Part shown: piece by piece, positions 1-64,000 of the stretch
Position numbering within the stretch: position 1 is the first letter of the stretch
Layout of the letters: the number at the start of each line of letters is the position of its first letter
NCBI RefSeq assembly: GCF_023913515.1
Contig: NZ_CP099391.1
Span: 1,674,001 to 1,738,000 of the forward strand
Origin: Natronococcus sp. CG52
GTDB lineage: Archaea > Halobacteriota > Halobacteria > Halobacteriales > Natrialbaceae
Reading direction: 5' to 3'
DNA length: 64,000 nucleotides
The notes under the pieces: model-generated
Seen by the model: only the letters and a program-made list of their open reading frames with translations
Databases searched by the model: none
What the model was told of the DNA's origin: nothing
Program-made: the position numbers and the translations under genes

Positions 1-300
1 TATTTTATCGCAACCTAGACTCATTTCGCACCAACAATTACCTTTAATAGTTGACAGAGTAACAGTGAGGTGTCGGCGTAATCGCCGACGGACAGCGGCC
101 TTGCTACGCGGTCTAGGAAGTGCCGGTGGATGACTCGTGCTCAATCACCTTCGGCGGTCACTCGTGGCTGTGTGACCGCTCCGCTGTGAGGCTCGGGTCG
201 TGCCTCGGCCCAGGCACGATCCCGTATCCGTTCCGAAGAACGAGAAACCGCTTTGTACCTCCCGTGCGGCCGGCCGTCCCTCCTCTCGAGTCCCGGATCG
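1..300. other. Gene-free window edge with a short inverted repeat
   Basis: I can assign no gene here. The first 60 bases are A+T rich, the rest GC rich. A perfect 7-bp inverted repeat (GTCGGCG, loop TAAT, CGCCGAC) lies at 72-89 and could be a terminator of a gene to the left of the window or of the minus-strand gene that ends at 301. The open frames in 120-437 have no recognisable domain and look like composition artefacts. Confidence 0.4.
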
Positions 301-753
301 TCAATCCGCGTGTGGCACGCGCCTCGTCCCGTTCGTCTCTGTCTGACCCTGGAGAGCCGTGTGCGCGTGAAACACGACCGAGAAGTCCTGCGGACTGGGG
401 ATCGCACAGGCGAGCCAGCCGATCAGCGCTGCCGTAACGACCGGCGGCTGGCTGGTCCCGCTCCCGGTGGCGACGAACACGAACGCAGGGACGGCGAGGA
501 ACAGCGGTGCCAGGGCTGCGACGCGGAGGATCCAGGGTGGTTCAGCACCGGTCGGGTGTGGCTGGACGACCGCCCACGGGCAGCTCCGTAACAGCCCGAG
601 GACGCCGCCCCGCCGATCCGGTGCGTACGAAATCGTGTAGTCGATGGCAGCGAGCCGAAGCACGAGAGCGTGTGACCACTCGTGAGCGATCAGTCCGAGC
701 ACGACGACCAGTGCGAGTGCGCCGCCAGTAATCAGCAGTTCCGTTCCAAGCAT
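301..753 (-). CDS. Membrane metalloprotease-like protein with HEWSH motif
   Basis: The product is a 150-residue integral membrane protein. A first hydrophobic segment (about residues 5-24) leads into HEWSH, an HExxH-type zinc-binding motif at about residues 24-28. Two more hydrophobic segments follow around 75-95 and 103-120, then the stretch IPSPQDFSVVFHAH. An HExxH set at a membrane edge resembles the M50/DUF3267 group of intramembrane zinc proteases, which act on membrane-bound substrates. That assignment is by motif only. The third zinc ligand is not obvious; the HAH near the end is a candidate. The gene is monocistronic, and the next gene (1008) diverges from it. Confidence 0.6.
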   Translation of the reverse strand: MLGTELLITGGALALVVVLGLIAHEWSHALVLRLAAIDYTISYAPDRRGGVLGLLRSCPWAVVQPHPTGAEPPWILRVAALAPLFLAVPAFVFVATGSGTSQPPVVTAALIGWLACAIPSPQDFSVVFHAHTALQGQTETNGTRRVPHAD

Positions 754-878
754 AGCAGGTGCAAGCCGTTTATATTCAGCGCCGGGCAGACCCCGTTCGA
801 GTTTCCAGTTACCCCACGCATCTCTGTGGTAGAAGTAGTACGATATTACTGTCCGGCTTCACATATTGTGGTATTATA

Positions 879-960
879 CTAACAACGGAAACGGTTTGCA
901 CCCGATTACAGAGCCGCCGTGCGATCAGGTGTGCACTGACTTCAGTGGCTACTACAGGTA
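879..960. repeat. Dispersed palindromic repeat, copy A
   Basis: This stretch shares long blocks with 37077-37200 and 60511-60592. The shared left block reads roughly AAACGGTTTGCACCCGAT. The shared right block reads roughly GTGCGATCAGGTGTGCACTG and ends in TTCAGTGGCTACTA. It lies between divergent genes, just upstream of the acetyltransferase promoter. The arrangement suggests a non-autonomous, MITE-like or REP-like element. Confidence 0.65.
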
Positions 961-1007
961 GCGACTGGCTGGCCAACGGTTAAGTCCGTGGGGAGGTATT
1001 ACATGCC

Positions 1008-1739
1008 ATGGCACTTCGTGACTCCCTCGAGTTCGGCCACGCGGACCGCAAGCAAATCTACGAGTACGTGGAGCGACACGGAGCGGTCGATCCCACGAAG
1101 GCACAGGACCGTCTCGGCATCGATCCCGGCGGCTTCCGCCACCACGTCGCGATCCTGAAGCGCGACGGTCGTCTCGAGGAGAAAGACGGCACCCTCAGAG
1201 TGACGATCGACGCCGGTGCCGAAGAGGAGTACCGGTCGGCGGAACTCGAGTTCCACATTCGACCGGCGAGACAGGAGGACCTCTCGGGCGTCATCGGCGC
1301 GATCCGACAGGTCGCCGAGGAACGGACGTACATCGAGGCCGAGAGCGTCGCCGACGAGATCGACCACGAGGAGGCACTGCTCCGCCACAACGAACTCGAG
1401 TCGCGGATGTTCTTCGTCGCGACCGTCAACAACGAGGTCGTCGGCTGGGTCCACCTCAACGCGCCGGAACTGGAGAAGCTTTCCCACACCGCCGAACTCA
1501 CCGTCGGCGTCCTCGAGGGATATCGCGGGCACGGTATCGGTGCGCACCTCCTCTCGCGAGGCCTCGAGTGGGCGGCCTCGAACGGCTACGAGAAGGTCTA
1601 CCAGAGCGTCCCCTCGACGAACGAGGACGCGATCGCCTTCCTCGAAGAACACGACTGGGAGACCGAGGCGGTCCGGGAGGACCACTACAAGCTAAACGGT
1701 CATTACGTCGACGAAGTGATGATGGCCGTCGAACTCTGA
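1008..1739 (+). CDS. HTH-GNAT fusion N-acetyltransferase
   Basis: The 243-residue protein has two parts. Residues 1-60 look like a winged-helix DNA-binding segment (RKQIYEYVERHG, then a predicted recognition helix and basic wing). Residues 80-243 are a GNAT domain, with the acetyl-CoA loop RGHGIG near residue 165 and the segment NEDAIAFLEEHDW typical of the fold. The substrate is unknown. The start is supported by a GGAGG Shine-Dalgarno at 992-996, twelve bases before the ATG; an ATG at 1003 is out of frame. A regulator-enzyme fusion suggests that acetyl-CoA or substrate could modulate DNA binding, but that is inference. Confidence 0.85.
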   Translation: MALRDSLEFGHADRKQIYEYVERHGAVDPTKAQDRLGIDPGGFRHHVAILKRDGRLEEKDGTLRVTIDAGAEEEYRSAELEFHIRPARQEDLSGVIGAIRQVAEERTYIEAESVADEIDHEEALLRHNELESRMFFVATVNNEVVGWVHLNAPELEKLSHTAELTVGVLEGYRGHGIGAHLLSRGLEWAASNGYEKVYQSVPSTNEDAIAFLEEHDWETEAVREDHYKLNGHYVDEVMMAVEL

Positions 1740-1783
1740 CCGGTTCGACGGACGCCAAAAGTGGCAGACGGCCTGCGGGCCGA

Positions 1784-2194
1784 TCAGGCCGGGCTCCCCT
1801 CGCTCTCTGCGATCTCGAACAGGTCGTCGTACCCCTCGTCGGTCGGGAGCTGGTTCTTGATGTCCTCGAGTGCGCCCTCGGTGACCGCCCCCTCGACCAC
1901 GTCGAGGACGACCCGTGCGTGGAAGGCGGCGTCGGCGGCGTCGTCCTCGCCGATCTCTTCGCGCTCGGCGACGCGGTCGACGAACTCGTCGAACTCGAAG
2001 CGCTCGACGTCGTCGACGTCCTCGAGGAACCGAGCGAGCTCCCCGGGGAGTTGCGATCCCAGGTTCTCCGCCTGTCCCGGGTCGACGCGCTCGGAGAGCG
2101 TCGTCAGGGTCGCACGGGAGATGCTCAGTGCGGCCTCTCGGGAGTCGAGCTGCGCGCGGTGTTGCACCTCGCCGATGAAGTTATCATACTGCAT
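1784..2194 (-). CDS. DUF2267-type protein
   Basis: A 136-residue acidic, soluble, mostly helical protein that opens MQYDNFIGEVQHRAQL. The pattern of paired helices with LDSREAALSISRATL, then LPGELARFL and a C-terminal region matches the DUF2267 family. Its function is unknown; the family is common in halophiles and in stress-linked loci of bacteria. The gene converges with the acetyltransferase gene. A GGCCTG/CAGGCC inverted repeat in the gap and gene end (around 1771-1792) may stop transcription from either side. Confidence 0.8.
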   Translation of the reverse strand: MQYDNFIGEVQHRAQLDSREAALSISRATLTTLSERVDPGQAENLGSQLPGELARFLEDVDDVERFEFDEFVDRVAEREEIGEDDAADAAFHARVVLDVVEGAVTEGALEDIKNQLPTDEGYDDLFEIAESEGSPA

Positions 2195-2355
2195 ACTCGG
2201 GTGTCGAGCAGCCGTTCTGATTAGCCTGCAGCCTTAAATTGAAAGGACAGACCCGTCGCCGAGAACTCGTTCGACTCCGATGCGTCCGGTCGCCGCCACT
2301 CCTGCGTGATGGTCGAACCGAAAGACAGTTTGAACGGACGATGCTACGGGAAGGC

Positions 2356-3534
2356 ATGCTTTCGATCGCCCTTGCCGGAAAGCCCAACGCCGGCAAGTCT
2401 ACGTTCTACACCGCGGCGACGATGGCCGAAGTGGACGTCGCCAACTATCCGTTCACCACTATCGACGCCAACCGGGGTGTGAGCTACGTCCGGACCGACT
2501 GCCCCTGTCTCGAGCGCGACGAACGGTGCAACGCCGACAACTGCGAGGGCGGCAAGCGCTACGTTCCGATCGAACTCCTTGACGTCGCCGGACTCGTTCC
2601 CGGCGCCCACGAGGGGAAGGGCCTCGGCAACCAGTTTCTCGACGAACTCACCAACGCCGACGTGATCGTCAACGTCATCGACGCCTCCGGCGGGACTAAC
2701 GAGAAGGGCGAACCCGTCGACATCGGCGAGCACGATCCGCTCGAGGACATCGACTTCGTCGAGGAGGAGATGGACCTCTGGCTGGCGGGCATCGTCGACC
2801 GCAACTGGGAGTCGATCGAGCGCAAGTCCCGGTCGCCGGGGTTCGACATCGACGATGCGCTGGCGGACATGCTGACCGGCTTCGGCGCCTCGCCGACCGA
2901 CGTCGCGCGGACCCTCAGGGAGATCGACTACCCCGAGGATCCCCGCGAGTGGACCGACGACCACCGCGAGGCGCTGGCCCGTGAGATCCGCCAGCGGACC
3001 AAACCGATCGTCGTCGCGGCGAACAAGATCGATATCGCCCCCGAAGAGAACGTCGAACGCCTGCTCGACCTCGACAAACCCGTGATCCCGACCACGGCGG
3101 AGGGCGAACTCGCCCTGCGCCGGGCCGCCGACAACGGTCTCGTCGACTACGACCCGGGCGACGAGACGCTCGAGATCGGCGAGGACGTGAACGACGCCCA
3201 GCGCGAGGCCCTCGAGGGACTCGCCGAAACGATGGCCGAGTACGACGGAACGGGCGTGCAGACGGCGCTCGACTACGCGGTCTACGACCTGCTCGAGCAC
3301 CTCACCGCCTACCCCGTCGAGGACGCCTCGAAGTGGTCCGACGGCAGCGGCAACGTCCTGCCCGACGCCTTTCTGCTCCCCGACGGCTCGACGCCGGTCG
3401 ACCTCGCCTACGCCGTCCACTCCGACATCGGCGACGGCTACCTCCACGCCGTCGACGCCAGATCCTCCCGCGAAATCGGCGAGACCTACGAACTCGAGGA
3501 GGGTGACGTGATCAAGATCGTGAGTACCAACTGA
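2356..3534 (+). CDS. ychF: YchF/OLA1-type ribosome-associated NTPase
   Basis: The 392-residue protein is an Obg-related P-loop NTPase of the YchF class, which binds ribosomes and preferentially hydrolyses ATP. It shows the P-loop GKPNAGKST at residues 8-16, the switch II region DVAGLVPGAHEGKGLGN, the G4-like motif ANKID and a C-terminal TGS-like domain ending in DVIKIVSTN. A DCPCLERDERCNADNC segment at about residues 50-65 is a cysteine-rich insert in the switch region. I chose the ATG at 2356 because MLSIALAGK is the family start; an in-frame ATG lies five codons earlier at 2341. A TATA-like CCTTAAATT sits near 2231. Confidence 0.92.
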   Translation: MLSIALAGKPNAGKSTFYTAATMAEVDVANYPFTTIDANRGVSYVRTDCPCLERDERCNADNCEGGKRYVPIELLDVAGLVPGAHEGKGLGNQFLDELTNADVIVNVIDASGGTNEKGEPVDIGEHDPLEDIDFVEEEMDLWLAGIVDRNWESIERKSRSPGFDIDDALADMLTGFGASPTDVARTLREIDYPEDPREWTDDHREALAREIRQRTKPIVVAANKIDIAPEENVERLLDLDKPVIPTTAEGELALRRAADNGLVDYDPGDETLEIGEDVNDAQREALEGLAETMAEYDGTGVQTALDYAVYDLLEHLTAYPVEDASKWSDGSGNVLPDAFLLPDGSTPVDLAYAVHSDIGDGYLHAVDARSSREIGETYELEEGDVIKIVSTN

Positions 3535-3779
3535 TCACTGCACCGCTCAGATTCGATCCGGTCCTGTCACCTGCTCTCTAACCGGACGCGGCGGTAGTGC
3601 GGGCGTTCTCTCTATCAGTTCCGGAGGCACCTCCCGAAGCGACGCGGATGCGCTGCGGCGAGTCCGTTTTCGGTTCGCCGTTCCCGGACGAAGCGGTAAC
3701 GGAATCCGTCCCGCTTCGGTCCGTATCTGCCGGATTAGCGGTAACATTGCTTATCTCGTTAGCTTGCGTACTCTCTCTA

Positions 3780-3950
3780 ATGGTCAAACAAATCAGCTGT
3801 CGAGAAGCGGGGATGGACTGTGACTTCCTCATCCGAGACGAAAACGAAGACGAGCTCGTCGAACTCGTCCAACGACACGCCGAACGGACGCACGACGCCG
3901 AAATGTCGGATCCGGACGTGCGCGGGCTCATGAGCGAGGTCGAATCGTAG
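3780..3950 (+). CDS. DUF1059 small protein
   Basis: A 56-residue protein starting MVKQISCREAGMDCDF. Two cysteines at residues 7 and 14 and the acidic helix ENEDELVELVQRHAERTH match the DUF1059 family of small proteins of unknown function. The ATG at 3780 is the only start that leaves the family N-terminus; the open frame upstream of it has no support. A TATA-like TTGCTTATCT lies at about 3747, so the transcript is probably leaderless. It converges with the LysE gene 27 bases away. Confidence 0.85.
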   Translation: MVKQISCREAGMDCDFLIRDENEDELVELVQRHAERTHDAEMSDPDVRGLMSEVES

Positions 3951-3977
3951 ACCGCCGTTCGCGCTCCGACCGAGAAC

Positions 3978-4622
3978 TCACCCGAGAACGCTACTTATCA
4001 GCAGTCGGAGTCCGAGTCCGACGAGGATCAGCCCGGAGAGCCACCGCACGCCCGCGGCGACTCTCGGACGCGCGACCAGGAGTTGTCGCACGCCGCTCGA
4101 GCCGACCGCGACCGTCGCGAGGTAGCCCGTCGTCAGGACCGCGTAGATTCCGCCGAGGACCGATAGCTGGACCGGAACGTGGCCGCTTCGGTCGACGAAC
4201 TGCGGAAGGAACGCGAGGAAGAACAGCGCCACCTGGGGGTTCAGGACGTTAACCATCACGGCCTCTCGGAACGGGTTCGCGGCGGATTCGGTGCTCCCGT
4301 CGATCAACAGCCCGTCGTCTCGAGCCGTTCGAACGCCGAGGTAGACGAGGTAGGCCGCGCCGACGTACGAGACGGCGGCGAACGCGAGCTCGGAGGTCCG
4401 AAAGATCGCGGAGAGTCCGACGACCGCCGCGACGGTGTGGACGAGCACGCCGACGCTGATCCCGCCGGCGGAAGCGACGCCGGCGTTGCGACCGTCGCCG
4501 ATGCTCCTCGTGAGCACGTAGAGCGTGTCCGGTCCCGGAGAGAGAATCATCGCCCCCGCTGCCAGGAGGTAGACCGCGAGCACCGCCGGCTCGATCAGCG
4601 CGGAGCGAGCGACCTCGAGCAT
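3978..4622 (-). CDS. LysE/RhtB-family amino-acid exporter
   Basis: The 214-residue protein has about six transmembrane helices. It carries the family signature LSPGPDTLYVLTRS at residues 28-41, near the end of the first helix. A second conserved block, NVLNPQVALFFLAFLPQF at about 125-142, is also typical of LysE/RhtB/ThreE exporters, which move amino acids or related solutes outward. The specific substrate cannot be read from sequence. No operon partner overlaps it; the next gene (UbiA) is on the same strand but 198 bases away. Confidence 0.88.
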   Translation of the reverse strand: MLEVARSALIEPAVLAVYLLAAGAMILSPGPDTLYVLTRSIGDGRNAGVASAGGISVGVLVHTVAAVVGLSAIFRTSELAFAAVSYVGAAYLVYLGVRTARDDGLLIDGSTESAANPFREAVMVNVLNPQVALFFLAFLPQFVDRSGHVPVQLSVLGGIYAVLTTGYLATVAVGSSGVRQLLVARPRVAAGVRWLSGLILVGLGLRLLISSVLG

Positions 4623-4820
4623 CGGCGGACTACCCCTCCGTGGATCCCGCGTTCGGACCGGGTGGATTCGACGCGACGCCGAACGAGGGCCGGCTCTCGG
4701 TGTCGATACGACCGACGGTTCGCTGGGGTCTCACTACCGGCCACGTTCGCGTCCGTCGATAAAAACGCGGGGGGATCCGCTCGCTCCGGAGAGGCCGGTC
4801 GACTCGAGGCCCGGTGATCC

Positions 4821-5681
4821 TCAACCCAGTCGAGACAGCGGTTCGAACCAGACGGCCGCCACAAGGACGGCGAGGAAGACGTACGAGCCGCGGATGAGCA
4901 GCATCGTCGCCAGGTCGGGCGGCGCGCGGCGGGCGACGACGGCGACCGCGGCGAAGGCGAGCGCCGCGAGGACCGCGGTGGGCGGAAAGATCCGCGCGAC
5001 CGCGAAGGCGACGACGACGAGCAGCGCCGTGACCATGAGTCCGTAGGCGACGGTGTAGGCGCGATCCGGGCCCAGGGCGACGGCGACGGTCTGCTTTCGG
5101 ATCGACCGGTCGTAGTCGTAGTCCGTGGCGTCGTCGATCACCTTGATCCCCGACAGCAGGACGAGGAAGACGACGGCGAAGCCGAGCGGAACGGCCGCGA
5201 CCGTCTCGGCCTGCGCGTAGAATCCGCCGAACAGCGAGAGCGCGATTCCCAGCGGGTAGCCGGTCGTCGCCGTCACGGGGTTCATATCCAGTTGCGGCGC
5301 GTGGTAGTAGGCGATCAGCCACGTCGGCAGGGTCAGCGCGACGGCGACCCAGTCGACCAGCGCGAAGAGGACGAGACAGCAGAGCGCGAACGTCGCGGTC
5401 GAGAACGCGAGTCCGACGCGACAACCTCGCTCGGTCAGCGGGTGATCGTCGTCCTCGCCGCGGACGTAGAAATCGACGTAGCCGTCCTTGAGGTGGGCCG
5501 TGTACACCGCTGCGAACATCGCGACGACGTGGACCGCCGCGAGTACCGGAACGGCCTCTCGAGCGAGGACCGCCCCGAACAGGGAGGCGGCGAGCGGCGG
5601 CAGCATGAATACGGGGTGGACCTGCGACCAGAACGCCCGGAGCGTCGCCCCGATGCCGCCTCCGTGTCTCGCGAGGGACAT
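4821..5681 (-). CDS. UbiA-family prenyltransferase
   Basis: The 286-residue polytopic membrane protein carries the two Asp-rich motifs of UbiA enzymes: KDGYVDFYVRGEDDD at about residues 68-82 and DDATDYDYD at about 186-194. These motifs bind the magnesium-diphosphate of a prenyl donor. Helices fill the rest. I chose the ATG at 5681 (MSLARHGGG) because the open frame upstream is arginine-rich and non-membranous. Relatives in haloarchaea include lycopene elongases and digeranylgeranylglyceryl-phosphate synthases. This gene is not beside carotenoid genes, so its acceptor stays open. Confidence 0.85.
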   Translation of the reverse strand: MSLARHGGGIGATLRAFWSQVHPVFMLPPLAASLFGAVLAREAVPVLAAVHVVAMFAAVYTAHLKDGYVDFYVRGEDDDHPLTERGCRVGLAFSTATFALCCLVLFALVDWVAVALTLPTWLIAYYHAPQLDMNPVTATTGYPLGIALSLFGGFYAQAETVAAVPLGFAVVFLVLLSGIKVIDDATDYDYDRSIRKQTVAVALGPDRAYTVAYGLMVTALLVVVAFAVARIFPPTAVLAALAFAAVAVVARRAPPDLATMLLIRGSYVFLAVLVAAVWFEPLSRLG

Positions 5682-5939
5682 AGCTCGTGTGACCACGAAC
5701 CGACGTAAAATACCGTGGGTAACCGGGCGAATCGTCCGGCACCCGCCACCCGCCTCGCGACCGCGGCTACTGCGGCAGGTACGCGATGCCGACCGGATGG
5801 CGTTCGGTCTCCTGGCGCTCGGTTTCGGTCTGCGTCTTCTGCCCCGGATCGCCCTAACTCCCCGAAAACCGGTGAGCGAATCGGCCTCGTTCCCGCCGGG
5901 ACACACAGATTCATGTGGAAGTACGACTCATGGTGGCCT

Positions 5940-7631
5940 ATGTCAGGCAGCTACACCGGCGCCGATCTCTTTACCGACGCCCTCGAGTCCTACGGCGTCG
6001 ACTACGTCTTCGGCAACCCGGGAACGACGGAACTGCCGGTCGTCGACGCGATCAGCCACAGCGACCTCGAGTACGTCCTCGGCCTCCACGAGGACGTCGC
6101 GGTCGGAATGGCCTCCGGCTACGCCCAGACGCGGCGGTATCACGCCCACCACGACGAGTCGATCACTCCGGTCGGCGTCGCGAACCTCCACATCGCACCC
6201 GGGCTGGCACACGGCCTCGGCAACCTCTACGCGGCGAAGATCGCCGGCGCGCCGGTCGTCGTCACCGCCGGTAACCACAGCACCGACTTCCGCCACGAGG
6301 AGCCGATCCTGTCGGGCGAACTCGTCGAGATGGCCGACCAGTTCTGCAAGTGGTCCGACGAGGTGCTCGACGTCGAGGCGCTGCCGGCGATGCTCCGACG
6401 CGCGTTCCGGGTCGCGCTGACGCCGCCGACAGGGCCGGTCTTCCTCGGCCTTCCGCTCGACGTGATGCTCACGGAGACCGACGCCGAACCCGAGCGACTC
6501 GGCGGGATTCCAAACGGCGGGAGCGGCGATCCGACCCAGCTCGAGCGCGCAGCAGAACTGCTGGCCGAGGCCGAGAACCCGGCGATGGTGGTCGGCGATC
6601 AGATTGCGCGCTCGGGGGCGGACGCCGTCGCCGCAGCAGTCGAACTCGCGGAGGCGTCCGGCGCCCGCGTCCACGGCGAGATCCTCGCCTGCGAGGTCGA
6701 TTACCCGACCGACCACGCCCAGTGGGTCTCCTACATCCCGCCGGACGAGAACCTCGCGTCGATGCTGATGGATACCGACACGCTGCTGTTCGTCGGCTGT
6801 TCGACGAACACGACGCTGACCCGCCACGAGGAGGCGCTGGTCGATTCGGAGACGACCTGCATCCACGTCGGCGACGACGCCTGGCAACTCGGCAAGAACC
6901 AGCCGGCGGACGCCGCGGTCGTCGGCGACCCGGGACTCGCCCTGCAGGGACTTACCGAACGGGTTCAGGAGCGACTCTCCGAGGACGTCGTCGCGGAGCG
7001 CCTCGAGCACGTCGGCGCGGTCAGGGAGATGGTTGAAGCGAAGATCGCGGCGATGGGCGAGGACGAGGCGACCGACGACCCGCGGGCCTCGAAGGCCCAG
7101 CTCGTCGACGCGATGGAACGGGTCGCCGGCGACGCTTACATCGTCGACGAAGGGGTGACCTCGAAGTACGCCATGCTCACGCGCTGGGATCTCGCCCCCG
7201 AGCAGTACATCTCGAACAAGGGCGGCGGACTCGGCTACGGCCTGCCGGCGTCGGTCGGCGCGGCCGTCGCCGAGAGCCAGCGAGACGAGTCGCGGGACGT
7301 GATCGGCTTTATCGGCGACGGCTCCTACCTCTACTACCCGAACGCGATCTACAGCGCGGCCCGGTACGACCTCGACCTCACCGTCGTCGTCCCCGACAAC
7401 CGCAACTACCGGATCCTGAAGGACAACACGCTCAAAATCATGGGCGGCGAGGAGGACGACTACGAGTTCGTCGGAATGGACTTCGAGCCGCCGGTCGACA
7501 TTCCGAAGAACGCCGAGAGCCATGGCGCCCGCGGCGAACTCGTCGAGACGCCCGACGAGATCGAGGGAGCGCTCGAGGACGCGCTCGCCCGCGGCGGGAC
7601 CGGCGTGCTCGACGTGCTGGTTCACGACTGA
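5940..7631 (+). CDS. Thiamine diphosphate-dependent decarboxylase/synthase
   Basis: The 563-residue enzyme has the three-domain layout of acetolactate synthase and benzoylformate decarboxylase. The N-terminal PYR domain holds FGNPGTTELPVV and the activating Glu in GLHEDVAVGMASGYAQ (about residue 46). A central domain follows, and the C-terminal PP domain holds GDGSYLYYPNAIYSAARY with the second half of the ThDP-Mg site in PDNRNYRIL. The Glu-His pair resembles decarboxylases of aromatic 2-oxo acids more than acetolactate synthase, and no small regulatory subunit lies nearby. A start at 5913 would add nine residues. The reaction is not certain. Confidence 0.85.
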   Translation: MSGSYTGADLFTDALESYGVDYVFGNPGTTELPVVDAISHSDLEYVLGLHEDVAVGMASGYAQTRRYHAHHDESITPVGVANLHIAPGLAHGLGNLYAAKIAGAPVVVTAGNHSTDFRHEEPILSGELVEMADQFCKWSDEVLDVEALPAMLRRAFRVALTPPTGPVFLGLPLDVMLTETDAEPERLGGIPNGGSGDPTQLERAAELLAEAENPAMVVGDQIARSGADAVAAAVELAEASGARVHGEILACEVDYPTDHAQWVSYIPPDENLASMLMDTDTLLFVGCSTNTTLTRHEEALVDSETTCIHVGDDAWQLGKNQPADAAVVGDPGLALQGLTERVQERLSEDVVAERLEHVGAVREMVEAKIAAMGEDEATDDPRASKAQLVDAMERVAGDAYIVDEGVTSKYAMLTRWDLAPEQYISNKGGGLGYGLPASVGAAVAESQRDESRDVIGFIGDGSYLYYPNAIYSAARYDLDLTVVVPDNRNYRILKDNTLKIMGGEEDDYEFVGMDFEPPVDIPKNAESHGARGELVETPDEIEGALEDALARGGTGVLDVLVHD

Positions 7632-7861
7632 CTCGAGTCCACTGAGAACGTTCGGCGGTTGCCGTCTACGGGGCGCTCCGTCGCTATAGGAGACGCACAC
7701 AGAGCCTTCGAATCATCCCGTTCACGGTTGTATTGGTTTCGTTCTATGAATAGTCTAATTCAGTTAACCCGGGATTGTTATCGATAGAACAATTCGTGAG
7801 TGTTCGGTAGCGCTCGATTATTAATAAACGAGGATGAGACTCAAGGTGTTTTAAAATAACA

Positions 7862-7868
7862 TTTATAA
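7862..7868 (+). promoter_or_regulatory. TATA element of the response regulator gene
   Basis: TTTATAA lies 23 bases before the GTG start at 7891, inside an A+T-rich stretch that begins near 7820. That spacing puts transcription start at or next to the start codon, as expected for a leaderless haloarchaeal mRNA. No Shine-Dalgarno is present. Confidence 0.6.
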
Positions 7869-7890
7869 CCAAACAAATCAAAAGTACGTT

Positions 7891-8313
7891 GTGAGTGAAC
7901 CAAAGTATGTGGGAGAAATTCTTTTAATCGAAGATAATCCCGGGGATGTTCGTCTCACAAAGGAGATATTCAAGGAAGCGAGATTGTACGGTACTTACTA
8001 CGTTGCTGACGACGGCGTCGAGGCGTTAGACTTCCTCTATCAGCGTGGCGACTACGTTGACGCACCTCGCCCGAATATCGTCTTTCTCGACTGGCATTTC
8101 CCCAAGAAGAGCGGGAAAGAGGTGCTGACGGAGCTAAAGAATGACGAACGCCTGAAACAGATTCCAGTAGTCGTTCTGACGGGGATACAACCGGAGTTGA
8201 CCGATCTGAAATCGGAAACTCCTCGAGCCGATGCGTACATCCTGAAACCGCTCGATCTCGACGACCTCCTCAAGATCGTTGAAGAGTTCTCTCTCGATCA
8301 GCCTCTCGAGTGA
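7891..8313 (+). CDS. Single-domain response regulator (Rcp1-like)
   Basis: The 140-residue protein is a lone receiver domain. It shows the acidic pair ED in LLIEDNPGDVRLTKE, the phosphoacceptor Asp in IVFLDWHFPKKSG (about residue 69), the Thr in VVVLTG and the Lys in ILKPLD. There is no output domain, so it would pass phosphate or signal by protein contact, as Rcp1 does for cyanobacterial phytochrome. The start is GTG (MSEPKYVGE). No kinase gene adjoins it; the closest kinase in the window is at 32 kb. Base composition at its 5' end is more A+T rich than its neighbours. Confidence 0.9.
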   Translation: MSEPKYVGEILLIEDNPGDVRLTKEIFKEARLYGTYYVADDGVEALDFLYQRGDYVDAPRPNIVFLDWHFPKKSGKEVLTELKNDERLKQIPVVVLTGIQPELTDLKSETPRADAYILKPLDLDDLLKIVEEFSLDQPLE

Positions 8314-8409
8314 TTCTAACGAATATCGATATGTACCTCACCGGCACGTAACAGCCGTTTTGCGGCCAAACCGGAAACCCACGGTACACATACGACAGTC
8401 GTCACTCGT

Positions 8410-9843
8410 TCACTCGTCGAGTTCGGTGCGCTCACGAACCAGCTCTCCCGCCGCAGTCTCCGGGAATATCTTCCCCGGATTCAGCGTCCCCGTCGGATCG
8501 AGCGCGCGCTTGATCCGTCGCATGGTCTCGACCGCACCGGAGCCGTGTTCGGCCTCGAGGTACTCGCGTTTCCCCTGGCCGATTCCGTGTTCGCCGGTCG
8601 CCGTCCCGCCCAGTTCGAGCGCTCGCTCGACGATGGTCGCGTAGACTTCCTCGCCCCGCGCGACCTGATCCGGGTCGTTTCGATCGACGAGGACCGTGTA
8701 GTGGAGGTTGCCGTCGCCCGCGTGGCCGAAGCAGGGGGCCAGCAGGTCCCGTTCGTCCGCGAGGCGCCTGGTCTCGCGGACGATCTCCGGATACGAACTG
8801 ATCGGGACCGTCACGTCGCCGGGGTGGAGCGGCTCGAGGTCGGTCTCGTACGACGCCACGGCGTACGCCAGTTCCCGGCGGGCCCGCCAGAGATCGTCCA
8901 TCTCGCCGTCGTCCGCGCTCATCTCGAAGGTGGCGATGTCGTGCTCCTCGAAAATCGTTCGGCAGAGATCGATCTCCTCCTCGACGCCGTGGTTGGCGTG
9001 GAACTCGAGGAAGACCATCGGCGCGTCGGGGAGGTCGGTCCCCAGGTAGGCGTTGGCCATCCGCGCGCTCAGCCCGTCGACGAGTTCGATCCGCGCCACG
9101 TCGACGTCCGTCCGCACGGCGTCGGAGACCGCCGCGGTCGCGTCGTCCAGCGTCTCGAAGATCGCCCGCCCGCCGCGGATCTGCTGAGGGCGACCCGCGA
9201 GTTCCAGGGTCGCCTCGGTGACGACGGCGAGGGTGCCCTCGCTGCCGACGATCAGCTCGGTGAGGTTGTAGCCGCTCGAGGTCTTGATCGCTCGCGAACC
9301 CGTCTGCACGACGGTGCCGTCGGCGAGGACGGCCTCGAGGCCGAGCACCCAGTCGGCGATCTCGCCGTACCTGACCGTCTTCATCCCGCTGGCGTCCGTC
9401 GCGATCATTCCCCCGATCGTCGAGATGTCGCCCGAGGAGGGAAGCGGCGGGAAGAAGAGGCCGTCCGCGGCGACGTGCTCCTCGACGGCCGAGCCGACGA
9501 TTCCCGGTCCGACGTCGATCTGGAAGTCGTCGGGTCGGTACTCCCGGATGTCGTCCATGCGCGTGAGATCGAGGCTGATCCCGCCGTAGGCCGGGACCGC
9601 GCTACCCTCGAGTCCCGTCCCCGCCGCGTAGGGCGTCACCGGCACCCCGCGTTCGGTCGCCGCCGCGAGGACCGCCGAGACGTCGTCGGTGCTCTCGGGC
9701 CAGACCACCGCGTCGGGACGAACCTCGCCGCCCCGTTGCTCCGCCCCGTAGTCGGCGGCGTGGCTGTCGCGCTGCCCCTCGGCGAACGAGCGCTGGTCGT
9801 CCGCGAGGGGGAGTCCCCCGAGAAACGAGCAGTCGTGTGTCAT
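8410..9843 (-). CDS. FAD-linked oxidase, GlcD/D-lactate dehydrogenase type
   Basis: The 477-residue flavoprotein has an N-terminal PCMH-type FAD-binding domain with YAAGTGLEGSAVPAYGG (about residues 74-90) and PSSGDISTIGGMIATDASG, followed by a C-terminal FAD-linked oxidase domain. It ends with TATGEHGIGQGKREYLEAE, the conserved block of glycolate oxidase GlcD and D-lactate dehydrogenases. It should oxidise a 2-hydroxy acid and pass electrons to a membrane acceptor. GlcE and GlcF partners are absent nearby, so a stand-alone D-lactate-type enzyme is more likely. Confidence 0.9.
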   Translation of the reverse strand: MTHDCSFLGGLPLADDQRSFAEGQRDSHAADYGAEQRGGEVRPDAVVWPESTDDVSAVLAAATERGVPVTPYAAGTGLEGSAVPAYGGISLDLTRMDDIREYRPDDFQIDVGPGIVGSAVEEHVAADGLFFPPLPSSGDISTIGGMIATDASGMKTVRYGEIADWVLGLEAVLADGTVVQTGSRAIKTSSGYNLTELIVGSEGTLAVVTEATLELAGRPQQIRGGRAIFETLDDATAAVSDAVRTDVDVARIELVDGLSARMANAYLGTDLPDAPMVFLEFHANHGVEEEIDLCRTIFEEHDIATFEMSADDGEMDDLWRARRELAYAVASYETDLEPLHPGDVTVPISSYPEIVRETRRLADERDLLAPCFGHAGDGNLHYTVLVDRNDPDQVARGEEVYATIVERALELGGTATGEHGIGQGKREYLEAEHGSGAVETMRRIKRALDPTGTLNPGKIFPETAAGELVRERTELDE

Positions 9844-9967
9844 ACGTGCACATCATTCACCGGTGGCATCAACGTTGTCCTCGCTCTCGGTCGCCGCAGG
9901 GCCCGCGATTCTCGGGGGCCCACGATCCGGGACAACGGTGACGGTACTCGAGCCCGTTCGATCGACC

Positions 9968-10267
9968 GTGACCGATCCGCCGGAGGACCTCCCCGACGAT
10001 TCGCTCGAGGTGCAACTCGAGGCGCTTCGCGACCACCTCGAGGCGACCGCCGAGCTTCCGATCGATCCCAAGACGAACCGCTGGCTCGGGGAGGCCGAAG
10101 CCGTCGCTCGAGACGCCGCACGGAACGACATCGATCCGGAAACGGCTCGAGAGCGCGTGGATCAGGTCCGACGACTGCTCTCTGAGGCCGACGAGCCGGA
10201 TCACGAGGAGGCGGCCGCGCACCTCGGGGCGGCTCGCGACCTGTGTCGTGACGTTCTATCGACGTGA
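9968..10267 (+). CDS. Small acidic haloarchaeal protein, unknown function
   Basis: A 99-residue acidic helical protein when read from the GTG at 9968 (MTDPPEDLPDDS). The frame stays open back to an ATG at 9863 and a GTG at 9938, but those extensions are low-complexity and look non-coding. The core has LEATAELPIDPKTNRWLGE and an acidic helix pair ending in LGAARDLCRDVL. I recognise the pattern as a conserved haloarchaeal family without known role. It diverges from the FAD oxidase gene. Confidence 0.65.
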   Translation: MTDPPEDLPDDSLEVQLEALRDHLEATAELPIDPKTNRWLGEAEAVARDAARNDIDPETARERVDQVRRLLSEADEPDHEEAAAHLGAARDLCRDVLST

Positions 10268-10483
10268 GATGGGGAGAACGGCGTGCTGAATACAGAGGGT
10301 GTCTCTCTCACGGTACCTTCGGTATTTCTGCCCGCCACGTTTGAGTCAACTGGTGGGCAGAGATGCGAACTGAACGGCGGAAATTCGTTCGGATTCGGAC
10401 GGTGTGCATTGAGCCGTTCCGAAAACTCCTGCGTGAGTCCGGGGCGCAGTTCAGTCTGAAACAGTTTCGCAGATAGAAACATG

Positions 10484-10508
10484 ATACTATTGACCAGATA
10501 GTATTATA
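10484..10508 (+). promoter_or_regulatory. TATA promoter overlapped by a 7-7-7 inverted repeat
   Basis: ATACTAT (10484-10490) and ATAGTAT (10498-10504) form a perfect inverted repeat with a 7-base spacer. The right arm runs into the TATA-like TATTATAA, which is centred about 26 bases before the ATG at 10531. A protein bound here would block BRE/TATA recognition, so it is a good candidate repressor operator for the secreted beta-propeller gene. Confidence 0.5.
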
Positions 10509-10530
10509 ACTGGTTTTCCTGCTCGCTCGT

Positions 10531-12246
10531 ATGGCTATGTGGGACCGACGATCCGTACTGGCAACCTGTGCAGCGCTTTCGACAACCGGCGCGCTCGCGT
10601 CGATCGGCTCGACGGCCGCGGAATCGACGGGGTCGGGAGAGACGACCTCGAGTTCGGGCTGGCTCGACGGCTCGGAGGGATGGTCCTCGGCTCGCGGCAA
10701 CGCCGCGAACTCTCGCTATCTACCGCTTGAGGGCGAGTTCCCGAAACCGGATACCGAGGCCTGGCGGTACGAACTGCCGGATGCGGAGGACGTTGAGACC
10801 GCCGTCACGACCGACCGAGTGGCCGTCGTCGACGGTACGGTCTACGTCCGGACGGACGGCGAGATCCACGCGCTCGATGCCGCCCACGGCGACCTCGAGT
10901 GGGCGACGGACGCCGACGCGACCGGCGCTCCGGCGGTGTTCGATGGCGCGGTCTACGTCACGGGCGACCGTCACCTCGCGGCGCTCGACACCGCGGACGG
11001 GACGGTCGAGTGGGAGCGGGAGTTCGAGACCGACGAGTCGCTCGCGGACCCGACGATCGCGTTCGAGACGATCTACCTCGTCGTCGACGGCGCGCTCCAC
11101 GCGCTCGAGCCCGCGGACGGTTCGACTCAATGGACGGTGGAGACGGTCGACGTGCGGGCCAACTCTCCGGACTCCGAATCCGACGAGCGGGTGCCGACGC
11201 CGTTCCGCCCGGAGACGGTCGCCGTCGCGAACGGGACCGTCTACGCCGCCCTCGAGGGCGCGCCGTGGGTCGACGAGAGCGCCTGGGAGGATGAAACGTT
11301 CGAGTTCTCCTGCGCGTTCGGCGCGGTCGACGCGGCGACCGGCGACAGGGAGTGGGGAGTCGCGCTCGTCGACCCGTACGCGGGCGGTGACACCGCCGCT
11401 CCGATCACCGCGAGCGAACGGGTCGTAAACGCGAACCTGACCAGTGGAACAGGCAGTTACAGACTCAGTACCGAAGACGGGAGCGGCTACTTTCTCGAGT
11501 GGTCCGTGAAAGCCGGTACGGAAACGAGATTCGTCCACACCTACGGGGATATGAACGGCCTCCTCTCTGTTCGCGATCACGAAGACGAGAACCACTGGAT
11601 GGTCGAGAGCGACGTTACCGCGTGGCAGTCGCCGATCGTCGTGGGCGACACGTTGATCGCCGATCACTACTCGACGTACACCTCCGACTATCCAAAGAAG
11701 TCGCTCGTCGCGTTCGACATCGCTGACGGCAGCGACCGCTGGGTCCTCGACTTCGACGAACAGCTCTCCGACTCCAGCGGCGAACCCGCCGCCGCCGCCG
11801 AGAACACGCTCTACCTCGAGACCGGCGAGGCACTCGTCGCGCTGCGTTCGTCCGACGCCGAACCAGACGACGGAGACGACTCGGACGACGGAGACGGCGA
11901 CGATGACTCCGATTGCGACTGCGAAGACGGAAACGGTGGCGGAGACGGAAACGGGAACAACGACGGCGACGGCGGAAACGGTGACAGCGATGATAGCGAC
12001 GCTGACGGCGGGAACGGCGGCAGCGACGGAGACGACGAAAACGGCGACATCGGTGACGGCGACGGTTCGAACGGCGGGGACGACGATACCGGATCGGATG
12101 GTGATGCGACCGAACCGGACGAGGACGACAGTGTGCCCGGCTTCACGACCGGTGCCGGTCTTCTCGGCGGCGCGGCCACCCTCGAGTGGCTGCGCCGGAA
12201 GGCCGGCGCCGACGAATCGACCGCCGTCGACGAATCAGCCAAGTAA
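10531..12246 (+). CDS. Secreted PQQ-like beta-propeller protein with PGF-CTERM tail
   Basis: The 571-residue protein starts with a Tat-type signal (DRRSVLATCAALSTTGA, residues 5-21). Residues 50-430 contain PQQ-like propeller blades, visible as repeats of the form V-DGTVYV---G-IHALDA-DGD-EW. An Asp/Gly/Asn-rich linker follows at about 437-530, with the pair CDC inside. The C-terminus has VPGFTTGAGLLGGAA and a short Arg/Lys-containing tail, which fits the PGF-CTERM signal that archaeosortase A cleaves when it anchors proteins to membrane lipid. It is therefore probably a surface protein with a long acidic stalk. The propeller ligand is unknown. The promoter appears leaderless and operator-overlapped. 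Confidence 0.85.
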   Translation: MAMWDRRSVLATCAALSTTGALASIGSTAAESTGSGETTSSSGWLDGSEGWSSARGNAANSRYLPLEGEFPKPDTEAWRYELPDAEDVETAVTTDRVAVVDGTVYVRTDGEIHALDAAHGDLEWATDADATGAPAVFDGAVYVTGDRHLAALDTADGTVEWEREFETDESLADPTIAFETIYLVVDGALHALEPADGSTQWTVETVDVRANSPDSESDERVPTPFRPETVAVANGTVYAALEGAPWVDESAWEDETFEFSCAFGAVDAATGDREWGVALVDPYAGGDTAAPITASERVVNANLTSGTGSYRLSTEDGSGYFLEWSVKAGTETRFVHTYGDMNGLLSVRDHEDENHWMVESDVTAWQSPIVVGDTLIADHYSTYTSDYPKKSLVAFDIADGSDRWVLDFDEQLSDSSGEPAAAAENTLYLETGEALVALRSSDAEPDDGDDSDDGDGDDDSDCDCEDGNGGGDGNGNNDGDGGNGDSDDSDADGGNGGSDGDDENGDIGDGDGSNGGDDDTGSDGDATEPDEDDSVPGFTTGAGLLGGAATLEWLRRKAGADESTAVDESAK

Positions 12247-12563
12247 CGAACACCACTGATTGCGACGATCTTCTGTTCGGCACGGCTTCCTCCTTCTCTC
12301 GATATTTGATAGAAACCGCGGCGTTACATTCGAATATTTATATAAAGATGACAATTCAAATCCGTCCGCAATTCTGAAGAGTCCGACGGATCCACGGGGT
12401 CCAACCGCACTACGACGTTCCCGGTAGACCCGTGAAGATGGGACGCGCCTCCTACGCGGCGCCGTCTCCACTCGAGTATCGCGGCTCTCGATCCGTTAAG
12501 TCAATCAGTGACGCGGTCGATGGTGCCACGTATGATTCGACGGCCTTTGCGGAGGGGAGACGC
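12247..12563 (+). other. Gene-free stretch with a strong TATA-like element
   Basis: No gene is supported here. An A+T-rich patch at about 12327-12360 includes ATTTATATAAAG, a strong TATA-like sequence. It is more than 200 bases before the oxidoreductase start, so that transcript would carry a long leader or another start exists nearer; GTTAAGTC near 12496 is a weaker candidate. Confidence 0.4.
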
Positions 12564-13571
12564 GTGAACGCGGAACTGGACCTGCTGGTGCGACTCGGCG
12601 ACTACGAGCGACCGCAGGAGGTCGCCGACCGCGCCGTCCGCGCGGAGGAACTGGGCTTCGACCGCATCTCGATGGGCGAGACGACGGGCTGGAACATCGT
12701 CCCGGTGCTGACGCTCGTCGCCGACCGGACGGACGAGCTCGGCGTCTCGAACGACGTCATCTCGCCGTTCGGCCGGTCGCCAGCAATGCTCGCCCAGACG
12801 GCGCTGACGCTGCACGACGCTTCGGATGGCCGGTTCCGGCTCGGACTCGGCCCGAGTTCGCCCGCGATCACCGAACGCTGGCACGGCCAGTCGTTCGACC
12901 GCCCGCTGCGGCGTACGCGCGAGGCAATCGAGATCGTCCGGGCCGTCTACGAGGAGGGCAACCCCGCTTACGAAGGCGAAATCTTCGATGTCGCCGGGCT
13001 CAATTACGAGCGGGAACTCCCCGAAAATCCGCCGCCGATCGACCTCGGAACGCTCGGACCGAAAGCGACGGAGATGGCGGGTCGGTTCGGCGACGGCTGG
13101 GCGCCCCAACTGTTCACGAAAGATGGCCTCGAGGAGCGACTCGAGGACCTCGAGCGCGGCGCCGAACTCGCGGGTAAAGACCTCTCTGACCTGCGCGTGA
13201 GCCCGATCGTTCGCGGGGTCGCCTCCGAGGACCGCGATCGGGCACGCGACCTCGCTCGCGGAACCGTCGTGTTCATGCTCGGCGCCTACGGTCCCTACTA
13301 CGGCGATTCCGTGGCCGACCAGGGTTACCCCGACGTCGTTTCGGACATCCGGGACGCCTGGGAGGACAGGGACACCGACGCGATGGCCGCGCGGCTCCCC
13401 GACGAGGTGTTAGACGAACTGGCTCCCGCGGGCACTCCCGAGGAGGTCCGCGAGTGGGTCGCGGAGTACGCCGCGATCGACGGCGTCGACGCCGTCCGCG
13501 TCGGCTTCGTCGACGGGATGACCGACGAGGACAAGGAGGCGACGATGGCGGCCGTTGCGGACGTGAAATAA
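12564..13571 (+). CDS. LLM-class F420-dependent oxidoreductase
   Basis: The 335-residue TIM-barrel enzyme belongs to the luciferase-like group. It shows EVADRAVRAEELGFDRISMG near the start, LGVSNDVISPFGRSPAMLAQ, GRFRLGLGPSSPAITERWHG and RPLRRTREAIEIVRAV, the last typical of Mer-like F420 enzymes. It likely transfers hydride with coenzyme F420; the substrate is unknown. The start is the GTG at 12564, supported by GGAGG at 12551-12555 and by the family N-terminus; the ATG at 12432 would add 44 residues without family support. Confidence 0.88.
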   Translation: MNAELDLLVRLGDYERPQEVADRAVRAEELGFDRISMGETTGWNIVPVLTLVADRTDELGVSNDVISPFGRSPAMLAQTALTLHDASDGRFRLGLGPSSPAITERWHGQSFDRPLRRTREAIEIVRAVYEEGNPAYEGEIFDVAGLNYERELPENPPPIDLGTLGPKATEMAGRFGDGWAPQLFTKDGLEERLEDLERGAELAGKDLSDLRVSPIVRGVASEDRDRARDLARGTVVFMLGAYGPYYGDSVADQGYPDVVSDIRDAWEDRDTDAMAARLPDEVLDELAPAGTPEEVREWVAEYAAIDGVDAVRVGFVDGMTDEDKEATMAAVADVK

Positions 13572-13574
13572 CAA

Positions 13575-13597
13575 AGACGGAGCGGCTCGAGCCGTCT
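13575..13597. terminator. Bidirectional terminator-like hairpin between convergent genes
   Basis: AGACGG (13575-13580) pairs with CCGTCT (13592-13597), and the interior CGGCTCGAGCCG is itself palindromic. The hairpin fills the gap between the stop codons of the oxidoreductase and the methyltransferase genes, so it can act for both strands. Confidence 0.5.
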
Positions 13598-14367
13598 CAC
13601 CGATTGCGAGCGCGTAGGGAGACGCTCTTCACGCCGTAGCTCTGGCAGGCACCCTGTGCCTGCTCCGTGAGGAACTCGTACCCCGAGTTCTCCCTGAGGT
13701 CGACGACCGCAAAGCCGGGGGTCTCGATCACGTCGGTGTAGTCGTCGATCTGCATGGCGCCGCCGATACACGCCGCCCAGAGGTCCGCATCCTGCTTGAT
13801 CCGGTCCGGCAGCCGGCGCTCGCTGATGATGTCGGAGATCGCCAGCCGTCCGTCGGGGGCGAGAACCCGGCTCACCTCCTCGAAGACGCGATCCTTCCTC
13901 GCGGAGAGGTTGATCACGCCGTTCGACAGTACGACGTCGAACGTCCCATCTTCGAACGGCAGCTCCTCGATGTACCCTTTCTCGAAGGAGACGTTCGATA
14001 CTCCTGCATCGTCGCGGAGCCGTCGCGACTTCGCGAGCTGTTCGTCGGTCATGTCGAGACCGGTCACGTGGCCGCCGTCGCCGACCCGAAGCGCCGCGAC
14101 GAAGACGTCCATTCCGGAGCCGCTGCCGAGATCGAGGACGCGATCGCCCTCGGTGAGGTCGGCGAGATCCACGTGATAGCCGACGCCGGCGAAGGAATCG
14201 ACGGCGTCCTGCGGGATCTGGTCGAGTTCTCCCGGCGAGTAGCCGAGTCGCTCCGCCAGTCCGCGCCCCATCTCGAAGTGGAACTCCTCGTCCGGCGCGT
14301 CGGCGACGTCTCGATAGATTTCTTTCACCCTGTTCTCCAGTTCCTGTTCGTTGACTGTAGTGCTCAT
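13597..14367 (-). CDS. SAM methyltransferase related to arsenite methyltransferase
   Basis: The 256-residue protein has a class I methyltransferase fold: the SAM loop VLDLGSGSGMDVFVAA at about residues 77-92, the acidic LDMTDEQL at the end of strand 2 and VVLSNGVINLS as motif IV. The layout and the segment ADLWAACIGGAMQ follow ArsM, the arsenite S-adenosylmethionine methyltransferase. However, the ArsM cysteine in the NCVxNLS motif is Gly here (SNGVINLS). Only the Cys in AACIGG and one near the C-terminus remain, so arsenite need not be the substrate. It lies 13 bases after osmC on the same strand, surely co-transcribed. Confidence 0.8.
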   Translation of the reverse strand: MSTTVNEQELENRVKEIYRDVADAPDEEFHFEMGRGLAERLGYSPGELDQIPQDAVDSFAGVGYHVDLADLTEGDRVLDLGSGSGMDVFVAALRVGDGGHVTGLDMTDEQLAKSRRLRDDAGVSNVSFEKGYIEELPFEDGTFDVVLSNGVINLSARKDRVFEEVSRVLAPDGRLAISDIISERRLPDRIKQDADLWAACIGGAMQIDDYTDVIETPGFAVVDLRENSGYEFLTEQAQGACQSYGVKSVSLRARNR

Positions 14368-14380
14368 TTGCGTGTCCTCG

Positions 14381-14941
14381 TCAGGTGACGATCACGTCGG
14401 TCTCGAGCGGCGCCTCGTTCGTGATCATGTCCACCAGCGGCGACGTCTTCTCGACCCGTTCCTTGAGTTCGATGACCTGGTCGTCCGAGGCGTCGGTCGT
14501 GACGTACGTCGTGCAGGTCATCGTGCTGTACCCCGGGCGGACCTCCTCGGAGATTCCGAGGAATCCTCGAAGGTCGATGTCGCCGTCCAGTTCGAACCGA
14601 AGCTCCTCGAGATCGATGTCCATGGCCGCGGCGTTCGCGGCGTAGCCGACGCTCAGACACGACCCGAGCGCGGCGAGCAGCAGTTCGGCCGCGTTCGGTC
14701 CGGTCCGCTCGCCGAGGATTTCCTCCGGCTCGTCGCCCTCGATTCGGAACGTCTCGGTTCGGATTCGGTCGCCCGCTTGATCGAACTCGTCGATCGTCGT
14801 CGCGCACTTCAGGGCGTCGGTCCACTCGGTTTTCGCGTGGAATCTGAATCGCCCGGCGTCCGGTTCCCGTGAGATCGTTTCGACCGCCTGACCGAGCTGT
14901 TCGACGTCGACGCCGTTTTTGACTGTCATGGTAGTGTTCAC
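14381..14941 (-). CDS. OsmC-family peroxide/redox protein
   Basis: The 186-residue protein has the OsmC fold, with the two redox cysteines expected of the family: one in ALGSCLSVGYAANA (about residue 94) and one in STMTCTTYVTT (about 142). Such proteins reduce organic hydroperoxides using a dithiol, or bind acylated thiols. The first start is a GTG at 14941; an ATG four codons later (14929) is also possible. It is the first gene of a two-gene unit with the methyltransferase, preceded by a palindromic motif shared with the promoter region of the nearby HTH regulator. Confidence 0.88.
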   Translation of the reverse strand: MNTTMTVKNGVDVEQLGQAVETISREPDAGRFRFHAKTEWTDALKCATTIDEFDQAGDRIRTETFRIEGDEPEEILGERTGPNAAELLLAALGSCLSVGYAANAAAMDIDLEELRFELDGDIDLRGFLGISEEVRPGYSTMTCTTYVTTDASDDQVIELKERVEKTSPLVDMITNEAPLETDVIVT

Positions 14942-14942
14942 C

Positions 14943-14956
14943 CAGCTGGTTCCGTC
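14943..14956 (-). promoter_or_regulatory. Candidate operator of the osmC operon
   Basis: On the minus strand this reads GACGGAACCAGCTG and runs into GGGTGAAC. AACCAGCTGGGT is a near-perfect palindrome, just upstream of the osmC start. The 11-mer GACGGAACCAG recurs exactly at 16107-16117, upstream of the regulator gene. The shared site suggests control by that regulator. Confidence 0.45.
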
Positions 14957-15090
14957 GTCGGGAAAGGCGGTCCGCGCCGGCTCCGGATCGCCGGCCGTCG
15001 GCCGCGGTTCGGTTCGCCCTTCCGTCAGAAGTGATACGGCTGTTCGGACGATGTACGTACCTCGTGATATTCGGGCGATCGGTGAGTCCG

Positions 15091-15123
15091 TTGCAGCCGG
15101 TGACTCGCGGTCACCGGCTGCAA
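15091..15123. terminator. Perfect 14-bp hairpin downstream of the HTH regulator
   Basis: TTGCAGCCGGTGAC (15091-15104) and GTCACCGGCTGCAA (15110-15123) are exact reverse complements around the loop TCGCG. It lies 96 bases past the regulator stop codon and about 150 bases before osmC, on whose strand it would terminate the regulator transcript. A role as an RNA structure or protein site is also possible. No T-run follows. Confidence 0.55.
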
Positions 15124-15218
15124 GGCGCCGCTCGTTCGTCGGACGATAGCCGTCTGCGGCTTCCTTTCTCCCCGAGCCAGCAGCTACCGATCCTCGCGAG
15201 CACCCCGGAACTGCTCCG

Positions 15219-16073
15219 TCAGTTCGTCACCACTTCGATCGCGAGCGGCCGGGCCTCTCGCCGGTAGGATTCGTAAACCGACTCCGCCCACTCGCGCACC
15301 GCCGGGACGTCGGTGTCGATCAGGACCCGTACCGTTCCGCTGTCGGGATTGTAGCCACAGACGCCGACGCGGTCGTCGAAGAGACAGATCCCGTAGGTCG
15401 GCAGGTCGTCGTGGAGCAGGACCGCGAGATTCCCGCTCTCCAGGGTTTCCGCCGACTGCTCCGGATACGTCGACCGGATGTGGCTGGCAACGTTCGGCGG
15501 GTCGATGATCTCGGTTCGCATCCCGTCGACGATCCGCTGGCAGAGTTCGACCTGACAGGGCTCGAACAGGGCCAGGTCGAAGCCGACGAACCGAAACCGA
15601 TCGGTCTCCCGCAGCAGCGACACGAATCGGTTCACCGGGCGGTACGGGTCGTCGACCGCGGCGACCGTCACGACCGCGTCGCTCATCGTCTCGAGTCCCA
15701 GTTCGCGCACCTCGAGGGGTAGCCACTGCCAGACGTCGCGGAACTGCCGTTCGGTTTCGAGTCGCCCGAGCAGTTCCTCCATCACGGACGCGACGAACGC
15801 GCCCGGCTGCGTCGCCTCGTACCGATGGCCGTCCCTGCGGACCCAGTGTCGGGCTTCGAACTCGCGAAGCGTTCGGCTAATCGTCGACGGTGAGACGCCG
15901 GTCAACTCACGAAGGTCCGTGCGACTCCGGGGGCGTCCGGCCAGCGCGGCGAGTGTGGTAACGCGGTGCGGTGCCCGCGTGAGATACGCGACGTCGTCGA
16001 CCGCGCTCGATCGTTCCGTCGCTCGGGTGTCGGTTCCGCCAGGGTCGTCACTCTCGTCGAGGTACGTCACCAT
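15219..16073 (-). CDS. HTH transcriptional regulator, ArsR/TrmB-like winged helix
   Basis: The 284-residue protein has an N-terminal winged helix at about residues 35-95: YLTRAPHRVTTLAALAG, then RTDLRELTGVSPSTISRTL as the helix-turn-helix and WVRRDGHRYEAT as the wing. The long C-terminal part (about 100-284) is the effector-sensing region seen in haloarchaeal regulators of this class; its ligand is unknown. It contains several Cys (CQVELCQRI, YGICLFDDRVGVCGY) that could sense redox state or metals. I chose ATG 16073 (MVTYLDESDD) over an ATG five codons upstream. It sits upstream of osmC-methyltransferase on the same strand and shares promoter motifs with it. Confidence 0.82.
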   Translation of the reverse strand: MVTYLDESDDPGGTDTRATERSSAVDDVAYLTRAPHRVTTLAALAGRPRSRTDLRELTGVSPSTISRTLREFEARHWVRRDGHRYEATQPGAFVASVMEELLGRLETERQFRDVWQWLPLEVRELGLETMSDAVVTVAAVDDPYRPVNRFVSLLRETDRFRFVGFDLALFEPCQVELCQRIVDGMRTEIIDPPNVASHIRSTYPEQSAETLESGNLAVLLHDDLPTYGICLFDDRVGVCGYNPDSGTVRVLIDTDVPAVREWAESVYESYRREARPLAIEVVTN

Positions 16074-16091
16074 GCCACTCCTACGCACGCA

Positions 16092-16150
16092 GGGATAATA
16101 GCGTTAGACGGAACCAGTCACAAATCGAACCAAACCGGGTCAAACTGGGT
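16092..16150 (-). promoter_or_regulatory. Regulator promoter with three 10-bp phased repeats
   Basis: On the minus strand a TATA-like CTATTATCC lies at about 16092-16100, 25 bases before the regulator ATG. Upstream on the plus strand come CAAATCGAAC (16121-16130), CAAACCGGGT (16131-16140) and CAAACTGGGT (16141-16150). The last two differ at one base. They are head-to-tail copies with a period of one helical turn, so they look like a multimer binding site. GACGGAACCAG at 16107-16117 matches the osmC upstream motif. Confidence 0.5.
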
Positions 16151-16181
16151 TCACGGCCGCCCGACTCGTCGTTTCGACCGG

Positions 16182-17147
16182 TCAGGGCTCGATGACGACT
16201 TTCCCGAGGAAGCTCTCGCCCATAACGTCGCGCTGGGCCCGAGCGGCCTCCTCGAGGTCGTAGGTCCGCTCGACGTCGACCGAGAGTCGCCCGGTATCCA
16301 TGAGGTGTGCGACCCCGCGCAGCGGCACGCGGAGATCCGGCGTGTTGAACATGCTCATGAACTGGTAGCTGACGTCCTTCGAGCGGGCCGCGCCGTCGTT
16401 CGTGAACGCCGGATCGGGGCTGTTCTCGCCGATGCCGACGACTCGGGCACCCTGGGCCGCGACGTCGGCGTCGAACTGGAGGTAGTCGTCGAGCCGATGG
16501 TCGAGGATCGCGTCCGCGCCGCCGTCGCTCGCCTCGAGCACGGCGTCCGCGAGGTCGTCGCGGCCGTAGTCGAGGACGGTCCCGGCGCCGAGTTCCGAGA
16601 GCCGCTCGTGGTACTCTTCGGCCGCGGTCGTCACGACGCGGGCGCTCACCGCGTCGCCGATCTGGACGGCGACGTGACCGACGCCGCCGGAACCGCCGTG
16701 GACGAGGCAGTACTCGGCGGGGTCGAGGTCGGCGTGGTCGATCAGCGCGCGCCAGGCGGTGACGCCGACGACGCCCGCGGCGCCCGCCTCGGTCGCGTCG
16801 ACGCCGTCGGGGAGGTGGACGACGCGATCGGTCGGGACGGTCGCGTACTCGGCGTACGCCCCCTGGAACGAGCCGTTCCCGATTCCGGTGCCGTAGACGC
16901 GGTCGCCCTCGGCAAAGTCCTCGACGTCCGATCCCGTCTCCGCGACGGTACCCGCGAAGTCGACGCCCGGCGTGAACGGGACGTCGACCGGCGAGTACGA
17001 GCCGTCCCGGAAGTAGGTGTCGACGGGGTTGATACCGGCGGCGGCGACCTCGAGCAACAGTTCGTCGGCCGCGGGTTCGGGTCGGTCGATCTCTTCGACC
17101 TGCAGTACGTCGGGTCCACCGTGTTCTGAAAGTCGTACGGCGCGCAT
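16182..17147 (-). CDS. NADPH:quinone reductase, MDR/zeta-crystallin type
   Basis: The 321-residue enzyme has the medium-chain reductase layout. A GroES-like N-terminal domain carries AAAGINPVDTYFRDG and PGVDFAGTVAETG. A Rossmann domain follows, with CLVHGGSGGVGHVAVQIG at about residues 143-160 (GxGGVG dinucleotide loop). No catalytic zinc ligands are present, which fits quinone reductase or enoyl reductase members rather than alcohol dehydrogenases. I chose ATG 17147 (MRAVRLSEHGG), the usual family start. It stands alone, with its stop 108 bases from the start of the HTH regulator gene. Confidence 0.88.
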   Translation of the reverse strand: MRAVRLSEHGGPDVLQVEEIDRPEPAADELLLEVAAAGINPVDTYFRDGSYSPVDVPFTPGVDFAGTVAETGSDVEDFAEGDRVYGTGIGNGSFQGAYAEYATVPTDRVVHLPDGVDATEAGAAGVVGVTAWRALIDHADLDPAEYCLVHGGSGGVGHVAVQIGDAVSARVVTTAAEEYHERLSELGAGTVLDYGRDDLADAVLEASDGGADAILDHRLDDYLQFDADVAAQGARVVGIGENSPDPAFTNDGAARSKDVSYQFMSMFNTPDLRVPLRGVAHLMDTGRLSVDVERTYDLEEAARAQRDVMGESFLGKVVIEP

Positions 17148-17269
17148 GACGGTCGACACCACGTCTCGAGGTGTAAAAAGGTACGCCATCCCGCGTCGGT
17201 CGCCCTTGCGGTGGCGGGTAGTCCCTCGAATCGACAGATTAAGAGTCCTCACCGGCGAAGCCGTCGTCG

Positions 17270-17428
17270 ATGTTAGACACGCTACTGCACACCGGTTCCG
17301 AACACCCCGACCTCCTGTGGATCGTCCTACCGAGTCTCCTCTCGTTCGTCGCTGGAGTGAGCGCCGGCACGTTCTCCGATCGAGTTCGGAGCTGGCTCCG
17401 ACCGCAGCACGAAACGTCGAACGACTGA
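17270..17428 (+). CDS. Small one-helix membrane protein
   Basis: A 52-residue protein beginning MLDTLLHTGSEHPDLLW. One transmembrane helix (WIVLPSLLSFVAGVSAGTF, about residues 17-35) is followed by a short basic tail (SDRVRSWLRPQ). The start is an ATG, preceded at about 33 bases by a TATA-like GATTAAGA. I recognise the sequence pattern as a conserved haloarchaeal micro-membrane protein but not a function. It lies in the gap between the quinone reductase and the aminotransferase genes. Confidence 0.7.
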   Translation: MLDTLLHTGSEHPDLLWIVLPSLLSFVAGVSAGTFSDRVRSWLRPQHETSND

Positions 17429-17510
17429 GCCTGCGTTCCGCTCGGGATCGATTCGCCCGTCGCCGGCCTCCCGGTTTCGCACCGGGACACCTGTGCGACG
17501 GGCGAGGGAA

Positions 17511-18632
17511 TTACCGGACCGCGGCCGTCGCATCGTCGATGATCTCGAGCGCCTCTTTCAGTTCCTCCATCCCCGTCGCGTAGGAGAGGCGGGCGTAGCC
17601 CTCACCGTTCGCGCCGAAGGCGTCGCCGGGGACGACGATCACGTCTCGGTCGAGGACCGCATCGCACCAGCCGTCGGGCACCTTCGGCATGACGTAGAAC
17701 GCCCCGGAGGGCGTGGGAACCTCGAGGCCGGCGTCCTCGAGGCCGTCGACCACGACGTCGCGCCGCTCCTCGAAGGCGTCGACCATCTCCCGGACCGGTT
17801 CCTGCGGGCCGGTTATCGCGGCTTCGGCGGCGTACTGTGCTGGGGCGGAGGCGCAGGCCTGGGCGTACTGGTGAACCCGGAGCATCCGTTCGATTCGACG
17901 GTTCGAGGCGACGATCCAGCCGAGGCGCCAGCCCGTCATCGAGTAGGTCTTCGAGCAGGCGCTGACGACGACGACGTTGTCCGTTTCGGCGAACTGCATC
18001 GGCGAGTAGTGCTCGCCCTCGAAGACGATGTGCTCGTACACCTCGTCGGTGAGACAGAGCACGTCGTGTTCGTCCGCGATGCGGGCGAACTCGCGCATAT
18101 CGGCCTCGCTCTGGACGGCACCCGTCGGATTCGCCGGGCTGTTGACGACGAATACTGCCGTCTCGTCGGTGACGGTCTCCTCGACCGCCGCCGGATCGAG
18201 CGTGAGGTCCTCGCGCAGTCCGACCGGCTTCGGCGTTCCGCCGGCGATCCGGGTCAGCGCGTCGTAGGAAACGAAGCCGGGATCGGGGAAGATGACCTCC
18301 TGGCCGGGATCGACGTGGGCCTCGAGTACCAGGTGGAGCGCCTCGCTACCGCCGGACGTGGCGATGATATCCGCGGGATCGACGTCGATCTCGTAGTCGC
18401 GGTCGTACTTGTCCGCGATCGCCTCGCGGAGCGATCGGGTTCCCTTGTTCGACGTGTACGCGTCGGTTAGCTCGGCCTCGATGGCTTCGATCGCGCCGCG
18501 GCGGGCGTGTTCGGGCGTCGGAAAGTCCGGCTGCCCGATTCCGAGATTGATCGCGTCCTCGCTCGCGGCCTCGAACACCTCTCGAATACCGCTGATCGAC
18601 ACCTGCTCGACCCGGGCTGCAAACTCCGTCAT
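17511..18632 (-). CDS. PLP-dependent class I/II aminotransferase
   Basis: The 373-residue enzyme shows the fold I aminotransferase marks: INLGIGQPDFPTP near residue 30, YTSNKGTRSLREAIADKY, ATSGGSEALHLVLEAH, FVVNSPANPTGAV with the PLP-contacting Asn, and SACSKTYSMTGWRLGW with the Schiff-base Lys at about residue 229. The C-terminal Arg in YARLSYATG binds the substrate carboxylate. It resembles aspartate or aromatic aminotransferases of archaea; the amino donor is not settled by sequence. Start ATG 18632 (MTEFAARVEQ) is preferred over an upstream in-frame codon. Confidence 0.9.
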   Translation of the reverse strand: MTEFAARVEQVSISGIREVFEAASEDAINLGIGQPDFPTPEHARRGAIEAIEAELTDAYTSNKGTRSLREAIADKYDRDYEIDVDPADIIATSGGSEALHLVLEAHVDPGQEVIFPDPGFVSYDALTRIAGGTPKPVGLREDLTLDPAAVEETVTDETAVFVVNSPANPTGAVQSEADMREFARIADEHDVLCLTDEVYEHIVFEGEHYSPMQFAETDNVVVVSACSKTYSMTGWRLGWIVASNRRIERMLRVHQYAQACASAPAQYAAEAAITGPQEPVREMVDAFEERRDVVVDGLEDAGLEVPTPSGAFYVMPKVPDGWCDAVLDRDVIVVPGDAFGANGEGYARLSYATGMEELKEALEIIDDATAAVR

Positions 18633-18785
18633 GGCTAAACGGCTGTGGGCGATCCCGATAACTCTTGATGTGTGCTCGCTTCGCACGATTACGGACCCGC
18701 CGCCGCAAACGAACCGTGTGGGAGGTTCTCTACCCGGCCGAACGAGTCACAACAAATATACGCCCGCTACGGCACAACTGTGGTG

Positions 18786-19451
18786 ATGACGACCTCTCGA
18801 CGATCGCTTCTCGCTGCGGGGGCGACCGGTACGCTCGCGGTCACGTCCGGCTGTCTGGACGTCGTGTTCGGCGGTGAACCGCTCGAGTTCGACGCCGGCC
18901 GCGTCGCCCCGACGGATGCGGCACTCGCGGACACCGGCTACGAAGTAGACGAGACCGACCAACGATCGGTCGAGCAAACGATCAGCGTCGGCGTCGACCG
19001 CCAGGTACGCGGCTCGTTCTGGAGTTCGACCTACACGAAACGGCGCGAACACGAGGGGGAACTGCGCGACGCGAGCCTGTTCGCCGCGATTTCGTTACCG
19101 GGGATGAAGGCCGTCGGCCACTCCGTCAACCCGCTCGACGGGATGTCGAGCGAGGAACTCCTCGAAGAGATTCTCGAGCGAGTCGACGGGACGTACGGCT
19201 CGATAAAGGACGTCACTCACGAGGAGTCGTTCTCGCTCGAGATCCTCGAGGCGGGCCGGGAGGTGGACGTCTTCGTCGGCGAGACGGAGTTCGAGGGCGA
19301 GCGCGTCGAGGTCGACGTCACGATCACGTCGTTCGATCACGAAGACGACCTCCTCGTCCTGGTCGGGAGTCATCCCGACCTGCTCGCCGAGGAGTCGGCG
19401 AACCTCGAACTGTTGATGGAATCTGTCGAGCATCCGGTCGACGACGAATAG
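18786..19451 (+). CDS. Tat lipoprotein, DUF6517-like
   Basis: The 221-residue protein starts with a twin-arginine signal (TSRRSLLAAGATG) and a lipobox ending in SGCLD, so it is exported folded and lipid-anchored at the Cys near residue 22. The body has an antiparallel pattern with SLPGMKAVGHSVNPLDGMSS and EELLEEILERVDG. This fits the DUF6517 family of haloarchaeal lipoproteins with unknown role. The start is ATG 18786, with GTG 18783 directly before it. It diverges from the aminotransferase gene. Confidence 0.8.
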   Translation: MTTSRRSLLAAGATGTLAVTSGCLDVVFGGEPLEFDAGRVAPTDAALADTGYEVDETDQRSVEQTISVGVDRQVRGSFWSSTYTKRREHEGELRDASLFAAISLPGMKAVGHSVNPLDGMSSEELLEEILERVDGTYGSIKDVTHEESFSLEILEAGREVDVFVGETEFEGERVEVDVTITSFDHEDDLLVLVGSHPDLLAEESANLELLMESVEHPVDDE

Positions 19452-19526
19452 GGAACTACGGCGGCGTCGAACCGCTCTTCTGCGGACGTGTTTTGGCGCG
19501 AGCGTTACCAGTAGATAGTAGCACGA

Positions 19527-19783
19527 TTTCTTTATTCAGAAACACTCGTGAAACGTCTGGTACGTACGGGCGATACAGGTACCGCGCGGTCAGCATCTGC
19601 TCGCTTTGCGAGCAGTCCACCGCCGAAGCGGACGAAGTCCGCGCAGGCGGCCTTTTTCATCGAAGTTTTTGCGCCGAGGGTGAGCGAGCACAGCGAGCGA
19701 ACCCGAGGCGGAAAAAGTTCGTTGTGCATCTCTACGTAGCGAATCGACCAGTTCAGATTCAGAACCAACACTGAATAAAGAAA
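19527..19783. mobile_element. MITE-like element with 13-bp terminal inverted repeats
   Basis: TTTCTTTATTCAG (19527-19539) is the exact reverse complement of CTGAATAAAGAAA (19771-19783), giving a 257-bp unit in a gene-free gap. The interior holds a perfect hairpin (TGCTCGC, TTT, GCGAGCA around 19600) and several GAGCGAG-like words but no gene. I found no convincing target-site duplication, so it is either old or inserted by an element that leaves none. Confidence 0.55.
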
Positions 19784-19906
19784 CTGTCTTACCAATTACT
19801 GTTACCGACGTGCGCGTCCCTGACGTTGTCAGTTCGGTGTCTTCCGGGGGCGCAATAGCAGTCGCTCGTGGGTAGTAGAAGTGACGGGGTAGGTCAACAA
19901 CGGGAA

Positions 19907-19929
19907 GCACGCGTGGAAACCACACGTGC
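19907..19929 (+). other. Strong hairpin in the gap before korB
   Basis: GCACGCGTGG (19907-19916) faces CCACACGTGC (19920-19929) across AAA, a 10-bp stem with one C-A mismatch. It lies in the 653-bp gap 19452-20104, which otherwise holds the MITE-like element and no gene. It could be part of a decayed insertion-sequence end or a terminator of korAB. I cannot decide between these. Confidence 0.35.
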
Positions 19930-20104
19930 CGAAAGGTGGCTGCTGACCGTGCCGTCTACCTGGTCCTCTCTCCTGTCGCTACAAAACACCTCCGATACTC
20001 AGGTCTGTAAAGTTCGGTGTTTTGAGAAACGTCGCTCTGCAAGCGACGTGATCCGTACTGCGTCTCGAGAAGACAAAAACCGCACCGAAACCGAGCGGCC
20101 GTCG

Positions 20105-20971
20105 TCAGTAGAATTCGCGGACGAGGTCCATCGCGTCCTCGGGCGCGCCGTCCGGAATCTCGGACATGTCCTCGGTGACGCCGTGCTGTTCGTGGTACGG
20201 CACGGAGTTTTCGTTCTGATACATCACGCCCTGGTACTCCTTCTCGCTGTCGAGGATGACTTTCTTGGCGGCCTCGTAGTCGTTCGCGTCGTGGTCCTCG
20301 TCCTCCTGCAGGTCGACCAGCGAGTCGCGGAAGTAGTCGTAGGTGTCGACGTCGTTGAACGTGACGCAGGGACTGAAGACGTTGACGAAGCCGAAACCGT
20401 CGTGTTCGATCGCTTTCTGGACGATCTCCTGGTGGCGCAGCGCGTCCGAGGCGAACGACTGCGCGATGAAGGTGGCGCCGGAAGCGAGCGCGAGCGCGAG
20501 CGGGTTGACCGGCGGCTGCTTCGGTCCTTCGGGCGTCGTCGCGGTCTCGAAGTCCGAGCGCGAGGTCGGCGAGGCCTGTCCCTTCGTCAGGCCGTAGATC
20601 CGGTTGTCCATGACGACGTAGGACATGTCGACGTTCCGGCGGACGGCGTGGACGAAGTGACCGGCACCGATCGAGTAGCCGTCACCGTCGCCGCCGGCGA
20701 CCATGACCTCGATGTCGGGGCGGGCCATCTTGACGCCGGTCCCGACCGGGAGCGCACGGCCGTGAACCCCGTGAAGGGCGTAGCTGTGCATGTAGGTCCC
20801 GATCTTGCCGGAACAGCCGATCCCGGCCACCACGAAGGTGTTGTCGGGATCGTTGCCGGTCTCGGCGAGGGCTTTCATCATACCGTTCATCGTCCCGAAG
20901 TCGCCGCATCCGGGACACCACGTCGGCTGCTTGTCGGATTTGAAGTCTGTGAATCGAACGTCGGAGCTCAT
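20105..20971 (-). CDS. korB: 2-oxoacid:ferredoxin oxidoreductase, beta subunit
   Basis: The 288-residue subunit binds thiamine diphosphate. It has WCPGCGDFG near residue 19 with two Cys of the iron-sulfur site, GIGCSGKIGTYMHSYALHG with another Cys, and the ThDP motif GGDGDGYSIGAGHFVHAVRRN running into DNRIYGLTKGQ. Size and pairing with a 585-residue alpha chain fit haloarchaeal 2-oxoglutarate oxidoreductase (KorAB), which makes succinyl-CoA and reduced ferredoxin in place of the NAD-linked dehydrogenase. The start codon overlaps the korA stop by four bases (ATGA), a sign of translational coupling. Confidence 0.9.
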   Translation of the reverse strand: MSSDVRFTDFKSDKQPTWCPGCGDFGTMNGMMKALAETGNDPDNTFVVAGIGCSGKIGTYMHSYALHGVHGRALPVGTGVKMARPDIEVMVAGGDGDGYSIGAGHFVHAVRRNVDMSYVVMDNRIYGLTKGQASPTSRSDFETATTPEGPKQPPVNPLALALASGATFIAQSFASDALRHQEIVQKAIEHDGFGFVNVFSPCVTFNDVDTYDYFRDSLVDLQEDEDHDANDYEAAKKVILDSEKEYQGVMYQNENSVPYHEQHGVTEDMSEIPDGAPEDAMDLVREFY

Positions 20972-22725
20972 TGTGCTGGTACCTCCTCGGAGAGTTTGTC
21001 GGTGATCTCTTCTGCGAGTTCGTCCGCCTTGAAGCGGACGCCGGTGTACTTGTTAATGCGCTTCACGCGGGTAAGCACGTCGTGTTCGATGAGGTCGGCG
21101 AACTGCCCGGTCGCGTTACACTCGGCGACGATCACGTCGTCGGCGGCCTCGATCTCCTCGCTCAGATCCGGTCGCGGGAAGATGTACGGCACCGAGATCA
21201 CGCGCACGTCGATTCCTTCGTCCTCGAGGTAGTCGAGTGCTTCGACGAGCGCGCCCTCGTTCGACCCCCACGAGATGACGAGGTTGTCCGCGTCGGAGTT
21301 CCCGAACTCGCGGTAGTCCCAGTCTTCCTCGTTCTTGGCCGTCTCGACCTTTCGGTTTCGCTTGTCGACCTGCTGAACGCGTTCGTTCTGTTCCTCGGTC
21401 CGCCGACCGAGTTCGTCGTGCTCGAGACCCGTGCTCATGTGGGCGCCGTCGGTCGTGCCGGGGACTGCACGCGGACTGACGCCGTCCTCGGTGACGGCGT
21501 GGGCGCGGAACCGACCCTGGGCGTCGAGCCACTCGTCGACCTCCTCTTCGTCGACGAGTTTGCCGCGGTCGATCTCGACCTCGTCCATGTCGAACGCCTC
21601 CGGCGGGAACGTCTGTTCGGTCACCGCGAGCGCGAGGTCGGCGACGACGTAGACCGGGGTCTGGTACTGCTCGGCGAAGTTGAACGCCTCGACGGTCTTC
21701 CAGAAACACTCCGAGATGGTCGTCGGGGCGACGACGAACCGCGGGATCTCGCCGTGGCCGCCGTACAGCGTCATGTTGAGGTCGCCCTGCTCCTGTTTCG
21801 TCGGCATCCCGGTCGAGGGACCCGAGCGCATGACGTCGACGATGACCAGCGGCGTCTCGCTGGTCGCGACCAGTCCGAAGGTCTCGGTCATGAGGTCGAT
21901 ACCGGGGCCCGAGGTCGCCGTCATCGAGCGCGCACCGCCGCGTGCGGCGCCGAGCGCCATGTTGATCGCGGCCAGTTCGTCCTCGGCCTGGACGACGTGC
22001 CCGCCGAACTCCTCGATTCGACCCGTCAGATACGTCATCACGTCCGTCGCCGGCGTGATCGGATAGCCGGCGTAGAAGCGACAGCCGGCGGCGATCGCAC
22101 CCATCCCGATCGCCTCGTCGCCGTTGAGCAGGACGTAATCGTTGTCGGTCGTCTCGAGGTCGTAGCCGAGGTCGTCGAGATCGTAGTTCTCCCGGACGTA
22201 CTCCTGTCCCAGGCGAGCGGCTTCCTTGTTGTTCTCGACGATCTGCGTTCCCTTCCCGCCGAAGCGCTTCTCGAGCGATTCGTCGAGGTACTCGACGTCG
22301 AAGCCCGTGATCTCGCAGGCGGCACCGAGCGCGACGACGTTGCGCATGATCGAACCGCCGGCGTCCTCGGCGATCGACTTCAGCGGAACGTCGACGCCCG
22401 TGACGTCCTCGGGAACGTCGGCGTCCCAGGAGCGCTCGCCGTCGTAGATGACGGCGCTCCCCTCGTGGAGTTCGTCCAGGTTCTCGTCGATCGTTCGCTG
22501 GGTCAGTGCGACGAGGATGTCCAGTCGATCGACGACGCTCTGGACCTCGTCGACGGACGTCCGGATCTTGTAGGCTGTGTATCCGCCGCGGATCCGCGAC
22601 GCGAAGTCTTTCGAGGTGAATACGTGTCGTCCAGCACGCGAGAGTGCCTGAGCGAAGATCTTACCGGTGGAGTCGATGCCGTCGCCAGCCTCGCCCCCGA
22701 TCGCCCAGTTGAGGTCCTCAGCCAT
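20968..22725 (-). CDS. korA: 2-oxoacid:ferredoxin oxidoreductase, alpha subunit
   Basis: The 585-residue chain fuses the gamma and alpha domains. Residues 1-180 are the gamma-type domain (IGGEAGDGIDSTGKIFAQAL, SRIRGGYTAYKI). Residues 195-420 are the PYR domain with NGDEAIGMGAIAAGCRFYAG, YPITPATDVMTYL and ATSGPGIDLMTE. A C-terminal domain ends in DVIVAECNATGQF. A long charged linker at about 395-450 is typical of halophiles. It works with KorB as a heterodimer or its multimer. Start ATG 22725 (MAEDLNWAIGGEAG) matches the family. Pyruvate as substrate is less likely because haloarchaeal PorA is longer. Confidence 0.9.
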   Translation of the reverse strand: MAEDLNWAIGGEAGDGIDSTGKIFAQALSRAGRHVFTSKDFASRIRGGYTAYKIRTSVDEVQSVVDRLDILVALTQRTIDENLDELHEGSAVIYDGERSWDADVPEDVTGVDVPLKSIAEDAGGSIMRNVVALGAACEITGFDVEYLDESLEKRFGGKGTQIVENNKEAARLGQEYVRENYDLDDLGYDLETTDNDYVLLNGDEAIGMGAIAAGCRFYAGYPITPATDVMTYLTGRIEEFGGHVVQAEDELAAINMALGAARGGARSMTATSGPGIDLMTETFGLVATSETPLVIVDVMRSGPSTGMPTKQEQGDLNMTLYGGHGEIPRFVVAPTTISECFWKTVEAFNFAEQYQTPVYVVADLALAVTEQTFPPEAFDMDEVEIDRGKLVDEEEVDEWLDAQGRFRAHAVTEDGVSPRAVPGTTDGAHMSTGLEHDELGRRTEEQNERVQQVDKRNRKVETAKNEEDWDYREFGNSDADNLVISWGSNEGALVEALDYLEDEGIDVRVISVPYIFPRPDLSEEIEAADDVIVAECNATGQFADLIEHDVLTRVKRINKYTGVRFKADELAEEITDKLSEEVPAQ

Positions 22726-22881
22726 GTTATGCAGAACCTTGCTCCCAGTAAATGAAAAGGCTTCTGAAACCCCCATCGAACTACTGACTCGCCCCCGAGT
22801 ATATCGTTACTCGCCCCGGTCGTCCGCCCCTCGCCGAGGTGAACGGAACCGCTTTTCACGCCGCCGCTGGACTGGTTCGAC

Positions 22882-23550
22882 ATGGTCGACATCGAGGGAA
22901 CGCCAGTTGCCGTCGAATCGGTACGCGAGGTCGGACCGAACACCGTCGCGCTCGAACTCGAAACGCCCGACGGATTCGACGCGCTTCCGGGACAGTTCGT
23001 GCTGCTCCGGGCCGTGCCGGGCGAGGACGAGGCCGCCGACGAGGACGACGTCGTCGCGCGCCACTACACGCTTTCTTCCTCGTCGGTCGAGGAGACCTTC
23101 GAGATCACGGTCGGGATCGACCCCGACGGCGATCTCTCGCCGTGGCTCGCGGACCTCGAGAGCGGCGAGACCGTCCACGTCGAGGGCCCCTTCGGCGAGA
23201 TCACCTACGAACGCGATCGGGACGTCGTCGCGGTCGCGGGCGGTCCGGGTATCGGCCCCGCGGTCTCGATCGCCGAAGCGGCGTACGAGGCGGGCCACGA
23301 CGCGACCGTCGTCTACCAGGCCGACGAACCGGCCCACGTCAACCGACTCGAGAATCTCGAGGACGAGGGCGTGACGGTCGTCTTCGTCGACGAGGACGAC
23401 GAGGACGAACTGGGCGACGCGATCGGGGCGCACCTCGAGGACGGACAGTGCTACGCCTTCGGCTTCCACGACTTCGTCACGTTCGTCGCGGAGACGATCG
23501 ACGAGGCGGGTGGCGACTCCGACGAGGCGCTGATCGAGAACTTCGGGTAA
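22882..23550 (+). CDS. FAD/NAD-binding oxidoreductase of the ferredoxin-reductase family
   Basis: The 222-residue flavoprotein has an FAD-binding barrel (LPGQFVLLRAVPG, then ARHYTLSSSS, the R-x-Y-S/T-L flavin motif) and an NAD(P)-binding half with VVAVAGGPGIGPAVSIAEA. It lacks an iron-sulfur domain. It diverges from korA by 156 bases, so ferredoxin reduced by KorAB could be its partner. That link is positional only. The acidic insert GEDEAADEDDV is a halophile feature. Confidence 0.82.
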   Translation: MVDIEGTPVAVESVREVGPNTVALELETPDGFDALPGQFVLLRAVPGEDEAADEDDVVARHYTLSSSSVEETFEITVGIDPDGDLSPWLADLESGETVHVEGPFGEITYERDRDVVAVAGGPGIGPAVSIAEAAYEAGHDATVVYQADEPAHVNRLENLEDEGVTVVFVDEDDEDELGDAIGAHLEDGQCYAFGFHDFVTFVAETIDEAGGDSDEALIENFG

Positions 23551-23616
23551 GAGGTCGCTTTCGCGCTCGGGAGCGGCGGTTCGATCGATGACGGGCCGCT
23601 ATGCCCGCACCGAGCG

Positions 23617-24108
23617 TCAGTGCTCGGAGTCTTCGATCTCCGCGTAGTACTCCTCCTCCGACCAGTCGCCGTCGAGGTACGCGTTGGCCCATTCGGGTTC
23701 GAGAAAGACCATGAAATCCACGTTTTCGTCGTCGAGAGCGGTCGGCATCGCGCGACGATCGAACCCCCGACCGACGATCTCGGCGTAGGCGGTCCCGAGG
23801 ATCGGGACGTCGGCGTCTACTCCGCCGCTGTCGGTGTACTCCGGGACGAACATCCCGTTTAATTCCCAGTTCGCGACCGAGAGGTCGTCGTCGATAGCCT
23901 CGACCATCTCCGCGGCGAGCCCCCTCACCTCCTCGCTGTCGCCGCTCGGATCGTCCGCGTCGCCGGCTCCCCCGTCATCACCGTCCCCGTTCCCGGTCGT
24001 ATCGTCCAGACAGCCCGCGATCGTTCCGCCGCCGACGGCAGTCGCGATACCCAGAAGGGTCCGCCTCGAGAGGGCGGCGGGTGTTCCGGAGATCCCTCGT
24101 TGTGCCAT
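23617..24108 (-). CDS. Tat lipoprotein of unknown function
   Basis: A 163-residue protein with a twin-arginine signal (LSRRTLLGIATAVGGG) and a lipobox at IAGCLDD. A Gly/Asp linker follows, then a globular part of about 110 residues with LAAEMVEAIDDDLSVANWEL and VDFMVFLEPEWANAYLDG. I do not recognise the domain. Start ATG 24108 is chosen because it puts the signal at the right place; the upstream frame is not signal-like. Confidence 0.72.
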   Translation of the reverse strand: MAQRGISGTPAALSRRTLLGIATAVGGGTIAGCLDDTTGNGDGDDGGAGDADDPSGDSEEVRGLAAEMVEAIDDDLSVANWELNGMFVPEYTDSGGVDADVPILGTAYAEIVGRGFDRRAMPTALDDENVDFMVFLEPEWANAYLDGDWSEEEYYAEIEDSEH

Positions 24109-24263
24109 GAATAGGACCTCCGTTATCGAGTCACAAAATACGTTCCCGGGATCGGTAGTAGCGCGGATAGGTACGGACCGTTCCCTACTCGATCCACGAG
24201 TGTGAGTCTCGTTCACGCACGACTGAACGAAGAGTTATTCGGCCGGAGTCCCTGAAACAAACA

Positions 24264-25415
24264 ATGAGCGCGCTCGAACCCACGCTCCTGCAACTCGAGG
24301 AGGTGCTCGCCGAGCCGACGCTGCTCGTCGGACTGCTCGTGCTCGCGGTCGCGGCCATCACCGTCTGGCAGATGGTCGAGATCGTCGACGCCTACAACAG
24401 GGGTGCGCTGACCGTCTTCGGGGAGTATCGCAAACTGCTCCAGCCGGGGCTGAACATCGTGCCGCCGTTCGTCTCGCGGGTCTACACGTTCGACATGCGA
24501 ACCCAGACGATCGACGTGCCGACCCAGGAGGCGATCACGCGGGACAACTCGCCCGTGACCGCCGACGCCGTCGTCTACATCCGCGTTATGGACGCGAAAC
24601 GAGCGTTCCTCGAGGTCGACGACTACAAGAACGCCGTCTCGAACCTCGCCCAGACGACGCTGCGAGCCGTGCTGGGTGACATGGAACTCGACGACACGCT
24701 CAGCCGGCGCGAGATGATCAACGAGCGGATTCGCACCGAACTCGACGAACCCACCGACGAGTGGGGGATCCGCGTCGAGAGCGTCGAGGTCCGCGAGGTC
24801 ACGCCCTCGCGCGACGTCAAGGGGGCGATGGAGCAACAGACCTCCGCCGAACGGAAGCGCCGCGCGATGATCCTCGAGGCCCAGGGTGAACGCCGCAGCG
24901 CCGTCGAGAAAGCGGAGGGTGACAAGCAGTCGAACATCATCCGCGCCCAGGGTGAAAAGCAGAGCCAGATCCTCGAGGCCCAGGGTGACTCGATCTCGAC
25001 CGTCCTGCGCGCTCGCTCCGCCGAGTCGATGGGCGAACGGGCCGTGATCGACAAGGGGATGGAAACCCTCGCCGAGATCGGGGGAAGCGAGTCGACGACG
25101 TTCGTCATGCCCCAGGAACTCACCTCGATGGTCGGCCGCTACGGCAAACACCTCTCCGGCAGCGACGTCGAACAGGACGGTGCGAAACTCGAGAGTCTCG
25201 AGTTCGACGACGAGACCCGCGAACTGATCGGCCTCGACGACATCAGCGAGATCCTCGGCGAGATCGACGAGGAACTCGAGATGGACGTCGAGGCGATGGA
25301 ACAGGAGGCCAAGGCGATTCAGGAGGGCGAAGACATGGGCCAGAATCCCGACAGCGTCAGCGATCCCGACGAAGTCGACGCGATGCCGGGTGAGGCGGAG
25401 TCAGACGAGCGCTAA
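24264..25415 (+). CDS. SPFH/band-7 membrane protein (stomatin/prohibitin type)
   Basis: The 383-residue protein has one N-terminal membrane helix (residues 20-38) and an SPFH domain at about 40-200 (LTVFGEYRKLLQPGLNIVPP, TQTIDVPTQEAITRDNSPV, VESVEVREVTPSRDV). A helical coiled-coil follows at about 205-270 with the repeating words EAQGERRSAVEKAEGDKQS and RAQGEKQS. The tail is very acidic. Such proteins oligomerise at the membrane and often scaffold proteases, but no NfeD-like partner gene is adjacent. A TATA-like TTATTC near 24236 suggests a near-leaderless start. Confidence 0.9.
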   Translation: MSALEPTLLQLEEVLAEPTLLVGLLVLAVAAITVWQMVEIVDAYNRGALTVFGEYRKLLQPGLNIVPPFVSRVYTFDMRTQTIDVPTQEAITRDNSPVTADAVVYIRVMDAKRAFLEVDDYKNAVSNLAQTTLRAVLGDMELDDTLSRREMINERIRTELDEPTDEWGIRVESVEVREVTPSRDVKGAMEQQTSAERKRRAMILEAQGERRSAVEKAEGDKQSNIIRAQGEKQSQILEAQGDSISTVLRARSAESMGERAVIDKGMETLAEIGGSESTTFVMPQELTSMVGRYGKHLSGSDVEQDGAKLESLEFDDETRELIGLDDISEILGEIDEELEMDVEAMEQEAKAIQEGEDMGQNPDSVSDPDEVDAMPGEAESDER

Positions 25416-25504
25416 GAGAACCGCTCGAGCAGTTCTGACGGAGCCGGGCGAGCACCGAGGCCGGAAACCAGAATCGTTTTTCACCGTCCGGCGGATGTGA
25501 GAGC

Positions 25505-26650
25505 ATGCCAGACGAGTCGCAGTTCGACCCCGGGGAGCGTCCGATATCGCGATGGACGCGATCGCAGGCGGCGGATCGGGCGCAGCGACGAGACGATGGC
25601 GCCGGTCGTCTATCCGCCGGAGAACGACGTCGACCTCGATCTGCACATCTGGGACACCTGGTTCCCCCGGAATCGCGACGGCACGATCGCCGAAATCGAC
25701 GGCTACCGAGTCGTCTTCTCGCTGACGGCCTCGAGCGAACTCTTTCCCGGCAAGCGCCACGACGTGGCGACGATTCGCCACTTCTACTCCCGGGACGGCC
25801 GCGAGTGGACCTGCGGCGGACCGGTCTTCGAGGACGGCGCGGAGCAACGCTCCGCGAGCAGTCGGACGCAGTCCGGCGACGACCGGCCTGTCGATCTCGG
25901 GCCCGTTCGACCACGAGATCCTGTTGTGCCCGGACGGGACGGTGTACGAGCGAGAAGACCAGTCCCGCGGAATGATCTACACCTTCCGCAACCCGTGGTT
26001 CTTCGAGGATCCCCAGACCGGCGAGACCTGTCTGCTGTTCGAGACCAACACGCCGATTCCAGATCCCGAACTCGAGGAGGGTTCGACGCCGAACCGAAAC
26101 ACCTCGATTTCAACGGCAGCGTCGGCATCGCCGTCTCGCCGTCCGGCGATCCGACCGACTGGGAACTCGAGTCGCCGCTACTGGAGGGTGCCGGGACGAA
26201 CCAGGAACTCGAGCGCCCGCACGTCGTCGTCCGCGACGGGCGATACTACCTGTTCCTCTCGAGTCACGAACACACCTCCGCGGAGGGACTCGAGGGGTAC
26301 GACGCGCTCTACGGATTCGTCGCCGATTCGCTGCGAGGCGAGTACGTGCCGCTGAACGAGTCCGGACTCGTCCTGACGAACCCACCGAGCGCCCCGTTTC
26401 AGACTTACTCCTGGCTCGCCTACCCACACCGCGAGGAAATCCTCGTCAACAGCTTCTTCAACTACTACGACCTGCGGGGGCTCTCGCTCGACGACGTGAC
26501 GAACCTCTCGCTCGACGAACAGCAGCGACGGTTCGGCGGTACGTGGCCTCCACGGTTCGGCTGACCGTCGACGGTACCGAAAGTCGCGCGCTCGGGGTTC
26601 TCGAGCACGGGCGCTTGCCGCTTCCGGACGAGGACTTCCCGCCGATCCGG
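25505..26650 (+). pseudogene. Broken GH68 levansucrase-type gene
   Basis: Segments of a GH68 fructosyltransferase lie in successive frames: MPDESQFDPG from 25505, then VVYPPENDVDLDLHIWDTW after a shift near 25580, then GMIYTFRNPWFFEDP after another, then ELERPHVVVRDGRYYLF, then RLTVDGTESRALGVLEHG after a shift near 26545. WDTW holds the nucleophile Asp and ERPH the acid/base Glu. The family RDP motif reads RNP here, and about 50 residues that follow FEDGA in relatives are missing near 25850. At least three frameshifts plus a catalytic-site change mean it is dead. The intact enzyme would make or cleave levan outside the cell. Confidence 0.85.
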
Positions 26651-26853
26651 CGTATCGGTCGATTTACCCGCCGGGGAATTCGACCCGCGTCGCCCCTCGT
26701 CCGTCGGCGTCTTCGGGCCGCCGGATCGATTTCCGACGAGCAACGGCCGCGTACGCGCCCTGTAGCGCGCCCCTCTTCGCGGTAGCGACGCTGAACGATC
26801 AGCGTACGTTCAAATGACTAAATTAGGAAATCCGTGAGGATGGTAGCAACTCA

Positions 26854-27960
26854 ATGGCGGATCAAAAAACCGCGAGTGTACGTCGATCTGATCTTCGTGG
26901 GGATGACGCCGAGACGAGGCGCGCGGTGGGCGAGACGCAATCGGGCCACGAAGCGGCCGTCATCGATACGATCAGAGCGATCGACAGCGCCCGGTGGAAC
27001 GCGGTCGTCGAGCGCTCGAGCTGTGGCACCGTCTTCCACCGTCACGAGTGGCTCGACGCGATCGAAACAGGGCTGGAGTACGAGTCGAAACACCTCGTCG
27101 TGACGAAGGACGGAAACATCATCGGGCTGCTGCCAAATTTCGTCGCGGACGTTCCGATGACGCCGGTCCAGCGGTTGACGTCCCTCTACCCGGGGTTCGG
27201 CGGACCGGTGGTGACGACGGACGTGGAAGACGCCCTCTCGCTGATGATCGACGCCGTTCCGGACCTCTGCACCGGGCGGACGGTCGCCCACGAGATCCGC
27301 GCGTGCAACACCGACTACCTCCGGTACAACGACTTTCTGCAGTCTCGAGGGTACCGTCCGGCTCGACTGGGCGGTCGGTTTCTGCTCCACCTCGACAGGA
27401 GCTACGAGGAGATCCTGGCCGGCATGAGTAAATCGAGACGAAAGGGTATCGAACGCGGACGGGATACCGATCACGAGATCGTCGAAGAGGACGTGACGAG
27501 GGCGAGCCTGGAGCGATTTCACCGGGTGTACGAACGACACATGGAAAACGTCGGGGGCGAAGCTTATCCGCTCGAGTTCTTCGAACGCCTAGCGGACGTG
27601 CGGTCGCGGATACTCCTCGTCACGATCCGAATCGAGGGCGAGTACGCGGGCGGGTTCCTAGAGCTGCTCGACGACGAGCAATCCGCCGTACACGGATTTT
27701 TCGCCGCCGTACCCGAAGCGTACTACGACTATCACGCGTCGGAACTCCTGTACGATTACGTGATCCGGTGGGCGATAGACCACGACTACGACCTGTACGA
27801 CTTCGGCGGTTCGGAGGCCGACTTCGACGACGGCGTGTTCAGGTTCAAGGAGGGGTTCGGCGGTCGCCTGGTCCCGAACCTCTACTGGGAGCGCGGCTGC
27901 AGTCCGGCGTGGAAACTGGTGAAGGCTGGGCGATCGCTGTACTGGCGACACGCCAAGTGA
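26854..27960 (+). CDS. FemAB/GNAT-like transferase
   Basis: The 368-residue protein has the double-GNAT arrangement of FemAB-like enzymes: WNAVVERSSCGTVFHRHEWL at about residues 49-68, SLYPGFGGPVVTTDVEDAL, the basic segment MSKSRRKGIERGRD and a second half with YAGGFLELLDDEQSAVHGFF and YDLYDFGGSEADFDDGVFRF. The last block, GGS followed by a lysine-containing FKEGFGG, is characteristic of this group, which transfers aminoacyl or acyl groups, often to cell-wall or exopolysaccharide precursors. It lies between two fructan pseudogenes, followed by a formyltransferase gene. Surface-glycan modification is the likely role, by inference. Confidence 0.78.
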   Translation: MADQKTASVRRSDLRGDDAETRRAVGETQSGHEAAVIDTIRAIDSARWNAVVERSSCGTVFHRHEWLDAIETGLEYESKHLVVTKDGNIIGLLPNFVADVPMTPVQRLTSLYPGFGGPVVTTDVEDALSLMIDAVPDLCTGRTVAHEIRACNTDYLRYNDFLQSRGYRPARLGGRFLLHLDRSYEEILAGMSKSRRKGIERGRDTDHEIVEEDVTRASLERFHRVYERHMENVGGEAYPLEFFERLADVRSRILLVTIRIEGEYAGGFLELLDDEQSAVHGFFAAVPEAYYDYHASELLYDYVIRWAIDHDYDLYDFGGSEADFDDGVFRFKEGFGGRLVPNLYWERGCSPAWKLVKAGRSLYWRHAK

Positions 27961-28208
27961 GCGGCGATCACCGCCGACGCCGTCGGCCAGCCGAGCGACG
28001 AGTGTGTTGCGGTCGGCGATTTCGCCGGCCCTCGTGCCGTTCGCACCGTCCGCCGGGAACTGTTTCTCCGCCGAGATCCGTCCGGATCATGTCTCCGGGA
28101 GCGGCAGTCCCGTCCGCGTCACATTATCCGATAACCATCAATTGTAAGACATACTCAGGCCAAACGAGGGAGATAACTATGGCGGTAGAAGTGTGAGATA
28201 GTTAATAA

Positions 28209-29105
28209 ATGACGCCGGCGAAACCGACCGCAGTCGGAATCCTGTGCGAGCCGTTCCTGTACGAGTGGCACGTGCGCTCCGTAGAGCGACTGCAGGCTGA
28301 GGCGAGTGCGAACGTTCCGCTGGTAGTGAGCAACGCCGCTACTAGGGAACACGAAGCCGAATCGTGGAACACGAGGGATCGCATCGGTCTCGACGACGTC
28401 GTCCAATTTTTCGACGTCTTCCGGCGGCAGAAAGCCTGGACGGTCGTTCTGGCGGAGCGAAACGTCGGCCGGTTGCTCGGCGACGAGGAACCGCTCTGGC
28501 ACCGACGCTCCGTCGAAAACGTCGAGTGCCTCGCCGACGCGGATCACGTTCGCTGCGAGCCGAGGCGGGAGGACGGTTGGTTCGAGTTCCCCGACGACGT
28601 CGTCGCCAGGATCGCGGAGCGGTGCGACGTCGTGATCCTCTTCGGGTTCGGTCTGATCAGAGGAAAAATCCTAAACGCGCCCGAGTACGGCGTTCTGAAC
28701 GTCCATCCTGCTGATATCCGGCGGTATCGAGGATTAGGTCCCGAGACGGCTTTCTACGACGGACGGACCAGCGCCGGCGCGACGGTTCAACGGCTAAACG
28801 AGACGGTCGACGGCGGCGAGATCGTCGCGTTCGACGAGACGGATATTAGCGATTGCGACACGCTGTGGGACGTCTGGGAGCGAATCGTAACGCTACAGGC
28901 CCGCCTCCTGGCCGAGGCCGTCGACAATTTGCGCGACCCGACGTTCGAACCGACGAGCGTCCCCGACGAGCAACTGGGCGACTTCTACTATCGAAGTCAC
29001 CGTCACGGGCCGGAGTTCTCGGGACGAATCCTGGCGAAGAACCTCTTCGGGCGAATCCGGCGACAGTTTCGGAAAGCGGACGTCGCGGGCGGTCGGTCTA
29101 TTTAA
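28209..29105 (+). CDS. Formyltransferase-family protein (possible sugar N-formyltransferase)
   Basis: The 298-residue protein has the hydrolase/formyltransferase fold at about residues 90-240. It contains VVILFGFGLIRGKIL, VLNVHPADIRRYRGLGPETA with the catalytic Asn and His, and TVDGGEIVAFDETDI with the catalytic Asp. The family uses N10-formyl-tetrahydrofolate. Methionyl-tRNA formylation does not occur in archaea, so an amino-sugar N-formyltransferase acting on surface glycan precursors is more likely. The C-terminus is basic (GRIRRQFRKAD). The ATG at 28209 follows an A+T-rich leader. It is the second gene after the FemAB-like gene, with a 248-bp gap. Confidence 0.78.
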   Translation: MTPAKPTAVGILCEPFLYEWHVRSVERLQAEASANVPLVVSNAATREHEAESWNTRDRIGLDDVVQFFDVFRRQKAWTVVLAERNVGRLLGDEEPLWHRRSVENVECLADADHVRCEPRREDGWFEFPDDVVARIAERCDVVILFGFGLIRGKILNAPEYGVLNVHPADIRRYRGLGPETAFYDGRTSAGATVQRLNETVDGGEIVAFDETDISDCDTLWDVWERIVTLQARLLAEAVDNLRDPTFEPTSVPDEQLGDFYYRSHRHGPEFSGRILAKNLFGRIRRQFRKADVAGGRSI

Positions 29106-29224
29106 CGTACGGTTCGGTTACACCGGGCGTAGGGAGCTTTTACGGCTACCTTTCGCTGCGATTCTCCTCGCTTATTTTTCTCGTTCGGGCCGCTTCGACC
29201 CCGCGACCGCGCTGCCGGCTCCGA

Positions 29225-30622
29225 TCATCGCGACGACGCGGCCTCCTCGCGAGTCGCGGACTCCCGTTCTTCCTCCCAAGCCGAACCCATCGTCCACACG
29301 TCGATCGACTCGATGGCGGCGGTCCCGTCGGCCGCGTGGATCGACACGCCGTCGCTGTCCTCGCGCGTCGGGAAGATCCGGGTCGTCAAGCAGTGGCGTT
29401 CGTTCGCGAAAAGTTCGACGACCGAGCCGTCGACGAGGACGCGAAGCGAGAGCGTGTCGTCGACCGGCGTTACGGGCATCGAAACGGGTGCGTCCGAAGC
29501 TTGCGGATCCGCCGTCGACGCCGACCGATCGACGACCACGTCGCCCTCTCGCGTGTATCGGATCAGCGTCGTTTCCTCGCCGTCCGGCGACTCGCGGACG
29601 GCGAGTCCGAATTCGGCGGCGTCGTCGAGTCGAACCTCGGCCCGGAGTTCGAAGGATCGACTGTTGACCGGAAGCTGTCGCCGTTCGTCCTCGAGCACCC
29701 GTTCGTCCCCGTACTCGTGTGATTCCCGAAGTTCGGTCAGTTCGGGTGCGGGTCGCTGTCGAAGCCTCCCGTCGGCGTCGAGTTCCACTTGCCGGGGAAG
29801 CGACAGGGTTCCCGACCAGCCGGCGTCCCACTGGGCGGCGGGGCTTCTGTCCGGTTTCACCCAGCCCCAGGTGAGCTAGCGGTCGTTGTCGTCGTCGCGC
29901 AGCGACTGCGGTGCGTAGTAGACGCCGTGATCGAGGAGTCGTCGCTCGCCGTCGCCGAGGATCGCGAGGAGATTCGATAGCAGGCGCGTTCGGTTTTTCG
30001 CGGCCGCGTCGATTACCGGCCCGTCGAACTCGAGGGCGGTTCCGAGTCCGGCGACGTCGCCCTCGCCGACCCGCCAGCCGACCAGCGCGACCTCGTGGGG
30101 TGCCTCGATATCCTCGTGGAGGGTACTCGCGAGGACGGTCCCTCGCTCCGGAAGCACGCGTTCGTACCGCGCAGACGGCTGTACCCCCTCCGGCGCTCGC
30201 GTCCGGATGCGAACTCCGTCCAGTCCGTCGACGGCGGGATGGTCGTCGTAGTGCGATTTCCAGAAGAGTCCCGCCGTCGTCGGCTCCTCGAGCAGCGAGA
30301 CGTCGGGGACGACGGGGTCGATATCGAGCGTCGGGACGGCCTCGAGGGCCCGCAGGGTGAGCAACAGCCCGCCCTCCTTCTCGACGTACGTCCTGATCGG
30401 CTCGCTGGCGCCCGTCAGCGCGGGAACGTCCGCGGCCGGTTCGGCGCGGTGCCACCAGAGGACGTCGTACTCCGTCGGGACGGTGCCGTCCGTCGCGACG
30501 GCGGCGAGTGAGACAGTATCCGCGTCGATCCCGGCCTCGGCACACCACTCGAGTGCCGCGTGCTGTTCCGGTGAACGGTCGCCGTCGACCAGGAACCCGA
30601 CGGTTGCTGCTAGATCACTCAT
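29225..30622 (-). pseudogene. GH32 gene with catalytic domain deleted and an in-frame stop
   Basis: One frame runs from the ATG at 30622. About 225 residues form the N-terminal non-catalytic domain ([34 protein letters not shown]). It then jumps from ERRLLD directly to [12 protein letters not shown], the last blade motif of GH32. The nucleophile (WxNDPNG), RDP and EC motifs are absent. The next codons read DDDNDR, TAG (29876-29878), LTWGW, where relatives have Tyr. The rest is the GH32 beta-sandwich ([23 protein letters not shown]) to 29225. It would have hydrolysed sucrose or levan. Loss of the whole active site makes it non-functional. Confidence 0.85.
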
Positions 30623-30800
30623 CTACACGCAACGCAGCGTTGGACGGTTATAGGATTGCCGAGGCGGACCGGTTACGGCACGATTCACCCCTCTCGCACG
30701 CCTCCTTGCCACCGATATCCGAATTCCGGGGAGGAGTCCCGGTGGATCAAGCAGGGGCGTGCTATTTGATCGTGGGGTCCCTCGTCTCGGACGAGAGACG

Positions 30801-31013
30801 ATGACCATTCACGCTACCAGTTCGGGGTTCGACGGATCGGCTGCGAAGAAGCTCAGTACCGTCTCGACGGTGATCGACGCGGCGCTCGCGTTCGCTCGAG
30901 GCCGACCGAAGAGCGGCCTGCTGCTGCTCGCGGCTGCCGCGCTTTCCTCGCGGCTCCCCGGTCTCGGAACGGCCGTCTCGCTGCTGCTCAGACTGGCCCG
31001 ACGGCTCCGCTAA
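30801..31013 (+). CDS. Small hydrophobic protein, unknown
   Basis: A 70-residue protein starting MTIHATSSGFDGSAAKK. Its second half is hydrophobic and basic (LLLLAAAALSSRLPGLGTAV, then LLLRLARRLR), which suggests a membrane-associated amphipathic or single-helix protein. I do not recognise the family. The start is ATG 30801 just after GACGAGAGACG; the open frame extends 14 codons upstream without support. Confidence 0.5.
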   Translation: MTIHATSSGFDGSAAKKLSTVSTVIDAALAFARGRPKSGLLLLAAAALSSRLPGLGTAVSLLLRLARRLR

Positions 31014-31074
31014 CTCGGGCTCGAACTGAAACTCGTGGCAAAGGAGTTTATGTTGCGAGGTAGCCGGAATCAGT

Positions 31075-31533
31075 ATGAGGCGGCGCGAGCTACTCGTCCG
31101 TACGGCCGGCGGATTCGGCGGAATCGTCACGTTCGGGAGCGGCGGCGCCGGAGGGGCCTCGATCAGTCGATCTCCCGACGAGCCGGACGCGAGGGACCGA
31201 CTGATCGAGCGTCGTGACCAGCGCTGCGTCGGCGACGAGGAAGACGAGGCGACGATCCGATTCGCGGACGAGTGCGTGGTCGTCGAGGGACTGATCAGAA
31301 CGCCGACGCCGTGTCACCCGCTCGAACTCGAGGACGCGTCGTTCGACCCAGCCGACGACGCGCTCGTAGTCCGGGTCGGGGTCGGTCGTCCGGATGAAAC
31401 GATCTGCGTGCAGTGTCTCGGTATCGTCGAGTACGAAGCCAGGATCGGTCTCGACGGACGTTCTCCCGACCGCGTCGAGGTCGTCCACGAGCGCCCCGAC
31501 GAGACGGTCGACGTCGCGACCGCTGATCGGTAG
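31075..31533 (+). CDS. Probable Tat-exported small protein with conserved cysteines
   Basis: The 152-residue protein opens MRRRELLVRTAGGFGG, a twin-arginine-like signal with a short glycine-rich hydrophobic core. The mature part has Cys in DQRCVGD, FADECVVVEG, TPCHPLE and ICVQCLG, five in all, enough for two disulfides or a metal site. It has a beta-rich pattern with repeated V-V-VG-G. I know no function. It converges on mce with only two bases between the stop codons. Confidence 0.6.
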   Translation: MRRRELLVRTAGGFGGIVTFGSGGAGGASISRSPDEPDARDRLIERRDQRCVGDEEDEATIRFADECVVVEGLIRTPTPCHPLELEDASFDPADDALVVRVGVGRPDETICVQCLGIVEYEARIGLDGRSPDRVEVVHERPDETVDVATADR

Positions 31534-31535
31534 AC

Positions 31536-31919
31536 TCAGTGCTCGACGAACTCGATCAGGATTCCGCCGGTGTCTCTCGGATGCAGGAACGCGACCGTGT
31601 GGCCCCACGCACCGGGGCGCGGCTCCTCGTCGACGAGTTCGACGTCCTGGTCGCGTGCGGTCTCGAGTGCGGCCTCGATGTCGTCGGTCGCGAGCGCGAG
31701 GTGGTGGACACCCGGGCCGTTGCGGTCGAGGTACTGCGAGATCGTTCCGCCCTCGAGGGGCTCGAGCAGTTCGACGTAACCGTTGCCGCAGTCGAGGAAG
31801 ACGACGCGCATCCCGTCGAACTCCTCCTCGTGAGCGATCTCGAGGTCGAAGAGCTCCGCGTACAGTTCTGCGAGGTCCCGTGCGTCGTCGGTCGCGATCC
31901 CTGCGTGGTCGAAGTGCAT
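31536..31919 (-). CDS. mce: Methylmalonyl-CoA epimerase
   Basis: The 127-residue glyoxalase-fold protein starts MHFDHAGIATDDARDLAELY, with the first metal ligand His near residue 5. It also shows NGYVELLEPLEG with a ligand Glu, GVHHLALATDDIEAAL with the second His and GILIEFVEH with the last Glu. It converts S- and R-methylmalonyl-CoA and so feeds methylmalonyl-CoA mutase in propionyl-CoA use. The mutase gene is at 54674-56353, 23 kb away on the same strand, although the two are commonly close in haloarchaea. Confidence 0.9.
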   Translation of the reverse strand: MHFDHAGIATDDARDLAELYAELFDLEIAHEEEFDGMRVVFLDCGNGYVELLEPLEGGTISQYLDRNGPGVHHLALATDDIEAALETARDQDVELVDEEPRPGAWGHTVAFLHPRDTGGILIEFVEH

Positions 31920-32026
31920 CGAGAGAGGGGTTCGATCCGCCGCGGTGAGAGTGTTGCTGTTCGAACGATTCTATCGCGACGGCTGGTTCCGACTCGACGG
32001 GTTGTTCCTCGATCGGTCCGAACTAC

Positions 32027-34723
32027 TCACGCGTCGCCGTCGTCTACGGCCGGCAGCGTGAACGAGAACGTCGAGCCCTCGCCGGGCTCGGAGTCGACCC
32101 AGATGTCGCCGCCGTGGCGCTCGACGATCCGCTCGCACAGAGCCAGTCCGATGCCGGTGCCGGCGTGCTCGTTGCGGCTGTGGAGGCGATTGAACATCTC
32201 GAAGATACGGTCTCTCTCGTCCGGTTCGATCCCGATACCCTCGTCGCGAACGGAGACGGTCCACTCCGTTCCAGTTCGTTCGGTCGAGACGTGAACGCGC
32301 GGAGCGTCGTCGCTGTACTCGATCGCGTTGTCGAGCAGGTTCTGGAACACCTGCCGGAGCTGGCTGGCGTCTCCCTCGACGCGTGGGAGCGGCTCCGCGG
32401 TGATCTCGGCGTCGCGTTCCGCGATCCGTATCTCGAGGTCCGACAGGACGTCCTCGAGGACCGTCTCGAGATCGACCGATTCGAACGGATCGCCCCGCGT
32501 CTTGATCCGGGAGTAAGCGAGCAGCCCGTCGATCATCGCCCGCATCCGCTCGGCACCGTCGAGGGCGTACTCGAGGAACTCCTCGCCGTCGTCGTCGAGC
32601 GCGTCCTCGTACCGCCGCTCGAGAAGCTGGAGGTAGCTCGAGACCATCCGCAACGGCTCCTGCAGGTCGTGGCTGGCGGCGTAGGCGAACTGCTCGAGGC
32701 GCCGGGTCTCCGCCTGTAACTCGTCGATGTACTCCTGGCGTTCGAAGTGAAACTTCACGAGCGTCGCGACCGTGTCGATCAGCTCGCGCTCTTCGTCGAT
32801 AAACAGTTCCGTCTCGTTCTCCGGCGGGAGTTCGATGAAGCCGACGTCGATCGTGATCGGCGTCCCGTTGGCCGTACTGGTGCGGGCGGTGATCTGTCGC
32901 TCGAACAGTTCGTACGCATCGGTGGCCGCCTCGTAATCGCCGATCGAGATGTGCGCGGCGGTCCGCGCCGGGTACCGGAAGGACTTCGGGAGCTCCGCGA
33001 CGAACTCCTCGAGCAGCTCGTCGACCGGCTGGTCGCCGGTCTCGAGCAAGTTCGTGGCGAGCTGGACGGTGGCCAGTTCCTGCTCACGTTCCTCGAGTTC
33101 CTGCTTGCGCCGTTCTGCTAGCTCCTTCAGCTCGGTGATGTCCGTCGCGGTCACGACGACCTGCTTCGGCTCTCTCCCTTCGGCGGTAATCGGCGTGGCG
33201 TTTATCGACAGCCACGTCTGCTGCTGGTCCGGTGGGTCTAACAGAATTTCTCGATCGTACAGGGGCTCGCCCGTCTCGAAGGCCCGGGCTGCGGGTCGTT
33301 CCTCGACCGAGAGCAGGTTGCCGTTCGCGTCGAACACGTTCCGCTGGTCCGCAGTGTACTCCAGGGCGTCGGCCGGTGAAACGCCGAGCAGTTCCGACAT
33401 CCGTTCGTTTGCCCGACTGATCGATCCGTCCGGATTGACGACCTTGATGCCGACCGGACTCGTTTCCAGAATCTGCTCGGTCAGGTCGCGTTCGCGCTGG
33501 AGTTGCTGTTCCCGCGCTCGACGATCGGTCATATCACGAGTGACCTTCGCGTACCCCTGTAGCTCGCCCTCGTCACGGATGGCCGTAATCGTCACGTTCG
33601 CCCAGAACTGCGAGCCGTCGGAGCGGACGCGCCAGCCTTCGTCCTCGACGGAACCGCGTTCTCTCGCCTGTCCGAGATTCCGCTCAGGAACGCCGTTCGC
33701 CCGATCGTCGTCGGTGTAGAAAACCGAAAAGTGCTCGCCGAGGATCTCCGTCGCCTCGTAGCCCTTGATTCGTTCGGCCCCTTCGTTCCAGCTGACGATC
33801 CGCCCCTCGGGATCGAGCATGAATATCGCGTACTCTTCGACCGCATCGACCAGCGACTGAAACCGCTGTTCGCTCTCCTGGTGGGCCCGTTTCGACTCCT
33901 TCCGGTCGGTTATGTCGTAGTACAGTTCGACGCGACCGCCGGCGTACTGGCCGGACTCGATGGGTTTGCTCCGGTGTTCGAGCCAGCGCTCCGCTCGATC
34001 GGGACCGGGCGTGATTCGACACTCGAACCGTTCGATGTAGGTATTATCGTCGTAGGTCGCCGAGAGGGTCTCCACGAATTCGTCGGGATCGGCGAGGCGG
34101 TCCCGAATCGTCTCCTCGATGACCGTGCGCTTGTCCCGACCGATGACATCGGTTCGATCCACGCCGAAGTACTCTTCGGCGGTTTCGTCGATCCACGCGA
34201 CGTCGAACCTCTCGTCGAGGATGAACACGCCGACGTCGGCTTCGTCGATGACGGAGGAGATCGACTTGTAGGTCTCCCAGATCGACGTGAAGTCGTCGTG
34301 TCCGCGGCCACGGTCGTCGACGTCTCGAAGGACGCCGACGGTTCCCTCGAACTCGCCGTCAGTTTCGAGGAGGCTGAACCGCAACTCGCAGGGAACGGCG
34401 TCGCCGTCTGCAGTCTCGATTGAGAGGTCGAACGTGGTGTTTCCGTCCGCGTCGGTCTCGAGCCGTCTTCGGACTTCGTGCGCCAGTTTCTCGGCGTTCT
34501 CCTCGTCGACGACGATCGAGACGTGCTCGCCGAGAAGTTCGTCGCGCGCGTACCCTGTCGTTTCGAGGACGCCGTCGTTGACCGCGACGAACCGCCCCTC
34601 GGCGTCGAGTTGGAAAATTCCGTCGTCGACCGTGTTCACCAGCGTTTGATACCGTTGAAGCGCCTCAGTTTCGTTCTCTCCACCCCAGAACGCTCCTTCG
34701 GAAGCCCCCACACGATCGTCCAT
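32027..34723 (-). CDS. Multi-PAS hybrid sensor histidine kinase
   Basis: The 898-residue protein (907 if read from the upstream codon at 34750) has about four PAS domains in the first 530 residues. Examples are VDDGIFQLDAEGRFVAVNDG, YAIFMLDPEGRIVSWNEGAE and PVGIKVVNPDGSISRANERM. A GAF-like segment follows (ATVQLATNLLETGDQPV), then the H-box ASHDLQEPLRMVSSYLQLL with His near residue 680. The ATPase domain carries LLDNAIEY, RDEGIGIEPD and GTGIGLALCERIVERHGG. There is no membrane helix, so it senses inside the cell. No partner regulator is adjacent; an orphan receiver lies at 7891. Confidence 0.93.
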   Translation of the reverse strand: MDDRVGASEGAFWGGENETEALQRYQTLVNTVDDGIFQLDAEGRFVAVNDGVLETTGYARDELLGEHVSIVVDEENAEKLAHEVRRRLETDADGNTTFDLSIETADGDAVPCELRFSLLETDGEFEGTVGVLRDVDDRGRGHDDFTSIWETYKSISSVIDEADVGVFILDERFDVAWIDETAEEYFGVDRTDVIGRDKRTVIEETIRDRLADPDEFVETLSATYDDNTYIERFECRITPGPDRAERWLEHRSKPIESGQYAGGRVELYYDITDRKESKRAHQESEQRFQSLVDAVEEYAIFMLDPEGRIVSWNEGAERIKGYEATEILGEHFSVFYTDDDRANGVPERNLGQARERGSVEDEGWRVRSDGSQFWANVTITAIRDEGELQGYAKVTRDMTDRRAREQQLQRERDLTEQILETSPVGIKVVNPDGSISRANERMSELLGVSPADALEYTADQRNVFDANGNLLSVEERPAARAFETGEPLYDREILLDPPDQQQTWLSINATPITAEGREPKQVVVTATDITELKELAERRKQELEEREQELATVQLATNLLETGDQPVDELLEEFVAELPKSFRYPARTAAHISIGDYEAATDAYELFERQITARTSTANGTPITIDVGFIELPPENETELFIDEERELIDTVATLVKFHFERQEYIDELQAETRRLEQFAYAASHDLQEPLRMVSSYLQLLERRYEDALDDDGEEFLEYALDGAERMRAMIDGLLAYSRIKTRGDPFESVDLETVLEDVLSDLEIRIAERDAEITAEPLPRVEGDASQLRQVFQNLLDNAIEYSDDAPRVHVSTERTGTEWTVSVRDEGIGIEPDERDRIFEMFNRLHSRNEHAGTGIGLALCERIVERHGGDIWVDSEPGEGSTFSFTLPAVDDGDA

Positions 34724-34810
34724 ACCGGTACCGTGACTCGTGAGCCGCATAAGCTCTCTGTCCGACCGGTATGGTAACGGACGATAACTCTCATCTCCAG
34801 TCGCCCGTCA

Positions 34811-35647
34811 CTACGTGAGTCCGATTCTGCGTGCGATTCTCGACGCCAGACTTCGCTCGGTCAGTTCGAACACCGTCCGCATCTCGTCGGACGAGAGTTC
34901 GAAGTCGAAGACGTCCGCGTTCGCCTCGATGTGTTCGCGACTCGAGGCCTTCGGGATCGCGGCGACGAAGGGCTGCTGGAGCAGCCACCGCAAGGCGACT
35001 TGCGCCGCGGATTTCCCGTACCGCTCGCCGATCTCCTCGAGGCGATCGTCGCCGACGACGGAACCCTTCGCGAGCGGGCTGTACGCCGTCAGCAGGATCT
35101 CCTCGTCGACGCAGTACGACAGGAGGTCGTCCTGTCGGTGGTAGGGATGGTACTTCACCTGGTTGGTAAGGATCGGCGTCTCCGAACGCTCTTGTGCGTG
35201 CTCGAGTTGCTCGACCGAGAAGTTACTGACGCCGATGTGCTCGACGGCACCCTCGTCCTGGAGCTCGTTCATCGCACCGAGCGTCTCCTCGAGCGGCGTG
35301 TGATCTCGCGGCGCGTGGATCAACAGGAGATCGACGCGGTCGATCCCCAGGCGCTCGAGGCTCGCGCGGGTCGACTCGAGGACGTCGTCGTGCGCGAGAT
35401 TGGCGGTATCGACCTTAGTCACGACGAAGACGTCCTCGCGCGGAACGTCGCTCTCCGCGAGCGCGTTCCCGACGGCGTCCTCGTTGTCGTACAGCTGGGC
35501 GGTGTCGACGTGTCGGTAGCCGGCCTCGAGCGCGGCCGCGACCGCGCGCCGACACTCGTCGCCGGTCGTTCGGGCAGTTCCGAACCCGAGCGACGGGACG
35601 TCGACCCCCTGTGCGGTTACGGTTTCGGATGCGGGATCGGGGTTCAC
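34811..35647 (-). CDS. Aldo/keto reductase
   Basis: The 278-residue TIM-barrel enzyme shows the AKR tetrad: Asp and Tyr in YRHVDTAQLYDNEDAVG, Lys in DVFVVTKVD and His in VDLLLIHAPRD. NADPH-binding parts follow in GVSNFSVEQLEHA and AAIPKASSREHIEAN. It reduces carbonyl compounds to alcohols, with methylglyoxal or 2,5-diketogluconate-type substrates most common in this subgroup; the sequence does not tell which. It lies next to the kinase gene on the same strand, 87 bases upstream of it. Confidence 0.9.
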   Translation of the reverse strand: MNPDPASETVTAQGVDVPSLGFGTARTTGDECRRAVAAALEAGYRHVDTAQLYDNEDAVGNALAESDVPREDVFVVTKVDTANLAHDDVLESTRASLERLGIDRVDLLLIHAPRDHTPLEETLGAMNELQDEGAVEHIGVSNFSVEQLEHAQERSETPILTNQVKYHPYHRQDDLLSYCVDEEILLTAYSPLAKGSVVGDDRLEEIGERYGKSAAQVALRWLLQQPFVAAIPKASSREHIEANADVFDFELSSDEMRTVFELTERSLASRIARRIGLT

Positions 35648-35983
35648 GGACGGACGTTCACCGCTTCGGCTCTTGAGTATTCTCCCGATCGACCGGAGTT
35701 CGGTTTCCCGCCGATCGTTCGCCGGCAGTACACGGGTCGGAACCCGTAGCGATACTCTGAATCGGTCGAATCGTATTACTGTTACCCGTTTCTATTAACG
35801 CACCTGCTCCAGTAACGGATAACAATCATACGCGCGCGACTTTTTATCAATCTCCGTATAATATTTATGCCGATAGTCGCCGTAGCCGTCAATCACGTCG
35901 ACCTCGAGGCCGTAACCACGCGGATCGCTGCACCAGGCCGGTCACTCGAGCGGCTTCCAGTATTAATGGAGATTGATGATCCG
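35648..35983 (+). other. Promoter region at the left edge of the glycan island
   Basis: This gap is A+T rich in its second half. TTTTTATC at about 35841 and CGTATAATATTTATG at 35855-35869 are TATA-like. An in-frame ATG at 35867 would place 39 non-conserved residues before the nucleotidyltransferase core, so translation probably starts at 35984 and the mRNA has a leader of about 100 bases. Confidence 0.45.
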
Positions 35984-36943
35984 ATGAAAGCCATCGTACT
36001 TGCGGGTGGATACGCAACCCGTATGTGGCCGATTACGAGGCACCGACCGAAGATGCTCCTGCCGCTCGGAGAGCGGACTGTTATCGGGCAAATCCTCGCG
36101 CAACTCGAGGCAGACGAGCGAATCGACGACATTTACGTGAGCGTCAATCGACGATTCGCCGAGGATTTCGTGCAGTTTCTCGCGGCGAGCGGGTTCGAAC
36201 GTCCGCGGGTGAGCGTCGAAGAGACGACGAGCGAGTACGAGAAGCTCGGCGTCATTGGCGCGCTCTCGCAACTCGTCGAGCGCGAGAGGATCGACGACGA
36301 TCTGCTGGTCGTCGCCGGTGACAACCTGATGGGCTTCACCATGAGTGAGTTCGTCGATGCGTTTCAAGAACGCGACGCATCGACGATTGCAACCTACGAC
36401 GTCGGCTCGCGCGAGAAGGCGAAATCGTACGGTCTCGTCCGGGCCGACAACGGCCGAGTAACGAGTTTTCAGGAGAAACCGGCCGAACCCGAGAGTACGC
36501 TCGTTTCGGTCGCCTGTTACGCGTTTCCCCGCGATGTTGTCGTCTTCGACGAGTACCTCGCCGACGGGAACAATCCGGACGAGATCGGCTGGTTCGTACA
36601 GTGGTTGCAGGCGCGACAGCCGGTCTACACGTACTCGTTCGACGAGGTCTGGTACGACATCGGCTCCGGCGAGAGTTACATCGACGCCGTCAGCTGGGCG
36701 CTCGAGGGCGAGTCGTTGGTCGCGGAGTCCGCGACGGTCGAAGAGTCGACGCTTCAAGAGAGCGTCCACGTGATGCCCGGCGCGACGGTCGAAAACTCGA
36801 CGCTCCGAAAGTCGGTCGTCTTTCCCGAGACGGAGATCAGGAACAGCGAGCTCTCTCGAACGGTCGTCGATCAGTACGCGTCGGTCGTCGACCTCGAACT
36901 GTCGGAGACGCTCGTCGGTCCTCACTCGAAGCTCAGCCGGTGA
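35984..36943 (+). CDS. Sugar-1-phosphate nucleotidyltransferase (AglF-like)
   Basis: The 319-residue enzyme starts MKAIVLAGGYATRMWPITRH, the nucleotide-binding signature, and continues with RPKMLLPLGERTVI. The metal-binding Asp lies in VVAGDNLMGFTMSEF and the sugar contact in VTSFQEKPAEPE. The C-terminal 80 residues are hexapeptide-repeat-like (ATVEESTLQESVHVMPGATV). It activates a hexose-1-phosphate with UTP or dTTP; haloarchaeal AglF has this form. It is the first gene of the glycan island and supplies sugar nucleotides to the transferases downstream. Confidence 0.88.
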   Translation: MKAIVLAGGYATRMWPITRHRPKMLLPLGERTVIGQILAQLEADERIDDIYVSVNRRFAEDFVQFLAASGFERPRVSVEETTSEYEKLGVIGALSQLVERERIDDDLLVVAGDNLMGFTMSEFVDAFQERDASTIATYDVGSREKAKSYGLVRADNGRVTSFQEKPAEPESTLVSVACYAFPRDVVVFDEYLADGNNPDEIGWFVQWLQARQPVYTYSFDEVWYDIGSGESYIDAVSWALEGESLVAESATVEESTLQESVHVMPGATVENSTLRKSVVFPETEIRNSELSRTVVDQYASVVDLELSETLVGPHSKLSR

Positions 36944-37076
36944 TCGATTACTCGACCGTTCCCGTTCGGTTTCGTAACCGAGACCGCCCGTACACCGTTC
37001 GACGACTAACGCCAAGCCGGAGCCGAAGACGGCCGCAATCGCGGCGATCGGGGGCCGCTCCTCACGCTGATTCGTC

Positions 37077-37200
37077 TATAGCACCAATTGAAACGGTTCA
37101 CACACCGATCGCACTGTGCGCGGTTCTCGCTTGCTTCGCTCGCTCCGACCCGCGCTCCCGTCGTGCGATCGGTGTGCGCTGACTTTCAGCGGCTACTATA
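37077..37200. repeat. Dispersed palindromic repeat, copy B (longest)
   Basis: This copy has TATAG at the left end and CTATA at the right, the outer tips of imperfect terminal inverted repeats. The inner arms CACCGATCGCAC (37102-37113) and GTGCGATCGGTG are exact reverse complements around a GC-rich loop with GCTTGCTTCGCTCGC. Blocks match copies at 879-960 and 60511-60592. It sits in the 842-bp gap 36944-37785. Confidence 0.7.
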
Positions 37201-37450
37201 GTCGCACTCGAACCGCGAAGACAGTACTGATCGGCCCCTCGAACTGCTCGAGCGTCTTTTCGACGACCTCTTCGACGAGACGTTCCGTACCGACCCTTCG
37301 TATCCGAGCGCGACAGGTGACGACCCGCGATTTCGGTGTGACCGTCCTCTGCCCGTTCGTCGACGATCCGTCCATCGAGTTCCGCTCGAGAACGTCCGGA
37401 TACGAGACGTCCTCGCCGGTCTCTGTTTCTTCGGTTTTCACCGTACACAC
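37196..37450 (-). CDS. Possible small protein or gene remnant
   Basis: An 84-codon frame whose last 35 residues (ERLVEEVVEKTLEQFEGP and the following hydrophobic strand) look like real protein. The upstream part has no clear start and a likely frameshift near 37440; a second frame carries MTLEEEQGKRATDRRNFW at 37545. The stop codon falls inside the palindromic repeat, so the 3' end may have been cut by it. I read it as a small hypothetical gene or fragment. Confidence 0.3.
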   Translation of the reverse strand: MCTVKTEETETGEDVSYPDVLERNSMDGSSTNGQRTVTPKSRVVTCRARIRRVGTERLVEEVVEKTLEQFEGPISTVFAVRVRL

Positions 37451-37659
37451 CCCGCAATACCTGTGCCGACGATTGTTCCGCCGGCATCGACCAGAAATTC
37501 CGCCGATCCGTCGCGCGCTTGCCCTGTTCTTCTTCCAACGTCATACGACCGGCGTCCGTCGGTAGTAATGCCCTCATTCAACCACACGTAACGCTAACGT
37601 GAGCGTACACGGGCGCTCCGGTGGACGAAGCGTCGGCCGAGTGAGCGACCGAGGCAGTT

Positions 37660-37740
37660 CATCACACACGTGACAACAACACACCATACACGTATATAAT
37701 ATTATAGTATAAAGAACGGGGCTAATCGTGTTACTTTTAT
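37660..37740 (+). promoter_or_regulatory. A+T-rich promoter of the GT2 gene
   Basis: The run around 37690-37715 (TATATAATATTATAG then TATAAAG) contains several overlapping TATA-like words. The GT2 start at 37786 leaves a leader of roughly 50-60 bases. Confidence 0.4.
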
Positions 37741-37785
37741 CGGTTGGTTCGATGTCAGTTGTCTAAGTCCCCGGACGAATCGTGT

Positions 37786-39069
37786 ATGAACACGGCCGAA
37801 AACGCGCCTCGAACCGCGTCACACGTGCCCTCTAAGCCCCCGTTAAAGATGAGATCCGATGAAACCGACTCGACGCCGACCCGATCAGAATCGGAGAGGC
37901 CGACCGTGGATGCGCCCAGCGGTGGCGTATTGCTCGCATCCGATAGCGAAATCGACCCCGTCTTGAGCATCATTATGCCGACCCTCAACGAGGAGGTCGG
38001 CGTCGTCGAATGTCTCCGACGGATCAAACGGGCGGTGACGGAGTTGGACGTCCCGGCCGAGGTGATCGTGAGCGATAGTTCGACGGACCGAACTCCGGCG
38101 ATCGCCCGCGAACACGGCGCGATCGTCGTGACTCCTGACGGAATAGGATACGGCTACGCGTACCGGTACGCGTTTGAACGTGCGCGTGGCGATTACATCG
38201 CGATCGGCGACGCGGACACGACCTACGATTTCGAAGATCTTCCTCGCCTGTACGAGCGCGTCGCGCACGGTGACGCGGATATGGCGCTCGGAAGTCGCTT
38301 GAACGGCGAGATCGAACCCGGAGCGATGCCACTCTTGCATCGGTATATCGGCAACCCTGCGCTCACGATGTTCCTGAACGTATTCTACGACGCAAACGTG
38401 AGCGACGCTCACAGCGGGTTTCGGGTCGTCGAAAAGGAAGCTCTCGATCAACTCGAACTCCGCAGCAGCGGGATGGAGTTCGCGAGCGAGATGTTGATGA
38501 AGGCAAATGTCGAGGGACTGGAGATTGAGGAGGTACCCATCACCTATCACACTCGAGAAGGAGAGGCGAAACTCAGCACCCTTCACGACGGCTGGCGACA
38601 CGTTCGGTTTATGCTGATCAACGCCCCAGGGTACCTCTTCTCAGTACCGAGCGTACTATTCCTGGTCTCCGGGATTGCACTTTTGCTTTCCGCTCGATTT
38701 ACCACCGATATTCTCGTGTTCTTCGGACTTCGTGCGGCCGTGGTCGGGAGTCTGCTGCTTATCGTTGGTTTCCAGATCGGCAGTCTCGCGGTCTTCAGCA
38801 CAGTCGCGGGTGGCTCGATTCGTGCTACGCGCGATCCCCTCACGAACTGGATCGCCGACTCCAGGAAACTCGAGCACGGCCTTACTGCTGGAGTTCTATT
38901 ATCTGTCAGCGGTACGGCGTATTATGCCGTCCTCTTGGTTAGAGCTCTCGAAGCGGGTTCGCCTCCTTCACTCATATCCAGCATGACTGCGTTTACCGTG
39001 ATCATATTGGGATTGCAAACGGTATTTTCGTCGTTCTTCTTCAGCCTTCTCGGAGACTATCACAAATGA
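37786..39069 (+). CDS. GT2 polyprenyl-phosphate hexosyltransferase with C-terminal membrane helices
   Basis: The 427-residue protein has a GT-A domain at about residues 65-300: LSIIMPTLNEEVGVVECLRR, VSDSSTDRTPAIAREHGA, the nucleotide-metal motif in IAIGDADTTYDFEDL and the DPM1-like HSGFRVVEKEALDQLEL. About four membrane helices follow after residue 285. This is the architecture of dolichyl-phosphate glucose/mannose synthases of the GtrB type. It would load a lipid carrier with a hexose for glycan assembly. The first 60 residues are charged and unstructured. Start ATG 37786 is preferred over a TTG 14 codons upstream. Confidence 0.87.
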   Translation: MNTAENAPRTASHVPSKPPLKMRSDETDSTPTRSESERPTVDAPSGGVLLASDSEIDPVLSIIMPTLNEEVGVVECLRRIKRAVTELDVPAEVIVSDSSTDRTPAIAREHGAIVVTPDGIGYGYAYRYAFERARGDYIAIGDADTTYDFEDLPRLYERVAHGDADMALGSRLNGEIEPGAMPLLHRYIGNPALTMFLNVFYDANVSDAHSGFRVVEKEALDQLELRSSGMEFASEMLMKANVEGLEIEEVPITYHTREGEAKLSTLHDGWRHVRFMLINAPGYLFSVPSVLFLVSGIALLLSARFTTDILVFFGLRAAVVGSLLLIVGFQIGSLAVFSTVAGGSIRATRDPLTNWIADSRKLEHGLTAGVLLSVSGTAYYAVLLVRALEAGSPPSLISSMTAFTVIILGLQTVFSSFFFSLLGDYHK

Positions 39070-39207
39070 CGTTCCGATCGGTGTAGGGGAACTGTAGAAC
39101 CCCTCTCTAGGAGGAATCGATCTAGATATAAATTGATAGCTTTACTGCCTGTAATAAAAACCACGTTCACCGTCGTCGGTTCTCTACTAGGCGGTGTCGC
39201 GTTGTAA

Positions 39208-39573
39208 TTACCACCAGTCCGGTATCGGCACCCGATCTCTCCACTCGCGCCCCTCGATGTCCCAGTCCCCAGCAGGTTCCGTTAATCCCTGACGGTTGAA
39301 TTCGCTCTTCAGAGCGATCCGTTTACTCACGTACTCTTCGCCGAGGACATTATGGCGGTATCGCAGATATGTTCCGTATGCGAATAGTAGGAACCCGATC
39401 GGAGCCGGGATGATAAACATGCTCCAGACAGCCCCGGTTACGATATACTTCGTCGATTTTCGGTACCGCTCTCCTCGCTTGATCTCTTTCTTGGACCATC
39501 CTTGTTCTTGAAATTGCTTTTTGATCCAATATTCTCGGTACTGCCAGTTCTCTGCGGTCGAGTCTTTCATCAC
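39208..39573 (-). CDS. Small membrane protein, unknown
   Basis: A 121-residue protein with one or two central hydrophobic segments (YIVTGAVWSMFIIPAPIGFL, then LFAYGTYLRY) between Trp-rich polar ends: NWQYREYWIKKQFQEQGW at the N-terminus and WRDRVPIPDWW at the C-terminus. Codons are more A+T rich than in the core genes. I do not recognise the family. It points against the glycan genes on both sides and may be part of the transferred segment. Confidence 0.6.
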   Translation of the reverse strand: MMKDSTAENWQYREYWIKKQFQEQGWSKKEIKRGERYRKSTKYIVTGAVWSMFIIPAPIGFLLFAYGTYLRYRHNVLGEEYVSKRIALKSEFNRQGLTEPAGDWDIEGREWRDRVPIPDWW

Positions 39574-39889
39574 TTATCTAACGATATCCCGAGGTATGTA
39601 ATAAGTGGGCAGGAACAATCCAATTAGTAATGTGTGTATTGTGAATAACGGTCTCGCGTTACGAGCATCATTACCCATGCAATCTTATGGTAATAACGAC
39701 AAATTATACGAATTTATTTGATATTCTATCACCAAACTCCTGTGAACGGTTCTGCGACCAGTATTTCTAAATCGTGTACCAGAGAACGTTTCAAAGGATA
39801 ATATAGTCTCACACCTGACATAAGACATAGTGAATTTATCAGCTGTTAGGCGCGTCATTACAAGGATTTTATTGGGAATACCAAAAACG
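39574..39889. other. A+T-rich gap between divergent island genes
   Basis: The composition is low in GC, with many TAAT and TTAT words that fit promoters for the small membrane protein on the left and the DUF1616 gene on the right. No gene or repeat is supported here. Confidence 0.4.
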
Positions 39890-40906
39890 ATGAGCGGACG
39901 ATCGTCGCGGGGAACTTTCCGGACGTTCCTTCGAGAGTTTCCCGCAGATCTCGGGGCGGTACTCGTACTGACGGCACTGGTTAACGTCTCTACCTTTGCA
40001 CCAGTAGTCCGAGAGACGGCGCTGCGGATCCCTCTCGGTCTCGTGTTTATCCTTTTCGCTCCGGGATACGTCTTTGTCGCGGCTTTGTTTCCCGAGATCC
40101 CGTCGAACGACACTACCGATAGCGGATCAGAGAGCCGGATTTCGAGGGTACGGTCCGAAATGGACTTGATCAAGCGCGTCGCTCTTTCTCTCGGGGTGAG
40201 CATAGCGATCGTCCCGCTGATCGGACTCGTACTGTCTTTCGTGCCGGTGAGTAGCGGGTTCAGGTCGGTCATGGTTGCACTGACCGTATTTACGCTCACC
40301 GTCACGATCGTCGCGGCGATACGAAGACGGGACCTGCCCGAAGAAAAACGCTTTCAGATTCCGTATCGCGACTGGTACGGTACTTGCCGCAGCGGTATTC
40401 TCGAACCGGACACGCGTCTCGATCTGGGCTACAGCATCCTCGTTATACTCTCGCTCGTCTTGTTGCTCGGGGCAGTGTCGTTCGCGATCACCGCCCCGCT
40501 CGAGGACGAGCAATTCTCGACCATCTACCTCCTCACGGAAGAGGAGGAAGACCTCACCGCGAATAATTATCCGACGGAGTTCGCCGCAGGGGAGAGCGAG
40601 GAGTTAATCGTCGGCGTCGAGAATAACGAACATCGGACGGTAGCGTACACCGTGGTCGCTGTCGAACAGAAAGCGGACGTCGTCGACAACCGAACTTCCG
40701 TTACCGAACAGCGGGAGCTCGATCGCTTCGAGACGGAACTCGACCACGACGAATCGTCCCAGCGTACGTACGAATTAGAGCCCACGTTGACGGGTGAGAA
40801 CGTCCGCGTCGTGTGGTTACTGTACGCCGACGGTACCGTGCCCGACGAACCGTCGATGGAGAACGCCGACTACTACGTCTATCTCTGGCTGAGCGTCACC
40901 GAGTGA
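39890..40906 (+). CDS. DUF1616 membrane protein
   Basis: The 338-residue protein has about five membrane helices: two early (VLVLTALVNVSTFAPV, LGLVFILFAPGYVFVAALFP), two in the middle and one near residue 205. An extracellular-type domain of about 120 residues follows (EFAAGESEELIVGVENNEHR). The words FAPGYVFVAALFP and TVYTVV-type beta strands match the DUF1616 family, which is often found in archaeal glycan and S-layer gene clusters but has no known activity. Start ATG 39890 (MSGRSSRGTF) gives a normal N-terminus. Confidence 0.78.
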   Translation: MSGRSSRGTFRTFLREFPADLGAVLVLTALVNVSTFAPVVRETALRIPLGLVFILFAPGYVFVAALFPEIPSNDTTDSGSESRISRVRSEMDLIKRVALSLGVSIAIVPLIGLVLSFVPVSSGFRSVMVALTVFTLTVTIVAAIRRRDLPEEKRFQIPYRDWYGTCRSGILEPDTRLDLGYSILVILSLVLLLGAVSFAITAPLEDEQFSTIYLLTEEEEDLTANNYPTEFAAGESEELIVGVENNEHRTVAYTVVAVEQKADVVDNRTSVTEQRELDRFETELDHDESSQRTYELEPTLTGENVRVVWLLYADGTVPDEPSMENADYYVYLWLSVTE

Positions 40907-41158
40907 CCGGACCGCTCTCGAAACGCTGCGTCACTAGCGCTGGTCTCGGGACCGGGAGTGAAAGATGAGCGCTATCCACACCGACTACTGTCAGCGATAT
41001 ATTTCTAATTTTACTATTGTGGGGAATCGAAGAGTTATCGCTGCTGTCACCGCTCGAACTGTTTCGGAAACGCGTCACTAGTAGCACCCCCTATTTAACC
41101 CTCGACACCGTCGGGCTATAAATGATTCTCCATGGAAAATCGAGATCGTGGGGAAATA

Positions 41159-42406
41159 ATGTCCGATTCAGGTAAAGAGTACGTTCTGGTCACGGAGTAT
41201 TTCCACCCGGATACGGCATCCACCGGCCAATTGATGACGGATCTCGCGGTCGGGCTCAAGGAACGAGGACTGGACATCAAAGTGTATACCGGACAGCCGA
41301 ACTATCACAGCGGGGAAAACGAGAAACAGCCGAGGGTGTCAGTGTACGAGAATACTCCCGTAGTTCGGATTAGCGCTCCACAAGTTCGTCAGTCGTCACT
41401 GATTCGGCGATTGTTTAACTGGACGGTATTCATCTCCTGGATGTTCGTAGTGCTACTTCTCGATACGTCGCGGAACGACCGTGAGGTGGTATTCGTTTCA
41501 ATAACCCCGTTCCTTTCGACGGTGGTGTCGTTAGCCTGTCGGCTCAACGGCTGGGATTACACGTACATCGCGTACGATCTCTATCCGGACCAGGCCGCCG
41601 AGTTGGGATACGTGGCGAAAGGCGGGATCGTCGAGAGGCTATGGCGACGGGTTGAGAATAGCACGCTCTCGAGTGCGAACAACGTCGTAGTCAACGGGGA
41701 ACTGATGAAAGAACGGTTACTCGAAAATTCCGAGGGGCGAGTAGATCCGACCGACGTAAAAATTATACACAACTGGGCAGACGAGGACTTTCTCCGACCG
41801 ATGCCCAAAGAAGAGAATCCCTTCAGCCGAGAACACGACCTCGTCGATCCGTTCACCGTCCTGTACTCGGGGAACATCGGAGAATTCCACGATCTCGAGA
41901 CGTTGATCGAAGCGGCAGCTCGGTTCGACGACGGAGACGTACAGTTTCTCATCATCGGCGAAGGTGACAAGAAGAAGTCGCTAATCCGCCTCGCGGAGTC
42001 CCTCTCTATCCTCGGGGATACCGTAACGTTCCTCCCGTATCAACCGTGGGACGACCTGCCGCACAGTCTCACGTCCGGCGACGTTTCCGTCGTAACGGTC
42101 CAGAAAGGCTTCGAGGGAGTCTGCGTCTCGAGCAAGATCTATTCGGCGATGGCGGCGGGAATGCCGATTCTCTGTATCGCTCAACCGTTCGACGACGAAT
42201 CTCGTCTCGTCGATCAGTTCGACATGGGACTTCACGTCCCGCAGGGAGACGTCGACGGCACCGTCGAAGCGATCGAATCGTGGCGATCGGACGAGAGACT
42301 GTTGCAGAACCAAGGCCGAAACGCTCGGTCGGCCTTCGAGCAGAATTTCACGAAAGACGAGTGTATCGACGATTATTATCAGTTATTGACCGAAGACGGT
42401 CGGTAG
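41159..42406 (+). CDS. GT4 glycosyltransferase (WbuB-like)
   Basis: The 415-residue GT-B enzyme has an N-terminal half with VTEYFHPDTASTGQLMTDLA and TGQPNYHSGENEKQ. The C-terminal half shows VLYSGNIGEFHDLETLIEAA, FLIIGEGDKKKSLIRLAE and the donor-binding GFEGVCVSSKIYSAMAAGMP. That family pattern belongs to WbuB/WcaI-like enzymes that add amino sugars or fucose to lipid-linked glycans. The start is ATG 41159 (MSDSGKEYVLV); an ATG nine codons earlier is possible. Composition is lower in GC than flanking core genes, which suggests acquisition with the island. Confidence 0.87.
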   Translation: MSDSGKEYVLVTEYFHPDTASTGQLMTDLAVGLKERGLDIKVYTGQPNYHSGENEKQPRVSVYENTPVVRISAPQVRQSSLIRRLFNWTVFISWMFVVLLLDTSRNDREVVFVSITPFLSTVVSLACRLNGWDYTYIAYDLYPDQAAELGYVAKGGIVERLWRRVENSTLSSANNVVVNGELMKERLLENSEGRVDPTDVKIIHNWADEDFLRPMPKEENPFSREHDLVDPFTVLYSGNIGEFHDLETLIEAAARFDDGDVQFLIIGEGDKKKSLIRLAESLSILGDTVTFLPYQPWDDLPHSLTSGDVSVVTVQKGFEGVCVSSKIYSAMAAGMPILCIAQPFDDESRLVDQFDMGLHVPQGDVDGTVEAIESWRSDERLLQNQGRNARSAFEQNFTKDECIDDYYQLLTEDGR

Positions 42407-42622
42407 GTCTGCTCACTCGATCTTCGTGCGGCAGTGTACGAACGCGAGCTGGATCGTCTACCTGAGTCGGCGAAACTCCCCTGTCCCGACGAAGGAGAAC
42501 TCGCAACGTCGATCGGAACCGTAGCGCTGTTCGAACCCGTCGAACGGGTGGGAGCGTCGCGTCGATCGTCTCACTCACCGTCCGAACCGAGAGATGTAGT
42601 GATTGCGGTAACTCGGAGACGG

Positions 42623-44569
42623 TTACTCTCGAGACGAGGGTGAATTGATGAAGACGGACTCGGAGTCGTAGATTCTGTTATTCGAGGTTATACACGGGAC
42701 GCGTTCGATTTCGGTGTACCTCTCGTACTCCGCTTGCGCACTCGCCCAATCGGTCGTCTCGCTCTCTCCGTCCTGTTCCAATAGCGGTACGATTAATTGA
42801 CCTCTCTCCTCTAATTCACCGCTTCTGACTAGAAACGGTGTCGTGCAAATTTGATCGGTCTCTTCCACCGTGGTCACGTCTGACCGAGTGGATTGACCGG
42901 TTTCCTCTTCGACTACTTTCGAATACTCGAGAAAGCTCACCGATTGTCTATCACCCGTAACCGTATCGGTGTGGTAGATGCTGAATTGGACGGCGTCACT
43001 CTCCGGTTCCGTGAAATAGTCGCTAAACGTTCCGGTCCGTTCGAGAGGGTTGTCCCGCGTGTACAGGTCGTTAGAATACGTTACCGTCCCCGTCAGGGCT
43101 GCCGTGACGAGGAGGAGTACGAGCAAGGGTTCGGAATGCGTCCGCAATAATTCTACGCAGCCGATGCTCGCAACCAGAACGATCAACACCAAACTGTACT
43201 GTGCCAGCCGCTCGATGCCGATCCGGAGGAATACGTACTGGAGAGGGCCGGGGAAGTATATCGGCGCGGTTACGATTCCCGCGATGACGAGGACGAGTAT
43301 CTTGTGTCCGGTATCTTCGCTAATTTTGAAAAAGCCCGCGATAAATAGTATCAGAATCACGCTACTGTTGGCGAGTGTGGAAAGGACGCCGATGGGCGAC
43401 GAGAACGCGAACCCGCCCTCGGTGGTCGTTCCGGAGAGGAGACTACCGTACGAGAAACTGGCTTCGATTAACTCTACCACGTATCGTGGGATATCGGCGA
43501 GAAGAATGAGGAATAACTGAAGCGAGATCATGATCGCGACGAGGAAAATTACTTGGAAGTGATATCGACTATTCACGACGATATTGTGGAAGTAGCCGTA
43601 ACTGATCCGATCGCCGAAGAGGACGATTAGCAGGACGAACCCGAGCAACACCGAATCGATTTTATGATAAAATGCGATGGAAACGAGAAACGTTACGGAG
43701 AGGATACCGTATCGGAATCCAAAGTTCGTCTGGTTGGCCAGCGCGATCAAGACGATTCCCGTGAGGAAAAGCGATACTCCCGACGCCATCGACCGGGGCA
43801 ACGAGTAGAGTCCGATGTAGTGAAACTGGTGAGTCAAAGAGAGCACGAAAGCGGGAACGAGCGTATACCGATCGGGAATGACGTTCAATTCGCTCGTGAT
43901 CCACGTTATCGCCCATAAACAGGAGACGTACATGATCGCAGAAGTTACGAAAAGCGCCACTCGAGGAGAGAGGACCGTTACGTCTCCGATGATTTTAACT
44001 AGAATGAAATAGTTCGGAAACAAGTCGTATCCGGCTAACGTCGTGAGCTCGTCGGTTCGAAGTGAAATTTCGGTCGAAGCCCACATCCACAGGGTGTCTC
44101 CGGAACCGATATAGAGGGCGTTCGTGAGCGTGGTGGAAAGGTGAAACAGCAAATTGGTGGCGGTGAGACCCACGAGCGGCAACACGAAACGAAACGAAAC
44201 GAGAGAGTAGACGATCGCGAGTGTATTCAGGACCGCTAAGATGACGAAGAATAATCGGGGACGAGGGGCAAATATCGATAGAATCACCGCCGCGCTAACG
44301 GCAACTACGAATGAAAATACAAAAACTGTACCGTTAAATTCGATTTTCTCGAAGGTATTCTCGGTCGGTTTGCTTTCGGAAACAACGAGTTGGTACAAGA
44401 ACGGACAAAGAAACAGCGGTAGAATCGCGTAAGACGCTATAATCGCTATAAACGTCATCTCGAAAGAAAGAAGGACGACAACCGCACAAATTCCAACTAT
44501 CGGACCGAGAACGGCTAGAGCTCGAATCGTTCGATCGACACTCCAGATAGTCCCCCTCATTATCGGCAT
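42623..44569 (-). CDS. Polytopic membrane protein, Wzy/GT-C-like
   Basis: The 648-residue protein has some 12-14 hydrophobic segments up to about residue 490, with a polar loop near residues 150-175 (YIGSGDTLWMWASTEISLRT), then a 140-residue soluble tail. Such topology is shared by GT-C glycosyltransferases and O-antigen polymerases. No decisive DxD motif is visible in the first loop, so I do not choose between them. It diverges from the flippase gene and lies among transferases, so it probably polymerises or transfers a lipid-linked glycan on the outer face. It is clearly richer in A+T. Confidence 0.6.
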   Translation of the reverse strand: MPIMRGTIWSVDRTIRALAVLGPIVGICAVVVLLSFEMTFIAIIASYAILPLFLCPFLYQLVVSESKPTENTFEKIEFNGTVFVFSFVVAVSAAVILSIFAPRPRLFFVILAVLNTLAIVYSLVSFRFVLPLVGLTATNLLFHLSTTLTNALYIGSGDTLWMWASTEISLRTDELTTLAGYDLFPNYFILVKIIGDVTVLSPRVALFVTSAIMYVSCLWAITWITSELNVIPDRYTLVPAFVLSLTHQFHYIGLYSLPRSMASGVSLFLTGIVLIALANQTNFGFRYGILSVTFLVSIAFYHKIDSVLLGFVLLIVLFGDRISYGYFHNIVVNSRYHFQVIFLVAIMISLQLFLILLADIPRYVVELIEASFSYGSLLSGTTTEGGFAFSSPIGVLSTLANSSVILILFIAGFFKISEDTGHKILVLVIAGIVTAPIYFPGPLQYVFLRIGIERLAQYSLVLIVLVASIGCVELLRTHSEPLLVLLLVTAALTGTVTYSNDLYTRDNPLERTGTFSDYFTEPESDAVQFSIYHTDTVTGDRQSVSFLEYSKVVEEETGQSTRSDVTTVEETDQICTTPFLVRSGELEERGQLIVPLLEQDGESETTDWASAQAEYERYTEIERVPCITSNNRIYDSESVFINSPSSRE

Positions 44570-44694
44570 TTCTTACTATTCCGGCTACCATTAAACCGGT
44601 GCCTTGCCATTCTCGTAAGAAATATCGGTGAGAATGATAATAATCTGAATATAATGGTGTAGAATAAAACTAACCGAACACGTCTGTTTTCAAT

Positions 44695-44840
44695 ACGGTG
44701 CCTCGTCCCTTGAGGATTTCGAGGCCCTCGAATCACACCCACTCACTTTCAGAGTCGAGGCTTCCCCGTCACAGCACGTTTGACGCGACGAGGCGCTTGT
44801 AACGAAGCAGGATTTTAACAACGATCGGCCGCTCCCGTAG
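44695..44840 (-). mobile_element. Possible remnant of an IS200/IS605-type right end
   Basis: Two hairpins stand side by side: CCTCG (44701-44705) with CGAGG (44720-44724), and CCTCGA (44726-44731) with TCGAGG (44755-44760), the latter with an inner ACTC/GAGT stem. On the minus strand they follow GTGACGGGGAAGCCTCGA, a word I associate with the 3' ends of haloarchaeal tnpB genes where the guide-RNA scaffold lies. No transposase frame remains. The whole gap 44570-45108 is otherwise A+T rich with promoter-like words. Confidence 0.35.
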
Positions 44841-45108
44841 AAATCCTTTCGAGTCGTGTTCGCCGTGTGAGGTACAATTCTACTGGAACGTATACTAAAA
44901 CTGGAGATACGTATATGAATTAGGCGTATTATTAGTAGCATAGATGTCATTTGGCTCCTATCCTTTTATGGATGGTCGAAGTATTGGCCAAAGGTAGTCC
45001 CTTATACCCTCTCGAAATTTCTCACACCCTCAGAGAATCTGACGAACGGAAAACACCGGATAGCATCCTGAAAATTAGAACGCATTCACGCGAGTAAAGA
45101 GACCGAAA

Positions 45109-46527
45109 ATGGATATTGTCAAGTCCAGCTTCAAGGTGTTAATGGCAAAGACTGCGGGAGCGTTACTCACGTTCGTCGGAACTGTGATCTTTGCCAGGGA
45201 GCTGGGCGCTACCGCACTCGGAATTTTCTTCTTATTTCAAGCCGCTCTCGGCGTATTGGCCGTGCCCGCGGATTTCGGCTTACGGACTGCGGTAGAAAAA
45301 CGTCTCAGTGAGGGACAAACCGGCGATCAGATCTTCACCGCCGGAATCATTCTCAAAACGGTCCCGCTGGGCGCGGTCTCTGTCGGGATTATCGCATTTC
45401 AAGGGACAATAAATGCCTACCTCGGAGCTCCACTGGCGATGTATCTCGTATTAACTCTTATTTTACAGGAATTGGCAGACTTTTCGCTCCGTCTCTTGCG
45501 CGGTGAATTACGCGTCGGCGAGACGTGGTTTCTTCAATTTATCAGGGATGCTGGTTGGGTCGTCGTCGGCATCCCGTTACTGGTTCTCGGCTTCGACGTC
45601 TACGCACTAGTGTACGGATTGTTAGTCGGGTTTACGGTTACGTTCGTTTGGGGGATGCACAAAACGTCGCTCGCGTTTCAGCAGCCCGCCAAACTACACG
45701 TCGACTCGCTCGTTTCGTACGCTAAGTTCGACGTGTTTTCTGGAGTCGGAAAGCAGTTTTATAGCCGAATGGATTTACTGGTGATCGCGATATTTCTTCC
45801 CAAGGCGGCCGTAAGTAGTTACGAGATCGCGTGGCTCATCACGATGGTGGTGATCCTCACCGGAGAGTCGGTCGCCGTAACGATTTTTCCGCAAGTCAGC
45901 GAATGGAGCGCCCAGAAAGCGACCGACAGAATCGAAGCGATCGTTCCCGCCGCGCTCGTCCCCGGCTTGTTGATTTCTATTCCCGCCTTCTTCGGAACGC
46001 TGGTGTTTTCCAGCGAAATACTCGGACTCGTATTCGGGGACGCGTACACGATCGCGTCGGTTGCCCTGATAATACTGATGGGGGAGAAAATACTCCAGTC
46101 GTTCTACGTCGTGTTCGGTCGTTCACTCCGAGCGATAAACAGAGAGGACTTGTCAGCCAAATCGACGATAGTGTCGATCGTAGCTAACCTGATCCTCACG
46201 TTCGTTTTAGTCCCGCTATTCGGTTTGTCCGGTGCGGCGATCGCGACGGCGGTCTCGTTCGGTCTGAACACTATCTTACACGCCGTCTATCTATCCGAAT
46301 TCATATCGATCAGATTTCCTATCGTGGAGGTGGGATGGGCGTTAGTCGCCGCGATCACGATGACGATCTCGTTACTCGCTCTGCGTCACGTCCTCCCGAT
46401 TCAAACGCTCGTAGAGCTACTGCTAGTCATTTCTCTGGGGGCTCTCACGTACACTGTCGTGTTACTGTTGTTCCCTCCGCTGAGAAAAAACGTAATCGTG
46501 CAGGCGAAGCACATACTGGATATTTAA
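45109..46527 (+). CDS. Wzx-like oligosaccharide flippase
   Basis: The 472-residue protein has about 12-14 membrane helices and the MOP/polysaccharide-transport pattern: SSFKVLMAKTAGALLTFVGT at the start, FARELGATALGIFFLFQAAL, PADFGLRTAVEKRLSEG, and in the second half GAAIATAVSFGLNTILHAVY. It should flip lipid-linked glycans from the cytoplasmic to the outer face, as AglR does in haloarchaeal N-glycosylation. It is A+T richer than the core, in line with the neighbouring Wzy-like gene. Confidence 0.85.
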   Translation: MDIVKSSFKVLMAKTAGALLTFVGTVIFARELGATALGIFFLFQAALGVLAVPADFGLRTAVEKRLSEGQTGDQIFTAGIILKTVPLGAVSVGIIAFQGTINAYLGAPLAMYLVLTLILQELADFSLRLLRGELRVGETWFLQFIRDAGWVVVGIPLLVLGFDVYALVYGLLVGFTVTFVWGMHKTSLAFQQPAKLHVDSLVSYAKFDVFSGVGKQFYSRMDLLVIAIFLPKAAVSSYEIAWLITMVVILTGESVAVTIFPQVSEWSAQKATDRIEAIVPAALVPGLLISIPAFFGTLVFSSEILGLVFGDAYTIASVALIILMGEKILQSFYVVFGRSLRAINREDLSAKSTIVSIVANLILTFVLVPLFGLSGAAIATAVSFGLNTILHAVYLSEFISIRFPIVEVGWALVAAITMTISLLALRHVLPIQTLVELLLVISLGALTYTVVLLLFPPLRKNVIVQAKHILDI

Positions 46528-46650
46528 CCGAACGGCGATCGGCGGTACGAGTCGAGCCGATACGCCCAGTGAGACCGCCCGAACTCTCCGCCTATCCGTA
46601 CTCCGTAACTCGCTACCGACCGTTGCCGTCGCCTCGATTCCGGATCGCGG

Positions 46651-48453
46651 TCAATAGGCGGCTTCCCACGACCATTCGAGGTTCTCCGCTCCAGCAGGCG
46701 GTGGTGAGACGTAGTGCACCGTGAGGGTCGACTCGTCCGCCGTCACGTGACTGACGGATCCCGCGTCCTCGGACTGTGGCGTTACGTGGCGAAACCGCGG
46801 GGTACCGACTAACTCGTGGTCGATCGGAAACTCCGACGTACTGCCGTCGCCGCTTCGAACGTCCGTTCCCCGGTTTAGGGTGGTATCCGTGTTTCCACCG
46901 TTGAACGTGACGTCGAAGTAATCACCGTTTCGGGGATCGGCTCCCGCGGGATCCCAGCCGACGTCGCCGTCTCGCATCCACGAGCGGACGAAGATGTGAT
47001 TTCGTTCACCCCCCTGATACGAGACGGCCGCTTCGCCGTTCCCGTGAAGGCTATTGGCGACGATGTAGGAGTCTTTCAGTCCGCTCTCTGCCCCCAGCAG
47101 AATGCCGTGACCGCCGTTAGATTCGGAGCGGAGGTAGCCGACGTGGAGTTCCTGACCGTCCGCCTTCAGGCCGTGGCTATCCCAGTCGGTGACGAGCGCC
47201 TGACCGATCGATACCGGACCGCCGTCGATCTCGACTCCGATATTGCCCGTTCCGGAGTTCGACCCGTTGCCGCGGGCGATCAGTCGGCCGATTCGAGTCG
47301 CTTCCCCGATCTCGAGGCCGCCGCCGCTTCCGCCAGCCTGGAGTTTGACCTGCCGACAGCTGAACTCGTCGTCGACGATCCCGTCCTCGTTATCGACGTA
47401 GACGTAGGTTGCTTCGCCGTGATTGGCGTGCAGCTGAGGGGCGTGATTACTGTAACTGTGGAGGTAGAGGTCGTCGTAATAGCCGTCCCACGAATCGTCG
47501 GTATCGGTATCGTGCAACCAGCCCCGGCCGGCGTGTTCGGCCGGAACGGCCCAGATCGTCGAGTCGTGTGGCCCGCGCCAGACGATGCCGTGGCCGTCTC
47601 CGTTCCAGGCTCGGAGTCTGATCGCGGCTTCCGGTTTTTCCTTTCCGGTCCAGTTCGCGGTCTCTTGCCAGCCGCATTCGCTGTAGAAAGACGTACCCGC
47701 GCAGTTCTCGATAAAGGCCGGGGTGTTCCCGTAGCCGCCTAGGCGATAGTTCTTTCCGTAGAAGGCGACGCCGCCGATCTCGATACCGTCGACCGACGTC
47801 GTCGAACTGCCGCCGTTGTTCTCGCGATTGCCGTAGATGAAGCCGTGGAAACCGAAGTTGTAGGGAACCTCGGTCGGTTCCGTCCCGGAGCGCCAGGTGT
47901 TACTACCGGTGAGCGGATCGAAATCACGTGATTTCACCGCACAGATATTCGCGTCGTCCGCGATCTCGAGGTTCGCGACGAGCGTCACGTTCGATTTGAG
48001 CACGACCGGTGACGAGATCGTGACGAACTCTGACGGCCCGACGACGTAGCTCTGGCCCATCACCGGCGTTGCAGAATGGGCAGCGTCGATCAGCTCGTTG
48101 ACGTCGGCGGCGGTCGATCCGGCGTCGAAAGTCCGCGTATTGTGCGGGCCAACCGCACCGCCGATCGGTTTCGTGTGCGTCGTTCCGCCGGGATCGGTAA
48201 ACGAATCGGTGACGGTAAACGCCCCGACTTTGCGCGTAGCGAGGTTCCACTCCGTTCCGTCACCGTCGTACACGGCTCCCGTGTCGGTGGCGATGAACGT
48301 CGCTCCGACGTGAGGCGTGTATTTCGAGCGAGCGGCTTCTTCATCACGGACGAGGAGTCGCTCCTCGATCGTTTCCATATCGGACGTTCGTCCCCCCTCG
48401 GCGTCGTCCGACTCGTACAAGTTCAGCCGGTGGTTCGGCGTTTTCTCTTCCAT
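46651..48453 (-). CDS. Parallel beta-helix protein resembling a viral tail spike
   Basis: The 600-residue protein has no signal peptide. Residues 1-75 hold a head module (RLLVRDEEAARSKYTPHVGA, TFIATDTGAVYDGDGTEWNL) like those that attach phage-type tail proteins. Residues 140-520 show short strand-turn repeats typical of a right-handed beta-helix (VEIDGGPVSIGQALVTDWDS, LHVGYLRSESNGGHGILLGA). The C-terminal 80 residues (PIDHELVGTPRFRHVTPQS, VHYVSPPPAGAENLEWSW) resemble a trimerisation or capping module of phage tail proteins. It may bind or cut glycans. In a glycan island it could be an orphan glycan lyase or a viral relic. Confidence 0.65.
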   Translation of the reverse strand: MEEKTPNHRLNLYESDDAEGGRTSDMETIEERLLVRDEEAARSKYTPHVGATFIATDTGAVYDGDGTEWNLATRKVGAFTVTDSFTDPGGTTHTKPIGGAVGPHNTRTFDAGSTAADVNELIDAAHSATPVMGQSYVVGPSEFVTISSPVVLKSNVTLVANLEIADDANICAVKSRDFDPLTGSNTWRSGTEPTEVPYNFGFHGFIYGNRENNGGSSTTSVDGIEIGGVAFYGKNYRLGGYGNTPAFIENCAGTSFYSECGWQETANWTGKEKPEAAIRLRAWNGDGHGIVWRGPHDSTIWAVPAEHAGRGWLHDTDTDDSWDGYYDDLYLHSYSNHAPQLHANHGEATYVYVDNEDGIVDDEFSCRQVKLQAGGSGGGLEIGEATRIGRLIARGNGSNSGTGNIGVEIDGGPVSIGQALVTDWDSHGLKADGQELHVGYLRSESNGGHGILLGAESGLKDSYIVANSLHGNGEAAVSYQGGERNHIFVRSWMRDGDVGWDPAGADPRNGDYFDVTFNGGNTDTTLNRGTDVRSGDGSTSEFPIDHELVGTPRFRHVTPQSEDAGSVSHVTADESTLTVHYVSPPPAGAENLEWSWEAAY

Positions 48454-48625
48454 TCCTAATCTACTACAAAAAACGGCGGCGGGCGAGCCAATAGGTATAC
48501 GTCATCGTTATGAGAACCCAATACGATATTAAAGATCCCCGGATTCGGGACTACTATCGTACGTGCACGCCAATTTCGTCGTGTAGCGGCCGGAGGAGCG
48601 TCGATGATCGAAACGGGGTGACTCG

Positions 48626-49645
48626 TCACCTTTTATGCAGTAGTTGGTGAAGATTATCAGATACGTCCGATCTCTCTCGGTTCTCTCGATACCAGTCGAC
48701 GGTGCGTTCGATTCCGTCACTGAGATCGTACTCCGGTTCCCAGTCGAGTAATTCGTTCGCGCGCGTACTGTCTGCGGCTCGATGACGAACTCCGACCGGT
48801 TTCTCCGTCCGGTAATCGATTTCCTCGGGACGCCAGTCGAGCGAGTCGAAGATAGCCTCCACTACGTTATTGACGGAGATGTAGTCTGGAACACCGGCGT
48901 TGACGGGCGTACCGTCGGTGACGTTTTCGGCAGCCAGGCGAAGAGCGCTCGTGATATCCTTCACGTACGTGAAATTCCGCGTTTGCTCTCCGTCTCCCCA
49001 GATTTGGAACGGGTCCTGCTCGGCGTACGCCTTCGCGATTAGCGCGACTATCGCGTGCGTTTCGTTCTCTCGAGGGCCGTAGGCCGTGAAAATACGAACG
49101 ATGCTGGCGTCGATGTCGTACTGCTCTTGGTGAGCCTGGAGCGATCGTTCGCCCATGAGTTTAGCCCATCCGTACATCTCGTCGGCGAACGCGCCACCTC
49201 GCTCTTCGAAACTCACCATCTCTTCGCGCAGCGGTCGTTTTTCCTGTTGGATATCGGTCGGATAGACGCACGCACTCGAGGCGAACGTGATACGATCGAC
49301 GTCGTTCTTCGCCGCCGTCTCGAAGACGATATTATCGAGCGCCATGTTCGTCGCGCAGTTCGCGGGATGGTTCGAAATGTACCCCCGTCCCCCGTGGTCG
49401 GCGGCGAGGTGAAACACCGTGTCCACGTCCGAAGTCGCTTCCGAAGCGAAGTCCCAATTTTTGAGATCGCCTTCGATGATGGAAATTCGGTCTTCGACGG
49501 CCGAGAGGTGGTCGCGTTCCCCGCTCGAGAAATCGTCGGCGACGACGACGTCCGCACCTTCCGCTACTAGGTCTTCGACGAGATACGAACCGATGAAAGA
49601 GGCGCCTCCCGTTACCAGAACCCGTTCTTCTGTCCAATCGATCAT
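48626..49645 (-). CDS. SDR sugar epimerase/dehydratase, GDP-mannose 3,5-epimerase-like
   Basis: The 339-residue extended SDR has VLVTGGASFIGSYLVEDLVA as the NAD loop, AADHGGRGYISNHPANCATN in the position where GDP-mannose 3,5-epimerase has AADMGGMGF, SSACVYPTD, and YGWAKLMGER with the catalytic Tyr and Lys. Its C-terminal part holds VRHRAADSTRANELLDWEP. It modifies a nucleotide sugar for the island glycan; the exact reaction is inferred from the motif only. It reads on the minus strand with the next epimerase upstream, 360 bases apart. Confidence 0.82.
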   Translation of the reverse strand: MIDWTEERVLVTGGASFIGSYLVEDLVAEGADVVVADDFSSGERDHLSAVEDRISIIEGDLKNWDFASEATSDVDTVFHLAADHGGRGYISNHPANCATNMALDNIVFETAAKNDVDRITFASSACVYPTDIQQEKRPLREEMVSFEERGGAFADEMYGWAKLMGERSLQAHQEQYDIDASIVRIFTAYGPRENETHAIVALIAKAYAEQDPFQIWGDGEQTRNFTYVKDITSALRLAAENVTDGTPVNAGVPDYISVNNVVEAIFDSLDWRPEEIDYRTEKPVGVRHRAADSTRANELLDWEPEYDLSDGIERTVDWYRENRERSDVSDNLHQLLHKR

Positions 49646-50005
49646 TCGTCCTCACCTCGACCCGGGCGTGTAGCACGGTTGAGAGAGGGAAGTTCTACCA
49701 CTGGCGAGGTGATTTTCGTCGCCACGCTCGTGCCGGTATCTACTGGACGTTCCATCACAGGCCCCTACTCGGATCATTCACTGTTTTATTATGTGCGTAC
49801 TACAAGACCGCGGGAAAATTCCGCGCGTGTATGTGGGATCTAAATCCGGTATTGTCCCGTAAGAAACCGTAATCCGTCACGGAAACGTAAAGTTGCGTCA
49901 AGAGAGCGGAAACGCAACCCGTTCCACCGCGGTTAATAACTGGTAGAACAGGCAAAACACGGAAGATTTCGTACACGTATGCGACTGCGGGTCTATAGTT
50001 CGTAG
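49646..50005. other. Gap between two epimerase genes
   Basis: No gene is supported. CGCGG, GAAAATT, CCGCG near 49812-49828 forms a small hairpin that may terminate the upstream epimerase transcript. A+T-rich words near 49780 (TTTTATTAT) could be the promoter of the downstream epimerase on the minus strand. Confidence 0.35.
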
Positions 50006-50929
50006 TCATATTTCGCCTACGAGTCTGCGAGCGGCCCGTTCGACGGCCTCGTCGCTCGACTGATCCGGTTCCCATCCCGTCGCGAGGAGTTTTTCGGTAG
50101 AGAGACGCATCCGCCTTACATCCCCGGGCCATCCTCGTTCGGTACCGGTGTACTCGTATCGAGGGTCCAAGCCCATTACGTCGGAGACGATATCCGCGAT
50201 CTGGTTGACCGACGTGGTCGTCCCCGTACCGAGATTGAACGTGTTTACGGGATCGCCTGTCCGGTCGATGACGTGTAGCATCGCATTGATACAATCGCTA
50301 ACGTACATGTACGACTTCTCCTGGCGACCGTCACCGAGAATCTGCAACCGATCGGGGTTCGTAGAGAGTTTCTCGATAAAATCGGGAATGACCGCGCCGC
50401 GAAGGCGCGGCCCGATTATATTCGCGAACCTGAAATTCCAAACGGTGAGGTCGTTCGAGTGGGCGGTAGCCGATAGTAGCCCCTCGTCCGCGAGTTTGGA
50501 CGCTCCGTAGACGCTAATCGGTTCCAGCGGCCCGAAGTCTTCCGGCGTCGGGTTCGGCGCTTCGCCGTACACCGTCGACGAGGAGGTGAATACGATCTTC
50601 GAAACGCCGACGTCCGCCATCCGCTCGAGTAGGTTGTACGTCATCCGGCTGTTCTCCTCGAACTGTCTTCGCGGGTTCGGCGAGTTGACGACCTTCGACG
50701 CCGCTAAGTGGTATACGATATCGATAGTGTCGGTGAGCGCCGACTCCGCCGTCTCTCGCTCGGTAAGATCACCGTTTACGAACGTCGTCTCTTCTGGCAT
50801 CCACGTCCTCTCTCCGTGGGACAAGTCATCGACGACGGTCACAGAATCTCCTCCTCTGACGAGTCGTTCGGCGAGATGAGAACCGATGAACCCCGCTCCT
50901 CCGGTAATCAACGCGTGGTCGTTACTCAT
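50006..50929 (-). CDS. SDR NAD-dependent sugar epimerase (UDP-glucose 4-epimerase type)
   Basis: The 307-residue protein has ALITGGAGFIGSHLAERLVR, the acidic VVDDLSHGERT, HLAASKVVNSPNPRRQFEEN, TSSSTVYGEAP and YGASKLADEGLL with catalytic Tyr and Lys. It ends with the substrate-binding block RMRLSTEKLLATGWEP. This is the extended SDR form used for UDP-glucose/galactose 4-epimerases and uronate epimerases. Start ATG 50929 (MSNDHALITGG) gives the family N-terminus. It is one of three distinct SDRs in the island. Confidence 0.85.
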   Translation of the reverse strand: MSNDHALITGGAGFIGSHLAERLVRGGDSVTVVDDLSHGERTWMPEETTFVNGDLTERETAESALTDTIDIVYHLAASKVVNSPNPRRQFEENSRMTYNLLERMADVGVSKIVFTSSSTVYGEAPNPTPEDFGPLEPISVYGASKLADEGLLSATAHSNDLTVWNFRFANIIGPRLRGAVIPDFIEKLSTNPDRLQILGDGRQEKSYMYVSDCINAMLHVIDRTGDPVNTFNLGTGTTTSVNQIADIVSDVMGLDPRYEYTGTERGWPGDVRRMRLSTEKLLATGWEPDQSSDEAVERAARRLVGEI

Positions 50930-51346
50930 AACTATAGATTCATCAGGTGAGAAGTAATGTATTATTCTTCGATACCTGGGATATTTAGCCGACAATAATG
51001 ACTTTGAATATCACGTACGTAATTGTCACTTCTCCGCCGTCACTCTCCTTACCGTGTGCCCGTCGATGCGCGACGCGGAGAATCACGGTAACCACGGGGA
51101 CGGCGACGACGGTAGACCGTCAGCGAAAGAAGAGCTACGAGAAACTGGCTATCGGCGTTCATCTTCTCTCACGACGATGTCGAGGGCTGTCCCCCCAGTT
51201 GGGCCCGCGAGCGGCTTACCCGTCTCTGATCGGGCACCGTGTAGAACTGTGCTAAACTATGCCAATACGTGATTTCTCGAGAACAAGACCGATATATTCG
51301 TTTAACGGTACCGACAAGCTATTTTGCGTCGTACTGAGGGTCCGGC
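50930..51346. other. Gap between divergent epimerase genes
   Basis: The middle is GC rich without a supported gene. Near the right end GATATATT (about 51291) and TTTAACGG are TATA-like, and would start a transcript about 30 bases before the next ATG. Left-side A+T-rich words near 50960-50985 may serve the minus-strand epimerase. Confidence 0.35.
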
Positions 51347-52270
51347 ATGCGAAACAAGCGACTCCTCGTAACCGGCGGGGCGGGATTCATCGGGTCGAAT
51401 CTCGCGAATCGGCTAGCCGGCCGAAACGACGTGATCGCGGTCGACAGCGGGTACCTCGGAACGCCCGAGAACCTCAACGATCGAGTAGTCTTCGAGGATC
51501 GGAGCGTTCTCGCCGAGGATCTGCCGACCGACGTGGACGTCGTCTTTCACCTCGCGGCGCTCTCGTCGTACGGGATGCACGAGCGGGATCCGACGACGGG
51601 AGTACGAGTCAACGTCGAGGGGTTCGTTAACACCGTCGAACAGGCCCGGGACGACGGCTGTGATACGGTCGTCTACGCCTCGACGTCGTCGATCTACGGC
51701 AGTCGAACGGAACCTTCGCCGGAGGACACGGAGGTGTCGGTCCACACCGGGTACGAGGCCTCGAAACTCGCTCGAGAGAAGTACGCGGAGTACTTCGCGA
51801 ACCATTACGGGATGCGCCTCGCCGGGCTGCGGTTCTTCTCGGTGTACCAAGGGTATCACGGCGCGGAAGAACACAAGGGCGTGTACGCGAACGTCATCGC
51901 GCAGTTCGCGGACGACATCGCCCACGGCCGGTCGCCGCGGATTTTCGGCGACGGCACCCAGACCCGCGACTTCACGCACGTCGACGATATCGTTCGCGGC
52001 ATCGAACTGGCCGCAGAGCACCGATTGAACGGGGTCTACAACCTCGGAACGGGCGAGGCCCACGAGTTCAACGCCGTCGTCGATCAGCTCGCCGAGGAAC
52101 TCGACGCCGACGTCGAACCGGAATACGTCGAAAACCCGATTCCGGGGCAGGTGTACGTCCGCGATACGTGCGCGGATCCGACGAAGATGATGAACGCTAC
52201 CGGCTGGGAACCGCGGGTGAGCTTCGAAGAGGGAATCCGGCGCGTGTGTGGGCCGTACCGGGACTCGTAA
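51347..52270 (+). CDS. SDR NAD-dependent sugar epimerase
   Basis: The 307-residue protein starts MRNKRLLVTGGAGFIGSNLA, has VIAVDSGYLGTPENL at the acidic turn, HLAALSSYGMHERDP, YASTSSIYGSRTEP and YEASKLAREKYAEYF with catalytic Tyr and Lys, and DPTKMMNATGWEPRVSFEEG near the end. It is a nucleotide-sugar epimerase or dehydratase of the 4-epimerase group. Twelve bases separate it from the Gfo/Idh/MocA gene, so the two form an operon, probably consecutive steps on one sugar. Confidence 0.85.
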   Translation: MRNKRLLVTGGAGFIGSNLANRLAGRNDVIAVDSGYLGTPENLNDRVVFEDRSVLAEDLPTDVDVVFHLAALSSYGMHERDPTTGVRVNVEGFVNTVEQARDDGCDTVVYASTSSIYGSRTEPSPEDTEVSVHTGYEASKLAREKYAEYFANHYGMRLAGLRFFSVYQGYHGAEEHKGVYANVIAQFADDIAHGRSPRIFGDGTQTRDFTHVDDIVRGIELAAEHRLNGVYNLGTGEAHEFNAVVDQLAEELDADVEPEYVENPIPGQVYVRDTCADPTKMMNATGWEPRVSFEEGIRRVCGPYRDS

Positions 52271-52282
52271 CACCTCCCCACG

Positions 52283-53341
52283 ATGAAGGAGCGATACAAC
52301 TTCACGGAACGCGATTGGTACGAACCCGTCGACGGCGGCCCGGTTCGTATAGCCGTCGTCGGCACGGGACGGTTCGCCTGTCGCCGAGCACTTCCCGCGA
52401 TTCGAAAAACGGACCTGTGCGAGGCGACGATCGTGGTCGACCTGTGGTCCGAAAAAGCGCGGGCGGTAGCGGAGGCGTTCGACGTTCCGAACTGGATCAG
52501 CAGTGACGAGTTCAAAGCTGGAGTCGCGGTCGAGACGTACGACGCGGTGTACGTTGCCACGCCGAACGCGTTTCACCTGCCGTACGTGGAGGCTGCGGCT
52601 CGATTCGGCAAATCGGTTCTGTGTGAGAAACCCCTCGACGTGAGCATCGATCGAGCCGAGCGAATGGTTCGGATCTGCGAGAGAGAGGACGTGATGTTGA
52701 TGACGGGATATCGGATGCAGACGGAACCCTTCATCAGACGCATGCGCGAACTCGTCGCGGACGGATTCATCGGCCAGCCGGTTCACCTCACCGGTAAATT
52801 TTCCAATTGTATAGATACCGACGGTGGCACGATACGGTGGCGAAACGATCCGTCCATCGCGGGTGGCGGTGCACTGATGGATCTCGGAATCTACCCGTTG
52901 AACACGATCCGGTTTCTACTGGGACGCGATCCCGTCCGGGTGTACGGGTCCACGGCGTCGAACCACCTGGCGTTCGAAGAGGTCGACGAGCACGTGGCGT
53001 TTCAGTTGCTGTTCCCCGATAGCGTGGTCGCGTCCTGTACCGCCAGTCTCAACGCGTATCCGTCGAGCCGACTCGAGATATACGGTACCGAAGGAGAGAT
53101 CCAGATAACGTCGGCGTTCGGCGGCATCGCTTCGGAAGAGATCGTCGCGGAGCGCGACGGCACTCGAATCGAGTACGCGGGTCCGCCGGTCGACGAAGTG
53201 AGAGAAGAGTTCGACTACTTCGCGTACTGTCTCCTGGCGGATCAGAAACCGGAACCCAGTGGAAAAGACGGCGTCGCCGATCTGGTGATCATCGAGGCGA
53301 TATACGAATCCGACGAGAGGGGGAGACCGATTTCGCTGTAG
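52283..53341 (+). CDS. Gfo/Idh/MocA dehydrogenase (Gfo6-like)
   Basis: The 352-residue enzyme opens YNFTERDWYEPVDGGPVRIA, close to haloarchaeal glucose-fructose oxidoreductase 6 (D-xylose dehydrogenase type). It has VVGTGRFACRRALPAIRK as the NAD(P) fold, YVATPNAFHLPYVEAAARFG, SVLCEKPLDVSIDRAERM with the catalytic EKP, and GGGALMDLGIYPLNTIRFLL. Within the island it could instead oxidise a nucleotide sugar at C3 or C4. It is the second gene of a two-gene unit with the SDR upstream. Confidence 0.85.
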   Translation: MKERYNFTERDWYEPVDGGPVRIAVVGTGRFACRRALPAIRKTDLCEATIVVDLWSEKARAVAEAFDVPNWISSDEFKAGVAVETYDAVYVATPNAFHLPYVEAAARFGKSVLCEKPLDVSIDRAERMVRICEREDVMLMTGYRMQTEPFIRRMRELVADGFIGQPVHLTGKFSNCIDTDGGTIRWRNDPSIAGGGALMDLGIYPLNTIRFLLGRDPVRVYGSTASNHLAFEEVDEHVAFQLLFPDSVVASCTASLNAYPSSRLEIYGTEGEIQITSAFGGIASEEIVAERDGTRIEYAGPPVDEVREEFDYFAYCLLADQKPEPSGKDGVADLVIIEAIYESDERGRPISL

Positions 53342-53522
53342 GTGCGACGGAGAGAACCGATCTCCCGGTCGCGGGACCATCTGGGACTCTCGAGCCGTTC
53401 CAAATCGCGGCGACCGCGTCCCGAGGTTCCTGACTCTCATCAAAATATGGAGTTAACGCGGCGGGACGCTCAAAACGCCTAATTGGGCGACGGGAAAACC
53501 GGGACACTCCGGGGTCGAAATC

Positions 53523-53867
53523 ATGTCACGGGGAATAACACACTTCGCTTTCGGCAGCACCGTCACCGCGATCATCGTCGCTCTCGTTCCCGACGTTCCG
53601 TATCCGCGGACGCTCGTCCTCGTGGGCGGCGCGTGGGGACTCGTTCCCGACGCGGTGAAACTCGTTCGCCACCCGATTCTGTCGACACTCCACGAGGGTC
53701 CGATAGCCGACATGTTCTGGTTCCACCGTACGTTCGATCGGTTCGACGTCGCCGACTCCGTCGGGCTCGCGAGCGTATCGCTGGCGATCTTTATCGGCGT
53801 CACGTCGATCCTCGAGCGGCGGTCCTATCGGGCACCCGAGACGGTTCGCGACCGGGTACCCGACTGA
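53523..53867 (+). CDS. Small membrane protein of the YdjM/DUF457 type
   Basis: A 114-residue protein with the N-terminal pattern GITHFAFGSTVTAIIVALVP, where the His after the first turn and the later Asp in GLVPDAVKLVRHP recall the metal-dependent hydrolase fold of the YdjM family. Two or three membrane helices are visible. The size is shorter than full YdjM, and only part of the metal site is evident. The function is unknown. It is preceded by a GTCACGGGG-rich gap without clear promoter. Confidence 0.6.
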   Translation: MSRGITHFAFGSTVTAIIVALVPDVPYPRTLVLVGGAWGLVPDAVKLVRHPILSTLHEGPIADMFWFHRTFDRFDVADSVGLASVSLAIFIGVTSILERRSYRAPETVRDRVPD

Positions 53868-54155
53868 CCGACAGCGAAGCGCGGTCGCCTCCGGAGAACA
53901 GCGACGGATCGGATTCCGGCGATTCGTGTCTCTGGCCGTAAGACAGAGTCACGAGTACTGATTGGGTAGTAGCTGGAACCCCGAGACTCTCCCTCGTCCG
54001 ACCGATCACGCCCCGCCAAACCGTCTGAACCCCCCGCCGGCGACCAGTTCCCGACCGTCTCGACGTCCGGTACCGACGGAACGGTGCGAAAACGGTCAGG
54101 AATTACTGATAATTCGGAGAACGTTTTACGTGTGTTCGTGGAATGCGGGGGTACT

Positions 54156-54605
54156 ATGACCGAGTTTGGCGCAACGTACGTCCCGAAGGTGTGCGCCTAC
54201 ATCACCCGCAACGAGCGAGAACTACTCGTGTTCGAGGGGCCCGAACACGACGGGCTGCAGATCCCGAAGGGGACGATCGAAGCCGGCGAATCGAGACTCG
54301 AGGCGCTGCGACGAGAGGTCAGGGAGGAAAGCGGTCTCAAGACGCTACGAGCGGTCCGGCACGTCGCGAGCGACAGTTGGATGCGCCAAAAATCGCCCCC
54401 GCGGTTCTACAGACGCCACTTCTTTCACGCATCCGTCGACGGGGCCCCCGACGAGTGGACGCACGCGGTTACCGGCGAGGGCGCGGAACGCGGCTTCGAG
54501 TTCGAGTTCTCCTGGCAGGAACTCCCGCCGAATCGCGAATTCGCGATGGCACTCGACGACTACGTCCACCTCGTCGAGCGGTCACTCTCGCGGACCGATC
54601 GGTAA
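54156..54605 (+). CDS. NUDIX hydrolase
   Basis: The 149-residue enzyme has a complete NUDIX box: GTIEAGESRLEALRREVREE continued by SG (about residues 39-60), matching G-x5-E-x7-REUxEExGU. It hydrolyses a nucleoside diphosphate linked to another moiety; the substrate is open. A TATA-like CGTTTTACG at about 54123-54130 sits 26-33 bases before ATG 54156, which implies a leaderless transcript and supports this start over an ATG 24 codons upstream. Confidence 0.88.
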   Translation: MTEFGATYVPKVCAYITRNERELLVFEGPEHDGLQIPKGTIEAGESRLEALRREVREESGLKTLRAVRHVASDSWMRQKSPPRFYRRHFFHASVDGAPDEWTHAVTGEGAERGFEFEFSWQELPPNREFAMALDDYVHLVERSLSRTDR

Positions 54606-54673
54606 CCGCTCGCGTCCCTATCGCCGTCTACGCGCCGGTCCCTCGCACGACCGGTCGAATTTTTTCTCACTCC

Positions 54674-56353
54674 TCAGACGGCTCCCGGCTGGTACTCACC
54701 GAACTCGTCGCGCATGACGTTACAGATCTCGCCGACCGTCGCGTAGGCCTTCACCGCGTCGACGATGTACGGCATGAGGTTCTCCTCGCCCCGCGCGGCG
54801 TCGCGCAGGGCCTCGAGCGTCTCGTCGACGGCCTCGTCGTCGCGCTCCGCGCGAGTCGACTCGAGGCTATCGATCTGGCGACGCTCGTCCTCCGCGGTGA
54901 CTTCCTCGACGTCCATCTGGGGGTCCTCGTCGACCTCGAACTCGTTGACGCCGACGATGACCCGCTCTTTCTCCTCGATCTCGCGCTGGCGGTCGAAGGC
55001 GGTGTCCTGGATCTGGCGCTGGACCCACTGCTGCTCGACGGCCTCGAGCATTCCGTCGCGTTTGTCGACCTCGTCGATGATCTCGTAGGCGTCCTCCTCG
55101 ACTTCGTCGGTCAGCGATTCGACGTAGTAGCTGCCCGCGAGCGGGTCGATCGTGTCGGCCGCGCCGGATTCGTGGGCGAGGATCTGCTGAGTTCGAAGGG
55201 CGGTTCGAACGGACTCCTCGGTCGGGAGGGCGAGGGCCTCGTCCTTCCCGTTGGTGTGGAGACTCTGCGTGCCGCCGAGCACCGCCGCGAGCGCCTGGTA
55301 GGCCACCCGGACGACGTTGTTCTCGATCTGCTGGGCGGTCAGCATCGAACCCGCAGTCTGAGTGTGGAACTTCAGCTGTTTCGATTTGGGGTTCTCCGCG
55401 TCGAAGCGCTCCTCCATGATGTCGTGCCACATCCGGCGGGCCGCGCGGAACTTGGCGACCTCCTCGAAAATGTTGTTGTGCCCGTTGAAGAAAAAGGAGA
55501 GCTGCGGGGCGAACTCGTCGACGTCCAGTCCGGCCTCGATGGCCGCTTCGACGTACTCGATGCCGTTTCCGAGGGTGAAGGCGAGTTCCTGAGCGGCCGT
55601 CGAACCGGCCTCGCGGATGTGGTAGCCCGAGATCGAGATCGTGTTGAACTTCGGCGTCTCCGCGGCGCAGAACTCGAAGATATCCGTGATGATCCGCATC
55701 GAGGGCTCCGGCGGGTAGATGTAGGTGTTTCGAGCGATGTACTCCTTCAGGAGGTCGTTCTGAATCGTCCCTCGAAGTTCCTTGCGGTCGACGCCCTGCT
55801 TGTCGCCGACCGCGATGTACATCGCGAGCAGCACGGAGGCGGGCGCGTTGATCGTCATCGAAGTCGAGACCTCGTCGAGCGGGATGCCGTCGAAGACGGT
55901 CTCCATGTCCGAAAGCGAGTCGATCGCGACGCCGGCTTTTCCCACCTCGCCGGCCGCCATGCTGGCGTCGGAGTCGTACCCCATCTGCGTCGGCAGGTCG
56001 AAGGCCATCGAGAGTCCCGTCTGGCCCTGGTCGAGCAGGTAGTGATAGCGCTCGTTGGTGTCCGCCGGCGTCGAGAACCCGGCGTACTGGCGCATCGTCC
56101 ACATTCGTCCTCGATACCCCGTCGAGTAGACGCCGCGCGTGTACGGCGGCTCACCCGGATAGCCGAGATCCTCCCGGTAGTCGAGGTCGTCGACGTCCGC
56201 CGGCGTGTAGAGGCGATCGACCTCCTGTCCTCCCGTATCGGTCGTGAACGTTTCCTTGCGCTCACCGAACCGCTCGAGCACCGGCTCGACCTCTTCCTCG
56301 TGCCACTCTTCGTGGCCCTCGCGGATCTCCTCGAGTTCCTCGGAATCGAACAT
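54674..56353 (-). CDS. mcmA: Methylmalonyl-CoA mutase, large catalytic subunit
   Basis: The 559-residue protein covers the TIM-barrel substrate domain of B12-dependent mutases: [74 protein letters not shown] and [20 protein letters not shown]. The B12-binding domain (DxHxxG) is not in this chain, as expected for archaea where it is a separate small subunit. It isomerises R-methylmalonyl-CoA to succinyl-CoA. Neither the epimerase (31.5 kb) nor the small subunit is adjacent here. Confidence 0.93.
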
Positions 56354-56448
56354 TATAGTTACCGATGGTCGGAGAGGGCTTCAAGGTTAATGTACGCGAC
56401 CAATGCTATGGGATTCGATACACCGTCAGCCGCGAGCGGGCGTCCGAC

Positions 56449-56772
56449 TCAGACGGCGTCGGTCGGTTCGTGCCGGTCGGCCATCCGCGAGGCTTCGCTG
56501 GCGTACCGGTCCCGCTCCGCCGGATCGTCGACGGGCCCGAGTTCATCCGGTGAGACGACCAGTCCCGCTTTCGTGTCCCTGACAGGGCCGCTGAAACTCG
56601 TCAGCGCGCGCTCTCGGCGGTGGTAGTATCGTCCGTCCTCCGTTGCGTAAATGAGAACGATGAGGTTGAGCTCGTCGTCCGAGTACGTGCGTTCGACGAG
56701 CCAGACGCGGACGCCGTCGTCAGCGTCACTGCCATCGGCGCCGGATCTCGAGCGTGATCGATCGGAACACAT
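56449..56772 (-). CDS. Conserved small haloarchaeal protein, unknown
   Basis: A 107-residue soluble protein with a basic-acidic head and the core VRVWLVERTYSDDELNLIVL, then YATEDGRYYHRRERALTSF and a charged tail. The core looks like a small beta-alpha domain conserved in haloarchaea; I do not know its role. Its start lies 55 bases from a divergent small membrane protein gene. Confidence 0.65.
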   Translation of the reverse strand: MCSDRSRSRSGADGSDADDGVRVWLVERTYSDDELNLIVLIYATEDGRYYHRRERALTSFSGPVRDTKAGLVVSPDELGPVDDPAERDRYASEASRMADRHEPTDAV

Positions 56773-56827
56773 CGGTGGTAGTCAGATTCCCGCGACCTTT
56801 TTCCGCTGTGCCGTCGTCGAGCCGGGT

Positions 56828-57070
56828 ATGGGCTCGGAGACGCCGTTGCCGACGGGCGAGGGGACGCGCAATCGCCGTCGGGCCGCCCTCTACGTCGCTC
56901 CCTTTCTCGCGATCGGACTGTTCAACCTCGTCATCTTGCTCCGATGGGGACTGGATCCGCTGTGGGCCTTCGCGATCGTGCCACCGATCCTGTTTATCAC
57001 CGCGGTCGCCTGGATCGCGTTTCGGCACGGATTCGACCGCCGCCCGCACGATCCCGGGAACCAGTCGTAA
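56828..57070 (+). CDS. Small two-helix membrane protein
   Basis: An 80-residue protein with a polar start (MGSETPLPTGEGTRNRRR) and two membrane helices (LYVAPFLAIGLFNLVILLRW and FAIVPPILFITAVAWIAF), ending in a charged tail. The start ATG at 56828 is favoured because the frame upstream is not protein-like. Function unknown. It converges on the GNAT gene with 16 bases between. Confidence 0.65.
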   Translation: MGSETPLPTGEGTRNRRRAALYVAPFLAIGLFNLVILLRWGLDPLWAFAIVPPILFITAVAWIAFRHGFDRRPHDPGNQS

Positions 57071-57086
57071 GCCACCGTGACCTCGC

Positions 57087-57713
57087 TCAGCGGCCCGTAT
57101 CGTACTTGTAGGTCGCGGTATCGGAATCGATCCCGAAGTCCTCGGCCGTCTCGGTAGTCGGCTCTTCCTCGGGACTCTTCGAGGCCTGCTTGAACGCTTC
57201 CCGGAGTCGCTCGGGCATCTGGAACCGGTCGATCTCGATCTCGAGCGGCACCGCGTCCGGATCGGTCCGGTCGCGCTTCTCCGAGAGTCGCCCCTGAAGC
57301 GGTTCCGGAAGCTGTTCCGTCTCGATCCGGCGGAAGCCGAACTGAGCGAGGTAGGCGCTCTGGCCGGTTAGCGAGTAGACGGTATCGAACCCCTCGTCGC
57401 CGGCGTACTCGAGGAGTCGCTCGATGACGTGTGCGCCGACACCCTGACCACGCCAGCTCTCGAGAACGCCGATACTGGTCAACTCGCAGACCTCGGCCGG
57501 TCCCTCGTCACCGGCGGGACTGCCGTTTGCGTCGGTCGGTTCGCCGTCGACCTTGTGGACGCGGATGCGCCCGAAACCCGCCTTCTCGCCGGTGACTTCG
57601 TCGATCGCGACGACGTAGTCACGCGAGCGGAACGCCGTGTCGTCGAGCCCCATCGACTCGATGTAGTCGAGCAGCCAGACCTCCTCCCTGTTTTTCGCGT
57701 CCCGCACGTACAT
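57087..57713 (-). CDS. GNAT-family N-acetyltransferase
   Basis: The 208-residue protein has the GNAT core at about residues 1-145: MYVRDAKNREEVWLLDYIES, YVVAIDEVTGEKAGFGRIRV, ELTSIGVLESWRGQGVGAHV with the acetyl-CoA loop RGQGVG, and YSLTGQSAYLAQFGFRRIE. An extra C-terminal region of about 60 residues is acidic and disordered. An acidic insert at about 65-80 is halophile-like. Start ATG 57713 is preferred over a codon nine residues upstream. Substrate unknown. Confidence 0.85.
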   Translation of the reverse strand: MYVRDAKNREEVWLLDYIESMGLDDTAFRSRDYVVAIDEVTGEKAGFGRIRVHKVDGEPTDANGSPAGDEGPAEVCELTSIGVLESWRGQGVGAHVIERLLEYAGDEGFDTVYSLTGQSAYLAQFGFRRIETEQLPEPLQGRLSEKRDRTDPDAVPLEIEIDRFQMPERLREAFKQASKSPEEEPTTETAEDFGIDSDTATYKYDTGR

Positions 57714-58247
57714 GAGTGGATCTAGGCCATCTGCCACCAAAAGCGTTTGTGGGGCCCCAGAACCCCACCCGTGGCGTAGCGTGGTCTGTAGTCGGTAATG
57801 TGGCGTTCATTTTGACTGTATTTGAGTCGTCTCCGGTGTACGTACGGCGTACAGGACGGGCGGTAAACCCGGATTTCGGCGATGGCGTCCTCCGGACCCG
57901 AGGCAGTGAGTTGCGTGAAAGCCGACAAATAGATCGATTTCGGTGGCGGTACGGTTCCTTTCGGGATCCCGAGAATCGGCTGTCCGATGTCGAACACGAG
58001 CGTGAGGCGAGATCGGCGGCCGCGATATCACTATTGTAACCGACAACGCATCCGATCAGTATCGAGTCCGCAATTAGCTGCGCATTTTGTTCTCTCGATT
58101 CGGTCGCGTCGCCGGTAATACGAGATATTCTAGATGTGGGGACAGCGGTAGTTGTCGTCTGAGTTAATTAATAGTTGAAACGCTCTCGACCGTTCATAAT
58201 GGCATTCGCAATACGGCCGGAGTGGGCGAGACCCGCCCAGAGACCAT
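57714..58247. other. Unassigned 534-bp stretch with hairpins
   Basis: GTGGGG (57749-57754) and CCCCAC (57763-57768) form a hairpin next to the GNAT start. A 91-codon minus frame at 57722-57997 contains protein-like words (PILGIPKGTVPPPKSIY, YSQNERHITDYRPRYA) but no recognisable domain or start signal. I read it as a repeated or degenerate element rather than a gene. TGGGCG/CGCCCA at about 58219-58235 forms another hairpin just before the lysine-rich gene. Confidence 0.35.
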
Positions 58248-58637
58248 ATGACAGACGAACCATCGCGTAGCACTCGCCGCAGCGTGCTTCTGACCACGGG
58301 TGGAATCACCGTCAGTGCGGTCGGGCTTACTGGAGGGGCTGCTGCCTCCCGCAAGGACGGGAAAAAGAAAGACGGCACAAAGAACAACGGGAAGAGGAAG
58401 AAAGACGAACCGAAGAAAAAGAAGGACAAGAAGGGCGATAAGAGGAAGAAGGGCAAGAAACGCGATAAGAAGAAGCCGAAGAAAAAGGACGAGAAACGCG
58501 GTAAGCGGAAGAAGGACAAACACGGCCGGAAAAAGGAGGAAGACGGAACCGTCGTCGAAGCCGGGGATACTCGAATCGTGACCGGGAGCAGCGGAAGCCG
58601 CGTCGAGGCGGGCGACGTCGTCATCGACACGAGATAG
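58248..58637 (+). CDS. Tat-exported lysine-rich protein
   Basis: The 129-residue protein begins with a twin-arginine signal (STRRSVLLTTGGITVSAVG, residues 8-26) and a cleavage-like AAAS near 31-34. Residues 35-97 hold about 39 Lys/Arg against 13 Asp/Glu, in runs such as EPKKKKDKKGDKRKKGKKRD. The last 30 residues are short beta-like repeats with VEAGD twice. Haloarchaeal proteins are normally strongly acidic, so this is extreme. An exported polycation could bind acidic glycans, S-layer, DNA or silicate. The frame choice rests on the in-frame signal. No family is recognised. Confidence 0.72.
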   Translation: MTDEPSRSTRRSVLLTTGGITVSAVGLTGGAAASRKDGKKKDGTKNNGKRKKDEPKKKKDKKGDKRKKGKKRDKKKPKKKDEKRGKRKKDKHGRKKEEDGTVVEAGDTRIVTGSSGSRVEAGDVVIDTR

Positions 58638-58794
58638 TGATCGACGGCCGATTCCAGCTTCATCCGCACCGTGACTCTCCGAATTGCAGTCGGGTCACGC
58701 GCTCTCCCACGCCGACCGCGAAGCAGCGATCGCGGCGGCGAATCCGCTTCTCGCGCAACCCACAGCTAAGGTCTCTCGTCCGTAACGTCTGTGC

Positions 58795-60459
58795 ATGCTT
58801 CACGCGACAGGCCCACTACTCACCGTCGACGTCGGTGAGCGTACCACCTCGGAAACGGCTATCGACGACCTGCTCGAGAGCTACGTCGGCGGTCGAGCGG
58901 CGGCGACCGCCCTCGCCCACGAACGCATCCCGTTCGACGCCGACCCCTTCGGTCCGGAGAATCGCGCGTACCTCTCGACCGGTCCGCTTCAGCAGTCTCA
59001 GATGTCCTTTACGGGACGAATGAACATGACCGGACTCTCGCCGCTCACCGACGGCCTGGTCTCGACTAACGCGGGCGGCTACCTCTCGCGGAACTTCGTC
59101 TCGACGGGAATCAGCGTCCTCGAGATCGCGGGCGAGAGCGACGAGCCGCTCGCCGTCCACGTCACGGATCAGGGCGTCGAGTTCGAGGAAGTACCGGAGC
59201 TCGAGGGTGCGACCGTCCCCGAAACCTCCGAGTACGTGGCGGACAGTCGCGACCTCGGCGCCGAGCACTGCATCGCGATCGGTCCCGCGGGCGAGAACCT
59301 GGTCCGGTTCGCGTCGGTGATGACATTCGACTCGCGCGCGTTCGGTCGCGGGGGCCTCGGTGCGGTTCTGGGAGCGAAGAACGTGAAGTGCGTCACCTTC
59401 GAGGGTGACGTCGAACCGCCGCTCGAGATCCCGAACCCGCCGGAGATGGACGTCCACCGGGAGGCCGCCCAGTCCGACGATCGGATGCGACGGCAGGGGA
59501 CGACCGGCGGCACGGAGTTCATCAACGAGAACTTCTCGCTTCCCACCAGGTACTTCGAGGAGTACGAGTTCGAACACGCCGCCGACATCGGCGGCGACGC
59601 CGTCGAGGAGAAGAAGTACAAGAAAGGCGCGTGTTCGGCCTGCGCGTACGCCTGCAAACTGCCGACCAGAGACGAGGAGAGCGGCGTCGAGACCGAGGGA
59701 CCTGAGTTCGAGACCGTCTACTCGTTCGGCTCGTGCCAGGGCGTCGGCGACATCGTGGACGTTATGAAGGCGAACGAGCTCTGCGACACGCTCGGGATGG
59801 ACACCATCTCGGCCGGCGTCACCGTCGCGGCCTATCTCGCCAGCGAGGACGAGTTCGGCAACGCGGAACTCGCCCGGGAGGTCACCGAGCAGATCGCCCG
59901 CCGCGAGGGTATCGGCGACTCGCTCGCCGAAGGCGTCGACCGGGTCCACGACGAACTCGGCGTCGACAACTACACCGTCAAGGGGATGGAGTTCGCCGCG
60001 CACGACGGTCGAGTCCTCCACGGACAGGGCCTCTCCTACGCCGTCGCGAACCGCGGCGCGGATCACATGTACGCCGGAATGCTGACCCTCGAGTACAGCG
60101 GCGAGCTCGATCCCGAGGGGACGCTCGGGAAGGCCGAAACGCTCGTCGCGGAGGAGAACGCGGCCGCGTTCCGAGATACGGGCGTCGTCTGCGCCTTCGG
60201 AGGCGACTACGTCACCGACGATCGCCTCGAGACCCTGTTCGACGCCGACTACGAGGAGCTCATGGACGTCGGTGCGGAGACCGTCCGCCTCGAGCGCCAC
60301 TTCAATAACCAGCGCGGGTTCGGCCGGGACGCGGACGACCTGCCGTACGAGATCCCCGACCTCGAGGACGCGATCGAGGAGTACTACGCGGCTCGAGGCT
60401 GGTCAGAGGGGACCGTTCCGGACGGGACGGTCGAACCGAACGCACCGTCCGCCGACTGA
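58795..60459 (+). CDS. Aldehyde ferredoxin oxidoreductase family protein
   Basis: The 554-residue enzyme matches tungsten AOR-type proteins: LSTGPLQQSQMSFTGRMNMT, MTFDSRAFGRGGLGAVLGAK and KNVKCVTFEG in the pterin-binding first domain. The 4Fe-4S ligands lie in KGACSACAYACKLP (Cys-x2-Cys-x3-Cys, about residues 280-287), with a likely fourth Cys in DTGVVCAFGG. It would oxidise an aldehyde to an acid with ferredoxin as acceptor; the substrate is unknown. It is slightly shorter than the usual 600 residues. It stands alone on the plus strand. Confidence 0.9.
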   Translation: MLHATGPLLTVDVGERTTSETAIDDLLESYVGGRAAATALAHERIPFDADPFGPENRAYLSTGPLQQSQMSFTGRMNMTGLSPLTDGLVSTNAGGYLSRNFVSTGISVLEIAGESDEPLAVHVTDQGVEFEEVPELEGATVPETSEYVADSRDLGAEHCIAIGPAGENLVRFASVMTFDSRAFGRGGLGAVLGAKNVKCVTFEGDVEPPLEIPNPPEMDVHREAAQSDDRMRRQGTTGGTEFINENFSLPTRYFEEYEFEHAADIGGDAVEEKKYKKGACSACAYACKLPTRDEESGVETEGPEFETVYSFGSCQGVGDIVDVMKANELCDTLGMDTISAGVTVAAYLASEDEFGNAELAREVTEQIARREGIGDSLAEGVDRVHDELGVDNYTVKGMEFAAHDGRVLHGQGLSYAVANRGADHMYAGMLTLEYSGELDPEGTLGKAETLVAEENAAAFRDTGVVCAFGGDYVTDDRLETLFDADYEELMDVGAETVRLERHFNNQRGFGRDADDLPYEIPDLEDAIEEYYAARGWSEGTVPDGTVEPNAPSAD

Positions 60460-60510
60460 TTCGCCGCTCGACTGGGGTCGCCCGGTTTCGGGCCGAGACT
60501 CGTTCCGCTT

Positions 60511-60592
60511 ACAACAACTGGAACGGTTTCCATACCGATCGTACGACGGCTGTGCGATCGGGTGTGCACCGACGTTCAGTGGCGACTATACC
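60511..60592. repeat. Dispersed palindromic repeat, copy C
   Basis: GGAACGGTTTCCATACCGAT on the left and TGTGCGATCGGGTGTGCACC with TTCAGTGGCGACTATA on the right match copies A (879-960) and B (37077-37200). It lies between the AOR-family gene and a small membrane protein gene and could influence the end of the AOR transcript. Confidence 0.7.
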
Positions 60593-60618
60593 ATACCGTT
60601 GCGCGACGTACCCTTCGT

Positions 60619-61080
60619 ATGTACACGCCACTCAAACGGTTCCTCGTGATGTTCGGCGGCTCACTCGTTGCCGCCGCGGTTCTCACGGTCATCCTCGCCC
60701 CGCCGAACGCAGTCGCGGGCCTGCTTACGTTCGGGATCATCCTCGTTGCTGCCGCCTCGCTCTCGTACGTCGTCGGGTATCTCGGAACGCCGTGGGATAG
60801 CGCTGCGTACCCGGCGTCGGATGCCGAGGAGCCGACTGAAGCCGCCAGGATCGACGCGAACGAATTCACCTGGATGATCCGGGAGGGGATCGGCGTCGCG
60901 ATCGCGTCGCTGTTCGGACTGTTGTTCCTGGTCCTCTTCTTGCTCGAGGAGACGGCACTGATTCGCTCACCGGCGTTGACGGCCGGTCGAATCGGCAAAT
61001 TCGTCCTCCTCGGTGTGCTTGCACTCGCACTCGCCGTCCTGGCGCTGTGGAGTTGGCGGGGCAGGAACTTCGACACGTGA
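60619..61080 (+). CDS. Four-helix membrane protein, DUF-type unknown
   Basis: A 153-residue protein with about four membrane helices (VMFGGSLVAAAVLTVILAPP, LLTFGIILVAAASLSYVVGY, IASLFGLLFLVLFLLEETAL and FVLLGVLALALAVLALWSW). A polar loop in the middle contains PASDAEEPTEAARIDAN. Start ATG 60619 (MYTPLKRFL) lies just after the palindromic repeat, and frames upstream are inside the repeat. Function not known. Confidence 0.68.
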   Translation: MYTPLKRFLVMFGGSLVAAAVLTVILAPPNAVAGLLTFGIILVAAASLSYVVGYLGTPWDSAAYPASDAEEPTEAARIDANEFTWMIREGIGVAIASLFGLLFLVLFLLEETALIRSPALTAGRIGKFVLLGVLALALAVLALWSWRGRNFDT

Positions 61081-61461
61081 GTTGTTGGGTTACGTCCGGG
61101 TTCACTCGGAACGTTCGTCCGTCGGGTCGCTCGAGAAATTCATAATTAACATCCTTTCGGCCCAAAGATTAATGACTGTGCCCGTCCACCGCTAGATTGC
61201 TTCGAGCAGGGCTGCTCGAGCAGGGTTATACGAACTCGCAGTTGGGACGTGGCTGTGGCCTCGACTGACCTCTCAGGTCGTCACCATGGCCCTGAACGGT
61301 CAACTACTCTTCCCCGCTGCAATTCTTCGAACCGACGGTAGCGGCTTCTCGAACGGAGACTCATAACTGGTCTGTCCGCGTTGTCACGCCGGTAGTAACA
61401 CGGCGGCTACTTTCTTCGTGTTCACAGTTCGTTTATCCCCTTCGACGGACGTAGGTGTGGT
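61081..61461. other. Gene-free stretch, 381 bp
   Basis: An A+T-rich patch at 61138-61175 (ATAATTAAC, AAAGATTAATG) suggests a promoter, but no gene follows it directly. CTCGAGCAGGG is repeated near 61213-61225 next to a TCGAGCAGGG copy. I see no other structure. Confidence 0.35.
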
Positions 61462-61614
61462 ATGTCATTCGAATCGAAGAGGAGGGGCGCAGGCACGTGT
61501 ACGCAGTGTGGCAACGCGTTTGCGGTCCGGCAGTCGACGGACGGAACGGTTCGTCCGATCGGAACCACCGCGTGTTCCTGTGGTTCGACGTCGTTTCGCG
61601 TGCTGGAGCAGTAA
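61462..61614 (+). CDS. 50-residue zinc-finger protein
   Basis: Reads MSFESKRRGAGTCTQCGNAF at the start, with TCTQCG giving Cys-x2-Cys-Gly at residues 13-17 and ACSCGS giving Cys-x-Cys at 38-40. Four Cys can bind one zinc. It resembles the CPxCG-type micro-proteins common in haloarchaea, known to matter for swarming, biofilm and metabolism in Haloferax. A second such gene starts 80 bases downstream, with the same strand and spacing. Confidence 0.72.
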   Translation: MSFESKRRGAGTCTQCGNAFAVRQSTDGTVRPIGTTACSCGSTSFRVLEQ

Positions 61615-61694
61615 CGTCGCGGCTACTGTCGCGACGCCTGATCGTCCGCTCTCGCTGAAAAAGTGCTAACGCTCCACGCGGCGTACTTCGTTCG

Positions 61695-61832
61695 ATGAAC
61701 TCCGAGTGCCAAAACTGTGGCTGGTACGGTGATGCGAACGAACTGAACTGGATGATCCTCGAGAACGACGGGGTCGGCGGCGCGCGCGTCTGCCCCGAGT
61801 GTCGGAACGTGGACGTCGTGATCCTCGCCTGA
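61695..61832 (+). CDS. 45-residue CPxCG zinc-finger protein
   Basis: A tiny protein with CQNCGW (Cys-x2-Cys-Gly, residues 5-9) and CPEC (33-36), a complete zinc-ribbon ligand set. The sequence between is acidic and hydrophobic (ANELNWMILENDGVGGARV). It follows the 50-residue protein on the same strand, so the two may be co-transcribed. The ATG at 61695 has no strong Shine-Dalgarno. Confidence 0.75.
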   Translation: MNSECQNCGWYGDANELNWMILENDGVGGARVCPECRNVDVVILA

Positions 61833-62129
61833 GAGAGTGGTTCGACGATCCTTCTCGATCCCGTTTTCCGGACGATAGCGTTCCTTTCCCTCGACGGTTT
61901 CCATCGGTCCGGCGAACGCGATCGCGGCTGAACCGGTAGCGCCGACAGTAGCGCCGTACGGAGAGCGTACGGATGCCGAAACGAGGTGCGGGGCCGATTC
62001 GAGTACGCTCGAATCGCGCATCCGGTGGCGGAAGTTGGGTCAGCGTTCGACCCGGAACCGGTCGACGGACCGCAGTGTCAGGAACGCGGTGAGTGCATCA
62101 AATTAGTGGGTTCGCGTGGTGGATTCTCT

Positions 62130-63173
62130 ATGTCCGAGGATCGGTGTGGTTACACAGTACGGCTTGGCGGAATCGAAGGCGTCGGAGCGGTCTGTTGCTG
62201 GCGATCGACGTGGGAGGACACGGACCGCTGTATCTGGCACACCGCCGAAACCGTCCCACCGGAAGCGTATCGGCGAACGCGGCTGGAACCGGGTGATCGA
62301 CTCGACGGCGCCGACCTCCGTGGTGCGGTGCTGGCGGAGACGGAGTCTCTCGCCGGTTGCTCGCTGATCGGGGCCGACTTCACGGACGCGGTACTCGACC
62401 GCGCGGATCTCTCCGGTGCGGATCTCCGCCGGGCAACGTTTCGCGACGTTGACGCTCGCCGGGCGTCGTTCACGGCCGCGAACCTCCACGATTCGGTGTT
62501 CTTTTTCGTCGACCTCCGGGGCGCGAACTTCGATGATGCGATGCTCTACCGCGCGGGTCTGACGGACGTCCGCATCAACCTCCAGACCTCTTTCGGCGAC
62601 TTCACAGTTTACGAGAGTGACCTCGAAGGAAACGCGGACGGGGACGCCGCGACCGAGATGGCCGACTCCGCGAAGTGGGTCTATCGGGAACTGCAGCGGG
62701 TCTACGACGAGAACGCGTTTCCGGAACGGGTGCGAGAGAACTACCTTCGGGAGATGGACCTCCGTCGGAGACGCGCCTGGCAAACCGGCAACTACCTGCA
62801 GGCGCTCAAACTGGCCGGATCGCGGTGGATCATGCGCTACGGAATGAGCCCCTGGCGCGTCGTTCTGACCTCGCTGACGACGATTCTCGTCTGTGCGTTG
62901 TTGTATCCCGTGACCGGCGGCATTCGCGAAGTCAGAGGCGAGGAGACGATCACGTATCAGATCGGCGACCCGACAGAGGCACCGAGCTGGGTGCTGATTA
63001 GCGCCTTCTTCAGGAGTCTGTACTTTAGCGTCGTCACGTTCGGGACGCTGGGGTACGGGGATATCCAGCCCGTCGGCCGATGGGCGCGCGTCATCGCGAG
63101 CGTCGAATCGCTGCTCGGGATCCTGTTGATGGCGCTGCTGGTCTTCGTACTCACACAGAGCGTCCAACACTGA
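62130..63173 (+). CDS. Pentapeptide-repeat potassium channel-like protein
   Basis: The 347-residue protein joins three parts. The head (about residues 1-40) has Cys at C6, C22-C23 and C34 with His in DRCIWH, a possible zinc site. Residues 55-145 are pentapeptide repeats (DGADLRGAVLAET, DRADLSGADLRRATF), a right-handed square beta-helix. A helical linker leads to a two-helix pore with SFFRSLYFSVVTFGTLGYGD-type filter at about 305-325 (TLGYGD is the potassium selectivity signature). It is probably a gated K+ channel with a soluble sensor. Start ATG 62130 is chosen because upstream codons are not conserved. Confidence 0.88.
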   Translation: MSEDRCGYTVRLGGIEGVGAVCCWRSTWEDTDRCIWHTAETVPPEAYRRTRLEPGDRLDGADLRGAVLAETESLAGCSLIGADFTDAVLDRADLSGADLRRATFRDVDARRASFTAANLHDSVFFFVDLRGANFDDAMLYRAGLTDVRINLQTSFGDFTVYESDLEGNADGDAATEMADSAKWVYRELQRVYDENAFPERVRENYLREMDLRRRRAWQTGNYLQALKLAGSRWIMRYGMSPWRVVLTSLTTILVCALLYPVTGGIREVRGEETITYQIGDPTEAPSWVLISAFFRSLYFSVVTFGTLGYGDIQPVGRWARVIASVESLLGILLMALLVFVLTQSVQH

Positions 63174-63345
63174 ACAGGGACTCCCGTTCGGCTGCCCGGA
63201 CACCTCTACCGCGGGCAACTCGACCGGGAGACGGTGTGGCGAGAGCGCCTCGAGCGAACGGCCGAACGGGTGTGGTCGTCGTCGCAACGACCGTCCTTTT
63301 CGCCGGTGCTCTTCGCGGTTGCGCCGTGGATGCTTCGGCGAACGG
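63174..63345 (+). pseudogene. Remnant of a DUF2270-type membrane protein gene
   Basis: Directly after the channel stop codon, in the same frame, GHLYRGQLDRETVWRERLER resembles the start of DUF2270 proteins (membrane-proximal LYRGE-x-W-R motif). The next expected part, a membrane helix, appears in a shifted frame as TGVVVVATTVLFAGALRG near 63258-63315. The rest is not recognisable. I read it as a frameshifted and truncated gene. The 341-bp gap up to the PadR gene holds nothing else apart from the PadR promoter. Confidence 0.5.
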
Positions 63346-63484
63346 CGACGCGAGAGTTCTTCACCGAGGAGTCGGAGACGGGCGTCGACGGAAGAACGCG
63401 ACCAATACCGGCGAGTATCGGGGCGTCCGTGTCGTTCGCGCCGGTTCCGTCTCGACACAACCGTTCTCACACGATTCCGATATT

Positions 63485-63494
63485 GTATTATACC
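63485..63494 (+). promoter_or_regulatory. TATA element of the padR-like gene
   Basis: GTATTATACC is centred about 27 bases before ATG 63515, so the mRNA is likely leaderless. PadR proteins usually control their own promoter, and GTATTATAC is itself palindromic around its centre (GTATTATAC read outward), a possible operator half. Confidence 0.5.
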
Positions 63495-63514
63495 GACAGC
63501 TCAATTAACCAGAC

Positions 63515-63805
63515 ATGTATGATCTGACCGGCTTTCAGCGCGACCTGCTGTACGTGATCGTTGGCCAGGACGAACCGCACGGGCTGGCGATTCAGGAGGA
63601 ACTCGAGAAGTACTACGAGAAGGAGATCCACCACGGCCGACTGTATCCGAACCTCGATACGCTCGTCGACAAGGGGCTCGTCGAAAAGGGGCAGGTCGAT
63701 CGCCGGACGAACTTCTACACCGTGACGCGACGCGGACAGCGTGAACTCGAGGCCCGGCGCGAGTGGGAACAGCAGTACGTCGGCGAATTGCTCTCGGAGT
63801 CGTAA
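63515..63805 (+). CDS. PadR-family transcriptional regulator
   Basis: The 96-residue winged-helix protein starts MYDLTGFQRDLLYVIVGQDE. It has PHGLAIQEELEKYYEKEIHH as the helix-turn-helix region, GRLYPNLDTLVDKGLVEKGQ as the recognition helix area, and RRTNFYTVTRRGQREL as the wing. It is a short (group II-like) PadR with no long C-terminal domain, common in haloarchaea. Its target is not known; the gene stands next to the remnant and the channel gene. Confidence 0.9.
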   Translation: MYDLTGFQRDLLYVIVGQDEPHGLAIQEELEKYYEKEIHHGRLYPNLDTLVDKGLVEKGQVDRRTNFYTVTRRGQRELEARREWEQQYVGELLSES

Positions 63806-63891
63806 TCGCCGCGGCCCCGGACTGGCGGCGTCGCAAGACGGCCCCGGAGCACCGGCAGAGCGTCACATTCGCGCCGCGACTCGCGGCCCAC

Positions 63892-64000
63892 TCACAGCGA
63901 ACTGACCACCGCGACCGGACACGGTGCGTTCTGGACGGCGTACTCGACGCGGGGTCCGAGAAACGCTCGCCGGGAGATCGGACGCACAGTCGAACCTATG
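63892..64000 (-). CDS. Universal stress protein, C-terminal part (cut by window edge)
   Basis: The minus strand encodes about 34 residues ending before TGA at 63892-63894: ISRRAFLGPRVEYAVQNAPC, then PVAVVSSL. The final block after a G-x2-x9-G segment, with NAPCPVAVV, is the conserved end of the UspA fold. It may be a stand-alone protein or the tail of a transporter-USP fusion; the N-terminal part is outside the window. Confidence 0.6.
   Translation of the reverse strand, partial: IGSTVRPISRRAFLGPRVEYAVQNAPCPVAVVSSL

Follow-up and report, generated by a model that had tools for sequence, protein, structure and literature searches.

The window, a stretch of 64,000 nucleotides of Natronococcus sp. 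CG52, carries on its minus strand a gene for a spike-like protein of 600 amino acids (46651..48453; 600 codons from an ATG start), delimited by its open frame and by a full-length homologue in Halorussus vallis. Alignment of the window with a genome of the same genus (G001) runs to 35682 and picks up again at 54534, with the intervening island absent there; alignment with a further genome (G008) picks up again at 54174. GC content is 0.47-0.58 over most of 37-46 kb versus ~0.61-0.66 in most of the flanks. From the alignment gap in the two genomes and the lowered GC, we conclude that the spike gene sits in an acquired glycan island of ~18.5 kb, with approximate borders at 35683..54173.

We scanned ten genes of the neighbourhood, from 37.7 to 56.4 kb, with Pfam. 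To the left of the spike gene lie a family 2 glycosyltransferase (37744..39069, plus strand, PF00535), a DUF1616 protein (39830..40906, plus, PF07760), a group 1 glycosyltransferase (41132..42406, plus, PF00534), a membrane protein of 648 amino acids (42623..44569, minus) and a flippase (45109..46527, plus, Polysacc_synt_3). The 648-aa protein matched no Pfam family, and its position and hydrophobicity suggest that it may be polymerase-like. To the right lie three NAD-dependent epimerases (all PF01370), one directly upstream of the spike gene on the same strand (48626..49645, minus) and two farther on (50006..50995, minus; 51347..52270, plus), followed by a Gfo/Idh/MocA oxidoreductase (52283..53341, plus, PF01408); the right flank of the island is a methylmalonyl-CoA mutase gene. 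With two glycosyltransferases, a flippase, three epimerases, Gfo/Idh and DUF1616 around the spike gene, the surface-glycan setting proposed in the earlier note stands. So does its statement that viral genes are lacking nearby: the surrounding genes are of glycan or metabolic type, Pfam found neither tail nor capsid families in the ten, and no cluster of virion structural genes surrounds the spike gene. The island genes are missing in nearly all of 33 loci beside the mutase gene in related genomes.

The protein itself lacks an export signal. The highest hydropathy mean over 19 residues is -0.17 in residues 1-60 and 1.18 over the full length, the frame can be prolonged by no more than 16 codons before the ATG, and neither check revealed a signal or a hydrophobic N-terminus, as the earlier note had also claimed. 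Searches of Pfam (up to E 1), PHROGs, NCBIfam and PDB sequences assigned it to no family, and no pectinase or pectate-lyase profile matched in Pfam at the same limit. The protein is modular, with a head of ~75 residues, a body and a C-terminal block.

The head consists of two halves. The first (residues 1-33; 48355..48453, minus), as judged from alignments and head comparison, is a docking half of a variant type without the conserved W, and residues 15-33 form a helix in the model. The second (residues 34-75; 48229..48354, minus) resembles, by model and fold search, the small beta unit of Mtd and hyaluronidase fibres and is a probable trimeriser. The head model, built on 32 rows, has a mean pLDDT of 69, with 85-89 in the decades covering residues 31-70. 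In a Foldseek search against the PDB, phage hyaluronidase fibres and Mtd occupied the top rows, none of them significant (best E 0.13). VIA-align placed the model on Mtd with Z 3.8 and an rmsd of 1.7 over 41 residues within 34-75; collagen XV/XVIII trimerisation domains stood next to Mtd among its rows and, these being single-chain models, give a hint of a trimer. In a fold search of BFVD, the best hit (1.7e-3) fell short of E 0.001, and searches of PDB sequences with head and C-terminal profiles gave nothing significant.

The C-terminal block (residues 526-600; 46654..46878, minus) is of phage tail-protein type, matching the end of a tail protein of Bacillus phage Eldridge (Herelleviridae) at E 7e-7 and an uncultured phage at E 1e-7. 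The same block also ends beta-helix-like proteins that have no head (L055 9953-11509, L056 9955-11502, L047 8238-10133, L048 7881-10223), of which L056 belongs to the window genome itself.

Between head and block, the body (residues ~96-525; 46879..48168, minus) is probably a beta-helix, with a counterpart only in H. vallis among the loci searched. The single-sequence AlphaFold model of the spike protein, at pLDDT 32, does not prove this fold. When the window and H. vallis bodies were compared by hhalign with 15 other bodies, the best alignment had 4% probability and E 0.01, over the expected N-cap, and the best of 16 shuffled controls reached E 0.04. Since recognised beta-helix bodies in the same test were linked mostly through N-terminal caps or as close copies only, the miss of the window body says little either way. 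We found no viral relatives of the body, neither in phage records, beyond the C-terminal block, nor in viral contigs. Thus, of the tail-spike architecture described earlier, the head and the C-terminal block are viral in type, but the beta-helix is not confirmed; the structure prediction and fold search proposed as a check led likewise to phage fibres in the top rows for the head, though without significance, and to a full-length model of low confidence.

The only full-length relative found lies on the H. vallis plasmid NZ_CP100001.1 (L103 and L165 in this analysis), in another family, with 50.5% identity over 96%, and it too is surrounded by a glycan cassette. Among the loci compared, the H. 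vallis cassette holds by far the closest copies of the window flippase (64% vs 43% for the next best), the group 1 glycosyltransferase (63% vs 26%) and the 648-aa protein (49% vs 26%), and the best copy of one epimerase, that upstream of the spike gene (77% vs 72%). The match is partial: the family 2 glycosyltransferase is 63% identical over half its length, with other loci aligning further at 52%; DUF1616 has closer matches elsewhere; Gfo/Idh reaches 26%; no counterparts of two window epimerases were matched in the H. vallis locus; and gene order differs between the cassettes. A full-length relative in a matching cassette of another family supports co-inheritance of the body with the glycan cassette.

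The head has followed another course. Between the two spikes, 31/70 residues are identical in the head, 223/427 in the body and 42/75 in the C-terminal block. The window head is closer (57-61%) to the heads of L133, L135 and L031; a four-round search detected no homology between their bodies and that of the window protein. The H. vallis head resembles a different set of heads more closely (72% to L096). From these identities and the differing nearest heads, we read the two sequences as a case in which heads were exchanged while body and cassette stayed together. The gene could also be a decaying passenger, a captured spike that arrived with the island and has no present use; its docking half has lost the W, and no partner gene of the kind described below lies in the window. 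However, the frame of 600 codons is intact, the body is still identical at more than half of its positions across families, and comparison with the 574-codon H. vallis homologue gives a pN of 0.34, well under the pS of 0.62 (dN/dS ~0.35 by hand Jukes-Cantor conversion), which argues against mere decay and makes this reading unlikely.

In a comparison with 149 relatives, the spike protein was matched in 28 genomes including its own, and outside its own genome at its ends only. The head, for which we found no name in Pfam, PHROG or NCBIfam, defines a family of its own. With a profile of 20 heads, the family was found in 108 of 392 haloarchaeal genomes of the order; the window head matches this profile at E 9.8e-32 and the profile with A1 at E 9.3e-27, being itself among the building sequences in both cases; compared as a single sequence, it matches L031 and L032 at E 1e-22. 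Head proteins generally begin with the head: in 53 of 71 gene calls, it starts at residue 7 of the called protein or earlier. The family thus lacks signals, and the closest relatives are not all signal-bearing, pectinase-like enzymes, the outcome that the earlier note had said would count against it. A Pfam scan of 61 head proteins drawn from these 71 gene calls returned Peptidase_S74 in eight, Polysacc_lyase_14 in seven, Beta_helix in six, pectate-lyase-like families in six, and Polysacc_lyase and Mtd_N in two each; none of the Peptidase_S74, lyase, Beta_helix or Mtd_N families matched the window protein (P0001).

Head genes are frequently found among glycan genes. A glycosyltransferase together with a second kind of glycan gene occurs in 33 of 65 head loci versus 1 of the 33 mutase-flank loci (Fisher p 8e-7), controls that represent one chromosomal site, mostly in one family, and are not a random sample; the 65 exclude viral loci and seven headless loci retrieved through weak or C-terminal-block matches. 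By the same test, the other 32 head loci are not glycan loci. A general hot spot of spike exchange at the single site beside the mutase gene is not supported, as a head occurs in only 1 of the 33 mutase-flank loci (L238) and the site lacks the island in near relatives. In three other genomes (L037, L041, L042), a different head gene stands with glycan genes beside the same mutase.

Several arrangements of head genes were observed besides. Pairs of head genes face each other convergently in L040 (7538-10162), L107 (9516-12135) and L109 (8528-12022), and also in L140, L142, L143 and L145; where named, these are Haloarcula, and one Tat-signal partner (see below) stands behind one of the two genes. 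The pairs are possibly a recombination or inversion arrangement. Two loci of one genome (L114 and L115 on G340 C1, at distances of ~17 kb and 48 kb from its two ends) are syntenic copies of a single region; the head gene is intact in one copy, and its frame is split in the other. Either a duplication or assembly redundancy would account for them.

The head is also found in virus genomes. Two scans of viral contigs gave five loci with a head, including L164, where the match spans just 22 residues. Head genes occupy tail-gene positions on viral contigs and in one provirus-like locus. In L051, the head gene is the second after a tape-measure gene, close to neck and major-head genes, and the genes of L095 form the same set; a terminase accompanies the head in L094; in L093, Baseplate_J is followed by a head and then by a protein weakly matching Mu gp48; and in L163, Baseplate_J is followed by a baseplate-type protein and the start of a head-like fibre. 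The baseplate-type protein of L163 has tblastn matches in 246 phage records, several of them annotated as baseplate protein. A setting within a virion structural cluster is thus found for relatives (L051, L093, L094, L163). In the loci found here, heads on haloarchaeal chromosomes or plasmids are far commoner than heads on tailed-virus contigs. With a head that occurs on viral contigs and a Herelleviridae-type C-terminus, the window protein is made of tail-fibre parts and is kept with the cell's own glycan cassette, in keeping with the earlier idea of a captured viral spike. Such a spike, released or displayed, might act as a decoy that occupies the cell's own glycan and blocks viruses using the same receptor. 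An architecture of the spike type and a tie to a single glycan cassette would fit a protein competing for that sugar. However, no virus with this body was found, there is no sign of release, and the polysaccharide-lyase parts in relatives point to cutting rather than occupying; we regard a decoy as improbable, on a par with a decaying passenger.

Haloarchaea export many proteins via Tat, and a signal-less glycan-acting protein beside surface-glycan genes poses an annotation puzzle. About half of the head family offers a candidate answer. A recurring neighbour of the head gene encodes a twin-arginine signal, often with a lipobox, then a GYGG motif and a C-terminal tail such as DDYGEQGYGQYGYGG, which ends shortly before the head gene. 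We found an adjacent same-strand Tat-like frame with aromatic-glycine repeats at 38 of 72 heads (33 upstream, 5 downstream) versus none of 593 control genes, taken from the same loci at >3.5 kb from the head. The Tat rule is our own simple one (RR and then an uncharged stretch), and the YG motif was chosen on these loci and widened for the 38/72 count after they had been read. A stricter motif gave 30/72 heads versus 8/717, and the reversed motif 1/72 versus 3/717. Of the 34 heads with no detected partner, one (L105) carries the motif in another scan. In 16 loci on contigs whose lengths match none of the first set, the motif of this other scan lies within 100 bases of the head in eight (L138, L140, L142, L143, L149, L151, L152, L157), and L147 and L160 also have such a partner; none was found in L139, L156, L158, L159, L161 and L162, two of which have little upstream sequence. 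This pairing of head and Tat/YG partner is what is new here. A search at the level of titles and abstract openings, with most subscription papers and bioRxiv preprints outside its scope, returned no published account of the head family, the YG-tail partner or a docking system.

The viral loci hint at what the tail might do. In L163, the baseplate-type protein upstream of the head-like fibre ends in a YG-rich tail, STYGYSEFGYNENGYGGVW, and, as a looser case, the gp48-like protein after the head in L093 begins with aromatic-glycine repeats. From this one viral contig and the looser case, the YG tail may be a docking peptide for the fibre. In L033 (8854-10789), the head gene stands behind a Tat frame with GWG repeats instead of GYG, which suggests that dock type and tail type vary together.

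For the window gene, the partner is missing in cis: reading the neighbourhood frames revealed no Tat/YG gene beside the head. The nearest heads of the window head keep the W that it lacks. Among variant-type heads, L134 is flanked by a Tat/YG gene. The window genome (G000) contains only two heads, that of the window and one on contig C2 (C2:126262; L062), and the latter has its own small Tat/YG frame before it (L062 ~9457-9731). GYGG-coding sites in this genome number 70 (34+36), about as many as sites of a reversed-pattern control (34+39), and no convincing Tat/YG protein that could serve the window head in trans was found among 69 GYGG frames read; two GYGG sites on C2 beside the second head, read separately, do encode a Tat/YG protein. 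A spike with neither signal nor cis partner could work in the cytoplasm, acting on lipid-linked glycan intermediates, or could leave the cell only by lysis. However, about half of the heads family-wide pair with Tat-signal partners, and relatives contain polysaccharide-lyase parts, so that we consider a cytoplasmic role slightly less probable again than a decoy.

The docking half itself appears to be mobile. The dock motif (DWHxPLNENF) stands near the C-terminus of signal-less proteins in L160, L161, L305, L306, L312 and L313, and L162 may be another such protein. Short head genes are followed by a signal-less beta-helix or pectate-lyase-like gene in L157 and L147. A 716-aa protein in L301 (5642-7792) has three tandem N-terminal docks, each with a coiled-coil-like spacer after it. 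In L305 (3471-5597), a partner of 77 amino acids, made up almost entirely of a Tat signal and a YG tail, sits upstream of a protein whose C-terminus is a complete head. Proteins in L160 (6159-8126), L161 (6972-8120) and L313 (3678-5645) are signal-less, without a Pfam match and glycoside-hydrolase-like by eye; they end in a dock and a coiled coil and, in L160 and L313, stand behind a Tat/YG lipoprotein.

A gp19 tail-tube-like gene stands beside the head in L049 (9377-11052), L059 (9332-10180 and neighbours), L053 (2691-5322), L057 (527-2161) and L060 (8868-10369). The head proteins there have, by eye, an S74-like C-terminus; a Tat/YG frame lies downstream in L049, L053, L057 and L059; and no sheath family was found in the genomes of L049 and L059 (G039, G081). 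Tail-sheath (PF04984), tail-tube (PF06841), Baseplate_J and PhageMin_Tail families are all absent from the window genome, and over 392 genomes the presence of a head is unrelated to that of a tube or sheath. We therefore rejected a contractile-system fibre for this strain, and the idea of a device released by lysis, raised in the earlier note, is not supported on the same grounds. The genome does hold a terminase gene (C1:2543700-2544347; L319), a sign of a probable provirus elsewhere in the strain, at a site with neither of its two heads. The least probable of the readings is a fibre carried by a virus or a contractile injection particle and directing it to cells with this glycan: heads in tail-gene positions and the five gp19-adjacent loci fit it, but the strain lacks the particle families, heads co-occur with tubes or sheaths no more than by chance, and neither head lies at the terminase.

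We tentatively favour, at a little under even odds, a different explanation: the spike gene encodes a surface-acting glycan protein, an enzyme or a lectin, built of viral-fibre parts, inherited with the cassette whose product it acts on, and exported through a head-bound Tat/YG partner. The head would bind the YG tail much as a fibre binds its baseplate. The folded, signal-less protein would then cross the membrane through Tat together with the partner and stay at the surface, where its body would bind or trim the cell's own glycan. In the window strain, such a partner would need to work in trans; the small Tat/YG protein beside the second head on C2 is one candidate. Because no Tat/YG gene accompanies the window gene and its dock is a variant without the W, we hold its glycan role more firmly than its export route.

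A broader proposal, to which we give distinctly less credence, is that haloarchaea turned the baseplate-fibre joint of viruses into a general surface-docking system. A YG-tailed Tat carrier would lead out of the cell any folded, signal-less glycan enzyme or lectin with a W-x-PLN-x-NF dock and hold it at the surface, the dock suited to the host's carriers and the body to the cassette, and the window gene would be a swapped spike. We infer from the sequences that a viral fibre joint has been put to new use in exporting and displaying proteins that lack a signal and mostly act on glycans. If the joint works in this way, it would constitute a virus-derived surface scaffold with a logic comparable to that of cohesin and dockerin, and one signal peptide could serve many folded passengers. 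It would also explain how spike-like proteins can be inherited with the sugar coat on which they act, and would link surface-glycan exchange with virus receptors.

These parts have parallels in known systems. Phage fibres with an Mtd/hyaluronidase-type N-terminus (Bordetella phage Mtd, streptococcal phage HylP) have, by model, the same small beta unit as the second half of the head and, like the head family, glycan-acting bodies and no signal. The fold scores of the window head are weak, however, and the head family differs in an extra docking half with the motif DWHxPLNENF and in being encoded in cellular glycan islands without particle genes close by. Beta-helix tailspikes with a C-terminal cap share the order of head, probable beta-helix and phage-type C-terminal block, but the window protein is kept with the cell's own glycan cassette and its beta-helix is only probable. 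As in the haloarchaeal contractile injection systems described in PMC11566945, a few heads adjoin a tail-tube-like gene; unlike those systems, the window genome has no sheath and no tube.

Known Tat hitchhiker cases are typically redox enzymes. Their pairs likewise consist of a signal-less folded protein beside a Tat-signal protein, as in about half of the head family; unlike them, the head family comprises glycan-type proteins and a short YG tail, and beside the window gene such a neighbour is missing. Export as heterodimers is stated for some Tat substrates in PMC10924467. Cohesin-dockerin scaffolds likewise combine a mobile dock (N-terminal, C-terminal or in tandem) on many enzymes with a carrier bearing the matching tail. 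No cohesin or dockerin match was found by Pfam in the partners and head proteins scanned, and in contrast to those scaffolds, the dock and tail described here are of viral type.

Follow-up and report, generated by a model that had tools for sequence, protein, structure and literature searches.

Haloarchaeal Tat substrates generally carry an S/T-R-R-x-hydrophobic core and an AxA-type end, and are mostly acidic proteins of ordinary composition. The acidity of haloarchaeal proteins reflects selection from molar salt, so that a Lys-rich exported family is an exception that tests the acidity rule. The question posed by such a family is whether the rule binds folded soluble proteins or all proteins. 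The gene described here lies in the window, the 64,000-nucleotide stretch of Natronococcus sp. CG52 DNA that was analyzed. Its product shares the signal core and AxA-type end of other Tat substrates, but differs from them in being a Lys-rich chain almost without hydrophobic residues. The features of the locus are:

57087 to 57740, minus strand: left neighbour, GNAT acetyltransferase (flank, outside the finding)
57895 to 58650, strand not applicable: segment of about 0.76 kb with the promoter and the ORF, missing in the two closest relatives (borders approximate, by eye from the alignment)
58179 to 58198, plus strand: promoter dyad AACG-CTCTCGAC-CGTT, then CATA (TATA-like), 49-69 nt 5' of the ATG
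58223 to 58239, plus strand: leader hairpin TGGGCG-AGACC-CGCCCA, ending 8 nt 5' of the ATG, at about -25
58248 to 58637, plus strand: whole ORF, 129 aa, ATG to TAG, comprising Tat signal, Lys/Arg body and C-terminal beta motif
58248 to 58349, plus strand: twin-arginine signal, residues 1-34 (TRRSVLL ... GGAAAS), from sequence; alignable in 8 of 8 family members, dN far below dS between Natrialba species
58350 to 58538, plus strand: Lys/Arg-rich body, residues 35-97, predicted disordered, with no V, I, L, M, F, W, Y or C
58413 to 58475, plus strand: degenerate tandem repeat within the body, 27-bp unit, 2.3 copies, 83% match, sub-period 9
58539 to 58634, plus strand: C-terminal motif, residues 98-129, two VEAGD half-repeats, four short beta strands predicted (pLDDT about 80)
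58795 to 60459, plus strand: right neighbour, aldehyde ferredoxin oxidoreductase (AOR) (flank, outside the finding)

The Tat signal of the protein consists of T-R-R-S-V-L-L, the hydrophobic region VLLTTGGITVSAVGL and the AxA-type end GGAAA|S. It was recognized by this sequence pattern and by an eight-member alignment, and the protein is inferred from it to be Tat-exported. The protein has no Cys and hence no lipobox Cys, so it was not classed as a lipoprotein. The 63 residues of the body include 32 K, 7 R, 8 D and 3 E. The original prediction had counted 39 Lys/Arg between residues 35 and 97, which is correct; its 13 Asp/Glu are two too many for that interval (11 were counted) and fit residues 35-100 instead. 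The two VEAGD repeats that it placed after the Lys/Arg stretch are present in the sequence, at residues 103-107 and 119-123. The tail, residues 98-129, is acidic with a pI of 4.1, while the full-length protein has a pI of 10.4. AlphaFold2, supplied with the family alignment, modelled the body as coil and residues 100-127 as four short strands with pLDDT of about 80. Pfam and NCBIfam scans of this protein and of all family members gave no match over the curated cut-offs, only low-complexity noise. Moreover, PDB sequence and fold searches with its C-terminal motif returned no significant relative.

The composition of the protein was compared across 1,050 ORFs that a simple rule based on third-position GC had called in 1.26 Mb of this genome (a 1.2 Mb sample plus the window). 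The sample had a median pI of 4.44 and a median Lys content of 1.4%, with the 99th percentile at 7.4%. The protein ranked first of the 1,050 both in Lys fraction (24.8%) and in net charge per residue, which bears out the claim of a polycation with a Tat signal in an acidic proteome. It also ranked first for K+R in any 63-residue stretch, with 39 against 21 for the runner-up. A ranking by pI had been proposed as a check; the protein is indeed strongly basic, but by pI alone it stands only about tenth because Lys-poor proteins have higher values. A loose Tat-like pattern was present in 82 other ORFs of the sampled 1.26 Mb. When mature Tat/Lys-rich proteins of the Natrialbaceae (n = 27, family included) were compared with these, K/(K+R) was 0.68 (genome sample 0.20, other Tat-like proteins 0.19), and V, I, L, M, F, W, Y and C made up 6.5% of the residues, compared with 29% in the other Tat-like proteins. 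Net positive charge was found in 25 of the 27, a figure biased upward because the search profile favors Lys-rich bodies.

An ORF of this kind could arise by chance in a purine-rich low-complexity tract. Its low complexity over most of its length and its absence from the two closest relatives are what such an origin would predict. However, the Lys stretch has a third-position GC of 0.78 when read in the ORF frame and only 0.40 and 0.26 in the remaining two forward frames, in agreement with the original prediction, which had argued against a misread frame. Homologues were sought with a three-member profile in 125 Natrialbaceae genomes and then with an eight-member profile in the whole order. Proteins of the same layout were found in seven other Natrialbaceae genomes (G024, G029, G072, G074, G104, G105 and G108), including Natrialba aegyptia (G104), N. 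asiatica (G105) and N. taiwanensis (G108). The occurrence of the same signal and Lys-rich body in relatives, on which the prediction had been staked beforehand, was thus observed in seven genomes. A profile built from the C-terminal columns only and run against 293 genomes of the order recovered the window protein (E = 2.4e-13), six others and nothing else; since all seven were in the profile, this result speaks for specificity and not for new members. Pairwise matches of the window C-terminus scored above all 2,000 shuffles for five of the seven members and were bettered by 7 and 21 of the 2,000 for the other two. Between G104 and G108, dN and dS were 0.014 and 0.197 in the signal (dN/dS about 0.07) and 0.044 and 0.285 in the C-terminus (dN/dS about 0.15). 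The N. asiatica C-terminus is strongly diverged from those of its congeners (dN 0.41-0.44). Purifying selection acts on the signal between Natrialba species, and on the C-terminus for the closest pair. The ORF is a real gene, given the homologues of like layout in seven other genomes and the purifying selection between Natrialba species. A chance origin is hardly credible in the face of cross-genus homologues under selection, the third-position GC of the frame, and a promoter dyad and hairpin of its own.

The window protein and its seven homologues constitute a family, termed class A, defined by signal, charged body and C-terminal beta motif. The signal and the C-terminus can be aligned; the body cannot. 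The C-terminal motif spans about 28 residues, h-V-h-E/Q-x-G/S-N/D ... G ... T/A-S/G, and the window protein conforms to it both in the alignment and by profile. The bodies are 66-136 residues long and contain 0-6 V, I, L, M, F, W, Y or C residues per member. Their net charge per residue is +0.39 in the window protein and +0.32, +0.30, +0.21, +0.18, +0.10, +0.06 and -0.23 in the others. The last value belongs to the G029 member, whose body is acidic (mature pI 4.1), and the body of the G072 member is near neutral, yet both have kept the signal and the C-terminal motif. Positive charge, which the original prediction emphasized, is thus not supported as the conserved property. Because body charge ranges so widely, polycationicity itself is not conserved in class A; what is conserved is the signal and the C-terminal beta motif. 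The body of the G072 member contains a repeated KKKERVEPAAEP-like unit, and class A bodies grow out of short tandem repeats, with the charged body changing quickly.

The same searches yielded more Natrialbaceae Tat/Lys-rich proteins, all hypothetical, which fall into three other groups according to how they end: with a (P)DPVT-D/E-T..F tail, with a QIQQ-VDE tail or with no tail. They resemble class A in signal type and in their repetitive Lys-rich bodies, and most have a similar promoter element and hairpin. However, their C-termini are unrelated to the class A motif.

Several other Lys-rich proteins were encountered. Two genomes of one genus (L048, L049) encode proteins of about 540 aa with a terminal poly-Lys/Gly tail (KKGKKDKKGKK...) in an acidic proteome. 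A haloarchaeon of another family encodes a Tat-signal protein (L105:1833, minus strand) in which a Cys/His segment (CHCPPGREGSNC...) precedes a poly-Lys tail. A Tat-signal protein of about 385 aa (L099 / L006, G049) combines YF.GF..GYY repeats with long tracts of Lys, Asp and His. A Gly/Asn/Lys-rich member with the same signal (G098:C3:21237, L065) matches by position the Haloterrigena sp. KLK7 plasmid NZ_CP149789.1; the gene there is annotated only as a hypothetical protein, and the identity rests on the position match.

The DNA upstream of these genes provides an independent test because the Tat/Lys-rich set was gathered from protein sequence alone. A common plan was found: a dyad, (T)AACG-N8-(C/G)GTT(A), runs into a TATA-like TTAATA or TTCATA and is followed by a short hairpin some 7-10 nt upstream of the ATG. 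The dyad of the window gene, at 58179-58198, reads AACGCTCTCGACCGTTCATA. AACG-N8-CGTT was present upstream of 9 of 28 Tat/Lys-rich members and of 1 of 1,050 control genes, the single control being ORF 58248-58637 itself. The longer form of the dyad occurs once in the window, where 0.01 occurrences are expected. Moreover, a PWM trained on the other classes placed six of the eight held-out class A members within about the top 1% of controls, at -64 to -76, with the window gene at 1.1%. The strict form TAACGN8SGTTAATR gave 19 matches in 125 genomes, against 3 for the reversed control, and 10 of the 19 were located about 49-51 nt upstream of Tat/Lys-rich ORFs. A looser form matched three times in the window genome (1 for the reversed control), one of these being at ORF 58248-58637 with a spacing of 50 nt. 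A dimeric regulator probably binds at the dyad, and its site would overlap the TATA box. The idea that the dyad marks a wide regulon was discarded, as strict sites away from the Tat/Lys-rich genes were few and had other spacings. In four genomes (L190, L191, L192, L198), TAACGG...GTTAATA lies 107-137 nt 5' of one shared gene, by eye an M42-type aminopeptidase. This may be a separate conserved element, or the same regulator may have been put to use a second time.

Haloarchaeal mRNAs are for the most part regarded as leaderless. Hairpins scoring at least 14.5 at the right place were found in 19 of 28 Tat/Lys-rich members and in 68 of 1,050 controls. The stems vary through compensating changes, with 17 distinct 5' arms among 22 members. 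One stem position is C-G in nine, T-A in nine and T-G in two, and an adjacent position is G-C in ten, A-T in three, C-G in three and G-T in one; these counts are not independent because the members are related. The hairpin is missing in three Natrialba members and is therefore not essential everywhere. Initiation from the TATA-like box, if this is in use, would place the transcription start near the beginning of the hairpin. The hairpin, probably located at the 5' end of the transcript, probably sets mRNA stability or translation. A short structured leader that a defined set of genes has kept through compensating changes is directly testable with a reporter strain. The shared dyad and hairpin, which the original prediction does not mention, are more telling about the gene than its charge is.

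The surroundings of the family genes were also compared. The closest AOR genes are those of G001 and G008; in both genomes the GNAT gene adjoins AOR and the segment of about 0.76 kb is absent, so that it was either gained in the window lineage or lost in those two. Similarity of the inserted DNA to other genomes was discounted as chance or purine-tract matches, and matches of 86-89% to the VEAGD coding stretch proved to be located in unrelated proteins. The family gene of G024 and G072 is flanked by an acyl-CoA dehydrogenase gene on one side and a tatA-like gene (PF02416 in L119) on the other. In G029 it follows the same acyl-CoA dehydrogenase gene, with extra genes before tatA. The loci of these tatA-linked members are L119:7843-9002, L121:7498-9037 and L120:7901-15361. 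The Natrialba genes have different neighbours, and across the neighbourhoods no partner gene common to all family groups was seen. A poly-gamma-glutamate-associated factor was also considered and set aside; the window genome had no TIGR04012 (PgsB/CapB) match, and only sub-cutoff matches occurred in some Natrialba genomes and in G072.

It is tentatively proposed, at a little under an even chance, that the protein is an exported disordered polyelectrolyte with a beta motif, whose charged body binds counter-charged surface polymers. The ORF would form a unit by itself, with a promoter of its own and a short structured leader. After Tat export the chain would lie stretched out at or near the cell surface, where the C-terminal beta motif may dock or oligomerize it. 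The charged body could then bind acidic S-layer glycoprotein, exopolysaccharide or extracellular DNA and so glue or coat the surface or matrix. The roles that the original prediction had suggested as possible were crosslinking of glycans or S-layer, DNA binding and templating of mineral. In the Natronococcus species it would act as a polycation, most likely binding the anionic cell surface. Because relatives vary the charge of the body, the role would depend on an extended, highly charged state and not on one fixed charge, and the acidic G029 body argues against a specific anion-binding role across the family. Furthermore, long-range electrostatics are screened in molar salt, so that polycation binding would be weak unless short-range contacts contribute.

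The variation in charge is also the main argument for regarding the body as a passive spacer that presents a working C-terminal beta motif away from the membrane, its charge being a by-product of the expansion of purine-rich AAG/GAC repeats. Charge (+0.39 to -0.23) and length (66 to 136) drift while the signal and the C-terminal motif persist, and the body DNA has a tandem-repeat structure. However, a net positive charge is seen in 25 of 27 mature Tat/Lys-rich proteins, with more Lys than Arg, opposite to the genome, even if the profile favors Lys-rich bodies, and many members of the wider set lack the class A motif and are almost entirely body. A spacer is judged rather unlikely. A hydrophilin-like secreted protectant against drying or dilution of the envelope, with little need for a specific partner, would account for the near absence of hydrophobic residues, the high charge of either sign and the predicted disorder. 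It is improbable, since the C-terminal motif is conserved in a specific way that points to a partner and the patchy distribution of class A (8 of 125 Natrialbaceae genomes) would be odd for a general protectant. Even less probable is a halocin-like polycation directed against competitors. The protein is small, cationic, fast-evolving and patchy, carries a Tat signal, and is encoded in the window genome but not in its two closest relatives, all of which would suit such a weapon. However, a linked immunity-type gene is not conserved across the groups, an acidic family member exists and molar salt would weaken a cationic attack.

The exported polyelectrolyte can also be placed in a wider proposal, which is possible but doubtful. 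The Natrialbaceae would have a system of secreted, fast-changing polyelectrolytes in which a conserved head (dyad, leader and Tat signal) is joined to variable bodies and C-terminal modules, and the window gene would be a very Lys-rich form used as a coat or glue in molar salt.

Haloarchaeal Lys-rich Tat proteins, disordered Tat substrates and leader hairpins of this kind were not described in the titles and abstracts searched, a body of literature with few subscription journals and thus weak evidence of novelty. The class A family is apparently undescribed, and the conserved head, in which promoter, leader hairpin and signal come together, is apparently unreported. Halocins and cationic antimicrobial peptides are likewise small, secreted and cationic, some with Tat signals, but the family differs from them in that it lacks a conserved immunity partner and a Cys-rich or helical core, and its charge is not conserved. 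Hydrophilins and LEA-like proteins share its high hydrophilicity and predicted disorder; in contrast to them, the family has a conserved C-terminal beta motif, a Tat signal, a dedicated promoter and leader, and no Pfam or NCBIfam match. Tat-exported low-complexity proteins are a kind already known, and the window protein is one of them.
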